Part shown: positions 1-64,000 of the stretch, piece by piece
Numbering within the stretch: the first letter of the stretch is position 1
Layout: every line of letters starts with the position of its first letter
Origin: Thalassiosira profunda
Lineage: Eukaryota > Bacillariophyta > Thalassiosirophyceae > Thalassiosirales > Thalassiosiraceae
Length of the DNA stretch: 64,000 nucleotides
Direction of reading: 5' to 3'
Assembly (NCBI GenBank): GCA_036939355.1
Contig: JALLAP010000006.1
Coordinates: 1 to 64,000 of the forward strand
Position numbers and translations under genes: made by a program
The notes under the pieces: generated by a model
Told to the model about the DNA's origin: nothing
Database searches by the model: none
The model's input: the letters and a program-made list of their open reading frames with translations, nothing else

Positions 1-1302
1 GATTGCATATTTGATTCCTTCCATCACGGAGTGGGTGAGCGCCTCAAAGTCGCCGTCGTTCGGCGCCACCACGTCCTCCGCGAGCTCCATCTCTGTCTGG
101 TCCTCCTCGACCAGCTGGAGCCAATCGGCCGCCGGATCCCGGGCGAGTCGGTCCTCCACCTTCTCCGCGTGTATCTTCAGCTGTTTCAGACGCTGAAGCC
201 GGACCTTGATGTCCTGGAAGATGATCCACTGGGAGTAGGACGCCTGCCTGCCCTTCCGCACGAGCCCGAAGTTGTCGCCGTTGAGGAGGGCCATCTCCTC
301 GGAGCCGATGCTCACGCCCTCCAGAAGGCTCTTCAGCACCGCCTGACACTGGGACTTGTCGGCGAGGTCGCGGCTGTACCCGATGCGGAAGGCCGACACC
401 AGGTCCCGAAAGAGGCTAGTTGTGTGTTGCATCTCCAACTGGTCGCCCAACATGCGCTGGAAGTGGTGCGGGTACTTGTGCGTGATCCGAATGATCACAT
501 CCCGGGCGGCGGCGGCGGCCAGGTACTGGGACTGGTGGTCCTGCTGACCCGCTCCGGTAATCTTCTCCAAATTTCTCTCCCCGTTCCCCGTCCCCAGGCC
601 GTAAATCGCCGCCAACAGAGGGGAGTAGTCCTCCACCGCGTGGTCAAAGAACTCCCGGGGCATGCAGGTGGGGATCTTGGACCGCGGGGTGACGCTGGGA
701 CCGACCAGAAACGGATGCAGAGTGCCAAAGAACTCACACATCTGATCGGCGTAGCCCTCCGACGCGGCGCGGCCGCCCATGAGGCGGAACGCCTTGGTCG
801 TGAACCTCGTGGTCGTTGTTGCTCCCTCGGGCCCGCCCACCTTCCCCGCCGTCTTCTCCCACTGCCCCAGATAGAGCACAAACATCGCTCCCTCCTCCTC
901 GCTCGCCACAAACGCAGGCCCCTCCTTCTTCAGCAGGTACTGCCACGGCTGGTACTTCATGAGCTCCTCCTCCAACGGGGCCGCCGCCGTGTTGTACATG
1001 ATCGCCGCGCCCTCGGGGACGCGCTGCGCGGCCAGGATCTGGTGGGAGGCCACCTCGGACCCACAGGAGCACGCGAGGAGAGATTTGCCCCGCTGGGCGT
1101 GGGAGGCCAGGAGGCAGACGAGGCACACCTTACACGCGCACGGCTGCAGCACGGCGCACTGGGACGTGTACGGAATGGTTTGGGAGCACTTGACGCAGAC
1201 GGTGCCATCGTCGACGGCGGAGAGGTCGACGCCGCGGGTGACACGCCGCCGGGTGGCCGAGACGTCGGATCCGCTGTCGGAGCGCTGCCTTTTGGTGGAC
1301 AT
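1..1302 (-). CDS. Cys-rich (RING-like) unknown protein, 5' part
   Basis: An unbroken minus-strand frame starts at the ATG at 1302 and runs off the left edge, so about 434 N-terminal residues are present and the C-terminus is missing. After a basic Arg/Ser-rich start there is a Cys/His cluster at about residues 36-80 (C36-x2-C39, C55-x-C57-x2-C60-x2-C63, H68, C78-x-C80) that resembles a RING-like or zinc-ribbon fold. The rest is mostly helical and charged, with a Gln/Arg-rich stretch near residue 400. I do not recognise the family. A member of a large repetitive or mobile-element-encoded diatom family is possible, but no catalytic motif is visible in this part. The coding assignment rests on the long open frame and the ordered Cys spacing. 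The long plus-strand frame opposite it is a shadow. Confidence 0.6.
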   Translation of the reverse strand, partial: MSTKRQRSDSGSDVSATRRRVTRGVDLSAVDDGTVCVKCSQTIPYTSQCAVLQPCACKVCLVCLLASHAQRGKSLLACSCGSEVASHQILAAQRVPEGAAIMYNTAAAPLEEELMKYQPWQYLLKKEGPAFVASEEEGAMFVLYLGQWEKTAGKVGGPEGATTTTRFTTKAFRLMGGRAASEGYADQMCEFFGTLHPFLVGPSVTPRSKIPTCMPREFFDHAVEDYSPLLAAIYGLGTGNGERNLEKITGAGQQDHQSQYLAAAAARDVIIRITHKYPHHFQRMLGDQLEMQHTTSLFRDLVSAFRIGYSRDLADKSQCQAVLKSLLEGVSIGSEEMALLNGDNFGLVRKGRQASYSQWIIFQDIKVRLQRLKQLKIHAEKVEDRLARDPAADWLQLVEEDQTEMELAEDVVAPNDGDFEALTHSVMEGIKYAI

Positions 1303-1721
1303 TGCTCGGCCGGCGGGCCACCCCCGACGACCGGACCGCCGCCCCAGCGGTAGGTTATGACGTCCCAGGGAGGGTACGAGGACGCGATAGGGCGGCGACG
1401 TCGGCGGGGAGGCGCTACGAGCCGCGGCGGCTAGGAGGAGCGGACGCCATTTTGCGCGGAAACTCCGCGTGTTGGCGCGCGGCGCCAAATCAGGCAAGAT
1501 TTTTTTTTGACGCCACGCTAAGTGCGAGTTACGCTACGTTCCACTTACCCCCCCGAATGTGTAGAAGCCATTTGGTTCCAAAGATACCTATTAATGAAGC
1601 CCAAAGCTCTATGAACGAGCATCTCCCATCCAATGGAAGATACCATCATTAGACGCTACGCGGCACACTCCGACTCAGCCCATCCAATGGGCTGCGCAGA
1701 CGCTCACCGATAGAGAGTGCA

Positions 1722-2395
1722 CTATTCAATATCAAGTCGATTCTTCTTGTGCAGCGGAGACGGCGCGCCCAACACTCTGCGACGCATCTTGAGCGAGGGA
1801 CGCCTGGTGGGTGCGGGGCACCCCATCCTACTGCCAGCGCCATCGTTGTCGGGCGCGAGGCACGGGAACGCCGGCAGCCCGAGCGTGGTATCTTCCTCGG
1901 CCTCGGCATCCCTCGAGGCGTCCCCTGCGAACAGCCTCGCGGGAGCGGGCAGCGATTCCACTTGCAAACGAGGCTTGGCTTGCAGAGTGGGGGTCTTGGT
2001 CTCACGCAAGATGGACCCCAGAGGAGGCGACGTTAGGTTCGACTCGTTCTTCTGCGGCTGTACAGCCGAAAGCACATCATTACTCTTCGACTGCTTGGCA
2101 CTTGAACTCGCCTCGCGGTGCTTCAGCTTCCACTTGCGCACCTGCCTCGCCTCGCCGCGCCGCCCACATTCGTAGACTTGACCGGCTTGAGGGCGGGGAA
2201 CAACGTGAGCTTGTCGGAACGCAGCGTGTTCTCCTTCTCGCCGGCCTCGCATCCGTCAACATCAGAAGATCCCGCGGCCTTGGAAGGAGAAGGCGTCGAG
2301 GAGTTCGAGGCTGCCGCTAGCAGAAGGCTTTGGTGAAAGCCCAGCCCCATGACGTTCAATTGCGCGGCGATGGCATCCACGTCGTAAGACTTCAT
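1722..2395 (-). pseudogene. A1: small basic protein, frame interrupted relative to copy B
   Basis: From the ATG at 2395 the N-terminus matches B1 (36129-36692) closely for about 45 residues. This frame then continues into sequence absent from B1 and stops at 2123. The C-terminal half of B1, including the PTRRPSLKMRR motif and the PSPLHKK tail, is present here in a different frame ending at 1722. Copy A holds roughly 120 bp extra between the halves, around 2130-2255. Either this is an unspliced intron or alternative exon, or the gene carries a frameshifting insertion. I could not find a well-placed GT-AG pair that restores the frame, so I list it as probably broken. It is transcribed divergently from A2 across a shared 550-bp region. 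Function unknown; the protein would be basic and largely disordered. Confidence 0.5.
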
Positions 2396-2945
2396 GGTCG
2401 GGCGAGGTGTCGGTGAAGGTGGGGGTGGCCGCTTGCTGAGAGGAAGGTCTTGTCCGTGGAGGAAGTGTGCGTTTTATGAGCGCTGATGTTTGTGAGAGGA
2501 GTTTGCTCTAGCCAGAGGTATCCTCTGCAATGTGCCACTCCGCGAGGTTGCAGCTGATGATGTGACTTGTCCAAGCAGGGTTGAAGTTGGGTACCCAAGA
2601 CCCTCGAAGACTTATGGATGCTTCTCAGCGACACAGCCGCCCCCTCGAGGCTAGCCCTCCTGCGTCACATTGAGACGTGGTCGAGCTCAGCGCTGTGCAG
2701 GAATGAGTGATGGGTACCCAAGACCTCGCTTTTGCGACATTGCATTGGGACATTGCACAGAGACAGCCAATGCCGCACAGAGACAAACGTGCGCTGGGTA
2801 CCCACGCACAAGGCCTTGTGCAATCTCAGCAATCCTACTGGCGCAAGGCCAGCACGCTCACAAATCGAGCCTGCACCTCTCCGCGAGCTCACAATTCTGC
2901 TCACATCTCGTGCACGTGCACCATCCATCACCTCAACTTGCAACG
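2396..2945. promoter_or_regulatory. Bidirectional promoter of A1/A2 with palindromic motifs
   Basis: This 550-bp region separates the divergent A1 and A2 starts. It holds a perfect 12-bp palindrome TTGGGTACCCAA at 2587-2598, TGGGTACCCA at 2711-2720 and 2795-2804, and GCACAGAGACA at 2755-2765 and 2775-2785. The same motifs recur in the matching region of copy B (35624-36128) and, in part, in the A3/A4 and B3/B4 promoter regions. A promoter role is inferred from position and repetition. Confidence 0.5.
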
Positions 2946-2948
2946 ATG
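2938..2948 (+). promoter_or_regulatory. TTGCAACGATG start-codon context of A2
   Basis: A TTGCAA palindrome (2938-2943) ends two bases before the ATG at 2946. The same TTGCAACGATGG arrangement is found at the starts of B2 (35623) and the DUF1995 gene (9779), with close variants at 4880 and 19941. It may be a start-proximal core element or a translation context. Confidence 0.4.
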
Positions 2949-3866
2949 GCCATCCGCGGTTCCGAGCTCTGCTTCGGCCTGGTGATGCTGCTCGAGGCGG
3001 CGCAGCTCTACAACACGCCGACTCCTCCTCGCGCCACCAAGAAGAGGGGCGCTGCGTCGCTGACGGCTCCCTCGCTGCCACCATCGGGCCCCGTCAAGCC
3101 CATCCACTGCTGCAAGCCTGTAGGATCTTACCACCATCTGCCGCCCAAGAAGCGCGTCAAGCTCGACTTTGCCGAGGCGAGCGGCGTCGGCGCCGGGCCT
3201 CGCTCACCTTGCAAGCCCATCAACTTCCGGCCAATCCAGAAGGCGGGCAAGTGCACCAAAGGCAGCGCCCACCGCGTGTGGGAGCAGACGGGCTCGTCTC
3301 CCTCGGCGGCCGCTTCGGCCAGCCGTTTCTCTTCGCTGGTCGCCGTCGATGCAATGGCTGCCCCGCAGAAGAATACCACCGCCACCAAAAGCAAAGCGAG
3401 CAATGGATCCTTCGTGCTCTACGAGAAGGACGACGACGACCACATCAACGCCCTGCACAACGTCGTCCGCCGCGACATCTGGGAGGGCTTCGTCGTCAAC
3501 GCCTCCAGCGAGGGCGCGGCCAACAGCGATATCTCGTGCAGGCGCAGCGGCCGCCTCGCCCGCTACGAGGGCACCGTCGGCTTCCGCTGCCGCTTCTGCA
3601 AGCACGTGCCCTACCTCGAGCGCGCCGAGAAGTCGGCCGTGTACCCCCGCTCCCTCGAGCGGATCTACCTCGCCAACATTCGCTTCCAGCGGGATCACGT
3701 CGAGCACTGCACGTTCATCCCCGCCGAGCTCAAGGACGAGTACTGGAGGCTCAAGGAGAGCAAGAACCTCGGGCGCGGGAGGAAGCAGTACTGGGTGACG
3801 AGCGCCCAGCGCCGCGGGCTGTGCAACGGCGCGAACGGCATCGTCTTCCAGGCTGGGTCAAATTGA
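2946..3866 (+). CDS. A2: diatom RCxFC...H domain protein
   Basis: This is a 306-aa protein from the ATG at 2946; upstream in-frame sequence lacks conservation with copy B. Residues 1-140 are low-complexity and basic, with KKRVKLDF resembling a nuclear localisation signal. Residues about 165-306 hold a conserved domain: an acidic DDDDH stretch, GFRCRFCKH (C-x2-C), a YPRSL/IYLANIRFQRDH block with H-x2-H, and a final KQYWVTSAQRRGL block. That layout is typical of a large diatom family whose function is unknown to me; the C-x2-C...H-x2-H pattern suggests zinc binding, and a DNA-binding or transcriptional role is only inferred. B2 (34703-35623) is the same length. The 15037-17242 gene carries a diverged copy of the domain. 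A2 is divergent from A1 and convergent with A3. Confidence 0.8.
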   Translation: MAIRGSELCFGLVMLLEAAQLYNTPTPPRATKKRGAASLTAPSLPPSGPVKPIHCCKPVGSYHHLPPKKRVKLDFAEASGVGAGPRSPCKPINFRPIQKAGKCTKGSAHRVWEQTGSSPSAAASASRFSSLVAVDAMAAPQKNTTATKSKASNGSFVLYEKDDDDHINALHNVVRRDIWEGFVVNASSEGAANSDISCRRSGRLARYEGTVGFRCRFCKHVPYLERAEKSAVYPRSLERIYLANIRFQRDHVEHCTFIPAELKDEYWRLKESKNLGRGRKQYWVTSAQRRGLCNGANGIVFQAGSN

Positions 3867-4022
3867 ATTGCAAGCTCGTATCTTATCTTGTACGGCACGT
3901 GTTTATGTTTCATGAGGGGGGAGTTGGGAGGTCGCCTGGATTGAATATGTGGCAGACCATTGCATATGAATAGCGCTCGATTGTAAAGATTAACGCGAGG
4001 AAGATACATCTCACTTAGATGC
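3821..4022. repeat. 200-bp tract identical in both module copies (A side)
   Basis: From the last 15 codons of A2 through its 3' flank I find no mismatch with the reverse complement of 34549-34750, although the upstream coding sequence differs at many sites. The tract includes AAGATACATC and TATCTTATCTTG strings. Recent gene conversion or a constrained 3' untranslated region would explain it. Confidence 0.75.
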
Positions 4023-4247
4023 CTGCATTTGATAGCAACACAGAGCTGTGAAGCGACAAGAGGTGTTGCAAGTTGCACAGTCAATAATTGCAAGTGTGCA
4101 CGTTCGTCTCTGGCGTGGTATCTTTAGTTCGATGCATATCATATGTTCTCTTCTCCAATTCAGCCGACAACTAGGGCTTCGTTCGAGTGATGAGTAAGTT
4201 TATCAATCTATGTCGATAACACATAAGATGTGCCCCATCTCTTGCAT

Positions 4248-4880
4248 CTACTCAGTAACGCGTCGGATCTGATCCGCCTTGCGCTTCCTGGAGGAGCGAA
4301 CGAGGAGGCGCTCGATGGAAGAAACGCGGCCTTCGAGGGATTTCAGGCGCTGTTCGAGAGAATGCGCAGTATCAAGGAAGGAGACACCAAGTCGGGCCAT
4401 CTTCAGGCTGTCGTCGGCGTTGGCCTTCATGTGGGCACCGAGGGCTTGGAGACGCTCCTCGAAGCTCTTGGCTTGATGGAGGAGCACTTCGACGTTCGCA
4501 TTCACCATCACCCTGTGGTTGGCGGTCGCCTTCTCCATCTTCTTCATTGCTGCGTTGTTCAAAGCGATCATCTTGTTGTAATTGCCGAGCATCTCGCAAA
4601 TGAGACCGATGGCGCCGGTCTGGAACGGAGGGGTGTTCGATGGGGCGGTGGACGTGACGGGCTGGAGCGCGCCGATTGCGTCCTGGTACCAGACGTCGGA
4701 AAGGACGAGCGCATCTGAGGCGGAGTATTTGACGTGCTTGGGTGCGGTGGGCAGCGGAGATTGCACCGGCAGGCGTTGCAGATGCGCCAACGTCTTGCCC
4801 CTGGGGCTGGCTGCCGCGGATGAGGTCTTGGCCTTCTTGCGAGGGCTGCGGGGCAGGGCTTGATGCTTGGGGTACACCAT
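4248..4880 (-). CDS. A3: coiled-coil protein, unknown
   Basis: This is a 210-aa protein from the ATG at 4880, which lies just downstream of a TTGCAA palindrome (4883-4888). Residues 1-55 are basic and Ser/Pro-rich. Residues about 65-205 are helical, with heptad-like runs (LGNYNKMIALNNAAMKKM, LEQRLKSLEGRVSSIERLL) and a basic KRKADQIRR tail. It resembles a small nuclear coiled-coil or dimerisation protein, but I recognise no family. It is transcribed divergently from A4 across about 720 bp and converges on A2 with 380 bp between stop codons. The B copy (34388-34558) keeps only the N-terminus, so A3 may be the only full-length version. Confidence 0.65.
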   Translation of the reverse strand: MVYPKHQALPRSPRKKAKTSSAAASPRGKTLAHLQRLPVQSPLPTAPKHVKYSASDALVLSDVWYQDAIGALQPVTSTAPSNTPPFQTGAIGLICEMLGNYNKMIALNNAAMKKMEKATANHRVMVNANVEVLLHQAKSFEERLQALGAHMKANADDSLKMARLGVSFLDTAHSLEQRLKSLEGRVSSIERLLVRSSRKRKADQIRRVTE

Positions 4881-5600
4881 GATTGCAAGTCAACGGGGGT
4901 GGATGGTGCAGGCGGCGGAAATTATGAGCCAAGCACAGAGTGGCATCGCGGCTGTGCACTGAGACAGAACGACGTCTTGGGCGTCTTGGGCCTCTGACCG
5001 TCGACAAATTGACGTTGCTTGGGCGGCGTGCGTGGCAAGCGAAGTGTTCCTTGCGATTCCTGTGCACTTTTCACTTGCCCGGGTATCTGACCTACTGCTC
5101 GGCCACGCGATTGGCCCAAGACATCACTGAGACACATCGCAAAGCTGCACAGCGCCTATCGCGGGGGTACCCTCCTTGCAAAGCAGAGACATCGCCGCCA
5201 AGCAGCTTTGGGCATTCGCCCTCCAATGCTGCATGGCGGGAATGTAGCTTGATGAGGCAGTTCGGTTGTCTGTCCAGGATTGGTTATACCTGTCTCTGTG
5301 CAGCTTTCGGGTATCTTCTCGGACGCAAATGTGCATGTGTGGTGCATGTAGTCTGTGCAGTATTGGTTACCCGTCTCTGTACAGCTTTGGGGTATCTTCT
5401 CGGAGCAGTTGTGCATGTGATGTGTCTGGGAGAGTGAAGGGAGCAGATGCACAAGGCAAGGCTGCACAGAGACAAATTGCAACAAAGGCCTCCTGCCTGT
5501 GTTGCTTGCTGCAACCGAATCGAAAGCCGTTGCAGTTCATTTGCCGCTCCGCCGTGCAACAACACACACCGTCATACCCTCACCGCGCCGACCATCAGCC
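4881..5600. promoter_or_regulatory. Bidirectional promoter of A3/A4
   Basis: This is a 720-bp intergenic region between divergent starts. It contains two GGTATCTTCTCGG copies (near 5307 and 5390), TGTCTCTGTGCAG (near 5296) with a variant near 5374, CTGCACAGAGACA (near 5461) and a GGGTACCC-like site near 5166. Most of it aligns with 33734-34387 in copy B. The motif set overlaps that of the A1/A2 promoter. Confidence 0.45.
5271..5424. repeat. Imperfect tandem repeat, about 70-bp unit, 83-bp period
   Basis: Units at about 5271-5342 and 5354-5424 share ATTGGTTA, GTCTCTGT-CAGCTTT, GGTATCTTCTCGGA and GTGCATGTG blocks. Copy B has one unit only, on the other strand at about 33885-33961. A local duplication in copy A, or a loss in B, doubled the motif set in the A3/A4 promoter. 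Confidence 0.75.
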
Positions 5601-6782
5601 ATGGACGCCATCCACTGGAGCAGCCTCGTGGCCCAGGTCGAGGAGCAGCTCCACGCCATGTCGCCGGACGACTTCCGCGCCGGCGTCCATCAGCTGCAAA
5701 TGCTGGCGCACGCGGAGGCCGCGAAGCGCGGGGAGCATGCACCAAACCTCGTCGCTTCAGCCCAGCCCATCGTCCAGTCATACAATGGACCCGAAGGCCT
5801 CCAGCTGACCGCATCCGTGTCCTTCTCGCCCGTAAAGTCGTCGAGGGGCAGTGCCACGGCGACGCCAGCCTGGCAGCATCTGCATCCAACCGTGCCTCCT
5901 CTCCCTCCCGGGGTGTCGTTGCATCCCTCCATGCACCAGCCTCTTCCGCCGGCGACTCCTGCCTTCGCGGGTTTCGCGACATCGACGTTTCATCCTGTCT
6001 ATCCTTCCGCTCTCGTCTACACTCCTACTCGCACGAGTGTTCAATCTCAAGGCCTTCAGACCGCCGCGCCCGAGCACGCATTCGATAGCTTCACGCTTGA
6101 TTTGGGCGCTGCTACTCCCATCCTGCATCGCCCACCCTTTGCTTCGCCGGTTTCCTACCAGCCTGCGGCAACAGAGACGATGCAGCGTACCAGGACCGCC
6201 TCCACGTGGTCAGACATCTGCTTGTCAGAGCCATCGGTGCAAGGCAAGGCGAAGGCGACTGATACAGTTCGCCCCAAGAGAAAGAAGCGCCAGGGCGATA
6301 CGATCGATGCAGGAGCAAGCGGCTCCCAGCCATTGAAACGAGCGAAGACGAAGAAGAAATCCAAGGCCAAGGCCAAGAAACCTGCGGCTGAGGTCGAAAC
6401 AATCTACGAAGTAGCAGGGCTCTCCAAGCTCGACATTATCTGCGGCCGTGGCGGCCTGGCCAACAAATACGTCGGGAACAAACGGTTCAGAGACGAGGTG
6501 AAGAAGTCGAAGCTTAGGGAGGAATATCGCAAAGACATCAACAACGAGGAGAAGCGGCTCGTGGCTCAGGTTAGTCTTGTCCAAGAACCTTCTCGCATCT
6601 GCTTTGCAATCTCTCTCATGATGTGCTTGTATTACATACAACTTGAGCAGAAGCTGGTCGAGCGCGTGAAGGGCTACGGTGGGAGGTTCATGAAGATGGG
6701 GAGCGATGGAAAGTGGCGCAAAATGAATGCCGAAGATGTGCACAAGAAAGCCGTCGCTGCCCTCCGCGAGATCAAGTGGTAG
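5601..6782 (+). CDS. A4: CGRGG-domain (DUF6824-like) diatom protein
   Basis: The start is the ATG at 5601. I infer one intron at 6570-6650 (GTTAGT...GAGCAG, 81 nt); its length is a multiple of three and it has no stop, so an unspliced frame also stays open. Spliced product: 366 aa. The N-terminus (MDAIHWSSLVAQVEEQL) is conserved with B4. A Pro/Ser-rich middle follows, then a basic KKKSKAKAKK segment. The C-terminal domain reads DIICGRGG, NKRFRDEV, REEY, KLVERVKGYGGRFMK and LREIKW, which matches the short domain abundant in diatom genomes (DUF6824-type). Its function is not established; nuclear localisation is inferred from the basic segment. The gene is divergent from A3. B4 (32326-33733) has its intron elsewhere. 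Confidence 0.8.
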   Translation: MDAIHWSSLVAQVEEQLHAMSPDDFRAGVHQLQMLAHAEAAKRGEHAPNLVASAQPIVQSYNGPEGLQLTASVSFSPVKSSRGSATATPAWQHLHPTVPPLPPGVSLHPSMHQPLPPATPAFAGFATSTFHPVYPSALVYTPTRTSVQSQGLQTAAPEHAFDSFTLDLGAATPILHRPPFASPVSYQPAATETMQRTRTASTWSDICLSEPSVQGKAKATDTVRPKRKKRQGDTIDAGASGSQPLKRAKTKKKSKAKAKKPAAEVETIYEVAGLSKLDIICGRGGLANKYVGNKRFRDEVKKSKLREEYRKDINNEEKRLVAQVSLVQEPSRICFAISLMMCLYYIQLEQKLVERVKGYGGRFMKMGSDGKWRKMNAEDVHKKAVAALREIKW

Positions 6783-6976
6783 AGGAGCAGGCCAAAGGGT
6801 GGACTGGCTCTGGATCGATGCATTGCCAAATGCTGTTAGATCGATCGCTCAATTGTTGCATGTGATGAGCTCCAAGCCTCCGGCTTCACGGGATCCTCGC
6901 CAAGCTTTCCTGCACAATGCTATAGCACGCATTTTTTCCACCGACTGCCATGCTCCTCTCTCTATCCAACCGATCA

Positions 6977-7741
6977 TCAGCGAGCCTTCACATCGATCAC
7001 CGATCCTCCCAACAATCGCGCCTTATCCCCGCCAAACTTTGTCACGGTCACGTCCCGGTATGAAGGATCGCGCGGCTCTTCATTCACCCTGTTCCCACTA
7101 GCCCCAGCAGTCTTCTTTGGGCCAACCACACGCAACTCGGCCACTGCCCGCACAAACTCGCTCTTCTCGAAGAAGCTCTTAGTGGATATGCCGGCCAATT
7201 CCAATTCCTTCTTCAGTTCCCCAACTTTCATTTGTTTGCACTTCTCCATTTCCTTCTGGAATCTCTCTTGTCTATTGCCACCCTCGCCGTTCTTACTGCT
7301 GCTACTGCTGCTGGAGGAGCCACCATCTGAAGCAGTGGTACCCTCGCCACTTGTCCCATCGACTGGTGTCTTCACGACTTTCCGCGCATTCACCAGAGCA
7401 TCAACCAATTCGCTCTTCTCGAAGAAGGATTGGGTCGGTACTCCGTAGGATTCCAGCTCCTGGCGGATCTCTTTTGCTTTCATTGCTGATATTTCCTTCT
7501 CTAGATCTTCGTCTGGTTTGGTGCCTGCCATTTGCAATAATATGCCTCGCGTACGCATGCGATTGTTGTTCCGTTTGCACGTGATGGGTGCTAGTGGACG
7601 CGCCAGTCTGTGAGATGCATATTTGGAAGGGGCAAACGCCAGGACCGCTGAATGATACGGGGCGCCCAAGATTGCAACGATGCACAACATGACTGCCAGC
7701 GTGGCGGCCATTGATGCGAACGACGCAGTCGTCATCATCAT
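6977..7741 (-). CDS. Plastid-targeted protein with two SAP-like repeats
   Basis: The minus-strand frame from the ATG at 7741 gives 254 aa. The hydrophobic N-terminus ends in VLAFAPSK, which fits the diatom signal-peptide plus transit-peptide pattern with a Phe at the cleavage site, so plastid import is likely. Two copies of a roughly 35-residue helical motif follow: MKAKEIRQELESYGV...FFEKSELVDAL near residues 90-125 and MKVGELKKELELAGI...FFEKSEFVRAV near 185-220. A Ser-rich linker separates them. The motif resembles the SAP-type helix-extended-helix. SAP motifs can bind nucleic acids, but in this plastid context the role is unknown. The gene is divergent from the plastid-type gene at 8074. 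Confidence 0.75.
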   Translation of the reverse strand: MMMTTASFASMAATLAVMLCIVAILGAPYHSAVLAFAPSKYASHRLARPLAPITCKRNNNRMRTRGILLQMAGTKPDEDLEKEISAMKAKEIRQELESYGVPTQSFFEKSELVDALVNARKVVKTPVDGTSGEGTTASDGGSSSSSSSSKNGEGGNRQERFQKEMEKCKQMKVGELKKELELAGISTKSFFEKSEFVRAVAELRVVGPKKTAGASGNRVNEEPRDPSYRDVTVTKFGGDKARLLGGSVIDVKAR

Positions 7742-8073
7742 CAAAAGTTGATGTGTGCTGCGACGTGGTATCTGGTATCTTTGATGTGGCTGCTGATGGA
7801 GCGGGCTGTTCGCCTCCAATTGAGGCACGCCGGAGGGTAGATCAGGGAGGGTGCAACGCAGCGACCGCGGCTGGCCAGCTGGGGTGCCGAGGAGGTTGGC
7901 AGCGCGGCGGGCTCTCAATACCCGCGTCAACGTCACCGGTTGCTGCGTTTGTGTTTGTGTGGGGGCGGGTAAACCTCCGCCCAAAAACAACGTTGGAATC
8001 AGTACATCTCTACAGCGGTCCTCAGTCTCTTCTTCTGCCTCCCGCTCTCCCACTGCCACCGACCACGCCTTGG
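7742..8073. promoter_or_regulatory. Divergent promoter region of two plastid-protein genes
   Basis: The 332 bp between the starts at 7741 (-) and 8074 (+) must hold both promoters. A GGTATCTGGTATCTTTG doublet near 7768-7784 repeats the GGTATC(T) motif seen in the module promoters. No TATA box stands out. Confidence 0.35.
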
Positions 8074-8619
8074 ATGATTCTCAATATCATGGGCTCGCTG
8101 CGCACACCTGCAGTGATGCTGCTGTTCATGCTGGCATTCGCCACCACAGCATCAGCCTTCCTGCCCTCCGACCAGATGCGCCATCATCGGGCGGCGACTG
8201 TGTCCTTTCAATTTCAATTTGGCGACGCCTCTCTCCGCCCAAAACACCAAATACACACATCAACCGGCCTGCAGATGGGCTACAAATCGCCCGACGAGAA
8301 CAACAGCTACAACGACGATGCGTTCGGCCTCATATTCCTCACAGGCGGCGTTCTCTCACAAGACATGGATTTTTGTGGGACATTCGCGGTTCTCTCTGCT
8401 ATTGCAGCAATTGGCACCAAAGTGGGACCATTCGAGAAGGACGAGAGGGCACCTGCAGCTGTGGCATTAGCAACCCTGCCGATATTCCCCGTTGTATCGT
8501 CGCTCAGGCAATCGGGTTCTCTGGAAAATATGGCCCCTCCGACGCCATTGGAACTAGGATTGTGCTTGATCAGCGCTGCGTGGGCGTTCTACAATTGGTA
8601 CAAAGCGGAGAAAGAATAG
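8074..8619 (+). CDS. Small plastid-targeted membrane protein, unknown
   Basis: This is a 181-aa protein from the ATG at 8074; a second in-frame ATG at 8089 is also possible. A signal peptide ends in TASAFLPSDQ, the ASAF-type motif of diatom plastid preproteins. The mature part starts near GLQMGYKSPDENNSYNDDAFG. It has about three hydrophobic segments (GLIFLTGGVLS..., VALATLPIFPVVSS and LGLCLISAAWAFYNW) and ends in KAEKE. The size and the start after LQMG suggest a small thylakoid or envelope membrane protein. I do not recognise the family. Confidence 0.75.
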   Translation: MILNIMGSLRTPAVMLLFMLAFATTASAFLPSDQMRHHRAATVSFQFQFGDASLRPKHQIHTSTGLQMGYKSPDENNSYNDDAFGLIFLTGGVLSQDMDFCGTFAVLSAIAAIGTKVGPFEKDERAPAAVALATLPIFPVVSSLRQSGSLENMAPPTPLELGLCLISAAWAFYNWYKAEKE

Positions 8620-8675
8620 CAAGATATGGGCTAGGGCAGTGGGATGCGATGCTGTGCAGTCTCCTATTGGTCTAT

Positions 8676-9779
8676 CTATTTCAGCCAGCCGGCAAAGTTC
8701 TCCGCCAATTTCTCTGTGCCCTTCTCCAGGTCGGAAACGTTGATGCTCCCGTACGCCTCCTTGCATTTCTCGGCGCTGAATTTGTCTTTGCTCAAAGCGA
8801 TTGTTTTGGGCGGGCCCACCGCCGGCTTCCTTGCCAAGATCCAGTCCGTTGGGTAGGCACGATGCATCAGACACCCGGGAGCATCTTCCTGCGGTGCCGC
8901 CGACAACGACCAGACCGTTTCGAACTCTTCCGTGAAGAGCATGCGCGCTTCGTCACTGGCGTACTTATCAATGAGGGACAACCGGGCGTTGAGCAGTATG
9001 ACGCACGTTCCCATTCCCATCTCGTTGCATATCCGCTCAACTGCGATGAGCTCCTTTGGTCCCGGAGCCACAAACAATGCAACCTCCGTGTCCTTCGGCA
9101 GAGCGAACGGGCCGGACAGGTCCTCCTCCATCTCTTCTGCCATTTTCGCAGCAAAGCCCTTTGCTTTCTTCTTCTTTTTGCCCGTCTTCATGACGCCCCG
9201 CTTCCCCTTCCGATCGATCGCCAGTATGTTGCATTCCGCGCTGACGTCGCCCGCCCACCGTTTCCGCGCTTGATCCGCCAAAGTTTGGTCGTTGAAGACG
9301 GCGGCAATGTGATTGCCACCCAAGGGTTGGAACATCTCCACAAACAGACGGGCTAGTTCCCGATTGGAGGTGTCGAGCTTCTCCATCGTAAGGCCCTCCT
9401 GCTGCGATGATTCGTCCCCAGTCAACGAGGAGAGGTTGCCCCGCTTGCCCTTCGATTTGTTGCTTTCGACGCCAAAGTTAGCTCCCACTGGCATTTCGAC
9501 GTCCATTCTCGAGATGCGACCCTCGAGCCCCTTCTGCACCGCCCCGCGGCACTTGGAGATTGCATCCTTGACGTCCTTCGGCAGCTGCGGCTCCTTGCTG
9601 TCGCTGCCTCCGAAGACGTTCCCTATCATGTGTCGAGCAGCTGATGGATGAGATACCGATGTCGGCGACAAAAATGCATTACATTGTATTGCAAATGCCG
9701 ACACCACCCCGACCACCGCCGCGCACAACCATCCCCTCCTACCCGCTATGGGCGCTGGGCGCAGCCGTTTGCGCTCCAT
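8676..9779 (-). CDS. DUF1995-domain plastid protein (LPA3-like)
   Basis: The ATG at 9779, in TTGCAACGATGG context, gives 367 aa. Residues 1-35 form a signal peptide ending in CNAFLSP, a plausible diatom plastid cleavage motif. The rest matches the DUF1995 layout known from LPA3-like plastid proteins: a helical start (KDVKDAISKC...GLEGRISRMDVEMPVG), a Rossmann-like middle (IAAVFNDQTLADQARKRW) and a C-terminal half (VALFVAPGPKELIAVERIC, CVILLNARL, CLMHRAYPTDWILARKP). In plants such proteins affect photosystem II accumulation; the exact role here is inferred. A Lys-rich insertion, GKKKKKAKG, lies mid-protein. The gene converges with the 8074 gene. Confidence 0.8.
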   Translation of the reverse strand: MERKRLRPAPIAGRRGWLCAAVVGVVSAFAIQCNAFLSPTSVSHPSAARHMIGNVFGGSDSKEPQLPKDVKDAISKCRGAVQKGLEGRISRMDVEMPVGANFGVESNKSKGKRGNLSSLTGDESSQQEGLTMEKLDTSNRELARLFVEMFQPLGGNHIAAVFNDQTLADQARKRWAGDVSAECNILAIDRKGKRGVMKTGKKKKKAKGFAAKMAEEMEEDLSGPFALPKDTEVALFVAPGPKELIAVERICNEMGMGTCVILLNARLSLIDKYASDEARMLFTEEFETVWSLSAAPQEDAPGCLMHRAYPTDWILARKPAVGPPKTIALSKDKFSAEKCKEAYGSINVSDLEKGTEKLAENFAGWLK

Positions 9780-9787
9780 CGTTGCAA
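9777..9787 (-). promoter_or_regulatory. TTGCAACGATG start-codon context of the DUF1995 gene
   Basis: TTGCAA (9782-9787) ends two bases before the ATG at 9779, in the same arrangement as at A2 and B2. This gene is unrelated to them, so shared ancestry does not explain the match. Confidence 0.4.
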
Positions 9788-9969
9788 CGCGTTTGGAGAG
9801 GAGGAGGAAGGAGGAGCCAAGTCCGACTTCCACGCGCGCAGCTTCCACGTGTGCCGTATGTACGTGCAAGAGTAGATAAGTACGTACGTAGATAACCGCC
9901 TGCTCGCCACTGTCCGCGCGCGCCTTCCACCATCCACCCCACCAGACCCCCACCAGTTACCAAGAGCTC

Positions 9970-10962
9970 ATGCTGGCGCCGCGTGCAATGGCTACCGTCG
10001 CAAGGAAGAGGCAGAGGACCGTTGCGGGAATTGCTGAGCCGGAAGCTCGCGGTGCGGCGGCACTTGACGACCAATGCGCTAGCATTGGTAATTTGATGGA
10101 TCGATGGGACGCCCTCGTCGAGCGAGAGCAGAACGATGCCTACGCCGTCGCCCGCCTGAAGACTCCCACAGACAGCTGGCGAAGGGGGCACCTCGATTTT
10201 GCGATCGACATCTGCGATCAGTACGACATTGATCGCTGGATTGTCGGCGCGGCATTTGCGCTCTTCGATCGCTATTTCTCCCGAGGACATGTCCGTCCGG
10301 GGGAGTGGTCGCTGGCTTTGGTCGCCTGCCTCCACCTCGCCATCAAATTGAATGGTTCTCTCGAGGGGAAGACGATGAATCTCGAGGAGGTTCTGTACGT
10401 CTGCCAGGGGATGTTCGACGCGGAGGATGTTGTGGAAATGGAGCAGGACATCTGCCGCGATATGGATTGGCGATTGAACCCGCCGATTCCCGAGGCGTTC
10501 CTCGATGCGATCGAGCCTCTTCTGTTGGAAGACGAAGGCATTGCCGAGATTATCCCCGGGGAAATGCGAACGGAGCTGGTAGAACAATTGAAGCTTCTGT
10601 GCGAGCTGAGTGTGTTGGATCGGAACTATGTGGGCGTCAAACCCTCCTCCATCGCGTACGCGGCGGTAGTGGTGGCGATGGACCTCATGGCATTTCCTGT
10701 GCAATCAATTCAGTGGTTCGAGGACCTGCCGTTGGAGCACGATGCGGAGGAGACGAATGTGTATGTCGCGCATTTGCATGTGCTCTGCGAGAAGGAGCAA
10801 CATCGACCCCGCAAGGTATTCGTGTATGATACAAACGACGAGCCGACTGATGGGAATACGGACGAGCATGTCTGCAGCAATACGAAGGAGTCACCTGCCG
10901 ACGTCAAAGTTATTCCGCAGCCCGAGAGCGAGATTCCCTCCAAGAGGGTTCGAGTCCGGTAG
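9970..10962 (+). CDS. Cyclin-box protein (diatom-type cyclin)
   Basis: This is a 330-aa protein from the ATG at 9970; an ATG at 9988 is an alternative. A cyclin N-box spans about residues 40-175: MDRWDALVEREQNDAYAVAR, FAIDICDQYDIDRWIVGAAFALFDRYFS, WSLALVACLHLAIKLNG, VVEMEQDICRDMDWRLNPP. A C-terminal cyclin fold follows (LLCELSVLDRNYVG...YAAVVVAMDLM) and the tail ends in basic KRVRVR. The layout matches the expanded diatom-specific cyclins, which link cell-cycle entry to environmental cues. A paralogue lies at 22183-23313. The partner would be a cyclin-dependent kinase in the nucleus. Confidence 0.85.
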   Translation: MLAPRAMATVARKRQRTVAGIAEPEARGAAALDDQCASIGNLMDRWDALVEREQNDAYAVARLKTPTDSWRRGHLDFAIDICDQYDIDRWIVGAAFALFDRYFSRGHVRPGEWSLALVACLHLAIKLNGSLEGKTMNLEEVLYVCQGMFDAEDVVEMEQDICRDMDWRLNPPIPEAFLDAIEPLLLEDEGIAEIIPGEMRTELVEQLKLLCELSVLDRNYVGVKPSSIAYAAVVVAMDLMAFPVQSIQWFEDLPLEHDAEETNVYVAHLHVLCEKEQHRPRKVFVYDTNDEPTDGNTDEHVCSNTKESPADVKVIPQPESEIPSKRVRVR

Positions 10963-11068
10963 CAAAGCCAACTAGGATTGGATCCTGCGTGCAAAGATCA
11001 GACTGACTACAAATTATTTCGTTACCCCGACTACCCCAAAAGACATTCGATCCCATCCGCATTTTCAT

Positions 11069-11479
11069 CTAAACACCCCCCACGCACTTGATTATGCTGA
11101 CTACTCCTCCCACCGCGTCGACCTCAATCCTCTTGCTCCCGTCTCCCTTGGCCATGATAGTCAAATGGTAGCTCGTTCCGTCCACAACATGACCAGTAAC
11201 CGTGTATTTGGTAGGCCCCTCGCCCACACACTTCATGTTGACTAAGTTGAGGTTACCACTGCTCGGGTCCACGCGACAATACCCGCTGCAAGTAACGACT
11301 TCGCCGAGGCAATCGCCATCGAATACCTGTGGTTCGGCGAACTTGAAGATGGTGGGGCTGTTGTCAGGCTGAAGGCCACGGAGGGAGTTGGCGTGGGCGG
11401 ATTCCTTCTCCACCGCAGCGCCGTTGGCTACAGTGGCGAACGCGGCGGTCGAGAGCAGCAGGGCCTTCACTAGCATCAT
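11069..11479 (-). CDS. Small secreted Cys-containing protein, unknown
   Basis: This is a 136-aa protein from the ATG at 11479 (two ATGs in tandem). Residues 1-20 form a clean signal peptide (ALLLSTAAFATVANG), and residues 21-136 hold six Cys, including CLGEVVTCSGYC, which suggests disulfides outside the cytosol. No membrane span follows. I do not recognise the family. The compact size and signal peptide fit a secreted or endomembrane-lumen protein. Confidence 0.65.
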   Translation of the reverse strand: MMLVKALLLSTAAFATVANGAAVEKESAHANSLRGLQPDNSPTIFKFAEPQVFDGDCLGEVVTCSGYCRVDPSSGNLNLVNMKCVGEGPTKYTVTGHVVDGTSYHLTIMAKGDGSKRIEVDAVGGVVSIIKCVGGV

Positions 11480-12062
11480 GATTCTGGGCGGTTCTTGAGG
11501 GATCGGAGCTGGGAGGAGCCGGAGGATCGAGTTGCAGGTGATTTTATGGCGTCAATGGGCGCGGTTTGCGAACCCGATGCATGCTGCAAATGGCCCGAGC
11601 CCACTTTCGGCTCGCCCAAGAATCCTGCTCGCGCTGGGAGAGAACTCGCCGCCATCTTGCAACTTGCAACCTCTTGCAACGACGATGAACTGCATGCGAG
11701 GTTCAAAATGTCTCTTGCAGTCTCGTGCACATCTCATGTCCTTCGAGATGACGGGTGCCACAATCTCATTTTGCTTCTCTACTCGAAGGTATCGTATTGC
11801 AGATCAGATAGAGGCCTTTTATTTCCTGCCTTTTCGCCAGCCAGCCAGGCTCAAGTTCCTGCTTCCCAGATGTGCACGCAATGCAACGCGATATGCACAG
11901 CAGAAGCACGGCTGATATTGTGTGGAAGTTCTTGGCTTAATGCGAAGTGCAGTGGCTATTCCCTCCCCCGGTAGTTGCTTCCGCATCACTTCTGATCTTC
12001 CATGCCTACCTACTTATGTATTGCTTGTTCTCCCAGCCTCCATCCAATTGCACACTCTCATA
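11480..12062. other. Intergenic region, no gene seen
   Basis: These 583 bp lie between the start of the secreted-protein gene and the stop of FCF1. The frames present lack an ATG-proximal conserved start or any recognisable motif. TTGCAACTTGCAACCTCTTGCAA near 11656-11680 holds three TTGCAA-type units in a row. Confidence 0.4.
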
Positions 12063-12650
12063 TTACCTCGGCGCCCCAAACGCCTCCGGCATCCGCTCCA
12101 CCGTGTACCGATGGCTGCTGATGTACATGCACGGCACGCCCGGCACCTTGCGAATCCTCCCCCGCAACTCCTTGTCGCACGTCGCCACGATGAAACACCG
12201 CCACTTGGTCACCATGCCCACCAGACAGTCGTCCGCGTAGCACCCCTTGCACCCGCAGGGTATCCGCTCGAAGCGGGGATCCTGCGCCATCCGCAGGGCG
12301 ACCTTGTACTTCGACCCCAATTTTTCCAGCTCGCCCATGACGCAGTCGGTAATACATGGGATGCACTTGGCGAGCAAACAATCCATCATCGACCGCACAA
12401 TGTCCATCTTGTTTCTTATAGAAAAGTTGATGAAGTTGGTGTCCACCAAAATGTGGTAGGGCGGTCCCAGCTGGGTGTTGTATTGGAAGAAGAGTGCGGA
12501 GACGGCCTGCTCGACGTGCCGGGGCTTTTCCTTTTTGGACTGCTGCTGCTTCGCCTGCTGGGCCTTTTGGTTGGACTTGACGCGGGCGTCCTTGGGGGAG
12601 ATCATCTTTTTCGCGACGGCGAACTTGCGCGTCTTTTTGGATTTGCCCAT
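12063..12650 (-). CDS. FCF1: FCF1/UTP24 rRNA-processing PIN-domain endonuclease
   Basis: The ATG at 12650 gives 195 aa, close to the usual size of about 190-200 aa. The product starts MGKSKKTRKFA, has a basic N-terminal tail, then FFQYNTQLGPPYHILVDTN, IRNKMDIV, SMMDCLLAKCIPCITDCVM, ADDCLV and RIRKVPGVPCMYISSHRY, all hallmark FCF1 blocks. The acidic residues of VDTN, CITDCVMGELEK and YADDC form the PIN active site. FCF1 is the nucleolar SSU-processome endonuclease that makes early pre-18S cuts. It is divergent from ELP3, with about 475 bp between starts. RCL1, another SSU-processome protein, lies at 26397-27674. Confidence 0.97.
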   Translation of the reverse strand: MGKSKKTRKFAVAKKMISPKDARVKSNQKAQQAKQQQSKKEKPRHVEQAVSALFFQYNTQLGPPYHILVDTNFINFSIRNKMDIVRSMMDCLLAKCIPCITDCVMGELEKLGSKYKVALRMAQDPRFERIPCGCKGCYADDCLVGMVTKWRCFIVATCDKELRGRIRKVPGVPCMYISSHRYTVERMPEAFGAPR

Positions 12651-13126
12651 GGTTGATGGTTGCTGTGTGTTATCGTTGAGTGGATGCAACGACGATGCAA
12701 ATTATTGCGTGATGCTGATGGCCCGGCGGCGGCAGGACGAGAGCTGCAGACGGCGTCGATAAAATGGCTGCTGCGCGATGTGCAGGGCGGTAGATGCAGG
12801 GTCGTCGACGAGGCCAAGGCACTGACGGCGTCTGAGGGAGGGCGAGTGTGTGGCGGCGATGTGAGTGTGGTGCGTGAGGTGTGAGGTGGGCGGGTTGCGT
12901 TGTCAAGAGTTGCAAAAATGAGTGGCTCTCGTGCACTCGCTCACCTTCACTTTCACTCAACAGCAGGAGCGGTTGCTCTTCCATCAACCCCGGCGCGGCG
13001 ACGGGACATCTGCGGCGTAGGGAGCCTTTCCGTTGCGGCGTTGGCGTGTAGTGTAGGCCCGGGATCGGCCTGGCGGTCTGAATGAGAGCCGCGTGAATTG
13101 CAAATCACAAACTCAGAAGCGCCAAC
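12651..13126. promoter_or_regulatory. Divergent promoter region of FCF1 and ELP3
   Basis: These 476 bp lie between the two start codons. TTGCAA sits near 13097, about 25 bp before the ELP3 ATG, and again near 12910. Otherwise only weak G/T-rich stretches are visible; no gene is apparent. Confidence 0.35.
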
Positions 13127-14917
13127 ATGAGGCCTGATGGGCACGCAACCGATCCGGCCGTCGATGGCGATGATGCCGATGCCGGCCTCGTCAAGATCCA
13201 CGACAAGCCCAAGAAGCGCCGGGCGCCCAAGACGAACAGCGCCAACAGCGCGGGCAATCGCAGCGCTAGCGGTAGCAACAACCTCGCTATGATGACGTCC
13301 AACACCAACTACGCCCTCGCCATCTCGCACATCGTCCAAACTCTGATAACAGCCTACGACGCCAACCAATCCCTCAACTTCACCAAGCTCAAGGCTCAAT
13401 CGGCTAGAAAGTACAAACTCCCCGGCGTCCCCCGCATCACCGACATATTGTCGTCCATCCCGCCCGACTACAAGCCCAAACTCCTGCCGTTCCTGCGGCA
13501 GAAGCCCGTCCGCACGGCGAGCGGGGTGGCCGTCGTGGCCGTCATGAGCAAGCCCCACCGCTGCCCCCACATCGCCATGACGGGGGGCGTGTGCGTCTAC
13601 TGTCCCGGTGGGCCGGACAGCGACTTCGAGTACTCGACGCAGGCTTATACGGGATACGAGCCCACGAGCATGCGGGCGATTCGGGCGCGGTACGATCCGT
13701 ATTCCCAAACGCGGGGACGGGTGGCGCAGTTAAGGGGATTGGGGCACAGCGTGGACAAGGTCGAGTTCATTGTGATGGGCGGCACCTTCATGAGCCTGGA
13801 CAAGAGTTACAAGGACTATTTTATACGCAATTTGCACGACGCCTTGTCGGGGCACAAGAGCTCGAGTGTCGAGGAGGCGGTGCGGTATTCAGAACAAAGT
13901 ACGATCAAATGCATTGGGATTACGATCGAGACGCGGCCGGATTATTGTTTGAAGCCGCATCTGAGCGAGATGTTGGGGTACGGCTGCACGCGGATTGAGA
14001 TTGGGGTGCAGAGCGTGTATGAGAGCGTGGCGAGGGAGACCAACCGGGGGCACACCGTGAGCGCCGTGGCCAATTCGTTCCATTTGGCGAAGGACTGTGG
14101 GTTCAAGGTCGTCACACACATGATGCCAGATCTTCCGAATACGGGGTTAGAAAGAGATCTGACGGGGTTTGCCGAGTTCTTTGAGAACCCCGCCTTTCGT
14201 CCGGACGGATTGAAACTCTATCCCACGCTGGTGATTCGGGGCACGGGGCTTTACGAGCTGTGGAAGACGGGGCGGTATCAAAACTACACCCCGGATCAAT
14301 TGGTGGAATTGACGGCGAGCGTGATGGCAATGGTCCCGCCATGGACGCGCGTCTATCGCATCCAGCGCGACATTCCCATGCCGTTGGTGAGCTCTGGCGT
14401 GGAGCACGGCAACCTCCGCGAACTGGCGCTTGCGCGGATGCGCGATTTGGACCTGCCCTGCAAGGACATTCGCACCCGGGAGGTAGGGATGAAGCAGATC
14501 CAGGAGGCGGTGAGCCCGGACGACGTCGAGTTGATTCGGAGGGATTACGTGGCCAATGGCGGCTGGGAGACGTTTCTTGCGTACGAGGATCCACAGAAGG
14601 ACATTCTGATTGGATTGCTGCGACTACGGAAGGCGAGCGCGGTGGCCTTCAGGCCAGAGATATCAGAAGTGCCGTCGTCGATCGTCAGGGAGCTCCATGT
14701 GTACGGAACGGCTGTGGCAGTTTCGGGGCGAGACCCGACCCGGTTCCAGCATCAGGGTTTTGGCATGTTACTCATGGAGGAAGCAGAGCGAATAGCCCGA
14801 GAGGAGCACGGCAGCAAAAAGATGCTCGTCATCTCGGGAGTGGGCACGCGGCATTACTACCGAAAGATGGGCTATCAGCTTGACGGCCCTTACATGAGCA
14901 AAATGTTGAGTGATTGA
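13127..14917 (+). CDS. ELP3: Elongator complex protein 3 (radical-SAM acetyltransferase)
   Basis: This is a single-exon 596-aa protein from the ATG at 13127. A short basic tail precedes the conserved [12 protein letters not shown] and [20 protein letters not shown] blocks. The radical-SAM Fe-S cysteines are C146, C156 and C159 ([15 protein letters not shown]), followed by [20 protein letters not shown] and [11 protein letters not shown]. The C-terminal GNAT domain (about residues 500-596) holds [28 protein letters not shown] and [19 protein letters not shown]3 is the catalytic subunit of Elongator, which modifies wobble uridines in tRNA. Length and motifs are complete. Confidence 0.97.
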
Positions 14918-15036
14918 GTGGGGCAGTTAGGTGCGTAACGTCTTCTCTGACTATGACTTCCCTTTGCATTATCTGATGAATTTCGTTGCACCTCTCTTCT
15001 AGCTAGGTCACTCTTGAACGTTGTTGGCAGCTGCTT

Positions 15037-17242
15037 TCACACCTCGGCAACACAGTTTTCCTGTGGCTTGGCCTTCTTTGCTGGCGCCGACTCAGCGATG
15101 TCCTCCTTAGCACTCCGCTTCAATTCAAGAGCAGTACCATCTCGGTCTTTGGTCTGCTGTACTACCGGAGCTCCAAACTCGTTCGTTGAATCGAACCATG
15201 AGAGGAGGGCCGTCCTCTCATCTTCAAACTGGTCGCACTTTGCAAAGCCAGCGGGCTCCACCACGCAATTACCCGCCCCTCCATTGGTCATGTTGACGAG
15301 CTGGGCCGCCGCAGCCGTTCCGCCAATCACAGGCGCGCCGTCAGCGTACCTCGTTGGCAATTTGGGAGAGTGCGCATTTTCCCTGGTGGTGGTGGACCTT
15401 GGCAATGAATTATCTCCCATGAGTGAGGAGATGGGGCAGCCTTGCAATACAGGAGGGTTGGCGGAAGTATCGCAGGCTTCGCTCTGCAACGCAAGGAGGG
15501 CAGTCGCCGTCCCTAGCATGACGGGAGGTGGTGGCGGGGAGGGTTGAAAGACGTGCTTGCCGCTGGCCAAATTGGCCTCGTTCATGTCCTTGGCCGTTGC
15601 CGGTTGGTTCACTGTCACCACCACTGCAGCGTCAACCAACTCCTTCATTTGAGTGTCGTGGATCACTTGACCAGGAACAGTTTGGCTCTCGACTCCGAGG
15701 AGCTCTAGCTGTCCAGTGGCAGTGCTCTTCCTCTGCATCTCCAGCATCACCATGCCTCCATCCGCATCGACCTGGATACCCCTGTCAGCGGCGTCGACCA
15801 ACCCGATCTCTCTGGCACTCTTGGTCCAGTAGCTGTGTGGGTTCTCTGTCGCCCTCGGCCTCGTGGTCTTGAGGCTCTTATATAGTTCCAACACTTTCGG
15901 CGGGATCGCAACGCACGATTCGAAGTGGAAGCGCTGCATATCCACAATCGTCTGGTACAGACGCAAGAGGGTAGAAGGGTAGCAGACAGCACGCAGATGC
16001 TTGCGCTTGAGACAAGCGCAGTAGGCGCAGCGCACACCAACCTGGCCGGCGTTGATTTGCTGTTGCCCTTTTGAATGACGAGCAAGGGCATCCTCTGCCG
16101 ATGCGACGAAAATCTCCACGAGATGGGATCGCACAAAGCACTGCCTGCTGCTAAGGATATCACCGTCGGCAGGCATGCAAAGGAGGAACGTCTCCCGGTC
16201 CGAGTTCGATACATACTCGGCGTTCTCGTGGAATTGAAGGCCTCGAATCGTATTGGTTGGCCTGGCTTTCGATGACAGAGCCACTTCCAGGTGGGCAGAC
16301 CGCACGTGCTTCGCGTGGATAGAACGGGATGTGCTGGCCATTAGGGAGTAGGTACCAGAATCCAGAAGGGGTAACGTAAGGGAGAATCGGATTTGCAGGT
16401 GGCCCTTCTGCATCCGCTGCCTTGCCACCATCATGCTTGGGAGAGAGCGCGTTGTGCAGCCACTCTTCGACTCCGCTTGCGTCTCTGCCAAGGAACTGTT
16501 GGATACCACCATCATCCCCGCCTCTAGGCGTTGAGAACGGGGTAGCGTAAGGGACAATCGGATTTGCAGGCGGCCCTTCTGCCTCCATTGTCTTGCCAAC
16601 TTCATATCCGTAGCTGCCGGTAGGAGATACGTGCTCGTTAGGCTTGGGAGAGAGCGCGTTGTGCAGCCACTCTTCGACTCCGCTTGCGTCTCTGCCGAGG
16701 AACTGTTGAATACTACCATCATCCTCAACGTGCCCGCCTTCGGAGGCCCCGCCTCCAGACATACCCTGCTCCTTGTGGAAAAATGACATCGCCTCGTGCT
16801 CCGACAGGGCCAACAGCTCCTTCGTTGTGCACGGCAGGAATGAGGCGGCCGCCGTCATTTTGGAGAGGTTTTGCGCACGCAGTGCGGCCAGGGCAGCCGC
16901 ATTCGACCTTAGCATGGCCAGCGCCTCGTTGTAGTGCACATTTGCAATCCCCTGCAGCGCCCTCGCCCCCTCCTCCGCGCCCTCGAGCAATCCCTGAAGC
17001 ACGGACACATCATATGCACGCATCGAGTTTTTCATGGCCCAGAGGCTCTTCTCCCGCAACTTGTCCATTTTGGCGACGGAACGGTCGCATCTGAGGATCG
17101 ATAGCGTGGATTTGCGGTGCGAGGCGATGATCCCTTGGATTTCTGGATCATTTGCGGCTAGGCGAGATGGTGCGTCGTCATTGTTTCCTGGACCGCGCGC
17201 GGAGGTAGTGCCGACAAAGTCCGAGGCGGCGCTGGGCTCCAT
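15037..17242 (-). CDS. Diatom RCxYC...H domain protein with internal tandem repeat
   Basis: The start is the ATG at 17242. The first exon frame encodes a helical N-terminus and a tandem repeat (IQQFLGRDASGVEEWLHNALSPK, twice). The C-terminal half lies in another frame, so an intron or frameshift is needed at about 16240-16360; one option is a 64-nt GTGCGG...CGAG intron at 16242-16305, another a longer GTACCT...CAG intron. The second part holds CFVRSHLVEIFVAS, GQVGVRCAYCACLKRKHLRAVCYPSTL, FHFESC and SYWTKSAREIGL, the same domain as A2/B2. Residues after that are low-complexity, ending in a Lys-rich tail. The product would be roughly 700 aa. Function unknown; a nuclear zinc-binding protein is a guess. 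The splice site is uncertain. Confidence 0.65.
16370..16728. repeat. Coding tandem repeat, two units of about 165-190 bp
   Basis: Units at about 16370-16525 and 16537-16728 share long blocks, for example the one encoding QFLGRDASGVEEWLHNALSPK and another encoding EGPPANPI-PY. The second-listed unit has an extra stretch encoding NEHVSPTGSYGYEVGK. This is a recent internal duplication within the 15037-17242 gene. Confidence 0.8.
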
Positions 17243-17898
17243 GGTGTAGCTTTAGCGCTGGAAGCTGAGAGGAGACGCAATTGCAAAGGATACAGAGTTA
17301 GAAGCTATAGCGATATCGCCCCCAGCGCGTGGTCCACTCCTCTCCTCGTGCCCATCGCCAAGGACGGTCCGAGCGCACGTGTTGTTCTGCTAAATTAATG
17401 ACACTCATCTGCTTGGATTCCTTGGCCTCCGTGGAGATGACAGCGCAGATCTGGGGTAGGAGCGGTGCTTGGGAGCTGCGGGAGCGGGTGTCCGCCTGGG
17501 CGGCTGGGCTGGGTTGAGTTGTGTTGTGTTCTGGGGCTTGAGAAAATGAAGGGTGTGCAAAATGTAATTGGTCGAGAAATACTAGATATGTACCAAAAAG
17601 TATGTGTGCGACGATGGTGGAACGGTGATAAGCTTGAAATATGTATTAGGCAAGCAGTATTAGGTTAGCCCTATTCATTCAGAGGAGAGGAGCAGAGGCG
17701 GAAGACGAGGAAAAGAAGAGGAGAGAGCAAAGCGGAGACAGATGCAATCAAAAGCACACCTCTTAATACAACTTTCACTATTGAACTCTAATCGTCGCAT
17801 GCCTTCCAACCGAGATATTATCGACAACATGCACAATAGACAGTGAGCCCCTCCGTTCTCCTCAAACCCGCTACGCACTCCACAGTCATCGCCCTCTT
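17243..17898. other. Intergenic region between two minus-strand genes
   Basis: These 656 bp hold the upstream region of the 17242 gene (TTGCAA near 17281, about 40 bp before its ATG) and the 3' flank of the PI31-like gene. I see no conserved frame, RNA gene or repeat in it. Confidence 0.4.
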
Positions 17899-19497
17899 TC
17901 AACTGAAGTAGTCCCCTCCCGGAGGCGGCATGTGGTCTGGATTTGGGTTGCCAGATCCACCCGGTGGCCCACGGCCACCCCTTCCCCTGCCACGGCCGAG
18001 TCGACTGCCACGCCCCGGAAACTGCCCGCCCCTTCCGGGCTGGGTCGGTCCTCCCGGCGGACCGTACGGATCGAACCGCGGGCGCATCTCCATCCCTCCC
18101 ATTCCGGGCACTTCGAAGCTGGGCGGCGCCCCTCCCCCGGGCACGCCGAACCCCCCAAAGCCTCCGTCGGGGCAATCGTGGTCCACTCCCGTGAGACGGT
18201 CGAAGAGGGGGTGGTGCGGGCCGACCTGCATGCCACCGCCATGAGGGACGCTGTGGAGGCCGCCCGGCTGGGGTCCTCCCGGTAACAAATCAGCGTCGAA
18301 ATCGCCTCTGACACGATGAGAGTCGATGACACGGAGTGGATCGCGGTGCGGGTCGGTGTCGACTGCGACGCCATCAGGAGGGACGTTGGGACGGGGCACA
18401 TTGACCTTTGCTTCGGCAAACGTCAGAGGCACGGTTGGAACAGTCTTCTCCCTTGCCTCCACGGGCATGTCCGATTCCTTGGACGCCGTGAGCACCCCAA
18501 AGGTAGAGCTAAACTCCCCGAGCAGCTCGGACAGGGACACATAAAACAGAGTGGGCGACACCGACCCGCCCTTGGCGTACGCACTCTGGAATCCGTCGAG
18601 GTTGACGTGCTTTCCCAGGGCAAATTGCATCTTGGGCCTCTCCGCCCCACCCTCCTTGGAGGGCAGCGGTCCGAAGGTGATCGACACGTCCCCTCCCGGA
18701 AGCTCGTCCAGGGCCAGGTAGACCGTCGCGGCGTCGTTGGTGTGCGACGTGCAGGATGCCGAGTACACCCCCTTCCCGCACTTGTATCGAAAGACCACGA
18801 AGCTGGCGTCGCCGCTGGCCGTCTCCTCCCACTTGGCGGGCACCAACTGCGACGAGGGCAGTTCCCTCACCGGGGGTGCAAATCCCCCGGCTTTCTGCTT
18901 CCCTTGGATTGTCACGCCCAAGAGTTGAGACGTGACGTCTGCATCCGGGACGCCCGTGCACTTGAACAACGGCTCTCCAATTGCATCAGATACCTCCACC
19001 AACGCGGCATGCAGGGCCAGCGCCAGGGCTCCCAGGGGCGTGGACACCTTAACGTTGGCGCTGGCAATCCTCGCCACAGCTGCAGACGCGAGCTTCTGAC
19101 AGAGTTCCGCCGTATCATCGCTTTGGCCATCAGTGTGCGGCTTCTTGGCCGGCGACGGGTGGGCCTCCTCCCACTCTTCCTCGTCCTTCTCCCCGCCGCC
19201 CATCTTCACATCACCTGCGGCATCCTCCTTGGACATCTGCACGTACTCCATGTCCGCGTCCTCCTCCTTCCCCGCCTTCTGCACAGCAGCTGCCTCGCTG
19301 CTGGCGGTGAATTTCTTCACCAATTTTTCCTCTCGCTCCAGGCGCGCCAGTTCCTTGTCCAACCCGGCAATTGCCGCCTTCAGTGCGACGGAATTGGGGG
19401 AGAGGAGGACGTCGTTGGGCGGGAGCGGCGTGGTCGGGATGGACGAGAGGAGGAACGCCTTCAGCGTTCGGATCTCGTCTTTTTCTTTGCCGTGCAT
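17899..19497 (-). CDS. PI31-like proteasome regulator
   Basis: The first usable ATG is at 19497; the frame is open further up only through a TTG. The 532-aa product has an N-terminal helical and acidic region. A globular domain at about residues 150-370 (LGALALALHAALVEVSDAIGEP, FVVFRYKCGKGVYSASC, MQFALGKHVNLDGF) fits the PI31 FP domain. The C-terminus is Pro/Gly-rich with PHHPLF, RPRFDPYGPPGGP and PNPDHMPPPGGDYF, closely resembling the PI31 tail. PI31 proteins bind the 20S proteasome through this tail. Animal PI31 is about 270 aa, so this one is longer, mainly through the N-terminal acidic segment. The last residues, DYFS, do not form a clean C-terminal HbYX motif. Confidence 0.85.
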   Translation of the reverse strand: MHGKEKDEIRTLKAFLLSSIPTTPLPPNDVLLSPNSVALKAAIAGLDKELARLEREEKLVKKFTASSEAAAVQKAGKEEDADMEYVQMSKEDAAGDVKMGGGEKDEEEWEEAHPSPAKKPHTDGQSDDTAELCQKLASAAVARIASANVKVSTPLGALALALHAALVEVSDAIGEPLFKCTGVPDADVTSQLLGVTIQGKQKAGGFAPPVRELPSSQLVPAKWEETASGDASFVVFRYKCGKGVYSASCTSHTNDAATVYLALDELPGGDVSITFGPLPSKEGGAERPKMQFALGKHVNLDGFQSAYAKGGSVSPTLFYVSLSELLGEFSSTFGVLTASKESDMPVEAREKTVPTVPLTFAEAKVNVPRPNVPPDGVAVDTDPHRDPLRVIDSHRVRGDFDADLLPGGPQPGGLHSVPHGGGMQVGPHHPLFDRLTGVDHDCPDGGFGGFGVPGGGAPPSFEVPGMGGMEMRPRFDPYGPPGGPTQPGRGGQFPGRGSRLGRGRGRGGRGPPGGSGNPNPDHMPPPGGDYFS

Positions 19498-19940
19498 ATC
19501 TTGGCCGTTTGAGGGGGTAAATCGATGCGCTCTGCTGTAAAATGCAGAGCTGCTGCCGCTGCTGATGGTACTGATATGCCTGCTCCTGTTCAATTGGTTG
19601 CCGTCGCTTCAGGGGTGAAGCGGACCTTCATCGTTGTGTTCTCTCTTGAGTTCTGAATTTGTCGTGAACCTTCCTTTTCGGGGCGACGGGGGGAACGGCG
19701 CTGAACAATCACCAACATGCACCGTGTTGTACTCTACTTGGCAGCCCCCTTTCGTGAGATCTCCCCTCTGATTTGCCCGAAATATCTTTGGCAAAGCACC
19801 GGCAAAAATGCAAAGCGCAAGCAAGGCACCAAGTCGGGGAGGCGCAACGTTCCTCGCCCCCTCCTTCCCCCAGGGGTCTCTCCTTGCCGGGCAATCGTCT
19901 TCAAAAGCGGCATAATCTTAGAGGCTGACGTTGGGTTGCA

Positions 19941-21968
19941 ATGGGCAAGATGCTGTTGCTGCTTCTGGCGGCGTGCACCGTCGCCGCGGCGAGTAGGGGC
20001 GGCTCCTCTCACGTTGCAGCAGAGAGATCTTATGCCTCGCCACGCAATCCACCCGGACGCTGGGTGCCGGCATCGACCCAACCGGGAGCCTTTTTGCAAT
20101 TCCCATTGGCTAGGCCGGGGTGGAGGCCGTCGACCGTCGTCCCGGCGCTGCCGGGCCAGTTTGGCCACGAGAGATGCACCTCTGCGTCACGTGCACCATC
20201 GATCTTTTGCAATCGTCGGTACAGAGGACAAGCATTTGCATCTTCATCTCTAGGGACGCTCAGGAGAGGCAATGAGGATAGGCGTCGCAGGAGTGCGTGT
20301 GCCACACTTTTTGCAAAGCCAGCGCTCGAGGAGGAAGTGAGCTTGCAATCGTCTGAGGCAGAGGCAGATGCAATCGACGTTTTAGGTGAAGAAGTAACAT
20401 CCGATGTGGAGGCAAACCGATATCCAAACAACCTGCGAACTGCATCTGTAGATGAAGCAGTGGCCACAATTGCAATCGTCGACGGCGACGATCAATCCAT
20501 CCCAAAGGAGTTCATACCCATCCTCACCCTCTGCGTGCTGGTCACCTTCCTCTCGGCACTGGATCGAGTTGCCATGTCCATTGCCATCTTGCCCATGGCG
20601 TCCGAGTTTGGATTGACCGAAACGGTCAAGGGGCAGATATCTAGTGCTGTGAGCTACGGGTACGGAGCTGCAATTTTGCCTGTGGGATTGGCAGTGAGCG
20701 TGGTCAGTCCACGGCTATTGATGGTGCTGGGCGTCTTGCTCTGGAGTTTGGCCACCTTAGGCACCCCGTGGATGGCCGAATTCACCAATCCCGGAGTGGG
20801 CGAGACCGGAATGGTGCTGCTTTTGCCTCTTTTGTCGATAAGAGCTGTCATGGGGGCAGCAGAGGCGGTAGTGCTACCCACCATGCAGCGAGTATTGGCA
20901 AACTGGGTTCCGCCCGAAAAGAAAGCGACGGCGTTGGCCATTGTGATATCGGGATTTCAGCTGGGCACTGTTGGGGCATATCTCGTTAGTCCACAGATAT
21001 TGGACTTTATGAGCGGATTGGATGGGGGTCCAGTCGATGTGCCGGGATGGAGAGGCATGTTCTACGCGTACGGCCTAGCGGGATTGCTTTGGATTGTGCC
21101 TTGGTGGTTGATTGCAAAGGATGCACCGACTGCAATGCAATACGACGACGAGGATTGCGAAGAGACGCTTGTGAACAATGGGGTGGCAGATGATGCCAGC
21201 TTGGTTCTCAACGAATGCGAGATTGAGTTTGAAGCTGAGGCCGATTCTACGGGTGCCGCAAGGATACGGCAAGCGCAGTCCGTTATTCAATCTGCACCAT
21301 GGAAGAACTTCCTCAATTCACCAGGAGTGTGGGGCATGACGCTGGCCCACGCGGCGAAGAACTGGGAGCTGTACAATCTACTTGCGTGGACGCCCACCTT
21401 CTTCAGCGAGCAGTACGGATTGAACGTGAAGGAGTCTGCCGCGTTCTCGGTATTGCCCAGCATCTGCGGTATGATTGGAGGTCTGACAGCTGGCACCATT
21501 GCCGACTACGTCCTGTCCAATTTCGTCGACGAATGTGACATCGACGATGAGGGAAAGGATTGCGAGTCTGAGAAACGGACGCAGGTGCGCAAAATATTCC
21601 AGAGCGTCGCATTGCTCGGACCGGCAACGTGCCTGTACCTCCTATCCAGCTTGCCAGAGCAGGCGGCCACTGCTCAACTCCTACTGGGTGGGGCAGTGGG
21701 ATTGCAGGCGTTCGACGCAGCAGGGTTTGGGGCAGCCACGCAAGAGAAAGCTGGAGAAAAGTGGGCGGGATTGCTGTACTCGCTGACGAGCCTCCCCGGC
21801 GTCATGGTCGGGAGCATCAGCGTATCTGCAACGGGGCAAATACTTGACGCGATGGCGGGCGACGAGGGCGCTGGCTGGACTGCAGTGTTCCAGCTTAATG
21901 CTGCCGTCTGCGTGATGGGGGCGTTGGCATTTTTGGCGCTTTACGATTCCAAAGAAGAGTTTGAGTAG
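19941..21968 (+). CDS. Plastid PHT4/ANTR-like MFS anion transporter
   Basis: This is a 675-aa protein from the ATG at 19941, which overlaps a TTGCAATGG context. A signal peptide (MLLLLLAACTVAAA) and a long Arg/Ser-rich presequence of about 190 residues suggest import into the plastid. The MFS core starts near FIPILTLCVLVTFLSALDRVAMSIAILPMASEFGL and continues with GQISSAVSYGYGAAILPVG, RAVMGAAEAVVLPTMQRVLANWVPPEKKATALA, FQLGTVGAYLVSP and NWELYNLLAWTPTFF. These match the SLC17-related plant PHT4/ANTR family of plastid phosphate or ascorbate transporters. The substrate cannot be fixed from sequence. An acidic cytosolic or stromal loop (DDEDCEETLVNN) separates the two halves. Confidence 0.85.
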   Translation: MGKMLLLLLAACTVAAASRGGSSHVAAERSYASPRNPPGRWVPASTQPGAFLQFPLARPGWRPSTVVPALPGQFGHERCTSASRAPSIFCNRRYRGQAFASSSLGTLRRGNEDRRRRSACATLFAKPALEEEVSLQSSEAEADAIDVLGEEVTSDVEANRYPNNLRTASVDEAVATIAIVDGDDQSIPKEFIPILTLCVLVTFLSALDRVAMSIAILPMASEFGLTETVKGQISSAVSYGYGAAILPVGLAVSVVSPRLLMVLGVLLWSLATLGTPWMAEFTNPGVGETGMVLLLPLLSIRAVMGAAEAVVLPTMQRVLANWVPPEKKATALAIVISGFQLGTVGAYLVSPQILDFMSGLDGGPVDVPGWRGMFYAYGLAGLLWIVPWWLIAKDAPTAMQYDDEDCEETLVNNGVADDASLVLNECEIEFEAEADSTGAARIRQAQSVIQSAPWKNFLNSPGVWGMTLAHAAKNWELYNLLAWTPTFFSEQYGLNVKESAAFSVLPSICGMIGGLTAGTIADYVLSNFVDECDIDDEGKDCESEKRTQVRKIFQSVALLGPATCLYLLSSLPEQAATAQLLLGGAVGLQAFDAAGFGAATQEKAGEKWAGLLYSLTSLPGVMVGSISVSATGQILDAMAGDEGAGWTAVFQLNAAVCVMGALAFLALYDSKEEFE

Positions 21969-22182
21969 TGCTCCCGGAACGGGCGACGTGTTTGCGGGAT
22001 GTGGGAGCCAGTGCGTGGGGTTTGGTCGACAATACACACAATCTGCAAATGGTCTACGATTCTAGGTATGGGGTCTTTTTTTATGAGCTCTACACTGGAG
22101 TGCATTGCAATGCTGCTGATGATGGATCCGCCCGGATCCGCGTCTATTCTACAACATATGACACATGATATGTCCAACTTCT

Positions 22183-23313
22183 CTACACGGTGCGCCTCTT
22201 CTTGGGGGAAGGCTGCTGCACCTCTTTGCCAACGTAGGAGTCGATCAGCCCGTCCACGATCGTCTCCTGCCGCACCCGCTTGATGCTCGGGGGCACGTCT
22301 TCCTTGGTCGGCGTCACCGCCCGGACGGGGTGCTCCTTCCCCTCCTCGGCCTTGGTATCCTCCTCGGACGTGCACTCCAGCACGAACTCCGGCTCGAATC
22401 CGGTCTCCTCCATGAGCGCGTGGAGCCGCTCGATGCAGTCGGTGGTCTCCTCGGGGTCCACGTCCAGATCGTGGGAGTTGAGCCAATGCGACGCCTGGAC
22501 CGGGAATTGCAACACGTCCAATGCGCAGTGCACCGCGGCGCAGCCGAGGGCGGAGGGGAAGGCGCCCGCGAGCTCCGCGTCCATCGCCCCGAGCTCGCAA
22601 AGGTAGGTGGACGTGGTGAGGAGCTGGTGCCTCGCCTGGTCGTCAATGACAATGCTCCCGTCTGCACCAAAGTCGTGATCCCCCATCGGCTCATTCTCCA
22701 GCAGCGGCCGCAGGATCTCCACAAACTGCGATGCAATCGGAGGGTTCACGTGCCACTCAAGCGCGTGGAGGATGTGGTATTCCATTTCCAGGAAGTCCTC
22801 CTCCTCGAACACCCCCCTGAGAATCTCCACCATCATCCGGGAAGTGAGAGTCACGGGGGCGTGGATTTTCACAGCCATGAACAGGCAGGTCGCCGCGGCA
22901 ATGTGCCAGCTGGACCGCTCTACGAGGCCGTGGGACACGAGGCGGTCAAAGTAGGCCAATGCGATTGCCACACAGGACCGGTCGATGTTGTAGTATTCGT
23001 GGTCCACGATCTTGTAGTACCAATTGCCAATCTTCCCTCGCTGCCGCAGGAAATCCTCGGGGAGCTCGGCGAGGGCGTAGGCTTGGTTGCCCTCCCGCTC
23101 GACGAGGGCCTCCCACTGGTCGAGGACGTCTTGGTGGGCGGAGTGGAGGAGGTCTTGGAGGTCGTCGGCATCGGCGGACCACGCCGATGGCGATTTGCAA
23201 TGCTCCGCGGAATCATATTCCTCCGCCACGACCGCGGCGGCGGCCGGGCGGGGGCGCTTGGGGGAGACGACGAGGGCCACCTCCACGGATTCGACGCGGC
23301 TGGCGGTGGGCAT
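22183..23313 (-). CDS. Cyclin-box protein (diatom-type cyclin)
   Basis: The ATG at 23313 gives 376 aa in one exon. The cyclin box spans about residues 60-200 (VLDQWEALVEREGNQAYALAE, YYNIDRSCVAIALAYFDRLVS, HIAAATCLFMAVKIHAPV, LEMEYHILHALEWHVNPP). A C-terminal fold (STYLCELGAMDAELAGAFPSALGCAAVHCALDVL) and a basic SPKKRRTV tail follow. The same layout as the 9970-10962 cyclin, including ALVEREQN/ALVEREGN and FPVQ-S-W, marks the two as paralogues. The N-terminal SPKRPR and C-terminal TPTKE sites look like CDK phosphorylation sites. The gene converges with the 19941 transporter, with 214 bp between stops. Confidence 0.85.
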   Translation of the reverse strand: MPTASRVESVEVALVVSPKRPRPAAAAVVAEEYDSAEHCKSPSAWSADADDLQDLLHSAHQDVLDQWEALVEREGNQAYALAELPEDFLRQRGKIGNWYYKIVDHEYYNIDRSCVAIALAYFDRLVSHGLVERSSWHIAAATCLFMAVKIHAPVTLTSRMMVEILRGVFEEEDFLEMEYHILHALEWHVNPPIASQFVEILRPLLENEPMGDHDFGADGSIVIDDQARHQLLTTSTYLCELGAMDAELAGAFPSALGCAAVHCALDVLQFPVQASHWLNSHDLDVDPEETTDCIERLHALMEETGFEPEFVLECTSEEDTKAEEGKEHPVRAVTPTKEDVPPSIKRVRQETIVDGLIDSYVGKEVQQPSPKKRRTV

Positions 23314-23943
23314 GGTGGCTTGAATGGTGGCTTGATAGGGTGCGGCGCAGGAGGGGAAGGCCGATGCCGATTGTGCGTGGCTGGAAATTGTGAGCCGATG
23401 TTCTGTGCTGAAAATTGTGCGGCTCTGAGGCCGACCGCAATCGCGCTCGCAGAATCTTTTGATGTCGCAAAGAAGGACCTGGGTGCCGCAGCAACAGATG
23501 TTCTTCGCCCTCAGATTGACGTGTTGTTCACTCGTTCAGCGAGGAACTCCTATCTCGGCTAATACTTCACAGCTGTGAGACATTTACAGTGTATCTCAAC
23601 AGGTCATTCTTCGCTGCGACACCTTCCACGCAGTTCTTTTGTTTTGCGGGGATGCCCAAGATGGCGCTTTGTCTTCGAGCACAGCGACACTGCACGGGCG
23701 TGCAGGAATGGAGGGTACCCAAGACGCCTTCGAGCATCAGTGGCTGAGCAGGATTGGGTTGATGATGTGGCTCTCGCGGCTCGTGCAGATTTAGCGAAGT
23801 ATGTTTTAGGTCTGACATAAGGCAAGACTGAAGATTCACAGAGCAAAAGAGAGGGTGCCAAGATAATGTCCTGGTGCCAAATCGCTCGTCCACACAAACG
23901 TTGGCAAGCAAGCCAGACAGCCGTGGTTCGTTCTCTAACATCG
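23314..23943. promoter_or_regulatory. Intergenic region with a solo copy of the module promoter signature
   Basis: At 23701-23725 the string TGCAGGAATG...GGGTACCCAAGAC matches the A1/A2 and B1/B2 promoters (near 2696-2724 and 35826-35858). Upstream, GATGCCCAAGATGGCGCTTTGTCT (23652-23675) resembles the A3/A4 and B3/B4 promoter region near 34250-34275. No gene of the module follows. A promoter fragment or degenerate third copy is inferred. Confidence 0.5.
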
Positions 23944-24281
23944 CGATGGATCGCCGGCAAGACCGCTCGTGGATGGAGTCGGCGGCGGCCGCAATCATCG
24001 CACTTGCATCTCAATGCAGCAGCAACCCGTGCGGCTTCTGCAAATCGCTCTCTCCGGGCGGTCGCCGTCGCGTCTCTCCTGGCGTCAAGATTAGCCCAGC
24101 CAACGGCGAGAAATGCGATCGCTGGTCGCCCGCAAAGCATCGACGTGCGCCTGCAGAAGCTCAGGATGCATCGACCCCCGAGATCGTAGGACCGCCGGCC
24201 CTGATTCGGCACCCTGCGCGATGGGTCGTGCCCAAGAGGCCGACGAAAGACGAATTGCATCGCGAGCGCAGCTGTTCGTAG
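23944..24281 (+). CDS. Possible small unknown protein (112 aa)
   Basis: The ATG at 23944 opens a frame with a helical start (SWMESAAAAIIALASQCSS), a CGFCK motif, Arg/Pro-rich middle and an RHPARWVVPKRPTKDEL segment near the end. It lies just downstream of the solo module-type promoter fragment. An overlapping minus-strand frame (to about 24389) is longer but looks less protein-like. No family recognised; coding status is uncertain. Confidence 0.3.
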
Positions 24282-24446
24282 ATAACAGATGCAAAGGCAA
24301 GGCCGAGGTTTCAATGCATAAACCAACTCAAAGCATATCATGTGATAAACTAGAGCATCAATTCTTAGGGATGCACACATCTTATGCACATCATATGCAC
24401 TCTTTGTACGAAAGATACATTCTGGCTCGAACCACCACCATCACGC

Positions 24447-25031
24447 TCAAGGGACAAGGCCCTCCTCCCAGCTGTAAAACGCCTCGTCGTCGTCGTAAGG
24501 ATAGTCATCCTCGTCTTCGCCGCTCTCTCCGAACGCCATCATTACTATCAAATACGCAACCCCCGAGATGATACCGCTCACAAACGAAACCACGGCGCCA
24601 TTCTGATATCCCGTAACGAGCAAGAGCACGAGGAGCAACGCCTTCTGGTGCAGCTCGACGTTCACGAAGAATAAATGCCATATCAGCGCAAGCACGGCCA
24701 CGTCGGACCACGCCCAAGACCTCGCGATGGCATCTTCTGCCCTTGCTTCGTCGGTATCTTTGTAACGCCTATCCGCGCTTCCAGCCTCTGCGCTATTGTG
24801 CTCATATCTTGTGCACCGAAGGAGGCACTGCTCGATCGAGAACCGCTCGTCGAAGCGGATGTAGTCTTCGTTGATGCATGCATTCGTTTCGTTCGAGGGA
24901 AGCTCGTGGTCCCAGCCGTCGCCGTGCGAGCCAGCGCCGAAACCGATGATGTTGTGCACTGACGAGGCGGTGGCGACGCCTCCTCCTCCTACAACCGCGA
25001 CGGCAGCAATTAGAGCGCCGAGCTTCGCCAT
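24447..25031 (-). CDS. Signal-peptide membrane protein, unknown
   Basis: The ATG at 25031 gives 194 aa. A hydrophobic N-terminus (LGALIAAVAVVGGGGVATA) suggests a signal peptide. The luminal part has Cys in NACINEDYIRF and EQCLLRC. Two membrane spans follow (VAVLALIWHLFFVNVEL with LLLVLLLVTGY, and AVVSFVSGIISGVAYLIVMMAF), and the tail is acidic (EDEDDYPYDDDE). No family recognised. It is divergent from the 25450 gene. Confidence 0.55.
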   Translation of the reverse strand: MAKLGALIAAVAVVGGGGVATASSVHNIIGFGAGSHGDGWDHELPSNETNACINEDYIRFDERFSIEQCLLRCTRYEHNSAEAGSADRRYKDTDEARAEDAIARSWAWSDVAVLALIWHLFFVNVELHQKALLLVLLLVTGYQNGAVVSFVSGIISGVAYLIVMMAFGESGEDEDDYPYDDDEAFYSWEEGLVP

Positions 25032-25449
25032 GGCTATCGCTTGAATGCTAGCGCCGTGGGTAGAGTGCAACTCGAGGGGGTGGGCGTCGGGAAATGGTTC
25101 GCAATCGAGCGTCGGTCGCGAGAGAGGCGGGATGTTTTTATTCTGAGATCGCCGCTCGATGTGCGACCTACCACAATACTACTTCGTTCGGTGCACACTG
25201 CCACACACACACACCGCCATCGTCGGTCTCCCGACGCCTCCCGACGAGGAGGTTCGTTTCATGATGGATCCTTCTATCGATGCTGCCAAGATGTGGGCGG
25301 TGGGCGGCGTATCTTCGCACTTTGTCTTTTGTCTCGCAAAGTATCTTTGTCGCGGAGTGGCCACAAAATCAGAGGATCCCCTTCCGCACATCACGTGCTC
25401 ATAAATTGCAAAAGCAACCCATTGCAACTCAATCTCTAGGCAAGCCATC
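25032..25449. promoter_or_regulatory. Divergent promoter region with two TTGCAA elements
   Basis: These 418 bp lie between two divergent starts. TTGCAA occurs near 25406 and near 25424, within 45 bp of the 25450 ATG. A short CACACACAC run lies near 25202. A GTATCTTTG string lies near 25339. Confidence 0.35.
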
Positions 25450-25911
25450 ATGCCCTCGCCCGTCAACGCCAACGCCGCCGCCATCGCCAAGCAAGCCATG
25501 AAGTCTGGCGCCGCTAAGCACGCAAAGAAGCGCACCACCGCCGCATCCTCTACTGCTTCCAAGCCGAAGACGCGATCGCAGACCAGGACGCTTACGGTAT
25601 CCACCTTCGATCCCTTCAAGCGCAAGGATCAAGACGACGGCATGCCCACCCTCTCTCCCGGCCGCAGGGAATCGGACCCCTTCCTTTACTTCTCGGACGA
25701 TCGCAAGCGCCTCGAGCACCTTCTCGGCCGGGAGCTGCCGTCGGACGTGACGCCCGGTGACGGCCCCGTCGAGCGCAAGACTAGGCTTAGCTTTGAAATC
25801 GACCCAACTTGGGCCCTCGTTCACAGCTTTCCCGAGCTTTTGGAGGGCGACGACGAACCGACCGACGAGGAGTTTCTTTCGTTCCTCCACGATGCCATCG
25901 ATGAGCTTTGA
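25450..25911 (+). CDS. Small unknown protein with diatom RLSFE motif
   Basis: This is a 153-aa protein from the ATG at 25450. The N-terminal 50 residues are Lys/Ala/Ser-rich and basic (KHAKKRTTAASS, KPKTRSQTRT). The C-terminal half is acidic and ends in ERKTRLSFEIDPTWALVHSFPELLEGDDEPTDEEFLSFLHDAIDEL. No domain recognised. It has no signal peptide and is probably a cytosolic or nuclear adaptor-like protein, though that is a guess. Confidence 0.55.
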   Translation: MPSPVNANAAAIAKQAMKSGAAKHAKKRTTAASSTASKPKTRSQTRTLTVSTFDPFKRKDQDDGMPTLSPGRRESDPFLYFSDDRKRLEHLLGRELPSDVTPGDGPVERKTRLSFEIDPTWALVHSFPELLEGDDEPTDEEFLSFLHDAIDEL

Positions 25912-26396
25912 AAGCTCTCTCGAGCGAGCGAGCGAGTGGCTGGTGTATCTTGCAGTGATGTGCACATGATGTGAGAAAGTTGTATAGAATAAAAAGTAGA
26001 GCCTCATTCGAGGTGATATCATCCACGCTCCCTCCTCTGCAATGCTCAGCTGATATGAACTGTGGTGTTGCTTCTCGTGTTGTTACTTCCCTTTCCACAC
26101 TGTCGCCTGCCAGAGAATCATTCGAGCACGAAAGTGTATCTTCGAGCAGATGAGACGGTGGAGGTATGCTACTGCTCTACATATGCGCTGCAATGTTGCA
26201 CTACTCGATTCGTTGTGAAGAATGCATTGTAATGCATTGGGAAGATGTGGTCGGAGAGAAGAGTGCTTGTCGTTTTCTCCCAGAAGACAGGCGTTTGTTT
26301 CATAGACAGCTGATAGATTTTGTTTGCCGGGCTCAGGCTCCACAAACCAACCTCATAGCTTTACGCGTTGTCTTGCATCTTAACACAAACAAATGG
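25912..26396. other. Intergenic region, no gene seen
   Basis: These 485 bp lie between convergent stop codons of the 25450 gene and RCL1. A GAGCGAGCGAGCGAG run is near 25922 and GTATCTT strings are near 25947 and 26139. Nothing coding or RNA-like is evident. Confidence 0.35.
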
Positions 26397-27674
26397 TTAC
26401 GTGCTTGCCCGGGCCATATTCCGATACCCAATGCCCAAGCAGCTGCATACCACCATCTTCTGCCCCCGGCTCCGCCCCTCCCCAAACTCCTCCTCTTCTT
26501 CCTCCTCCCCGCCAGTCTCCTCCTCCACGCGCAACTTGAACTCCACCCCCAGCGCCTCCTTGTACAGCCTCAAACTCACAACCGCGTATTGACTCAGCGG
26601 CCCGAGCCGTATCCGGCTCACGTCCTCGGGCGCGAGGCACATCATGAGCAGCGCAAAGGATTGGCAGCCGGTGTCGACGCACCCGCCCGCGTGTATCTCG
26701 TGCAGCAGCAGGGTGGCGGAGCGTTTGCCGAGGTCTTCGGGGAGTTCCATCTTCCTCCTTTCCAACGGTCCGTTGCTGCCGAGTGGGCCTTCGCTGGAAT
26801 CGACGTTGTGGTTCATGCTGCACTCGGCCGACAGGCACACCCCCTCGGTGGTCGTGGCCGTCAGCAATACGCCGAGGCCGGGGCTGGGGCCGCACCCGCC
26901 CGCCTCTCCGCCCTTGCGTTTTCGACCGCTGCCCGAGTGGACATCTGTGTGGATCCACACGTCCGGCAAGAGTCGGTGCATCACCCCCTTTGCCGAGTGG
27001 GCCACCCGCGCGGCCGAAGACGGGGGTATTCGGCAGCTCACAGCCGTGCCGCGGATGCGCTTCACTTTCCCAAACTCCACCAATTCCAAAGGCCGCAGTT
27101 CCTTCACGATGGGACAGTAAACCTCCACGCTCCCTCCGCCCAACGGAGCGGCGCCGCGCTGGGTCACCTTCAAACTCGGCGGGACGACATCGTCGTCCGC
27201 CCCGACGCCCAATTTCACCATGAGCGGGACAAAGCTCGCCATCAGGTAATCCGGACTCGGATCCACGTCGCTCGTCCCATCAGTAATGCCTCTCAGTGTG
27301 AGCTGCAGCGGCTCCTTCCCGAACGCGGCCAGGGGAAATATGCCCTCCAAATACCACCCCACCCCCCGGCTCCCCTCGCCGGTGGGACAGTCGTGCTCAA
27401 TTTCTCCTCCCAGCAACACCCCGGGTTTGAACCTTAGTTGCGTGCCGGTGGCATTAATCTCAATTTTCGTGCCGTTCGTCATGCGATCCAACAACCGCAA
27501 AAAGGACGCCTCGTGCTCGCGGAGGCCGGGGGCGTCGAGGTCGTCCGATCGTATGTTGCGGAGCAGGAGGGGGCGGGAGGAGAGGAGGGAAACGATCAGG
27601 CGGAGGCGGAATTGGGTCGCGCCGTCGGCGTAGCGGAGGGTCCGCGACGCGGAGGGGGGTTTGGCGGCGGCCAT
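26397..27674 (-). CDS. RCL1: RNA 3'-phosphate cyclase-like protein, SSU-processome factor
   Basis: The ATG at 27674 gives 425 aa, a little over the usual size of about 370. Blocks include TLRYADGATQFRLRLIVSLLSSRPLLLRNIR, EASFLRLLDRMTNGTKIEINATGTQLRFKPG, RGVGWYLEGIFPLAAFGK, IRGTAVSCRIPPSSAARVAHSAKG and the HEIHAGGCVDTGCQSFALLMMCLAPEDVS region, which fit RCL1 rather than the RtcA cyclase. RCL1 acts with BMS1 in early 18S rRNA processing. The extra length comes from Gly/Lys-rich (SGSGRKRKGGEAGG) and Glu-rich insertions. It is divergent from the GST-like gene. Confidence 0.92.
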   Translation of the reverse strand: MAAAKPPSASRTLRYADGATQFRLRLIVSLLSSRPLLLRNIRSDDLDAPGLREHEASFLRLLDRMTNGTKIEINATGTQLRFKPGVLLGGEIEHDCPTGEGSRGVGWYLEGIFPLAAFGKEPLQLTLRGITDGTSDVDPSPDYLMASFVPLMVKLGVGADDDVVPPSLKVTQRGAAPLGGGSVEVYCPIVKELRPLELVEFGKVKRIRGTAVSCRIPPSSAARVAHSAKGVMHRLLPDVWIHTDVHSGSGRKRKGGEAGGCGPSPGLGVLLTATTTEGVCLSAECSMNHNVDSSEGPLGSNGPLERRKMELPEDLGKRSATLLLHEIHAGGCVDTGCQSFALLMMCLAPEDVSRIRLGPLSQYAVVSLRLYKEALGVEFKLRVEEETGGEEEEEEEFGEGRSRGQKMVVCSCLGIGYRNMARAST

Positions 27675-27739
27675 GATGGGCTGGCGGTGGCGACGTGGGC
27701 CTACGATACGCCGCGGCCGGGGGTGTGGGTTAGTGGTGG

Positions 27740-27766
27740 TTGTGTATGTGTATGTGTATGTGCACG
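27740..27766. repeat. Short TGTATG microsatellite
   Basis: A GTGTATGTGTATGTGTATGTG run lies upstream of RCL1, in the divergent region shared with the GST-like gene. It is a simple repeat with no other visible signal. Confidence 0.7.
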
Positions 27767-27916
27767 AGATGTGCACAGATTTTTTGCAAAAAATGAAGAA
27801 AAATGAATGGTGCAAAATGAATCAGAGGACCCGGTCAAACTAGTAGGAATTAGTATTAGTTTAGGCCGCGCCCTCCAGTGTGCTCTTCTCTCACTGTCCT
27901 ACTCACAACCAGCAAC

Positions 27917-28903
27917 ATGGCGGCCAAATCGCCGCTGCTAGCCCGCCTCTCGACCCGCCTACCCCGCGCTCGACGCCCCAGCCTGCTGGATACTATCCCG
28001 CCAATTGCGAATTGCAATTCGCCGCGGCCTTTCAGAGCCAACAGCCGCCACAAACTCCCAAGGATACCCCCCATCTCCATCATGCCCTTCTCATCCGCCC
28101 CCTCCGCCGCGCCCCTCCGTACGTGGCCCAAGGTCCCACTCTACGGCGACCTGCAAATGCGACCCATTCGCAACGCGTGGATGCTCGAGGAAATTGGGCT
28201 GCCGTACGAGCACATCGCGTGTCGGCCGTGGTCGAAGAAGGCGAAGAGCGTGCACCCTCTTGGCAAGGTTCCGGCACTGGTGGTGGAGTGCGAACCCGAC
28301 GGCGAAGGCGAAGGGAGCGAGGCTGATTATGACGAGAAGTTTGTCGTATTGGAGAGCGCGGCGATCAACACCTTCCTGGGGGATGTCGCACGGGAGATCG
28401 ATATGGCGCCGACGTTGGTGCCATCGCCGGCGACCCGGCTGCGAGCAAAGTACGATTCCCTCGTGCTGTTCGTGATGACCGAGCTGGACGCCCAATCGCT
28501 GTGGATACACCGCAAGCACGAGGCGTTGCCCGACGTGTTCGGTGAGGCGCCCACTGCGGTGAAGGAGGCGCGGCGACAATTTGATGGTGCAATTGATGCA
28601 ATGGTGGATGAAATCGGAGACGAGGAAAGCTACTTGTTGCCTTCGGGGTTCTCGGCAGTGGACATCATATTCGCCAACTGCTGCTTTTGGGCGCAGCAAA
28701 TTGGATGGCTCGAGAGGACGCCCGGAGATGCAGGGGACGCTGAGAAGCAAAAGGATGGTGACGCTGAAACGACGGGACCGCATCCGCTGGCTCCAAAGCT
28801 GGAAAGGTATCTGAAGAGATGCCGAGCGCGTCCGGCATTCGTGAGGGCCAACGAATTGCGGAAGAATCAGAAGTACGAAAAGAAGGACACATCCAAGCTC
28901 TGA
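27917..28903 (+). CDS. Glutathione S-transferase-like protein, possibly organellar
   Basis: This is a 328-aa protein from the ATG at 27917. The first 70 residues are Arg/Ser/Pro-rich with few acidic residues, fitting an organellar presequence. The thioredoxin-fold half reads VPLYGDLQMRPIRNAWMLEEIGLPYEHIAC, HPLGKVPALVVE and VVLESAAINTFLGD, which holds the GST-type Pro and Glu-Ser glutathione-binding residues. An all-helical C-half follows (LVLFVMTELDAQSLWIHRKHEALP, FSAVDIIFANCCFWAQQIGWL). Substrate unknown. Alternative downstream ATGs at the FSSAPSAAP region would give a cytosolic form. Confidence 0.8.
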   Translation: MAAKSPLLARLSTRLPRARRPSLLDTIPPIANCNSPRPFRANSRHKLPRIPPISIMPFSSAPSAAPLRTWPKVPLYGDLQMRPIRNAWMLEEIGLPYEHIACRPWSKKAKSVHPLGKVPALVVECEPDGEGEGSEADYDEKFVVLESAAINTFLGDVAREIDMAPTLVPSPATRLRAKYDSLVLFVMTELDAQSLWIHRKHEALPDVFGEAPTAVKEARRQFDGAIDAMVDEIGDEESYLLPSGFSAVDIIFANCCFWAQQIGWLERTPGDAGDAEKQKDGDAETTGPHPLAPKLERYLKRCRARPAFVRANELRKNQKYEKKDTSKL

Positions 28904-29034
28904 ATAGAACGTGGCACCCTGCCTTTGGGCGACGGTAATAACTTGTTTGCTTAGCTTTGAGGCCGTGATCGTTTTCCGTGACAAATAATAACAACATCCA
29001 TACTGGCACTCCATACGGGCACTGGCGCACGATA

Positions 29035-30112
29035 TCACTCGTTGTTCGCTTCCTCCTCGTTTTGCCGCATTGCAATCCACTCCTCCTGATCGAGCTTCAG
29101 CGCACCGCCCAATTCTGCTGGCAGCCGGCTCGGAAATATCGCGAAGTCTGTCAGCTCGTCGTGTATTTCCTCGGCTTCACCCGAGTACATTTTAATACGT
29201 TGCGTCAAGCGCTCCCCGAGAAGTATTGCCACTACATCAAAGAGCACCTCGAAGAGGTACGGCGCGTGGAAGATGTGGATCGCACTCACTCGCACCGGAA
29301 GCACGCCTTTTATCGAATTGGCGAGCAGCTTTACCAGCGATCGGTCGAAATGGCGGACATATGTTTCTCGGAGGTAAACGAGAAACGCAATTCCTCTTTG
29401 CTGCGTCGACTCGTTCTCCAACGCAACGTGCAACGTATACCACAGCGCACGCGCCATATTGTCGTCATTGTACTCGTGGCCCTCCAAGACCCTCGGATCG
29501 ATGAAGATGTTGCATCGTCCGGTACCGTCCGTATCAGGAAGCAGGCGGACAAATCCAAGCGAAAGCTCCCTCTCATTTTCCTCACGTACGTTTGCTATTG
29601 TCAGCGGTTCGAATGCCCGTTCTCCGAACAGTTCTATCCGCATATCCCAGTAGTTTGCCATTCTGAGTGCCGCCAGCTGCAGTATTGCAAATATGAATCA
29701 GTGCACGTGATATGCGCAAATGTCATTCAGTACATCAGTGCGCACGAAAGTAAACAAATCAACGACCTACAGCACTCACGTCGACGTTGAACTGCTCGCA
29801 TCTCAAGAAAAGTAGTCGATGCTCCTTGCTTTCGTAGATCTCCGGGCATCGCACACTGGCCATCTCCAATGATCTTCTACGCTCCGCGTCCAGCTTCCAG
29901 ATCTCCTTCTCAAGCAATCTCAACGAGTCGTTGACGCACTTGGCCGATTCGACGGCGTGCTTCTGCCCGTACAGGTCCGGAGGGCGTTTCTTGAGGAAGC
30001 GCGAGCACACGTGCTTCGGGGGAGGGGGCGGTTCGGCGTGGGCGGAGGCGGAGGAAGCCGTCGAGCCGTTAGTGTCGACGAGGCCGTCGAACGGTGCTAC
30101 TTGGGTGCTCAT
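29035..30112 (-). CDS. CRAL-TRIO (Sec14-like) lipid-binding protein
   Basis: Two exons: 30112-29780 and 29676-29035, with a 103-nt GTGAGT...TGCAG intron at 29677-29779, phase 0. Product: 324 aa. The N-terminal part holds the CRAL-TRIO-N type helix with LLFLRCEQFNVD-LAALRMANYWDMR across the splice junction. The lipid-binding domain follows: RCNIFIDPRVLEG, ARALWYTLHVALEN, GIAFLVYLR, LVKLLANSIKGVLPVRVSAIHIFHAPYLF and GERLTQRIKMYSGEAEEIHDEL. Sec14-like proteins bind or transfer phosphoinositides and other small lipids; the ligand here is unknown. The gene is divergent from the NTT transporter. Confidence 0.85.
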
Positions 30113-30476
30113 TCTGCTTATCGCTTTGCTTCTGTTGCTTCTTTTATGAGCGGCCGCGACGCTGTCTCCGAGGCTACATATTGTAGGTACCTACGAGGCG
30201 TCAACGCAACCGGGCGGGCTTCGCTTCGAGCTTCGAGTTCGGAGTTCGAGGACAGTCGAGGACTACTCAGAGCAGAGGGAGCGGATCCCAAGTGAAGGAG
30301 ACTCCCAACTGTCGCACCCATCACACACCCATCAACCAACCACAACCTCTCCCTCTCAGACTCTCTCAGACCTCGACCTCCTCCGAGCCGCCATCAACGG
30401 CAATGGCGGCCTCGTAGCGCCGCGACGGCATCCAAAGAAGCCGAACATTGGCGCCGCTATTGCCACGTATGATTCG
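30113..30476. promoter_or_regulatory. Divergent promoter region, CRAL-TRIO / NTT genes
   Basis: These 364 bp lie between divergent starts. A GAGCTTCGAGTTCGGAGTTCGAGGACAG direct-repeat stretch (near 30229-30256) and a TCTCTCTCAGACTCTCTCAGAC pyrimidine repeat (near 30350-30372) are the only visible patterns. Confidence 0.35.
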
Positions 30477-32210
30477 ATGAAGCCCTCGCGCCAGTTCACA
30501 TCGCGCCGCTCCCTCTTTCGACCTCGGCACCTCCTCTTCCTGATCGCCCTCCTTCACAGCCTGCCCGCGTCGACGGCCGACACCCAATCAATACCCACCA
30601 TCAAATCGGGCCCTGCTAGCATGGTCCGCACTCGACGCGGCGGTGGGGTCGATGTAGCCGGTACGCCGTCGAAATCTGCAGCCGGTGGCAGCGCCGCCAC
30701 TGTAATCGATGTAGACGCCGGCGCACCCATCACCGGCTGGAGGGGCCGGCTGCGCAACACGCTCTTTCCAATCTACGGCGAGGAGGTCAAGAAGTTCTTC
30801 CTAATCGGCAGCATCAAATTCTTTGTCATCTTGGCGCTGACGCTGACGAGGGACAACAAGGATACGATGGTGGTGACGGAGTGCGGCGCCGAGGCCATTG
30901 CGTTTCTGAAGATCTACGGAGTGTTGCCAGCGGCCACATTGTTCATCGGCCTCTACTCCAAAATGGCGTCTGTTCTTGAGAAGAAAGCGCTCTTCTACGC
31001 CACGTGCATCCCGTTCTTCGCCTTCTTCTTCCTGTTCGACGCCGTCATCTATCCCAACCGGGGAACAATCCAACCCTCTCTGTCGGCTGTGCAATCTGCA
31101 TTGGGAATATCGCCCGACTCTGCCGGGGCAACGTCCATCTTTGCAAAATTGTTTGCCAACTGGACGTCGGCGCTGTTCTACATCGTCGCGGAAGTGTACT
31201 CCTCTGTGTCGGTGGGGATATTATTTTGGCAGTTTGCAAACGACGTGGTATCGGTCTCGCAGGCCAAGCGGTTCTACCCCTTGTTCGCGCAAATGAGCGG
31301 GCTGGCACCAATATGCGCGGGGCAGTACGTCGTGAGGTTCGCCAGCCGAGCGAAGGACTTCCGGGAGAGCCTGCATCGGCTCACGTGGGTGGTGACGTTC
31401 TCAGGCGTCATGATGTGTCTGTTTTACAAGTGGAGCAACGATTACATCGACAAGACGAGGGCGTTGAGCGATGGCAATGGCGATGCCGGGGCATCAATAC
31501 AACCAAAGAAGCAGAAGGCGAAGATGACGATGGCCGAGTCGGCGCGGTTCTTGGCCTCTTCGGAATATCTGAGGTTGATCGCCGCACTTGTGTTGGGGTA
31601 CGGGCTGTCAATCAACTTCACGGACATCATGTGGAAGTCCATCGTCAAGCGCCAATACCCCGACCCGCTCGACTATCAGCGGTTCATGGGCAACTTCTCC
31701 TCGGTTGTGGGCGCTTCCACCTGCATTGTGATCTTCCTCGGCGTGCACGCCATCCGAATACTGGGCTGGCGGATGGGAGCCCTCGCCACTCCGGCCGTGA
31801 TGGCGTGTCTCGCGGTGCCGTACTTTTCCAGCATCCTCGCCGGATTGGACAGCCCGCAGCGATTGAAGGTTGCGGTGATATTTGGCACTGTTCAGACATT
31901 GCTGAGCAAGACCGCAAAGTACGCCCTCTTCGATCCGACAACACAGATGGCCTACATACCTTTGGACGACGAATCGAAGGTGAAAGGAAAGGCAGCCATT
32001 GAGGTGCTTGGATCAAGACTGGGGAAGAGTGGTGGGTCGTTGATACAGCAGGGCCTTGTTCTCGTATTTGGCAACATCATCAGCGCCGCTCCTGCCTTGG
32101 TGGTGCTCTACTACTCCGTGCTGGCCTGGTGGGCCTACTCGGCGAACAGATTGAGCTCCCTCTTCTATGCAAGGACTGCAACGCAGGAGACGAAGGAGCA
32201 CGCCACGTGA
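30477..32210 (+). CDS. Plastid/parasite-type nucleotide transporter (NTT family)
   Basis: This is a single-exon 577-aa protein from the ATG at 30477. A signal-peptide-like stretch (HLLFLIALLHSLPASTA) and a Thr/Gly-rich segment precede the membrane core, so targeting through the secretory route to the plastid is plausible. The core starts at EEVKKFFLIGSIKFFVILALTLTRDNKDTMVVTECGAEAIAFLKIYGVLPAATLF, the hallmark NTT N-terminal block with the RD-KD motif, and carries about 11 hydrophobic spans. NTT carriers exchange ATP/ADP or import nucleotides; diatoms have several. Substrate class cannot be fixed. The gene ends about 115 bp from the edge of module copy B. Confidence 0.92.
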   Translation: MKPSRQFTSRRSLFRPRHLLFLIALLHSLPASTADTQSIPTIKSGPASMVRTRRGGGVDVAGTPSKSAAGGSAATVIDVDAGAPITGWRGRLRNTLFPIYGEEVKKFFLIGSIKFFVILALTLTRDNKDTMVVTECGAEAIAFLKIYGVLPAATLFIGLYSKMASVLEKKALFYATCIPFFAFFFLFDAVIYPNRGTIQPSLSAVQSALGISPDSAGATSIFAKLFANWTSALFYIVAEVYSSVSVGILFWQFANDVVSVSQAKRFYPLFAQMSGLAPICAGQYVVRFASRAKDFRESLHRLTWVVTFSGVMMCLFYKWSNDYIDKTRALSDGNGDAGASIQPKKQKAKMTMAESARFLASSEYLRLIAALVLGYGLSINFTDIMWKSIVKRQYPDPLDYQRFMGNFSSVVGASTCIVIFLGVHAIRILGWRMGALATPAVMACLAVPYFSSILAGLDSPQRLKVAVIFGTVQTLLSKTAKYALFDPTTQMAYIPLDDESKVKGKAAIEVLGSRLGKSGGSLIQQGLVLVFGNIISAAPALVVLYYSVLAWWAYSANRLSSLFYARTATQETKEHAT

Positions 32211-32325
32211 AGTAAATGTTTCTATGTTTATGCAAAGTGCCCGTAGAAAGTGAAACGTGGGATCGACTAAACAGCATAACCAATGCATCGATCAAGAGGT
32301 CAGGTGGCTACTGGACATTGCACAT

Positions 32326-33733
32326 CTACCATTTCTTGGTCTCGCGGAGGGCTGCGAAGCACAAGATGAGGGGCGTATTCTATTGCAGAATGAATTGGGA
32401 AGCAAATGTACTCACCCTGGGAGGCTTTCTTCCTCGCTTCTTCGTCCTCGATCTCATACCACAGCCCATCGCTCCCTTTCTTCAGGAAGCGGCCACCGTA
32501 TTTATGCACGCGCTCGACGAGCTCGAGCGACAAAAAGAACTTGCGCTCTCTGTCGGCGCTCCGATTCTGACCGCTGGAGACAACGCAGTGATACGCTGGA
32601 CGCATTCGCTTCGCCTCGTCTCGGAAGCGTGCGTTGCCTTCGTGACGATTCGCCATTCCTCCGCGGCCACAGAGAACGTCCAGATTGGAGAAACCTAGCT
32701 CTCCCTTCTTGCTGGCATCGCGGGTGGCGGGCTTCTTGGCCTTGGGGGCTGTTTTGGCTTTCGTCTTCGCTGCTGGCTTCGGCGTCTCAGAAGCAGCTTC
32801 CGATGAGCCGATCTTGATCTTGACGCCTCTCTTCTTGATCGGCTTGCGGCCGAGCTTGGCCTTCGTCTTCGTTCGCTTCGAGGGCTGGGAGACGCCTTCA
32901 TTTGCAGCGACTACGTCACCCTGGCGCCTCTTCCTCCTGGGGCGTGCTGGCTCAGTCTTCTCCGCCTTGCCTTGCATCGATGAATCCGAGACATTGATGT
33001 TGGACCACTTGGAGGCAGTCTTCGTGATGCGCTGCACTGTCTCTATGACCGAAGGCTGGTGGGCCTCGGGCGAGCTTGCGACTTGCTGGCGGTGCAGGAT
33101 GGGAGTGGCAGCGCCCAAATCAAGCGTGAAGCTATCGAATGGGTGCCGTGGCGCGCCGGTCTGAAGGCCTTGAGATTGGACACTCGTGCGAGTAGGAGTG
33201 TAGACGACAGCGGAAGGGTGGTAACTCACGGGAGTCGGCTGTGTGCCGCTCACAAGATATGAGGCCGGGCTTGGCATCGAGCTTTGCATCGAGGACACTC
33301 CCACAGGGAAGCTGATGTGGAGCCCGTGCCCCTGAACCGAATGTGTTGGATGGAAGGCTCTTGGTGGCGATGCCATGAAGCCGAGAGGCTGTTGCATGGA
33401 GGGATGCATCGACACCCCGGGAGGAAGAGGAGGAGCCATGGATGGATGCAGATGCTGCCAGGCTGGCGTCGCCGCGGCCGCCCCGGCCCTCGACGACTTC
33501 ACGGGCGAGAAGGACACGGAAGCGGACAGCTGGAGGACTTCCGCTCCATCGTATTGCTGAACGATGGGCTGGCCGGCGGCGACGAGGTTTGGTGCATGCT
33601 CGCCGCGCTTCGCGGCCTCGGCGTGCGCCAGCATTTGCAGCTGCCGAGCGCCGGCGCGGAAGTCGTCCGGCGACATGGCGTGGAGCTGCTCCTCGACCTG
33701 CGCCACGAGGCTGCCCCAGTGGATGGAGTCCAT
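32326..33733 (-). CDS. B4: CGRGG-domain (DUF6824-like) diatom protein
   Basis: The ATG at 33733 opens exon 1 to 32416. A 64-nt intron (GTGAGT...CGCAG, 32352-32415) leads to a short exon 2 encoding the end ALRETKKW, matching ALREIKW of A4. Product: about 447 aa, longer than A4 through a Ser/Pro/Met-rich stretch and an extra basic KPIKKRGVKIKI/KAKTAPKAKKP segment. The domain reads DVLCGRGGMANRHEGNARFRDE, ELVERVHKYGGRFLKKGSDGLW. The A4 intron site before KLVERV has no intron here. The central RPAYHCVVSSGQNRSADRER part differs from A4 and is eight residues longer. It is divergent from B3. Function unknown, probably nuclear. Confidence 0.78.
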
Positions 33734-34387
33734 GGCTGATGGTCGGTGCGATAATTATGTTGCAACGGCGGAGCGGAAATGAATTGCAACGGCAGATTTC
33801 GAGTGTGGTTGCGCTAAAGCAGAGGCAGGCCTTTTGTCCCTTGGCTCTATGTAGCATTGCTGCCTCTCCTCTAATTCTTCGGCACATTCATGTCTCATGC
33901 ACATTTGCTTCCGAGAAGATACCACAAAGCTGCACAGAGACGGGTAACCAATCCTGCACAGAAAAAGACCCGCCCTACTACATGCACCATGTGGATTTGC
34001 CGCCGTGCAGCATTGGAGCGAATGCCCAACACTGCTTGGGGCGATGTCTCTGCTTTGCAAAGAAGGGTGCCCCCGCGATAGCCGCTGTGCAGCTTTCGCG
34101 ATGTGTCTCAGTGATGTCTTGGGCCAATCGCGTAGCCGTACAGTAGGTCGGATACCCGGGCTAGTGAAAAGTGCACAGGAATCGCAAGGAACACGAGCTT
34201 CGCCACGCACGCCGCCAAGCAACGTCATTGACGACGAGCGGAGGCCCAAGATGCCCAAGACGTCGCTTTGTCTCAGCGCATAGCCGCGCGAGAGGGGGAA
34301 GGCTCCTCGATGCCACATCTCGCGATGGACTTTGCTGCTCACAATTTTCACCGCCGAGCCTGCACCATCCTCCTTGCAGCCTGCACC
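33734..34387. promoter_or_regulatory. Bidirectional promoter of B3/B4
   Basis: These 654 bp align with 4881-5600. They hold one copy of the ~75-bp unit that is doubled in copy A (33885-33961, with AAGATACC and CTGCACAGAGAC), GCCCAAGACGTCGCTTTGTCTCAG near 34253-34277, and a TTGCAACATAATTATCG stretch near 33759. A promoter role is inferred. Confidence 0.4.
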
Positions 34388-34558
34388 ATGGTGTACCCCA
34401 AGCATCGAAGCCCTCCCAAGAAGGCCAAGACCTCATCCGTGGCTGCCAAGCATCGACAGCGCCTGCCTCTGCAGTCTCCGGTGCCCATCGCCCTCCAGCC
34501 CGCCGCGTCCACCGCCCCGGCGATCGCCCCTTCTGCCCCGACGCAGGCATCTAAGTGA
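34388..34558 (+). pseudogene. B3: truncated copy of the A3 coiled-coil gene
   Basis: The ATG at 34388 starts a 56-residue frame that matches the N-terminus of A3 (MVYPKH, PKKAKTSS, LPLQSP, ALQPAASTAP) with an internal loss of about 24 residues. It ends at 34558, exactly where sequence jumps to the 3' flank of B2. Relative to copy A, about 590 bp (copy-A positions near 4027-4620) are missing, taking the whole coiled coil. The joint falls in a GCAGGCATC string, which also occurs in the copy-A flank. What is left overlaps the B2 3' region, so any B3 transcript would run antisense into B2. Probably non-functional, though a short peptide is possible. Confidence 0.75.
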
Positions 34559-34750
34559 GATGTATCTTCCTCGCGTTAATCTTTACAATCGAGCGCTATT
34601 CATATGCAATGGTCTGCCACATATTCAATCCAGGCGACCTCCCAACTCCCCCCTCATGAAACATAAACACGTGCCGTACAAGATAAGATACGAGCTTGCA
34701 ATTCAATTTGACCCAGCCTGGAAGACGATGCCGTTCGCGCCGTTGCAAAG
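34549..34750. repeat. 200-bp tract identical in both module copies (B side)
   Basis: Reverse complement identical to 3821-4022 by eye, covering the B2 3' coding end and its flank up to the B3 deletion joint. See the copy-A entry. Confidence 0.75.
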
Positions 34751-35623
34751 CCCGCGGCGCTGGGCGCTCGTCACCCAGTACTGCTTCCTCCCCCGAGAAA
34801 GATTCTTGCTCTCCTTGAGTCTCCAGTACTCGTCCTTGAGCTCGCTTGGGATATGCATGCAGTGCTCGACGTGATCCCTCTGGAAGCGAATGTTGGCGAG
34901 GTAGATCCGCTTGAGGGAGCGGGGGTACACGGCCGACTTCTCGGCGCGCTGGAGGTACGGCGCGTGCTTGCAGAAGCGGCAGCGGAAGCCGACGGTTCCC
35001 TCGTAGCGGGCGAGGCGGCCGCTGCGCCTGGCGCTCGTGTCGTGGGTGGCATCGTTCTCGCCCTCGCTGAAGGCGTTGACGACGAAGCCCTCCCAGATGT
35101 CGCGACGGACGACGTTGTGCAGGGCGTTGATGTGGTCGTCGTCGTCCTTCTCGTAGAGCACGAAGGTATTGCTCTCGTTGCTTGTGGTGGTGGCGGTATG
35201 CTTCTGCGGAACAATCGTATCGAGGGCGGCCAGCGAAGAGAAGCGACTGGCCGAGGCGGCGGCCGCGGGAGACGCGCCCGTCTGCTCCCACACGCGGTGG
35301 GCACTGCCTTTGGTGCACTTGCTCGCCTTCTTGACGGGACGGAAGTTGATGGGCTTGCAAGGCGAGCGACGATCAACGCCCCCGCTTGCCTCGGCAAAGT
35401 CGAGCTTGACGCGCTTCTTGGGCGGCAGGTGGTGGTAGGACACCGGCTTGCAGCAGTGGATGGGCTTGATGGGGCCCGATGGTGGCAGCGAGGGAGACAT
35501 CAGCGACGCTGCGCCCCTCTTCTTGCTGGCGCGAGGAGGCGTCGGCGTGCTCATGCCGTAGAACTGCGCCGCCTCAAGCAGCATCACCAGGCCGAAGCAG
35601 AGCTCGGAACCGCGGATGGCCAT
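34703..35623 (-). CDS. B2: diatom RCxFC...H domain protein
   Basis: The ATG at 35623 in TTGCAACGATGG context gives 306 aa, the same length as A2 through compensating indels. The N-terminal third (CFGLVMLLEAAQFYGMSTPTPP, PIHCCKPV, PPKKRVKLDF) and the C-terminal domain (GFRCRFCKHAPYLQRAEKSAVYPRSL, FQRDHVEHC, KQYWVTSAQRRGL) are both conserved; most differences lie in the Ser/Ala-rich middle and near NAFSEGENDATHD. All candidate metal-binding residues are kept, so the gene looks functional. It is divergent from B1. Confidence 0.8.
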   Translation of the reverse strand: MAIRGSELCFGLVMLLEAAQFYGMSTPTPPRASKKRGAASLMSPSLPPSGPIKPIHCCKPVSYHHLPPKKRVKLDFAEASGGVDRRSPCKPINFRPVKKASKCTKGSAHRVWEQTGASPAAAASASRFSSLAALDTIVPQKHTATTTSNESNTFVLYEKDDDDHINALHNVVRRDIWEGFVVNAFSEGENDATHDTSARRSGRLARYEGTVGFRCRFCKHAPYLQRAEKSAVYPRSLKRIYLANIRFQRDHVEHCMHIPSELKDEYWRLKESKNLSRGRKQYWVTSAQRRGLCNGANGIVFQAGSN

Positions 35624-35631
35624 CGTTGCAA
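35621..35631 (-). promoter_or_regulatory. TTGCAACGATG start-codon context of B2
   Basis: TTGCAA (35626-35631) lies two bases before the ATG at 35623, as at A2. Here the conservation could simply reflect the duplication. Confidence 0.4.
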
Positions 35632-36128
35632 TTGAGGTGATGGATGGTGCACGTGCACGAGATGTGAGCAGAATTGTGAGAGCTGCGGAAGTGCAGGCAC
35701 GTGCAGGAGGGCCTGCGCAAAGTAGGATGATTGCAAAAGGCCTTGCGTGGGTACCCAGCGTGACGTTTGTCTCTGTGCAGTTCTGTCTCTGTGCAATGTC
35801 CCAATGCAATGTCTCAAACGCCGAGGTCTTGGGTACCCATCATCTCATTCCTGCACAGAGCTGGAGCTCACCACGTCGCAATGTGACGTAGGAGGGCTAG
35901 GTAGCCAGCAGCTGTTTGTCTCTGAGAAGCATCCTAAGTATTGAAGGTCTTGGGCGCCCAACTTCAACCCTGCATTGGACAAGTCATCGTTGGCCGCAAC
36001 CGCGCGGAGTGGCACATTGCAGAGGATACCTAACTCCTCTCACAAACATCAGCGCTCATAAATCGCACACTTCCTCCTTCAGCTAGCAGCCATCACCACC
36101 TTCACCTTCACCGACGCCCCGCCCAACC
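35624..36128. promoter_or_regulatory. Bidirectional promoter of B1/B2
   Basis: These 505 bp between divergent starts align with 2396-2945. They contain TGGGTACCCA at 35748-35757 and 35830-35839 and TGTCTCTGTGCA twice near 35768-35795 (reverse complement of the A-side GCACAGAGACA pair). In copy A the corresponding TTGGGTACCCAA at 2587-2598 is TTGGGCGCCCAA near 35948 here: the palindrome is kept though its core changed. Confidence 0.55.
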
Positions 36129-36692
36129 ATGAAGTCCGACGACGTGGATGCCATCGCCGCGCAATTGAACGCGATGGGGCTGGACTTTCACCAAAGCCTT
36201 CTGCTAGCGGCAGCCTCGAACTCCTCGACGCCTTCTCCTTCCAAGGCCGCGGGATCTTCGGAAGCTGATAGATGCAAGCATTCGAAGATCGAACACGTGC
36301 TCGAGGTGGCCGTCCTGCCCCCGAAGAACGCGACAAATCCGTCGTCGCCTCCTCCGGGTTCCATCTTGTGCGGGACAAAGACCCCCACCCTGCAAGGAAA
36401 GCCTCGTTTGCAAGTGGAATCGCCGCCCGCTCCAAAGAGACTGAGCTTCACGGAGGATGCGGGCCCCGAGGAGGGGAAAGAGGATGCGCTTCCCGAGGTG
36501 CTGGCGTTTCCGTTCCTCGCGCCCGAGCACGAGGGCTCTGGGCGCAGGCGTAGCATGGGGCACCCCGTTCCCACCAGGCGTCCCTCGCTCAAGATGCGTC
36601 GCAGGGCCATCAATCGCAGACACTCGGCTCCGTCTCCTCTACACAAGAAGAGTCGTAACGATGTGCTCCTCGTCGACCCAAGCAGCCCGTAG
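36129..36692 (+). CDS. B1: small basic protein of the module
   Basis: This is an intact 187-aa frame from the ATG at 36129. Conserved parts shared with A1 are the N-terminus (DDVDAIAAQLNAMGLDFHQSLLLAAASNSSTPSPSK), the middle (TKTPTLQGKPRLQVESPPAP) and the C-terminus (PTRRPSLKMRRR, SAPSPLHKK). The N-terminal 27 residues could form an amphipathic helix; the rest looks disordered and carries Ser-Pro/Thr-Pro sites and basic RRxS-type sites, so regulation by phosphorylation is conceivable. No known domain. It is divergent from B2. Confidence 0.65.
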   Translation: MKSDDVDAIAAQLNAMGLDFHQSLLLAAASNSSTPSPSKAAGSSEADRCKHSKIEHVLEVAVLPPKNATNPSSPPPGSILCGTKTPTLQGKPRLQVESPPAPKRLSFTEDAGPEEGKEDALPEVLAFPFLAPEHEGSGRRRSMGHPVPTRRPSLKMRRRAINRRHSAPSPLHKKSRNDVLLVDPSSP

Positions 36693-37000
36693 AACGGGTC
36701 ACGTCAAATGTGAAGCAGGCTGCAGGTATCTTCCATTGGATGGAGATATCTCGCCGCGCATGTGGCCATCTATGTTGCATAATGTAAAGATGTATCTTTG
36801 GAACCGAACAGCGCTGCCACAAGTCGCAATGATGTGCTCTTCGGCCACGTTGGGCTACATCGAATGTGATTGAACGACCAGGGAGAATTGGAATGTCGAA
36901 GGTATCTTCCATTGGACTGGAGGTGGATCAAATTGATCAAGCTCCGGGCCTGATCTATGTGTGTGTTTAGATGCTTAAGATACCTCTCACACTGGGGACC
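36693..37000. other. Flank of module copy B
   Basis: These 308 bp hold GGTATCTTCCATTGGA at 36725-36740 and again near 36901-36916, and TTTGGAACC near 36799. The first matches copy A at about 1628-1641. No gene seen. Confidence 0.4.
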
Positions 37001-40000
37001 TCAGCTCGCTGCATCCTTCTTCTTCTTCGGCGTTTGCTTTCGGCCCTTCTTTTGCGTCTTCGTGTTCCACTGCCCTTGCTCTTTGCGAGTGTTCTCGATG
37101 CTCTTCGCGGCGCCATAGGTATCCTCCCCTCCGGACGCGCGGGCGTTGGCACACAGCCCGTCCTTTCTCACGAGGGTGCCCCATCGATGGCGCTTCCCCT
37201 CTTTCACGCGCAGCTCCACCGGCCCGTGGGCGAAGATGCACTTGCCCTTCTTCCGCATGGGACAGTGCGTGCCCTCGCTGACGTCCCAGTGGTTGCACAG
37301 CCGGGTGCGGAACTTGGGATCGTCCGCGCACCTGGCGAGGTTGGAATCGCGCTTGCGCAGCTTGGCATCGATGCGCTGCGTCCATTCTTCGTCCGATCTG
37401 CACCAGCCGCGACAATTCAACTCTTTGGCTGTAGCGCTACCAGCCCATACGACTATTCCGGCGAGGTCGCTCTTCATTGGCTGTGGCTGCTCTTCTTCGG
37501 CTCTCGGAGATGAAAGATCCTGGGGTAGTTCTGGTTCTGGCGCTTTCTCTGGCATTTGAGCATCATGGTCCAGCCTCGAATCGTCTTCCAGTTCTGGTGC
37601 GGCAGAGCAAACATCGTCCTCGTCTCGATGCTCTTCTGCCTTCTCTTGCTCGTCGTCCGCATCTGGGATCGTCTCCAGGGGAAGGTGCTTCGACTCTTCC
37701 TCCAGTGCTGACAAATCACCAATCGCCAAGGATGCATCTTTCTCAACGTCTTTGCTGGAGTGCCCGGCGATGGGCAGGTTGTAATCCAGGGAGAGCGAAT
37801 CGTCCGGTGACAGATTTGTCACACAAAAGTGATAGCAGTGCATCAGCAGCCTGGGAAAGGTCCGCATCACGTAGCTGGACAACCCATCTGTGCTCGATCC
37901 TATGCGGCTCTTGAGCTTCGCTGGCAGCTCGTCGTAGTGATGGTGCTTGTTGCGAATCATCCTGAGGCAATCACGAACAGAGCTTGGATCGTACGTCCTC
38001 CGGCTCAGCGAGGCCTCGATCAGCTCCGGATCCAGCTTCTTCTCCCACGAAGTGCCAAAAATGTCGACCGCCCCGCTTTCAATGGCCATGATAAGCAAGG
38101 GACGCGTCCTATTATCTTCATCGCTCCCCTGGGAGTCACACAATTCTATCCGATCCGAGAGGTCGCACAAGAACTTGAGACGCTTTGCTAGGCTCCAAAA
38201 GAAAGGATGTTCGCAAACCTCCTCCGCCGTAGGGCGGGCCTTGGCATCTCGGCTGATCATTGACAAAATAAGGTCGCCGGCATCGGGAGAAACAAACTCC
38301 AGATCTTCCTTGTTGGGTGCATTCTTCATTATGTTGGCCTCGCGCTCGTACCACTCCCCAAAGGGGTGGCTGCCCGGGAGGATGGTGCAGTAGAATATGC
38401 AGCCGAGAGAGAAGATGTCCACTGACCTGCTGGTGCGATTAATCGCGCCGACTTCGAGGGGAGACGCCTCCAGTGGCGACGAGTCCGATGTTGCCTCGTT
38501 GACATTGGATGTCTCGGGCGACCAGCGTTGCGCCATCACTTCGGGAGCCTGCCACCCCACAGATCCAGCGCCCGCGCCGGCGTCACCTGCCCCTGGTCCA
38601 CCGACTGATCCAGTGCCAAGAGTACTGAGACCAAAGCTGCTCTGTCCGGCAAGCTGTTTTCCAAGCCCCATGTCAGAGATCTTTGGCACGTACTCGCTCT
38701 TCTTAAAACACTCCAGAATTGCGTTCGTATCGCTGCAGGTCGAGTGGGCTGTATCGTCCATTGTGTCTGCCTCAGAATCAGAGCTCCCGCTATCCTCCGG
38801 CTTTGCCGCTTCTTCAATCAAAGACTTGGGCTTGGCGCTCCGCAACGCTAGCAAGATATTCTGAGGCTTCAAATCGCGGTGAACAATCCTCAGCGAGTGG
38901 ATGTGGCGAACGCCGCTCGCAATCTGGAAGAGCAAGCTCTTGGTGGCAGACTCAAAGTCGTCCGTGTCGCCTGGTGCAAGATGGAAGTTCTCCTTTCGTG
39001 CGTTTCTCAGCTTGCCCAGCGACACAATCAAATCGTTGAGGCTCATGTCGCACAGCTCCAGCGCCAGGTAGACGAAGTCGCCACGCATTTCCTTCAGGAA
39101 GTATCGCACAACGTTGGGGTGACCGTCGCTCTCAATAAGAAGCGAGATTTCGCGATCGGCAGAAGCGTGATACATGGCCAACAGTCTTTTCACTGCCACC
39201 TGGCGTTTGTCCACGACGCCTTTGTACACGATGGTGCCGTGGCCACCATAGCCAAGGATTTCATCCGTCAGCTGAATGACGCCGCCCTGGCCGTTGGAAG
39301 CAGAATTCTGCTGCGCTTCGTTGAACCCCTCTGCTGTTATCCCATCTTCGCCAAGCAGCGCGCTCCTCGCCTTTGCTTCTGCCTTCCGCCTTTCCCGCGT
39401 CCTCCTCCCCAGCTCGAACGAAAGCACAAAGATGAATGCAACCGTTGGCGCAATCCACGATGACATAATCTTGACAATCTGCTGCCAAACGTTGCCTCTC
39501 TTGCGGCTCGTGCCGGCCTCCAGCATATCCAAATAGAGGTCGTAGTCTAGGTCGGAGCTGGCAAACACGCTGGCCATGTCGAGGTTCCCATCGACATCGA
39601 GCAAATTGCCAAGCATCAGGCTGGCGCCAATGAGACAGCCGGGATACAACGGGGACGCAGGCGTGCACGATTGCTTGTCCTCGCTAGAATCCAGGTGGAT
39701 TGGGCGCCTGTCCCCGGAATCAACGTCGTCGCTGCCCATTGATTCGCGTCCATGAAAGCCAATGGCATGGTGGGTATTCAGCGTCGGCTTGCCGTCGAGG
39801 CCCACTTTCGCATTCACCATGTCGGACGCAGCCGAATGAGGCTGGGGAAGTCCCAGTGGCAGCGTTTGTGGCCTAGCAATGCGCTCTCCAAGGGGCAAGG
39901 CGTATATCTGACCATTCTGCAACGCGCCCACGACAGATCCTCGGGCGCCAAAGCCCACTGCTTCAAGAGCACGACACTCTCCGGGCCTGCCGCCACTGCA

Positions 40001-41797
40001 TGCGTCGACCGTTCCATCTGACAGAAGCGATTGCTCGATGGAAGCAATCTGCTTCTGCAACAACTGCGGCAGGCCATCCTTTGCTGATTCTGCAGAAGAC
40101 ATGGCAGCATCGTCCAGCATGTTGACGCGGAGCTTGTGACCCGACGACGCTTCAATAGCATACACCACTGGCGATTGCAAAAGGTCAAACGAGACCCAAC
40201 CCACCACGGACGAGTCGGCATCGTCGCGAAAGGCCACGTTGCCGCTGGGCGTGGACACCAGGAAGGGCGACCCCTGGCTTATTTGCGACCCCTCTCTGCC
40301 CAGTTTGGCGCGTGAGTCCTCCTCCTCTGATTCGTTGGGGGCAGGGAGCTTTAGTATCCGATCGCCGGAGCTCGGATGCCGCAGGGCCTCGGTGATGTAC
40401 TCGGTGAACAAGCGCTCAAGCTCCTCCTCTTGCCTCTGCGCCACGGCATCGCTTACTTCGCCGGCCTCTTCCTCGTTTGGTACCCCAAGCGGCGACAGCG
40501 GCTGGCGACCGCCGCGACCCTCGCCGTGGAGCATCTCGTCCACGCTCAGAATCTCTGCCACGGAAAATTCCACGTCGACCGCGCCCTTTTGCAAATCGTG
40601 CACTGTCACCGTATGCTCCAATCGCCCGATCCACACCACATCCCGCCCCTCCAGCGAAGGCGGAAGTTCTTCACCTTCTTCCCCATCCTCCCGCTTGAAC
40701 TTGGGAATCACCCGCAGTATCTCCCCCGTCCTCTCGTCCACCGCGGCCACCATCGCCTTCCGCGACCCGACGAAGAACCGTTGGTGGGGATCCACAAATG
40801 GGGAGCGATCGACGAGGTCGCGGATGTGAGCGGTCGTCGTCAGCTCGTGGCCGGAGGCGTCGGCGTATTCTCCCCCAGTGAGGTACACGGTGCCGTCGAT
40901 CGAGGGGACGGCTCGCCATTGGTGGGCGTGCGGGTAGCCATCGGATTTGGTGGACGTGGAGACCAAAGGGGAGAGGAACTTGCTCCACTCGGTGGGGGCT
41001 CCGGCAACTTCTTTTGAATGCTCCTTCCCCGTATCATCCTGAGTGTGGTTGGGAGTTGCAAGTTGGTCCCGGGACTGCTTCCACAGCACCCTCCCCGAGG
41101 AGCGAGAAATCCCCGCCAATGTCCCGTCAACGGACGAGAGGATAATGACCGAGTCGCCATCGCCAGCATCCGATTGCGAGTTTTTCTGCTCATCCGATGA
41201 TTGCACGCGTATCTTTGGGCGGTCACTTTGATCAACAATGTGATCCCCGTTAACATCCAGGGAGGCATCGACATCCGATAGAAGCATCTCCTCCAAAATG
41301 TCGTCTTCGTCTCCTTCGCCGCTTTGCAACGATATCCCCTCATCATTCAGAGACGGCTTCATGGATGAATCTGCAGACGAGGTGGCCACTGATGCCGCAG
41401 TGCATCCAAAGGGTGACGAAGAGATCATGCTCAGGCACATCAACAGCAGGGCCACCCTGGAAAGGGACGCTTTGGATGCAACTGACGAGGATGCAGCGAG
41501 GGCTGCAACCCTGCCGCGCCTCTGGCACGTGTCGCATGTGGACGCTGCGGCATGACGGGTCCTCCACCGATATCGATCTCGGATGTGATTTTGCATCGGC
41601 ATACCATTGCGGGATGCGCTTCTTGGGCGGCATCGACTGCAACTGCTGCGGGAGGCGCCGGCTCCCGGCCCTTGCCTCATGCTGTTATTGCAAATTGCAG
41701 CTGCGACGCCGTCGCCGTCAGAATCCACAGCCTCGCCAACAGATTCCTGCCTCCGCCTCTTCCTCCTCGGGGAATATGGTTCAGAGGAGGCGTCCAT
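37001..41797 (-). CDS. IRE1-like ER kinase/RNase with C-terminal CCCH zinc finger
   Basis: The ATG at 41797 gives about 1598 aa in one exon; the frame above it has only a GTG. Order: basic N-terminus and signal-anchor-like stretch (VALLLMCLSMISS, near residue 115); IRE1-type luminal beta-propeller with SSVDGTLAGISRSSGRVLW and PSIDGTVYLTGGEY (about 215-760); membrane span near 786; kinase with LGYGGHGTIVYKG (near 845), HRDLKPQNILL (near 972) and SDMGLGK (DMG for DFG, near 1040); KEN RNase domain (about 1209-1322: LKFLCDLSDRIE, YDPSSVRDCLRMIRNKHHHYDEL). An acidic linker follows, then an added CCCH finger, C-x10-C-x7-C-x3-H (RTRLCNHWDVSEG...KCIFAHGPVELRV), and a Lys-rich tail. IRE1 senses unfolded proteins and splices or decays mRNA. 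The fused finger is unusual. Confidence 0.88.
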   Translation of the reverse strand: MDASSEPYSPRRKRRRQESVGEAVDSDGDGVAAAICNNSMRQGPGAGASRSSCSRCRPRSASRNGMPMQNHIRDRYRWRTRHAAASTCDTCQRRGRVAALAASSSVASKASLSRVALLLMCLSMISSSPFGCTAASVATSSADSSMKPSLNDEGISLQSGEGDEDDILEEMLLSDVDASLDVNGDHIVDQSDRPKIRVQSSDEQKNSQSDAGDGDSVIILSSVDGTLAGISRSSGRVLWKQSRDQLATPNHTQDDTGKEHSKEVAGAPTEWSKFLSPLVSTSTKSDGYPHAHQWRAVPSIDGTVYLTGGEYADASGHELTTTAHIRDLVDRSPFVDPHQRFFVGSRKAMVAAVDERTGEILRVIPKFKREDGEEGEELPPSLEGRDVVWIGRLEHTVTVHDLQKGAVDVEFSVAEILSVDEMLHGEGRGGRQPLSPLGVPNEEEAGEVSDAVAQRQEEELERLFTEYITEALRHPSSGDRILKLPAPNESEEEDSRAKLGREGSQISQGSPFLVSTPSGNVAFRDDADSSVVGWVSFDLLQSPVVYAIEASSGHKLRVNMLDDAAMSSAESAKDGLPQLLQKQIASIEQSLLSDGTVDACSGGRPGECRALEAVGFGARGSVVGALQNGQIYALPLGERIARPQTLPLGLPQPHSAASDMVNAKVGLDGKPTLNTHHAIGFHGRESMGSDDVDSGDRRPIHLDSSEDKQSCTPASPLYPGCLIGASLMLGNLLDVDGNLDMASVFASSDLDYDLYLDMLEAGTSRKRGNVWQQIVKIMSSWIAPTVAFIFVLSFELGRRTRERRKAEAKARSALLGEDGITAEGFNEAQQNSASNGQGGVIQLTDEILGYGGHGTIVYKGVVDKRQVAVKRLLAMYHASADREISLLIESDGHPNVVRYFLKEMRGDFVYLALELCDMSLNDLIVSLGKLRNARKENFHLAPGDTDDFESATKSLLFQIASGVRHIHSLRIVHRDLKPQNILLALRSAKPKSLIEEAAKPEDSGSSDSEADTMDDTAHSTCSDTNAILECFKKSEYVPKISDMGLGKQLAGQSSFGLSTLGTGSVGGPGAGDAGAGAGSVGWQAPEVMAQRWSPETSNVNEATSDSSPLEASPLEVGAINRTSRSVDIFSLGCIFYCTILPGSHPFGEWYEREANIMKNAPNKEDLEFVSPDAGDLILSMISRDAKARPTAEEVCEHPFFWSLAKRLKFLCDLSDRIELCDSQGSDEDNRTRPLLIMAIESGAVDIFGTSWEKKLDPELIEASLSRRTYDPSSVRDCLRMIRNKHHHYDELPAKLKSRIGSSTDGLSSYVMRTFPRLLMHCYHFCVTNLSPDDSLSLDYNLPIAGHSSKDVEKDASLAIGDLSALEEESKHLPLETIPDADDEQEKAEEHRDEDDVCSAAPELEDDSRLDHDAQMPEKAPEPELPQDLSSPRAEEEQPQPMKSDLAGIVVWAGSATAKELNCRGWCRSDEEWTQRIDAKLRKRDSNLARCADDPKFRTRLCNHWDVSEGTHCPMRKKGKCIFAHGPVELRVKEGKRHRWGTLVRKDGLCANARASGGEDTYGAAKSIENTRKEQGQWNTKTQKKGRKQTPKKKKDAAS

Positions 41798-42411
41798 TGT
41801 TGGACGATCGCCGTTCCTCTGGGTTCCTGGCGAGGGGGCGCACGTGCTCAGTGCATGCACTGTGATGAGCTATTGCACCTCGAGTTTGGGTATTTGCACC
41901 CACTGATTCAGGACCAACGTGTCATATTGCCCACCGCACCCACTGCACCGATTGCCGTGCTAGAGAGGTGCACTGCCCTTGTGCCTTGTGCCTGAGTTGC
42001 GGCGTATCGAGTGCACGTCCAACATCTGAGCTGAGAATGGGCGGTGGGCGGAAATGAGTGGCTCTCACACAAGAAAAGGGAGTCCGTAGCATTAGCACCC
42101 CACCGGCGTCTCTAACACTTCCGCCGAGATGCGAACTGCGGCGTCTTTCGCCATGAAAGTCCGCCCGACTACCCGGTGGCGGTGACAACCAGGTTTCTCG
42201 GTCGACACGAGCTCTTCCAGAACCATGTTCCTGGAACGTCGACGGGGGTGGCCGCCGAGCGGCGGCGTCGACGGGGAGGAGGCTCATTCATTCTGCATTG
42301 CGCACAACATGACACATCAACAACCATCACGGCCATCAGCCTTCCATCCTCTTCGACCAGTTGCAAACCATACTGCTACGAACCTCTATTATTGCTCGCG
42401 CCTTCTCCGAC
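41798..42411. promoter_or_regulatory. Divergent promoter region of IRE1-like and reductase genes
   Basis: These 614 bp lie between divergent starts. An imperfect 22-bp palindrome, TTCCAG-N10-CTGGAA, sits at 42215-42236 and contains GAA/TTC blocks like a heat-shock element. TTGCAA lies near 42361. No gene is visible. Confidence 0.4.
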
Positions 42412-45400
42412 ATGAATACGCGCCCTGTGCTTTCTCTTCTGATCTCGGCGGCATTGCAAGCTTGCAACGTCAAGGCGCTGCAAAAGTACACGCTGCCCTG
42501 GTGGCATCCCGAGATACAATACATTGCAGACGAGCTGGTGAGCATTGTGGAAAGAGGGAGTGGCGACGCGTTTAGATGATATTGGTTGTTCTGATGCTAA
42601 CACTTGCCCATGGTGCATCCTCCGCAGATTCCCGCTCCTCCGAACCACCCTCCGCTGGACGATGATTCCGCCTTTCAGGAGTTTGTTCGGGCGAATACCG
42701 GGAGGAGCCATCGTTTCTTCGATGAATCAAATGTACGTTTCTCAAAACGCTGGTTCTCTGCTCGGGCCCGCGTCGTCGTTCTTCTTGTGATTGTGCACAT
42801 CTTACGCACTGTTTCTCTTCCAACCGCAGGGATATTTGCTTGCACCGTGGGATCTCCCCAGCGGTCATCCGAACTGCGATCGCTACTTCGAGTTGGAGGA
42901 GGTCCCGTACGACGATTTCCCAACCATTTATTTCGACCACCCGGACATTGAGGAAGCCTACACGAGTGGGAGGCCACTGCCGAAGGGTCACCCTTCGTTG
43001 AATGCGTTGTTTGAGCACTTGCTTCCTGCAGGGCATCCAAACATCGACGATTTGTTCTCCGACGAGGAGAGGGTAGAGCTCCCGGAGTGGCATCCGGACC
43101 TGTCCATGATGCTGAACGTTGAGGATCTGCCCAACGGAATGCCTTTGCTCCCGGTCTACTTCGACCATCCAAATATCACGAAAAGCTACGAACAGGGCCG
43201 CTCGCTGCCGAAGGGACATGCATCAATCGCGGACATGCTCGTAGATTATTTGCCGCCGGGCCATCCGCTCAACCTCGACGAGATGATGATGGAGAATCCG
43301 GCGGAGCATCCTCTGCCCTTCGGACATCCAGATTTATCGAGCTTTGTCTCTGTTGAAGCACTGCCGAAAGGGCTACCATCCGTCCCGGCCTACGCCGGCC
43401 ATCCGGATATCGCTGAGGCGTATTCTCGAGGCGAGCCAATGCCTGGAAGTCACCCGAGCGTTGCCGACATGCTCGTGGAATATTTGCCTCCTGGCCACCC
43501 ACTGAACCTTGACGAGATGCTGGTGGACCCTGCAAACTATCCTTTACCCTTTGGGCATCCAGACATGTCTACCTTCATTTCTATTCGAGGATCATCCTCT
43601 GTGCCGGGTGTCGAGCCTCCAAATAGTGGGCAGTCTTCGGATGATGGACAGTCTTCAGATGATGGACAGTCTTCTGCTGGTGGACAGCCATCATCTGGTG
43701 GAGAGCCTTCAGTTAGCGGACAGTCATCCAATGATGAATTGCCTTCAGCTGGTGGACAGTCATCGGCTGAGCCCATCCTTAGCTTTTCAGTGTTCCACGG
43801 CCATCCAGACATTGCGTCGAGAGAATTCTTGCCTGTGAAGAACCACCCGCCAATCCACCATCTCTATGCAGATGCGCTGCCTCCGTCACACCCTAACATC
43901 GACGATTTGCTGGAGGAGGGCTTCACACTACCCAGCTGGCACCGACCCATCGATTCGACCATTACGCAGAGAGACTTGGCCTTGTCTCCGGGGGCGTTGC
44001 TGTCGTATACATTTGCCGCTCTCTTCTCAGTGGCTGTCCTTGTAAGGCAGGGAAATAGGTGGAAGAACTCTAGGCAAACGCAGGAGATCTTCGTGGACGA
44101 AGGATCGCTGGGTGATACGTTGGAAGTCGGCACTGTAGGTACCATCGATGTATGCCCGATGGACAAGTCAATATCGATCGACGGCGAAGTCGAAGTGGAG
44201 CTGGCGTCGGCCCAAAATCTTGTGCCTGGCTTGCCGAGGCTCAACCGGCGACAATACGCAGCCTTGCAAGATCACAAAAGCCGTCATGACAGAGGCGCCG
44301 AACCAGTTCGCTCCAGCATCATTGCATATCGGGAGAAGCGGCAACATCGTACGTGCGTGGCTGCGTGCCACAAGCGCATGCCTGGGACGAAAGAGTCGGT
44401 TTGGGACGTCCTCGTCTGCATCGCGTACATTGCGGTGAACGTTGTAGTGCTGGTGGCGAGCCCTTACGACTTCGACGTTGGCTTGGGATCGTTGGCGGCG
44501 GCCAACATTCTGATCGTCGTCCTGACAGCGACAAAGAACAGTGCACTCACGTGGTTCTTGGGCATCCCGTTCCACCAGATCCTTCTGTTTCATCGCTTTA
44601 TCGGACGACTGATGGTTCTGGCTGCGTTCATCCATGCTTGCTTCTACTTTTACCGCCTCCTGGAGCTCTTGTCTCAACGCGCTTATTTGACCGGGTTCAT
44701 TGCACTTATGTGCTGTCTGGTCTTGGCTGCATCCTCGCTGAATTGGATCAGGAGGAGATTCTTCAACGTCTTCTATTGGAGCCACATTGCCTTCATTGGG
44801 CTGTTTGTCTGCGTCTACATGCATGCAGCGGGCGCCCGGCCTTTCGTCATCGCGTCCGCTGTCGTCTATGGTATTGACAGATTGCTCCACGTGCTATGGA
44901 CTCAGTTGCCTCGGAGAACGACGAGCATTAGGAGAGTGGGGCAGCGCGACACGGCTTTTGTCAGAGTTGACAAGCCCCGCCTCCTTCGTCGTCTTGATCA
45001 CTACAAGGCGGGGCAGTACGCTTTTGTCAACTTGCCGGAGCTGTCTCTGACCGAGTGGCACCCTTTCTCTGTGGCATCGGGCCCAAACCAACCCTTCCAG
45101 GATATGTACATCAAAGCTCTTGGCAATCACACAAAACGAGTGGTCGAGTACGCCGGTGAATGCGAAGCAAAGGAAAAGCAGGCGCTGATCCGCGTCGATG
45201 GGCCGTACGGCCGCCCACCGTTCCGGTACAAACGGTATGGAGCTCTTCTTCTCGTCGGGGCGGGCATTGGAATCACGCCAGTGATGAGCGTGGTTAGGGA
45301 TGCTTACGAAAGAGGCGAAGAGGATATTCACAAAGCGGTCTGCCCTTGCATCAAGCACCTCACTGTTATCTGGATCATGCCTTTTCGGTCAGAGACTGTC

Positions 45401-45715
45401 CTCTTCCTGGAAGAGCTTTTGGCGTATCGGGAGCGTTCGCTTCAGGACCCGTTGCTGCCCGTACTTGACGTTCACATCCACATCGACGGAGAGCCTCCAG
45501 ATCCCGACGCCGCCTGGCCAATTTCATATTCGCGACCGGACTTTTCGTCGGTCATGGAGGGTTGCACCGAGCAGTGCAAGCAGGATGGCGCTTCATCCGT
45601 TCTTGTGTATGCGTGCGGTCCTGGGAGGATGATTAACCAGCTGTGGGACGCCTCGATGAGGAAGAACCACAAAGGCCTCCGGGTTGACTTTTATCATGAG
45701 TCTTTCGAGTTCTAG
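42412..45715 (+). CDS. Ferric-reductase/NOX-like enzyme with GHP-repeat ectodomain
   Basis: Three exons: 42412-42537, 42628-42732, 42830-45715, with introns of 90 and 97 nt, all phase 0. Product about 1038 aa. A signal peptide (VLSLLISAALQACNVKA) is followed by about a dozen degenerate repeats of the form LPxGHPxxxxx (residues about 30-330), a Ser/Gly/Gln-rich stretch and another GHP block. A membrane region holds the two haem His pairs (HRFIGRLMVLAAFIH, spacing 14; HIAFIGLFVCVYMH, spacing 13). The cytosolic part has the FAD motif WHPFSVASGP, DGPYGRPP, NAD(P)H motif GAGIGITPVMSV and CGPGRM. It should move electrons from NAD(P)H through FAD and haem to an outside acceptor (ferric/cupric ions or oxygen). 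The His-rich repeats suggest metal binding. Confidence 0.88.
42860..43580 (+). repeat. Degenerate GHP coding repeats
   Basis: LPSGHPN, LPKGHPS, LPAGHPN, LPEWHPD, LPKGHAS, LPPGHPL, LPFGHPD, PGSHPS, LPPGHPL and LPFGHPD follow each other; a longer unit of about 100 residues (FDHPN/GHPDI...SYxxGxxxPxxHxSxADMLVxYLPPGHPLNLDEM...LPFGHPD) appears twice. The layout points to stepwise tandem duplication inside the ectodomain. Confidence 0.85.
43624..43770 (+). repeat. Coding GQSSxxG-type short repeat
   Basis: About six degenerate 18-24 bp units encode GQSSDDGQSSDDGQSSAGGQPSS-type sequence within the reductase ectodomain. This is a likely length-variable linker. Confidence 0.8.
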
Positions 45716-46086
45716 CAGTGCTGACAGTATTACCGGACGATCTCTGTGCAGGCATAACTTGCTCTCGCGATACAACAGATGCACTGTAACCTAATTGAAC
45801 AGCATCAAAATCGGAGACTTCGGCTGATAGTACAGGCTGGGGCCTGGCATCTTTCTGTCCTTTCTGATGGGTCAGGAAGGCAAAGAGGCACCTCCTTACT
45901 TCCGTCCCTCCCTCGCTCCCCGTAGGCAGCTCTCTCCCTCCTTCCCTTCTCCCTCCCTCCCTCACAGCTTGCCAACGACATTTCCTCGCTCTCGACTCCC
46001 GCCCAGCTCCTCTCCGCGGACGCGGCCGCGGCACCCCCTATCCGTCGCCTCAACCGCCACCACACCTCAAAGACACATAGTAATCA
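45716..46086. other. Intergenic region with CT-rich tract
   Basis: These 371 bp lie between same-strand genes. A pyrimidine-rich run (CCTCCTTCCC...CCCTCCCTCCCTC, near 45900-45965) precedes the coiled-coil gene by about 120 bp and is a plausible promoter element. No gene seen. Confidence 0.35.
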
Positions 46087-49000
46087 ATGTGGTCGGTCTT
46101 GCGGCGCTTTGGTGACGCCGATGCCGACGCCGACGGCGGCGGCGGCCCCTCTTCCTCAGACAATCCGTTTACCTCGCACGAGATGAGCAAGGCCCCGATG
46201 TCGACGGCCGTGCCCCTGATCTCTCCTGAGATTGAGGGCGGGCGCGGCAAAGGAGGGGCCCGAGTTATGGGCGATAGTGACGAGTGCAGTGGCATAATTG
46301 AGACGAGGCAGCCAGAGTGTCTGTCGAGAGAGGGTGATGATTTGCAATTCAGAGGCAACGACAACGGCGCCGATGGCAAGGGCCAACAGAACGTCACCAC
46401 GATGTCGAAAGAGCGGCAACTGAATACGATTGGGATGGTATCCCCCGAACAAGATGGCGTGGCCAGATCGCCGTCGGCGACAGCGGTGGAAAAATCTGCA
46501 ACGGCGTCTGCCTTGACAGTGGCGACGATTACCCCCTTGGCGAGCACGAAGCCAGCCACGGTTGCAGCCGCTCAATCTGCAGGCAGCACGTCCTCCGCCC
46601 ACAAGGCCGCCGCGACGGTCTTTCAAACGCCCCGCAAATCCACCCCGGAGGCATCCGACCACGCCAAAAACACTGAACACAAGACGGGCATCACCCCCCA
46701 CCTCGCCGCCCTGTCCGCCGACATTCCCTCGCCCTACTCCCCCCTCACGCCCGCCACCCGGTCGATATTGGAGACGTCGCCGTTCAAGAGCTCGATGCAG
46801 GTGCTGGACGAGAGATTGCAGAGCGTCCTAAAATTGGAGGGGAGGCTGGACAGCAGGATCGAGGGCGCAAGGGAGCGGATGTGGGAGGGGGACGACAGCT
46901 TCGACAGTGGGAAGGAGAATGCGTGCTTTGGCAGGGTGGATTCGGTGGCGAGATTGGATACGAGCGCCGAGACGGAGGAGGGCAACGGAGGCTGTAGTAC
47001 AAGCAGATACAGCGGACGCAAGAGCCTGAATTACCTGTCGACAGAGAAACAAGCGGGGAGGCCGGATGACACGTTGAACGGCAGCCTGTCCTCCTCGAAC
47101 GAGCTGCGGAGGGTTCTGTGGAGCGATACCCCCCGCAACAAGTCCAGTGCATCCGACGATCTCGATTGCAACGACGCGTTGATGAGCCCCAAACTAAGTC
47201 TGATCGAGCAGAACGAGCGCGTCCATCCACTGGCATCGCCCGCCCATGGCGAACGAAAGAGCTCAGCTTTCGTGGGAGGCGTGCTCCGGCGGATGGAGGG
47301 ATCGGGCAAGAAGGGCCAACGCCAAAATGCAACTCCGGACTCAAGTGCTCAGCGTCCACAGCCAGACCAGGATATCGATACGGCCGCCCTCCAACGTCAG
47401 TTGGCCCAGTCGATGACGGCGCGGGGCCAGCTGTGGGAGATTGTGTCCGATCTGCGGGCCCAGCTGAAGGACGCGACGCGTGCACGGGATGCCTCCGCGG
47501 AGGAGGCAGCGGGGTACAAGAATGAGGCAAAGGCTCTGGAGAGTGAATTGCAGACCGCGTTGGGATCCGCGAAAGAGAGGGACGAGGAGGCGGAGGGGCT
47601 GCGGAAGTGTCTTGAGAAGAGGGATGTGGCGTGCGAGGACCTGCAGTCTACTTTGAAGCTGAAGGAGAACGAGATACGAGAGCTGAATTCGATCTCTGAG
47701 AGGAGGGAGAAGGAGCTTGCCAGCGTGCAGCGCCAGCGACACGAAGAGGGTCAGACGCACTTGGAGGCGATTGAAAAGGTCCAGGCTGAGCTTGAATCGA
47801 CGAGAACATCTCACGCTGAGCAACTGGGGCAGGCCCAGGCATCGCACGACGAGGAAGCAGAGCGGGTGCGCCAAGAGGCAGAGTCATCGTTGGCCATTGC
47901 TTTGGAGAACAGAGTTCGAGAGTTGTCCGCATCTCATGCCGAGGAGCTGGAGAGGCAGCGGTGCGAGGCCGAGAAGCAACGAGAGGAGGCAATCGAACGC
48001 GTGCGCAAGGAGTCGGATGCATCGTCGGTCCTTGCACTGGACGAGAGGGTTCGAGAATTGTCTGCTTTGCACACCGCGGCCTTGGAGGAGCAAAGGGTCG
48101 CGCTCGAAACGACGCACCGAGCCGAGCTTGACCGCCTTCGTCATGAGATGAAGAACGAGGAGCCTACGACGAGCGCCGACGAGCCGCCAAGCATCGACGA
48201 TAGCGAGGGTCGCCAACCAACCTCGCAAGTGGATGACACCCTCTCATCAGACGACTTTTCCTTCTACGTTGGAGACGCAGAGGAGGGATTTCGCACTTCC
48301 GAGTCTGTTCACGCCAGTGATATCAGCGAGACAGCAAGCGAGTCGGAGATTGGCGATTACACTGGCCCCGAATCCTTTGGCGAGAGTCTTAGTGTGATTG
48401 ATGAGAGTGCTGTTGAGGAGGAAACGATGGAGGTGGGGCCAGAAATGCTGTCCGGCCTTAATCTCGAGGAAAGTGCGCCAAATCTACCCACATCAGACGT
48501 TGCGAGTGTCCAGCAAGAAGCCAACAAGTCATCCCTCAGTGCCACCGAATGCGAGCTTGCAGCCGCCCGGGCACAATGTGATGTGTTGTCTGCTGAAGTA
48601 GAAGGTCTCATGAAATCGCTCGCCGAAGCGGCAACAGAACGAGAAGACCTCTTAACTTCTCTGACTGATGCCAGGCAAAAGACTATGGCGGTTGAGAAGC
48701 AGCTTGGTGTTGCTCGCGCAGAGAGGGATGATTCGGCATCACACGTAAGTGAGTTGGAAGATAAGCTGGGTGCGCAGTTGGCCTCAAGGGATGGCGCCTC
48801 CCAGGACCTGAAAGAGGCAATCAAGTCGCGTGATCACTTCCAAGGACTTGCGGCAAAGCTTGCGATCAACGTCATACAGCTGAAGATGCAATGTAAGATG
48901 GCCAGATCAGAGTTGCAGCAGCTCGATTGTTCGTCATCGCAGTGTGGCACCCCGTGTGTCACCACTGCTGAGAAAGATGTGTCGCTTGAAACCACAGAAA

Positions 49001-50886
49001 GAGGCGCCACGGAACTCGATAGCATGGATTCTTCTCCGTCGATTCCAGAGGAGAAACTGCAATGGATGGTGGCCAAACTCGCAACAGCCCTGGTGAAAAT
49101 GAAGGGGCGCGAAGTGAACTTGTCGAAGGAGAAAGCGGCTCTCAATGAAGAGATCCTCGACCTGAAAAGGGCGTCAGGCGACGCGCAAAAAGAACTCGAA
49201 GCAGCGTCAAAGGAGAAGGCCGAGCTCAATTGCAGCATGAAAGAACTGTCTCATGAGAAAAAGAAGCTGCAGAACGAAGTGCTTGCGTTGGGCGACAAGG
49301 TTGGGGAGCTCGAAGCCAAGTTGCAATCCACTCACGAGGGGACTCGTGAAATCGAGGACTCGGTCTCTGCGAAGGACGACGAAATCCAACGGCTCCACGC
49401 CAACCTAATGACCAAAACTGGAGTGGTGCTCGACCTGAAGCAGCAGAACAATCAGTTGTCGAGTGACATGGCTGCCGTTCATAGTCAGTTGTACTCGACA
49501 GAGGCTGAGCGAAAGGAAGCTAGAGCGCGTCTGCAGACGGAAATAGACGCAGCATCCAAAGCCAAAGCAGAGTTAGAGCAAGCAGAAGAGGCCATGTTGG
49601 AGCTCCATGCCGACAAGGTCTCGCTGTCAAATCACCTCGCGGCCGTGTTGCAAGAGAAGAGCCATGTGTCTGCCGAAATCGATAGCCTGCACGACACCGT
49701 AGCGTCGCTCGAAGTGGAGAAGGAGTCCCTCTCGGCCATGTTGCAGGAATGCCAAGCAAAAACACAGAGGTTGGGGAACAGAGTCGTAGCTCTCGAGAGT
49801 CAGGTCACAGAAAACGACAAACTCATCTTCGGCATCGAATCCCAACTGGCGTCGAAAGTAGACGAAGCGGAAGGACTGCTCAAGACTGTGAACTCCCACG
49901 AGGCTACACTGTGCGCTCTGCGCTTGGAAATGGCGTCTCTTCGCGAAGAGAAAGCCGGCGTCGAGGGAACGCTGTCTAGTTTGCACGGCAGACTTGACCG
50001 TGTAATGGGCGAACGCGATGGCCTCGCTTCCCAACTGGACAACGCAATGAAGGAGCTGGAAAGTCTTCGGGCAGAACGAAACAACCTTGCTGCCACTGTA
50101 TCCTCTCCGATTGGCAGATTCGCTGAGCACGATGCCGAGCTAGAGGGGAATCCAAACGGAGAACGTTTCGTCACTCCACTTCGCGGCATCCGAGAAATCT
50201 TGAGCGCGACGAGCATTTCAGAAGAAGACGTCGACCGCGTCTGCGACAAGATGAGCAAGGCCCAAATCATCATCGGTCAGATTGAGCGAGAGAGGAAGCT
50301 GCTGAAGAAAGAAGTCAAGCACCTCCGGGCGGACCTCCAAAAGGCTCGAGACGAGTTGGCCGCGGCCAAGGACGACAACAAGACGATCAGCCGGCAGGCG
50401 GTAAAATTGAGAACCGTCGTGAGCCAAGCGAGGACTGTGATAGAGAAGGCGGAAGACGAAAAGAAGCGACTGGCGTCGGACTTGGACAACGCCCAACATG
50501 CGATGAAGCGAATCAAGACAGACTCGTCCAACTCCTACCGCGCGATCGTTTCCCAAAACCAGGAGGAAATCATCAAGCTGAGGACGGAGCTGAGGCAGAA
50601 GAACGACCTCCTCCTATCGATGAGCATGGAACAACAGTCGCAGTCGACCGGGGTCCTCGATGGCGTCGCCAGCCCTCCACCAAACGAAATATCGAGGTTC
50701 GACGTCTCGTCCGCTACAATAGCGGCTGCGAACTATCGCACTCCCCGAAACCAGGCGCCCAAACCTCCCGTGGTCAGCTCGAAGGAACGCTTCAAGATCG
50801 AGAAGGGCTCCATGTTCGGCGGCGTGCTGAAGAGCACGAAGAAATCAGGACGGAAAGGAGCCAAGTATCGCCACGTCGAGGGTTAA
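46087..50886 (+). CDS. Large coiled-coil protein, unknown
   Basis: This is a single-exon 1599-aa protein from the ATG at 46087. The first 350 residues are disordered and rich in Ser-Pro/Thr-Pro sites (IPSPYSPLTPATRSIL, TPRKSTPEA), like CDK targets. From about residue 415 to 1000 and again 1010 to 1510 it is almost continuous heptad coiled coil (LSASHAEELERQR, ELEAKLQSTHEGTREIE, VKHLRADLQKARDELAAAKDD). An acidic break lies near 720-790. The C-terminal 80 residues are basic (KKSGRKGAKYRHVEG). No motor or other catalytic domain. The size and layout resemble centrosomal, golgin or spindle-scaffold proteins, but no assignment is possible. The frame is intact and uniform throughout. Confidence 0.8.
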   Translation: MWSVLRRFGDADADADGGGGPSSSDNPFTSHEMSKAPMSTAVPLISPEIEGGRGKGGARVMGDSDECSGIIETRQPECLSREGDDLQFRGNDNGADGKGQQNVTTMSKERQLNTIGMVSPEQDGVARSPSATAVEKSATASALTVATITPLASTKPATVAAAQSAGSTSSAHKAAATVFQTPRKSTPEASDHAKNTEHKTGITPHLAALSADIPSPYSPLTPATRSILETSPFKSSMQVLDERLQSVLKLEGRLDSRIEGARERMWEGDDSFDSGKENACFGRVDSVARLDTSAETEEGNGGCSTSRYSGRKSLNYLSTEKQAGRPDDTLNGSLSSSNELRRVLWSDTPRNKSSASDDLDCNDALMSPKLSLIEQNERVHPLASPAHGERKSSAFVGGVLRRMEGSGKKGQRQNATPDSSAQRPQPDQDIDTAALQRQLAQSMTARGQLWEIVSDLRAQLKDATRARDASAEEAAGYKNEAKALESELQTALGSAKERDEEAEGLRKCLEKRDVACEDLQSTLKLKENEIRELNSISERREKELASVQRQRHEEGQTHLEAIEKVQAELESTRTSHAEQLGQAQASHDEEAERVRQEAESSLAIALENRVRELSASHAEELERQRCEAEKQREEAIERVRKESDASSVLALDERVRELSALHTAALEEQRVALETTHRAELDRLRHEMKNEEPTTSADEPPSIDDSEGRQPTSQVDDTLSSDDFSFYVGDAEEGFRTSESVHASDISETASESEIGDYTGPESFGESLSVIDESAVEEETMEVGPEMLSGLNLEESAPNLPTSDVASVQQEANKSSLSATECELAAARAQCDVLSAEVEGLMKSLAEAATEREDLLTSLTDARQKTMAVEKQLGVARAERDDSASHVSELEDKLGAQLASRDGASQDLKEAIKSRDHFQGLAAKLAINVIQLKMQCKMARSELQQLDCSSSQCGTPCVTTAEKDVSLETTERGATELDSMDSSPSIPEEKLQWMVAKLATALVKMKGREVNLSKEKAALNEEILDLKRASGDAQKELEAASKEKAELNCSMKELSHEKKKLQNEVLALGDKVGELEAKLQSTHEGTREIEDSVSAKDDEIQRLHANLMTKTGVVLDLKQQNNQLSSDMAAVHSQLYSTEAERKEARARLQTEIDAASKAKAELEQAEEAMLELHADKVSLSNHLAAVLQEKSHVSAEIDSLHDTVASLEVEKESLSAMLQECQAKTQRLGNRVVALESQVTENDKLIFGIESQLASKVDEAEGLLKTVNSHEATLCALRLEMASLREEKAGVEGTLSSLHGRLDRVMGERDGLASQLDNAMKELESLRAERNNLAATVSSPIGRFAEHDAELEGNPNGERFVTPLRGIREILSATSISEEDVDRVCDKMSKAQIIIGQIERERKLLKKEVKHLRADLQKARDELAAAKDDNKTISRQAVKLRTVVSQARTVIEKAEDEKKRLASDLDNAQHAMKRIKTDSSNSYRAIVSQNQEEIIKLRTELRQKNDLLLSMSMEQQSQSTGVLDGVASPPPNEISRFDVSSATIAAANYRTPRNQAPKPPVVSSKERFKIEKGSMFGGVLKSTKKSGRKGAKYRHVEG

Positions 50887-51004
50887 TCTTAACAATGATC
50901 GATCTGCCTCGCGCCAAATGAATGCGTACCACCTTTTCTCTAGACACACAACATAATTGAGCTCGTGACCCCCACTGCTCCATTTTCCCAGAGGCTCATT
51001 GGAG

Positions 51005-54000
51005 TTACAGGTTGAACCACACGCGGACATTGTGGCGAGGCTTCTCGCCGATGCCGTTCTTGAACGAATCCCGGCCGTGGGCAAACGTCATGTTGTTGCA
51101 GTAAACGATGTCGCCTGCATCCAACTTCATAGAGACGACCTTTTCGTCATCAAGGGCGCCATCGAGCGCGTCCATCGCAACAGTCAGGAGAGGCGAGAGC
51201 TGAACGTCACCCTTTGTGTGACCACTCTCGATCCACTGCCTCATGTAACGGAAGCGTACGCGGTCCTCACCATCTCCACCCTCCTCAAAGATGGGATATG
51301 CGTTGTGCTGAATCCGAAGCTTCAGCAAGTCGGGATTCCTTGCGAGGCATTCGAGGCCGCTCCCAATGCCCTGGCCGGACCCATTCTCAAGAATATCCCG
51401 AGGCAGAGCGCGGAACAGCTCGTGCAGCAGAAACTTGGGAAGCTTCGACCGCAACGAGACGAGGGACGACGCAGCATTGCTCAAATGGAGCGCCCCGCCT
51501 TCCGTAGCTGGATTGATGCACATAAGGCCAACACCCGAGTAAGCCCTGTCAGCCGAAGCGCCGTCAGTGTGCCAAGGGGCTTCCGCCTTCGTGACGGAGA
51601 AGAGAACATTGTCGGCACTGGTGTCGAGGCCTTTGTCAACAACGTCAAAGAGACGGCCTCTCGCCTTGCCATCTACCTTGCCAATGAGTGAGGTCAGGAT
51701 GTAGTACGCAAGCTTGGCCCGTCCAGCCGCGCCCACCTCGGAGGTGCCAGCACTGTGAGATGCCATGTCCAGCCCAGTGATGTGGACTGCGCCGACTTGA
51801 TGGGCAAGGCGAGCTCGGACCTTAGTGGCGAACTCAGCCACAAGAGTCAATTGAGACGCATCTTCGGCAGTTGGCTCCCAAGTGTCTTCCGTCATGCCCC
51901 CATCATGAAGGGCAACCGCGCGTCCGACGAGCTCCGACGACACGTTTGCCGGCATCGGAACGGACAGGATCTTCTGCGCGACGGACTTCTCAAAGTTTGT
52001 CCACTTGACTGCCCTCGGAATGCGGCCAACCACTGCGCTAGACGCCGGCTTGACGACATCGAAGACAATGTGAAGCGGCGAGTCCCTCACGCTCTCGAAA
52101 AAGTGCGGGTGCGCCGCGACGTGCTCCGGAAGGACACGGGCCTCGTGCATTTTAGCCAAATCGAAGCCGACGGCCGACAGCGTTTCGAGGTAATCCGAGA
52201 CCGTCTTGAACAGCATCTTCACGTTTAGATCGCGGCCGTCGAGGGTACGAATAACGCCGGCGAACTTTCGATCCCTCAGAGAGAAGTAGGAATCGGCCGT
52301 TGCGTCGCCCTTGGCGAACGTGAAGGTGTCGCTCGACGTTTCCTCGCTTCCATGTGCGTTCAGCATGAATGGATGAGGGACAGAGAAGACGAAATGGCCA
52401 CCGGGCTTCAAGGACCTGTAGATCTGGTCGCAAATCGCCTGTACACGAGAAGAGATGAGCAAGTGAGTGACGTTGTGAACAGTCCTTCTGAGAAGCACGG
52501 AACTCTCACCTTCATCTTCGTGATCGAGGTGTAGTTGAAGAGGAAGATGGCGATGCCCATATCGAAGGAACCCTCAGTGAGCATCCGCCCAGGGACGAGC
52601 CCGAGCGTAGCTGGCATTTTGTTGAACGTCTCGACGATCTTGTCGGCATCGCTGGTGATGTAGGTCTCGAAAGCGCTTTTGGAGGGGTTAGCGTTGGCTT
52701 TCTCGATCATTGCAGAGCTAACGTCAAGCCCCACGATCCTCTTCGCACCCATCTCCACAAGCTTTCTCGCCCCATACCCTTCTCCGCAACCCACGTCGAG
52801 GACATGGGCACCTCGTACGAACGGGCTGCACATGTCGAAAACGACCGGACGTCCCGTGAAGTCCGAGAGGCACGTGGCCCCCTTCCGAACCCAATTGTTG
52901 CTCTGTTTGTTGTAGAGCTTGGCGCTGTCTTCGCCCGAGTGGCCAGTGGGCGGGAAGATGGCCTCGACAAAACGATTGAAGAACTCGACACGAGCTCGTA
53001 GCACGGTGTCCACAGCTTCGGCAATGCGAAGGCGTTTGTTCTCGGTCGTCGCCAAATCTACCACAATGTCACGCATGTGATCGGCGTGCTCTGAGCGACA
53101 GGAATGAAAGAAGAGAGATCGTTAGAGACATGGCCATATATCACACACAAGTGCAATAGCAAGACGTACCGACATCCATATCGATGTGAAGCAAGAAGAA
53201 GGCCAAATCTTGCTTGGAGATTGGGCCATGTGGGTCCTTTTCGGCCACGACGCGGAGAAAGGCCGACAGCTTCGAATAAGTGGAAGCCACGAGAAGCTCC
53301 GAACCGAAATACATGGCTGCGATGGCAGTCTCGGCCGTTGCTCCCAGGACTGGATTGCAGGCAAAGTCGAACGCGTCAACAAGTGGCGAGGCGATGTACT
53401 CGCACTGCTCCGGGGTCAACGTTGGATGTTCGACTAGAGCTCCTTCGACCGTCTTGCTCAGGTCCAAGAGCCGCTCGCAACAGCGCACGTACAGCTCCTT
53501 GTGCGGGACATTGCAAAGGAGCGCGGGGTCGAGGCCCAGCTTCTTGATCATCGCAACCGTTTCATCGTCATAGATGCCTTGCTCCTCCTCCAGATTCTCT
53601 TTCAGCACCTCGACGTGTTTCCCGGAGGAGTCTTCGGCGGCAACCAACGCAGTGGTGCTGATCAGATGAGAGCAGAAGGTGGAGGTGAAGGCGCGGTAGG
53701 CAAGCATGAAGTTCGACAGCTTGGCCAGAGTTCCTGGCAGACCGCCCCACGATCCCATTGAAAGGGAGGTGAGCACGTGGTGCTTCAGAGCATCGTGGCC
53801 CAGGACAGTGTCGTCTAGAGCCGAAACGAAATCCTCCGACGACGACAGAAGAGGATCAAACACCGTATTGGGAAGACTTCCGCCAAAGACAGTCTTGTGG
53901 TCGATGGTGCCCTCGACCGTTGTTTTGTTGTAACGAAGGAGCGACGATGCCACCACTTCGAGGTCGACTTCCGTCTTGTTCGTCATGAACGCATCAACGA

Positions 54001-54840
54001 CGGGCGTCGTCTCGGGAGGGAGAGGATTGTCGTCATCCTTCTTTTCTTCCGTGTCGATCGACGAGAGTCGCCTCACGAGATTGCCCACGGCGTTCCTATC
54101 CAATGAGTTTCGCCTGCCGGAATTGGCCACGGCAGCCTCATCCTCCGTTGGCAGTGCTCCTTCAAAGAGCACCTTGACGTGATTCTGGGCACGATAGTTG
54201 TAAGAGTGAAATAGTGCATAAGAAATGCGCATAAGATATGTGCACATGATATGTGCAAAAGATAGCAACGAGTGACGATGGTTACGAACGGCTGCGCCAA
54301 CTTCTCATCACCACACATGCACACATCTTCTCCTGTCGATACAATATGATCACTTACCGTCAGGGCCAGAGCCGTATCCATCGGGTTGTCGCACGTCGTG
54401 TACGACGGGTGATACGCATACAGGCATCGCAGCGCGTTCCCATCGAGCGCACCCTTGTCGAGGGCGTCCGAGAGAGGCGCACCCCGCGCTGCATCGGGGG
54501 CGACACTCGTCCGAATCGACGTGGATTCCTTGCACATGGAAATCAGCTCGTCGAACAGCCCGCTGGCCCTTGAGGCTTTCTCGGGAGGAAGGATGCTCGC
54601 GAGGAGATCCACGAAGTCCTGGCGGCCAAGGCCAGCGACGCCGAGCGCCGCCAGGAGGCGGTCGAGGTCGGCGGCCGCCTCTTCGGCGCGGGCCGTCAGG
54701 AGCACGTGGCCCGTCTCCTGGGCGCCGAGGATGGCATTGGTGGGCATCTCGACGGAGCCGCCCGAGTGGTTGGGGTCGCCGCCGCCGGGGCTCCGCCGAG
54801 CCGCCGTCGCCGCGCGGCCGAGGGGGTTGGACGGAACCAT
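51005..54840 (-). CDS. Three-domain enzyme: HO-like oxygenase, methyltransferase, TauD-like dioxygenase
   Basis: Four exons (54840-54358, 54184-53170, 53090-52510, 52438-51005) with introns of 173, 79 and 71 nt; all junctions keep frame and give about 1170 aa. Residues about 310-530 look like a haem-oxygenase-like (di-iron) helical bundle: TAIAAMYFGSELLVASTYSKL, then HIDMDVEHADHM, formed across the intron and carrying the expected His/Glu/Asp ligands. A class-I SAM methyltransferase follows (VLDVGCGEGYGARKLVEMGAKRIVGLDVS, FDMGIAIFLFNY, LKPGGHFVFSVPHPF). The C-terminus is a TauD/TfdA-like Fe(II)/2-oxoglutarate dioxygenase (APWHTDGASADRAYSGVGL with H-x-D, MTFAHGRDSF, RHNVRVWFNL). Together they suggest a single-chain tailoring enzyme for a small molecule. 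Substrate unknown; the N-terminal 300 residues are unassigned. Confidence 0.82.
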
Positions 54841-55279
54841 TGCTGCACTACACTTCTGATTGAATACTTGGCAAAATTATGCGCAGCAAGCCGCCTGATG
54901 CCGATGCTGCAAAGCACGCACTGCATAGAGCGCAGAAGGAGAAGAGGCAGGAAGAGGGTCAGTGACCAAAGTGAGTGAGAAGTGACGGACAAATGGACAA
55001 ATCAGAGGACAAAAAAGGACAAAAGGCCTTCACGCACTGTGTCTCAACGACACTCAATGTAAGAGATCCGCAAGGAGAACCTGCAACCGATCGGACGTGG
55101 AACACAGATTCGGTCACCCGTCTGCGGGATTGTCACCATTGTCCAAAAGGCCTTCTTCTTTCTGACAACACGCAAACGCGGTTCGTTCTTTCTGCGACAA
55201 ACGGTGAGAAGGCAAGCTAGAGGCAGCTAGCAGAGGGGAAGAAGTGAAGTGCATCTCGTCTCGTTATCCCCACCTATTG
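54841..55279. other. Intergenic region, no gene seen
   Basis: These 439 bp lie between the start of the three-domain enzyme and the stop of SNAPC3. GACAAATGGACAAATCAGAGGACAAAAAAGGACAAAA (54985-55020) is a degenerate GGACAAA run. Nothing else stands out. Confidence 0.35.
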
Positions 55280-57208
55280 TCAAAACGAAGCGCCCTTTGC
55301 AACTTTATCGAGAGCCGATGCAGTCGCCATTCGTTGATACTCCTCGATGGGAAACACCAGGCCAGGATGTGTACCCGGACGAATCTCCAGTACAGGCAAG
55401 CCGCCCTCTTCCTGCTCATTGCCACTGCTCGGCCGATACTGCAATGCCCGGTAGCAAGAGGAGCACATTGGCACGCCTTCCAGGTGGACTCGATTGGACG
55501 CCTCGTCCAAACCCGGTGGCGCGCCATCTGAGAGAGGAGCTCCAACCACCACAACCGATGCGAGTGAGAAATTGCAAGCCGAGCAAACGTGCCGCGGCTG
55601 CGGTCCCCATGTGTCGTGGAGGATGATGGGCGGCTTTCGCTCGTTGCCATTGCCCCAACCCGTTGCATTGTGGGTGTTAATGCCAGTGACGTATACCGCC
55701 GACTCGTTGGCGAGGCTCCACAAATTGTTGTCCGGTCGCAGCTCCAGCGGAGTTTGGGGAGGGACGAGCATGTGGAAATACCGCACGCCCAATCGGAGGG
55801 ATATGTCTTCCAGCTTCATTTGGGACATGGGCGTAATTTCATTGCGGGATTGCAATCGAAGGAATTGCCGCCGAGGCGTCAGAGTTGCTTTGCCCTTTGC
55901 TGGCGCGGGCCCTTCAATTAACTCCGATTCCTTGCCGTCCAACCACCCTCGAATGGCGTCTCCCGCCTTTGTTCCCAACTCTCCGCAGGTGTAAAAGGTA
56001 TCCTCGATGAAGAACACACCGGCGCAAATCCCCTCCTTTTGCTCGTTGCTTCCACCGCCATTGCCAGCGGTGCTTAGGGAGCATTCCACCAGCAGGCGAT
56101 GCAGATCCAGCAACGTATGAGAGCCGTGCAGCTCCACCTCCATGCGGTTGCTGTCCACCCCCGACCCGCGCTTGAGGTTATGGGAGTGGCGGAGGATCTC
56201 GAAGCGGACCGTGGTTTGAAGTGCCGCGGCAGATTGTCCGGCGCTCCCCTCTGCTGATTCTCCATTAGTAGTGGCGGCGATGGCACCACCCACAGGATAG
56301 GAATGCCGTTTGCGGACCCGCAGCCGTCCCAGGGAGTGGGCGTCCATTCGATTGTACCTGGCCAGCCATTCCGGCAGATTGTTCTTTATCGCCAACGTGT
56401 GCTGGCATCCGTGAGAAATCACTTCTCCGTCGTCTGCCTCATCCTTCCCACTTTCATTCTTCTTGGCACCGCCCAGGGCATACAATCTCTCCAGCTCATC
56501 CGCCGTGCGCACGGCGCGAAACACGTGTCCCAATTCCTCGCCGTAATCCAGCGTTTGCGTCGGATCCAGAAGAGAGACCACCTTCGGCCGATGATGACCG
56601 TCATTATCCGTTGCAGCAATTTCGGATGCCCCCCGTCGTTTGCACGCATAGTCGAAACCTTGCGGCAGCAGCCGCTGCTGCCGCCGGTCCCCCCGGGGCG
56701 CCGCGTCGAGCAGCAGCTCGTGGTTTTGCAGCGGTGCCCTGCCTCCGCCAGCACCCCCGTCGCTCCCACTTATTTCTGAAGTGGGTCCCCCCTCCTCGAC
56801 GATGACTCTGGCGGCCAGATCGCTCCACCGCCCGACGCCCGCGGCGACCTCGCGGTTGACGAGCTCGTGCATGGAGGGTACGATCAGGTCGGTGCAGTCG
56901 AACGGATCCACATTGCAATCCTTCCGCTCTGCTGTTAGAGATGTGTCGGCGAGGGCCCGCCGACCATCTCGTAGGGAGAGGAGGGAGCCCCACCGCCCAG
57001 CGCAGCCCTTGGCGGTCTTGACCGTCGCGACATCGTCGTTGCAAGGGGCAATTGATGGGAGCTCGGCGTCCCCTCCGGTGTGCTTCTCCACTCGCTTTCT
57101 CTTCCGGCCGGGTTCGCCGCCGCCACCGCCGCTCTTTCCAGCGACGGTAGGAGCAACCGCGGGGGTGCCGCCGTTGGCCTTGGCCCTCCGCCTCCGCGTT
57201 TGCACCAT
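55280..57208 (-). CDS. SNAPC3-like snRNA-activating complex subunit
   Basis: The ATG at 57208 gives 642 aa. The N-terminal 280 residues are basic, then low-complexity. The C-terminal half matches the SNAP50/SNAPC3 core: FEILRHSHNLKRGSG, HGSHTLLDLHRLLVEC, GVFFIEDTFYTCGELG, KLEDISLRLGVRYFHML and a terminal Cys zinc site, HVCSACNFSL...VPMCSSCYRALQY. SNAPC binds the proximal sequence element of snRNA promoters for RNA polymerases II and III. The protein is longer than the animal one (about 410 aa) through its N-terminus. It is divergent from the patatin gene with 160-260 bp between starts. Confidence 0.85.
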   Translation of the reverse strand: MVQTRRRRAKANGGTPAVAPTVAGKSGGGGGEPGRKRKRVEKHTGGDAELPSIAPCNDDVATVKTAKGCAGRWGSLLSLRDGRRALADTSLTAERKDCNVDPFDCTDLIVPSMHELVNREVAAGVGRWSDLAARVIVEEGGPTSEISGSDGGAGGGRAPLQNHELLLDAAPRGDRRQQRLLPQGFDYACKRRGASEIAATDNDGHHRPKVVSLLDPTQTLDYGEELGHVFRAVRTADELERLYALGGAKKNESGKDEADDGEVISHGCQHTLAIKNNLPEWLARYNRMDAHSLGRLRVRKRHSYPVGGAIAATTNGESAEGSAGQSAAALQTTVRFEILRHSHNLKRGSGVDSNRMEVELHGSHTLLDLHRLLVECSLSTAGNGGGSNEQKEGICAGVFFIEDTFYTCGELGTKAGDAIRGWLDGKESELIEGPAPAKGKATLTPRRQFLRLQSRNEITPMSQMKLEDISLRLGVRYFHMLVPPQTPLELRPDNNLWSLANESAVYVTGINTHNATGWGNGNERKPPIILHDTWGPQPRHVCSACNFSLASVVVVGAPLSDGAPPGLDEASNRVHLEGVPMCSSCYRALQYRPSSGNEQEEGGLPVLEIRPGTHPGLVFPIEEYQRMATASALDKVAKGASF

Positions 57209-57470
57209 CCTCTATGCACCAGCGGTCGATGCCGCCCTTCCCGCCGCCGAATTGAAGGTGAAGGTGAAGGAGAAAGGGAGCGATGGATGGAGGTAGATTT
57301 TACTGTATTACCCGAGCGAAGGATTCAAGCAGCTGATAATCTTATGAGATTCAGCCGAGTACTTTAGTATGAAGCCGTTTCTTTCAGCGGACTGGAGAGG
57401 AGTTGACACAATTCGTTTGAACAGCCGCCGCAGCCGGGGGTGGGGCAAGTCGATCGATCGGGACAAGCGA

Positions 57471-60400
57471 ATGACGGAGACAATGGTCGGACGGGGGCGG
57501 CCGTTCGGGCGGTGGCGCTCTCTATTTTTGGTGGCGTGGGCGTCTTCGGCCCTGCCTCCGACGCAAGCAGCAGCAACTTGCGAAGATGCCACTCGCCTCT
57601 CCGCCTCCGAATCTTGCATCCTGCCGGAATATCCGCATCGTCCCGGCACATCGGCCGCCGCGTCGTTTGCAATTCTACTGCTGGGGCACCGGCCTGATGG
57701 GCCTCGCATCCGACGACGGCGTCAATGCCCGCGGCCGACCGTCTGCTCTTACGTCGACCCCGGCACCGACGGGGACGTGTCAGCTGAAAGCATCAAGGCA
57801 GAACAGCGCAGCACCCCAGAGGCAGCGGCCATCGATGGCTACGCCGACTTTCTGGGCGCCGCGATTGACTTTGACGACCAAACCTCCCGCCGAAAAAACG
57901 GCGTGCTGAAACGTCTTTCGTCGATACCCGGCCTGCTACCGGGGAGGCCGCTGTTTATGCGGCTGATGCCCATTAGATCGAGCGACGTCATCAGCAAAAT
58001 CATGGACGAAATGCCGTTGCCGGACGACGGAGACTCGGGAGTGGATTGGACGGTGGGATCTTTCTCATCGACCAATGTTGAGAGCTTGGGGCAACAGGAG
58101 GAGCGTCCACTCAATGCAAGCTTGACACGATCAGAGGGCAAAGAGACGAACGCTACCTCCCTCCAAAGAACAAACAGAACAGAGAGACCAACGGTAGCTG
58201 CAACTGACCAGGAAACTGAACAGGAGACAGAGATACCAGCGAAGAAGAAGAAGAATAGGCGACGATTTTTCAGGCGTACGAGGCATACCAACAAGGTCCT
58301 GTCGATATCGAAGGAAGAGCTGGAATGCCCCGCCATAGCAACAAACATCCACGAGTTGCAAAAGGCAGTGTTGATCGACAAGGTCCCTCTGCGAGATGTG
58401 GGTTTTCGGTTCCCTGCCCAGGGCTTGCAATCAGAAGTCGTTTTGGGGCACACCGGAGAAGAAAATGGAACCTCGGTCACTGCAGAAGATCAATCCTTTC
58501 CAGCTCAAGACACCATATTCACGAGGAGTGATCCGATTGTCAACGGATCGCTATCCTCGCTCTTGACCCACGACGCCCAATCGTCGTCCGACCCCGAGAT
58601 ACTGGCCAACTATCAGCGAGGAATTGCGCTGATGAGCCTCCATCCCGTACTGTCGATCGTGCGGGAACGCGTGGCAACCAAATCCAAGCCGGGCCAGCGC
58701 CAGCCACCGGCTTCGGGAGACGTCATACCTCACCTGGCATTGGTCATCGAAGGCGGTGGCATGAGGGGGGCAGTTTCCGCTGGGATGGCCGCGGCGCTGT
58801 CCACTCTGGACCTCCTGGACGCCTTTGACTCCATCCACGGTTCGAGCGCCGGTGCCATCGTGGGCGCTTACGTCTGTTCACGCCAGTTGTCAGTGGATAT
58901 TTACACAGACATTATGCCAGCAGCCGGGAGCAAGTTTGCGTCGAAGAGGAGAGGGGCGATCAATTTCGGCGTCGACTGGTTGGCCGATCTCATTCAGAGA
59001 AAGTATCTCGACGCAGAGCCAAAGGCGGATGACGAACCTGATGGAATCTGCGTGACGGACGACGAGATGGAAGATGTCGCGTACGACGACGGTTCCTCGT
59101 GGTGGTGCGAGGACGATGATGCGAGTTCCAGCGTGGAATTGGCCATGGAAGGTACTGCATCGCCTCGGCGAAAGCAACGGAGATCTGACGGTAGCGTCGT
59201 GGTCGAGTCGGCAAGTTACCTCCTTTCCAACACAGCCTCGAAGGCCAAGGAAACGATTGCCAAGCCGCTCAAATTTGGCGTTCGCCGCTTTGGCCGTGCA
59301 CTCCGCCCTGCGCTGTCCGCCTTTGACGTTGCATCATCCATGCGTCAGTATCTGAGAAAACGGCCGGGGATGAATACCACGTGAGGAAAATGTCTGGACT
59401 GATCGATTGCTTTTGCTTCGTTCCTTTGCTCAGTCTGCCCCCTCTACCCACAGCTACGTCCTGGATGGAGTGATGGACGAGAACCATGGCCTGAGGCCGT
59501 TCGACTTTGAAGCCTTCCGTGCCAACGACAAGCGACAGCCGCTGTACGTCGTGGCATCGACTGTGAACGAGGGTGGCAACGGTGCGTTGGAGACAGTGAG
59601 CTTCAACAGCAAGGACGGAGATTTCTTTGGATCTGTCCAGGAAAATGACTCCTCAACTAGCGAAGAGAGGGTCAGCTGGTACAGGCGAGTATGGGGTCTC
59701 TTCAAGTTTGCCCCCTACACCATTTACTCTGCTGTCCGCAGGGCCTTGTCCAGCAATGCAAACGGATTCTCTCCGCCGGTGAAAGACACGATTGAGGCTG
59801 AGATGATACCTGCAGGCACGAGCGCGATGTACGGCTTTGCCAACCGTCGAGCGATACGGAAAACGCGTCGCCCGGAAGAAGATAGATCGTACGAACCTAC
59901 GGGACGCACCAACGACGAAGGCAAGAAGGGCTTGTTCCCGTGTCTGGAAGCCAGCATGCTCGTCCCAGGAGCCGCCGGGCCACCAATCCAACTCATCCGC
60001 AGCAAGAACAGAAAGTTTGTCGAGCAGCGCAGCCGATTTCCACGCTTTCGGCCGCGAAAGGAATTGAACCGACGGTTAGAAGTCAATTCGCACCTTTGCT
60101 ACGATGCCTTTTGTTATGAGCCGATACCCTTTCGGAGTGCGGTCGAGAAAGCCAACGCGACCCATGTTCTGGCCCTTCGAAGTCGACCGGATGGGTGCGT
60201 GGTCGAGTCAAAGCAGCACCTGTATGAAAGAGTCGTTGCGCCAATTTACTTTCGCAAGTATTCCATGAATCAGGTGGCCAAGCTCTTCTCCAGCGGAGGC
60301 AGTCAGTATCGGTACCTCGAGGACGTGCTCACATTGAACGAAGGGCTCGCAACCGGCATTGCCACTGGACAGAATGACACTTCTGGGTCGGTGGATGGGG

Positions 60401-61071
60401 TAAAGGTTCCACCAACACAGCTGTACGATGGAGCGCCAGAAGGTCCAGACAACAAAGTCGACATGGACAGCTGGAAACGGGCACAGCTGCTCCCAATCAC
60501 TCTTCCTTTTGGCACGCCGGAACTACCAGCACTCTCGCAAGACAAAGACGAAGTGAACCGAGCTGTCCGCAACGGCTATGCCGCGGCATTCGATGTCCTT
60601 GCTCCCGTCGCAGGCCTGCCTTTTGACGCATCAACAGTTTCTGGCGAGAAGGTGGCCAAGCTGCTGTTTCCGGGCGGCGAGGACGATGTCAGCGTACTGA
60701 ACAAACCACTCAAAATCAAGCCGTCGTACATTGGAGACGACGAGGAAGAATCAAAGCGGAGGTCGTTCGCGGCCTGGATCACTGGGAAACGCGAGGCGAA
60801 GCGTAAGGCGAAGGGCGAGATCGATTCTCATCCGGATGGAATCCTTGCGCAGGAAATGGAAAGGAGAACCTCTGCGTTTCACGAGACGGACCAGTACATT
60901 CGCGACGGCACCGATACACTGGAATACATAGAAACAGAGGCCCTTCTTGCGGCGTTGCCAGGCTTCCGTGGCGGAAGGCTGGATCACATCGCCGACAGTC
61001 TGCTGTCCAACGAAGAAGGCAGAGGAGAGACAAAGGCAGCACAAGAAGAAGCTGCCGACACTAGTACATGA
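57471..61071 (+). CDS. Patatin-like phospholipase, secretory or plastid-targeted
   Basis: Exons to 59380 and from 59454, with a 73-nt GTGAGG...CCACAG intron, phase 2. I chose the ATG at 57471 because it places the hydrophobic WRSLFLVAWASSALPPTQA stretch at the N-terminus as a signal peptide; an in-frame ATG at 57369 is upstream. Product about 1175 aa. The patatin domain starts at HLALVIEGGGMRGAVSAGMAAAL (oxyanion GGGxRG) with the nucleophile in GSSAGAIVGAY. After long acidic and basic insertions it continues with CLEASMLVPGAAGPPIQL and CYDAFCYEPIPFRSA, whose Asp completes the Ser-Asp dyad, and THVLALRSRPDG. Such enzymes hydrolyse acyl lipids. The N-terminal 280 residues are disordered. The gene converges on the 61104 gene with 32 bp between. 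Confidence 0.85.
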
Positions 61072-61103
61072 AACATTTAGAGATCACTCTGCCGATGAAT
61101 CAA

Positions 61104-63114
61104 TCACCCCTGGTAATTGGCAAAGGTCCACTGCTGCCCGGGAGCCCCCACCGCGTTGCCAAACGAGGGCAGTGCCCCATCCAGACGCGCCATCGTGTTC
61201 GCAGCGGCCATCAACCCCGGAGCGTCCGCGCCAGCGTCCAACGCAGCTTCCTCGACGGTGTGATCCTCCTGCGAACTAGCTGCGCCCTTCTTCTGCTTGT
61301 GGCCAAAGACGTGCCTGGCTGCCGTGTCGAAATCGATGCCCAACAGGCGGGTCCGTCGCACCTCGTCCATCCACGGCTCGTTGTTGCGAATGCCGTCCCG
61401 CATGCGCTTCGCCCACCGGCCGAGGTTGTTGTAGCCCGTGTAGAACACCGGCACTTTGGTGTGACCGTGCTCCTTCTTAAACTCGAGAAGATGCTTGAAA
61501 CGAGTCTCGAAGTCGTCCTGCAGGGAGAAGGAGAACCCAACGGAGGCGAGCTTCTTGATCTGCTCGTCGGTGATGCCAGTGGTCCTCCCCGACGTCTTGC
61601 CCGTCTGCCTCGCTTTGTACTTGCGCCTTTGGAGCCCGGCCCAGTTCGCCAGCTGCTTGTACTCCTCCAATCCTTTCCTGACGGCCACGTCGCAATTGCC
61701 GTGCTTCTCCTTGAACTGCACCAGTTCGTCGAATTTGGCCTCCCACTTCTTGTCGATGACCGTCCGATCGTACCGCTTCCGCTTCGTGCTCATCTCGAAC
61801 CCCACGCTCTCCAGCGCCTGGTACTGCGTCGGGGTCATGGCCGATCCGGCGAAGCCCTGTTCGCCGTTGACTTCTCGGGCCCGCAGCCGCTGCGTCGCGC
61901 ACCACTTCGACAGGGCATCGTCGTAGCTCCGCGGCACGTTCGTGTCCCCGTGGAGGGCCTTGTACTTCTTCAGCTGCTCGAACCTATCGACCCACTTCTG
62001 GGCGTTGTGGCCCTTGGGCTCAGCCAGTTTCTGCTGCAATTGCGCCTCGCCCATCTTCGGCACATGCCCGTCCGCGTCGACGGGGAGGTCGCCCGCCTTG
62101 CCAGCCACCGAGTCGAAGCCCACGGAGTGCAATTTGCGGATCCGGTCCAGGGAGAGGTTGTGCTTCGCGTCCTTCCGCATCCGTTTCCACAGGATCAGCT
62201 GGGCCTTCGTCCACTTGACCAGTCTGGCCTCGTCGTCCGAGGCCTCGGCGCTCAAGTGGAGGGGCAGGGAGCCGTTGTGGTTGGCCGCGTAGGCCCGCAC
62301 CTGCTCGAACGTGGCGTTCCACGCGTCGACGTTGCGCTGGGAGTGGGACACGGACGAGGGGAAGAACGCGAACGAGGGCAACGGCAGCAACTGCGATGGG
62401 AGCTGATCCGCCTTGGGCTTTTTTGGCAACGCCTCTTCGCCCTCTCCACTGCCCTCCTTCTCTGGTGTCTCCTTCTTGGGTTTTTGAAGGGCGTCCTCGT
62501 CCAGCCCGAGCTTGATTGCAAGGGTGTATCCTGGGGATTGATGAGAAAGAGAAGGTGAGTTGCGACTTTGGGCAGGATGAATAGCAGGTAGCAAATGAGC
62601 ACTGTGTGCACATAAGAAGAGCCTCTATTCACGCCCAATGTGCAGCAGTGCTTTGGCGCCGACAAACGACTGCATCGTCCCTCCACAACAAAGGAAGCCA
62701 CCACGTCACAAGAGGAAGCCGCAACTCACCCCGCTTCTTGAACTCCAGCGCCACCGCCTGTACGAGATCGCCATCGTCCATCCCCCGAAACGGCCGGGAG
62801 TGCGGCTGAACGCCCGCCTTCGTCCCCTCGTGCTTGCGCTTCTTGTAATTCCCTCCCCGCGGCATCTTGGCGGAGGCCGCGGCCGCGAGGGTCACGGCCG
62901 AGGAGACTGCGTCGCCTTCCTTGTTCCCGTTGGCATCGAGTGTCCCTCCGCCACCTCCAGCTGGGGCGAGGCCGGCGATGATCTCGGCGGCTGCAGCCTC
63001 CGGACCTCCACTACCGACGGCGATGCCGCTCCCACTTACCGCGACGGGCGGAGGACCCCCAAGCCCTGCCCCCGACGCCTCCATAGCCCCGCTATCTCCC
63101 GATTTGGTCGCCAT
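61104..63114 (-). CDS. Helicase-associated (HA) domain repeat protein
   Basis: Exons 63114-62730 and 62530-61104 with a 199-nt GTGAGT...CCCCAG intron, phase 1. Product 603 aa. The N-terminus is Gly/Ala-rich then basic (GGNYKKRKHEG). The C-terminal 470 residues hold about four HA repeats with the W-x-F-x-L-x-x-[YF]-K-x-x-[HN]-G pattern: WNATFEQVRAYAANHNGS, WVDRFEQLKKYKALHGDTNVP, WEAKFDELVQFKEKHGNCDV, and FKHLLEFKKEHGHTKVP, each followed by W-x-x-x-[QM]R and an L-x-x-[IV]GF end. HA domains may bind nucleic acids; diatoms encode many without a helicase. No helicase motif is present. It is a likely nuclear protein. Confidence 0.8.
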
Positions 63115-63425
63115 CGTCGATGCGATGCCGATCCAGCCTCGCCCTTGATGACTGCGTTTTGCGTTGAGAATGGCGAGAATGGCGAGGGCGGTTTTGTGTT
63201 TTGTTCGCAGGTCAACGATTCTCCCATCTACTGCGGAGTCCCCATAACCTAGTACGACGAGAGAAAAGGACCAACCAGCGACAGACTTCAGGCAAGCTGG
63301 TGAAGATCAGCAGGCGCAAGAGGACCGGGTCAGGGCAATAAGACCGCGTCTTATGAAAGCTCTATCAGCATTGTCTATTCAGCTCAAACAATACTACAGC
63401 ATCAATTCATTCACCTACTTCTACA
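63115..63425. other. Intergenic region, no gene seen
   Basis: These 311 bp hold the upstream region of the HA protein gene and the 3' flank of the next minus-strand gene. A GGCGAGAATGGCGAGGGCGG repeat lies near 63169-63190. Nothing else is visible. Confidence 0.35.
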
Positions 63426-64000
63426 TCAGTCATCCGCAACCGCCGCCGCAGTGACGCCGCCGCCGGTGCCAAACAGGCGCGCCACCTGCGCCAGTTCCTT
63501 CAAGCTGTACTCCTCGCCCTCGCCGGTCTTCTTGTCATTGTTCATCGAAAGGTTGATCGGCTTCGGCGGGTTCTCGTACCGAAGGTTGAGCTTCTTCGAC
63601 ACCTCCAGGCTGAAGCTGGCGAGGTCCGCCTGGCTTTGCAAGATGGGTCCGACGTTCTGCCACATTTCTCGGTGCGTGGCCACGATGACGTACTCGATGT
63701 AGTTCAGCTCCATCTCCACTCGCGTGGCGCGGAACCCATTCAGTTGCGCCCACTGTTATTGTAGATGCACGATTTAATGTTGTTAGAGAGAACACCCGGT
63801 GATGAGAGATGGCACGATCTTCTTGCTCACCTCTCTTGGCCGCCCTTTGACGAAATTTTCTATGGCGGTCTGATACACCTTGATCATCTGGAAGGGGACG
63901 TCGGATCCGAACTTCATGAACACGTAGATGATCTGCAGAGAGAAAAGGTTGTCAGTGCATGTGCCAGCAGTGTAGTAGAGAAAGTTACGATGATATGAGA
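63426..64000 (-). CDS. 3' part of a possible MscS-type mechanosensitive channel
   Basis: Only the C-terminal part is in the window. Exons: 63426-63752, 63832-63932 and probably a few bases from 63989 to the edge, with introns of 79 and about 56 nt, both with good GT-AG sites. The last 140 residues read IIYVFMKFGSDVPFQMIKVYQTAIENFVKGRPRE-WAQLNGFRATRVEMELNYIEYVIVATHREMWQNVGPILQSQADLASFSLEVSKKLNLRY. That resembles the region after the pore-lining helix in diatom MscS-like channels, but no membrane span is visible here to prove it. If right, it is a tension-gated ion channel. The assignment is tentative. Confidence 0.4.

Follow-up and report, generated by a model that had tools for sequence, protein, structure and literature searches.

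A minus-strand gene of the diatom Thalassiosira profunda was described, from its letters alone, as joining a haem-oxygenase-like, a methyltransferase and a TauD-like domain. The locus raises the question of whether a single eukaryotic chain really holds all three enzymes and, if so, what they might do together. We examined the gene within the whole stretch of 64,000 nucleotides in which it lies (the window), and compared it with relatives from protein and genome searches. The window protein is a member of a conserved family with an unusual enzyme architecture that has a bacterial gene-cluster counterpart; its component kinds of enzyme are already known.

Gene model and genomic context

Four exons of the minus strand join to give 1170 codons without an internal stop. 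Exon 1 (54358..54840) encodes residues 1–161, an N-terminal region corresponding to the one that carries EF-hands ahead of the haem-oxygenase-like dimetal oxidase (HDO) domain in some relatives, with no EF-hand recognised in the query. Exon 2 (53170..54184) supplies residues 162–499 and the first base of codon 500, including the bulk of the HDO domain; exon 3 (52510..53090) completes codon 500 and continues to residue 693, covering the end of the HDO domain and the larger part of the SAM methyltransferase core; and exon 4 (51008..52438) encodes residues 694–1170, the end of the methyltransferase and the TauD-type Fe(II)/2-oxoglutarate (2OG) oxygenase, followed by the stop codon (51005..51007). 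All three introns are GT-AG, have a GC content of 0.43–0.49 and are of lengths not divisible by 3: intron 1 (54185..54357) has 173 bases (GTAAGT...CAG), intron 2 (53091..53169), which splits codon 500 within the HDO metal motif, has 79 (GTACGT...CAG) and intron 3 (52439..52509) has 71 (GTGAGA...CAG). Retention of intron 1, 2 or 3 would bring an early stop after 255, 508 or 726 residues, respectively. Where the exons meet, after residues 161, 499/500 and 693, no residues are gained or lost relative to single-frame relatives in the 16 of 55 alignment rows inspected. The proposed four-exon model is thus borne out by its introns and by ungapped junctions against one-chain relatives.

Might the parts nevertheless be separate neighbouring genes, and the fusion a read-through artefact? 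Some shorter database relatives do lack the TauD or the HDO part. However, the exon frames are linked only via splicing within conserved sequence, exon 2 extended without splicing lacks the metal ligand H501, and many relatives of approximately 1000–1250 residues are one chain, some of which carry a transcript label or the name of a diatom. We therefore consider an artefact highly improbable. Transcripts showing separate genes, which the preliminary description had named as the outcome that would count against it, were not seen among relatives: the transcript-labelled P0026 and P0032 and the diatom protein P0022 (a ‘Thalass...’ entry, taxid 67004, now Conticribra (Thalassiosira) weissflogii) are single chains with all three sites.

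The gene is flanked by a long open reading frame (ORF) at 46084–50886 (+) with a weak match to a crescentin-rod (coiled-coil) family and, on the other side, by a SNAPC3-matching ORF at 55280–57211 (−). No pathway partner was found by Pfam among the nine window ORFs scanned, and the window yielded no Rfam or tRNA match. Elsewhere in the window, an ORF at 37004–41869 (−) combines protein kinase and Ribonuc_2-5A domains, as IRE1 does; a TLC ATP/ADP transporter (30150–32207, +) adjoins a DUF6824 protein (32303–33754, −); and a ferric-reductase-like protein with FAD- and NAD-binding domains lies at 42791–45712 (+). A search of the 21.8-Mb assembly (1366 contigs) with the Haem_oxygenas_2 model gave no match and missed the window gene itself, as expected for a domain that is split and low-scoring, and so is no proof of a single copy. 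Exon 4, searched against the assembly, matched itself only.

Three domains and the HDO metal site

The domain order of the window protein is HDO, SAM methyltransferase and TauD-type 2OG oxygenase. Pfam scans gave 55.3 bits for Methyltransf_25 and 53.2 bits for TauD (residues 898–1167), both against a cut-off of 27, while Haem_oxygenas_2 scored 25.2 bits, below its cut-off of 28.9, a sequence-model criterion that forms no part of the HDO definition. That cut-off was passed by all three bacterial HDO proteins scanned and, among six rescanned relatives, by P0016, P0038, P0041, P0051 and P0046, with P0001 missing it; all six matched the methyltransferase and five matched TauD, the exception being P0046, which is labelled partial. 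Motif I of the methyltransferase (DxGxG) is present as LDVGCGEGYG (residues 597–606, exon 3). The TauD part shows the features of the TauD/TfdA family: an HxD...H triad (Fe ligands H983, D985 and H1147), the distal 2OG arginine (R1161), a score above the Pfam cut-off and, in a model of relative P0012, the fold. All three folds are visible in the model of a relative with 44% identity. The Pfam matches, the ligand sets and the relative's model agree with the three domain calls made earlier, and the predicted structure, albeit of a relative, contains the haem-oxygenase-like bundle on which the first of them depended.

The HDO ligand set of three histidines and three carboxylates is complete in the query (6/6), and the same six columns are invariant in 20 bacterial proteins. 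On the minus strand, the ligands are E362 (53582..53584), invariant in a 23-row alignment (A1) and equivalent to E83 of the bacterial proteins; H389 (53501..53503), E457 (53297..53299) and D498 (53174..53176), each assigned from alignments plus a codon check; H494 (53186..53188), which opens the motif HIDMDVEHADH (residues 494–504); and H501 (53086..53088), the first complete codon of exon 3. Intron 2 lies within codon 500, between D498 and H501, and the motif is indeed formed across it as claimed, with H494 and D498 coming from exon 2 and H501 from exon 3. A dimetal cofactor with O2 activation is predicted for the domain. In the 3H/4C subgroup of HDOs (SznF-like), the seventh ligand is a Glu on an auxiliary helix; in two alignments (A1 and A2), read as sequence columns only, the stretch from the first Glu to the first His contains no carboxylate that is invariant. 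For the CADD-type self-sacrificing pABA synthase, the sacrificed residues given in an HDO review are Tyr27 and Lys152 (PMC13108848).

A family of relatives in phytoplankton

Three protein searches returned at least 54 relatives (44, then 5 new, then 5 new); the first two scored only the approximately 8,000 candidates sharing most words, so that the lists are lower bounds. Labelled members include proteins of Skeletonema marinoi (P0020 and P0038) and Thalassiosira exigua (P0021), and the partial sequence P0046 is from Prorocentrum cordatum. In the alignment of the query with its 54 relatives, all three active-site sets are intact in 31 of 55 sequences, the HDO set in 43, the methyltransferase set in 53 and the TauD set in 44. 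Many of the missing sets are gaps in short sequences. This holds for most of the 12 proteins without all six HDO ligands, with P0019, P0040, P0044 and P0054 carrying other residues. A single position is changed in P0035 (methyltransferase) and in P0054 (HDO), P0042 lacks the HDO and methyltransferase sets, and the P0041 transcript has an isoform, P0050, in which the TauD set is not intact. P0044 (1009 residues) keeps the methyltransferase and TauD sites, with HDO ligands not seen in the alignment. EF-hands score above the Pfam cut-offs ahead of the HDO domain in P0016, P0038 and P0041, and are absent from P0001, P0046 and P0051 at E 0.001 and, at E 1, from the query. The existence of a family, and the EF-hands of some members, go beyond what the preliminary description had noticed.

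A bacterial three-gene cluster in the same order

Scanned once with two peptide patterns, prokaryote genomes gave at least 75 loci among the matches listed. Of these, 72 match only around the methyltransferase and three bear on this system: L002 (a Myxococcota MAG), L003 (Microbulbifer variabilis) and L004 (a Crocinitomicaceae MAG). In L003, the HDO, methyltransferase and TauD ORFs (266, 256 and 311 aa) overlap end to start, and the M. variabilis genome contains a second whole trio (L082), the two HDO proteins being 65% identical. Searches of related genomes with the bacterial HDO proteins (E 1e-20) matched 1 of 369 genomes in the class of genome G002 (G002 alone), 4 of 144 in its family (G002 included) and 36 of 399 in the order of genome G003 (G003 included). 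The HDO is therefore rare in the former class, and present in roughly 1 in 11 genomes of the latter order.

We compared 38 HDO loci: L002, L003, L004 and L082, with 34 more from 31 of the 35 other genomes of the G003 order and three others of the G002 family. These comprise 25 full trios, two HDO–methyltransferase pairs (one, L126, at a contig end) and 11 loci with the HDO alone, four of them near a contig end (L107, L109, L114 and L122). In 21 of the 25 trios, the genes share a strand and follow the fusion's order (HDO, then methyltransferase, then TauD); the other four have the HDO on the opposite strand. Within the 21 ordered trios, HDO and methyltransferase overlap in 14, are 6–12 bases apart in six and 772 apart in one (L112, with a cupin-family gene between), while methyltransferase and TauD overlap in 19 and are 2 and 3 bases apart in the others; ORFs were counted from the first possible start, which exaggerates overlap. 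The view that such enzymes usually occur as separate proteins in bacteria is thus borne out, in the concrete form of an adjacent cluster in the fusion's order.

No further gene was found to travel with the trio. Among ORFs of at least 110 aa within 6 kb of the HDO in the 25 trios (374, reduced to 177 by dropping those mostly covered by longer ORFs), 22 neighbour families occur in at least three loci and none in more than eight. Each is confined to one of three groups (L127–L136; L082 with L137–L139; L106 and L110–L112), so no neighbour family of this size is common to the trio across bacterial lineages and no fourth gene accompanies it. A gene of one family sits beside the HDO in nine of the 38 loci (L004, L107, L108, L112, L120, L121, L123, L124 and L125), and its L004 member (9691–10449), the only one scanned with Pfam, is a cupin. 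Only two of these nine are trio loci; the other seven have no methyltransferase or TauD gene nearby, which suggests a second HDO pathway with the cupin-family gene, perhaps SznF-like. In L002 (9479–12808), the gene after an HDO–methyltransferase pair is ATP-grasp-like and overlaps the stop of the methyltransferase (PF02786, E 0.00099; 19.1 bits, with the cut-off at 19.8). Next come glycosyltransferase-like and 2OG-oxygenase-like ORFs, both named by eye and the latter without a Pfam match. Beyond the cupin and the ATP-grasp-like and 2OG-oxygenase-like ORFs of L002, the neighbours of the bacterial HDO genes gave no clue to a substrate.

Fusion and cluster proteins are related

Trees were built for each domain, the ‘eukaryotic’ rows being relatives from protein searches, mostly without an organism label, and long branches being present. 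For the methyltransferase, a quick tree of 50 eukaryotic rows, 27 rows from HDO loci and 26 of 39 outgroup rows (those above 60 bits) separates the outgroup from the rest by one branch (support 100) and the 27 bacterial proteins by another (88). Two label changes are needed for the eukaryotic proteins, with one also compatible. With P0019, P0040, P0042, P0050 and short pieces left out, 42 eukaryotic and 25 bacterial TauD rows split at 95, and 44 eukaryotic and 38 bacterial HDO rows at only 62. Judged by sequence, the fusion is related to the cluster proteins in every domain, and the joining probably happened only once. The phylogeny suggested earlier as a check on gene transfer therefore bears out the relationship, though the trees cannot tell donor or direction. 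A scan of viral contigs with P0012, which reaches close relatives only, gave no match. Against a viral structure library, the bacterial HDO had two matches below E 0.001: a Satyrvirus ‘heme oxygenase’ (5.3e-4) and a Yasminevirus protein (6.2e-4).

Proposed function and alternatives

We think it rather probable that the protein is one chain with three catalytic modules that act in turn on the same small metabolite, the eukaryotic equivalent of a joined bacterial cluster. The HDO, with its dimetal site, would use O2 to oxidise the substrate (by C–C cleavage, desaturation or N-oxygenation), the class I SAM methyltransferase would methylate it on N, O or S, and the TauD-type oxygenase would hydroxylate or desaturate it. 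Since the characterised HDOs closest to this one take amino acids as substrates, the most likely substrate would itself be amino-acid-like: an amino acid in free form, possibly a basic, lysine-like one, or a derivative. The fusion gene would be the counterpart of a bacterial HDO–methyltransferase–TauD cluster whose genes became joined, and in relatives with EF-hands ahead of the HDO, Skeletonema among them, calcium may control activity. The gene model, the domain order, the conserved ligand sets, the recurrent bacterial cluster of that order and, on relatives, the folds are observed; sequential action on one metabolite, an amino-acid substrate, the order of the chemical steps, calcium control and the direction of any gene transfer are inferred. 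The preliminary description's undescribed small-molecule pathway fits, while its chemistry remains a matter of inference.

Other readings share part of this evidence. The trio could modify a peptide or protein side chain, with the HDO acting as MboA does on a tripeptide. DUF3050 (PF11251), an HDO-fold family (PMC4520260), is matched by the L004 HDO, P0016, P0041 and P0051 in Pfam scans and by P0011 and P0012 in precomputed lists, and there is a weak profile match to an entry named DUF3050 protein (9vwb, E 0.0066). MboA, which belongs to the mangotoxin operon, is an HDO whose target is a peptide side chain (PMC13185094). However, since no neighbour family spans the bacterial groups, there is no shared precursor, ligase or protease of at least 110 aa within 6 kb of the trio HDO, and a precursor peptide would have to lie in shorter ORFs; we regard this reading as unlikely. 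Another route would run from N-methylation to N-oxygenation, giving an N-hydroxy, N-nitroso or nitro amino acid of the streptozotocin kind. SznE is the methyltransferase of streptozotocin biosynthesis. Structural comparison ranks the N-oxygenase HrmI first, level with BesC and CADD, and the cupin-family gene adjoins the bacterial HDO as described above; SznF itself joins an HDO to a cupin and works on N-methyl-arginine (PMC13108848). We hold the streptozotocin-like route, too, to be improbable. Pfam scans up to E 1 found neither a cupin nor PF04115 in the query.

The family is present in diatoms and Prorocentrum, lineages that include DMSP producers, which brings a DMSP-type sulfonium synthase to mind, with the methyltransferase making DMSHB and one oxygenase decarboxylating it oxidatively. 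How DMSHB is decarboxylated has yet to be learnt, according to PMC11306096. Yet two oxygenases exceed the need of that step, and the fused DMSP enzyme DsyGD has the ureidoglycolate-lyase-like PF04115 domain that the query lacks (PMC11306096). A sulfonium synthase is accordingly very unlikely. A DsyGD-like fusion specifically is ruled out by the different decarboxylase domain.

Returning to three modules acting in turn, the algal fusion is mirrored by a bacterial cluster of the same order, and the three enzymes therefore belong, we believe, to one pathway. This points to a hitherto unrecognised small-molecule pathway common to algae and bacteria, and the bacterial counterpart puts the pathway question within reach of three small proteins. 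Neither fusion nor operon is described in the title or start of the abstract of any of the matches listed from a mostly open full-text literature. The HDO review, in the part available, credits a myriad of bacterial species with members, and the words ‘eukaryot’, ‘alga’ and ‘fusion’ were absent when its text was searched (PMC13108848). A Haem_oxygenas_2 domain is already on record in an alga: the accessible part of PMC5509433 tabulates a weak match for a green alga, with no comment on function alongside. A more ambitious and doubtful possibility is that phytoplankton possess a single-chain, three-step natural-product enzyme, calcium-gated in some diatoms, headed by a eukaryotic HDO and matched by a bacterial operon. 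It would convert a common amino acid directly to a metabolite that is methylated and oxidised at N or C, and this product would serve in the plankton as an exchanged compound, an osmolyte or a chemical weapon.

Comparison with known systems

CADD (CT610), BesC, HrmI and MboA share the haem-oxygenase-like helical fold with the query, whose HDO differs from them in being eukaryotic and fused to a methyltransferase and a TauD domain. Six positions of CADD, up to H88 and in its FTEHEEADVRH stretch, align with the ligand positions of the query's family, and serve as ligands in CADD; in the family, the spacing from the first Glu ligand to the first His ligand is approximately 20 residues longer than in CADD. 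The TauD part has, in the model, the same fold as the TauD/TfdA Fe(II)/2OG oxygenases FrbJ, TtnM, AsnO, clavaminate synthase and KDO1. The HxD...H triad and distal arginine of those enzymes are present in the query's family, which also has the conserved segments PRDVLENG and RYMRxWIE; to our knowledge, all five are free-standing. ToxA, XrdM and related class I SAM methyltransferases have the fold and Pfam families of the query's methyltransferase, ToxA being approximately 22% identical over the model; the comparison does not point to a substrate. DsyGD of Gynuella likewise fuses a SAM methyltransferase to a next-step enzyme, although its second domain is PF04115 rather than HDO or TauD. SznF resembles the query in joining an HDO to a second, mononuclear-iron oxygenase in a methyltransferase-containing pathway; its partner domain is a cupin, whereas the query has TauD in that role, carries the methyltransferase in the same chain and is eukaryotic.
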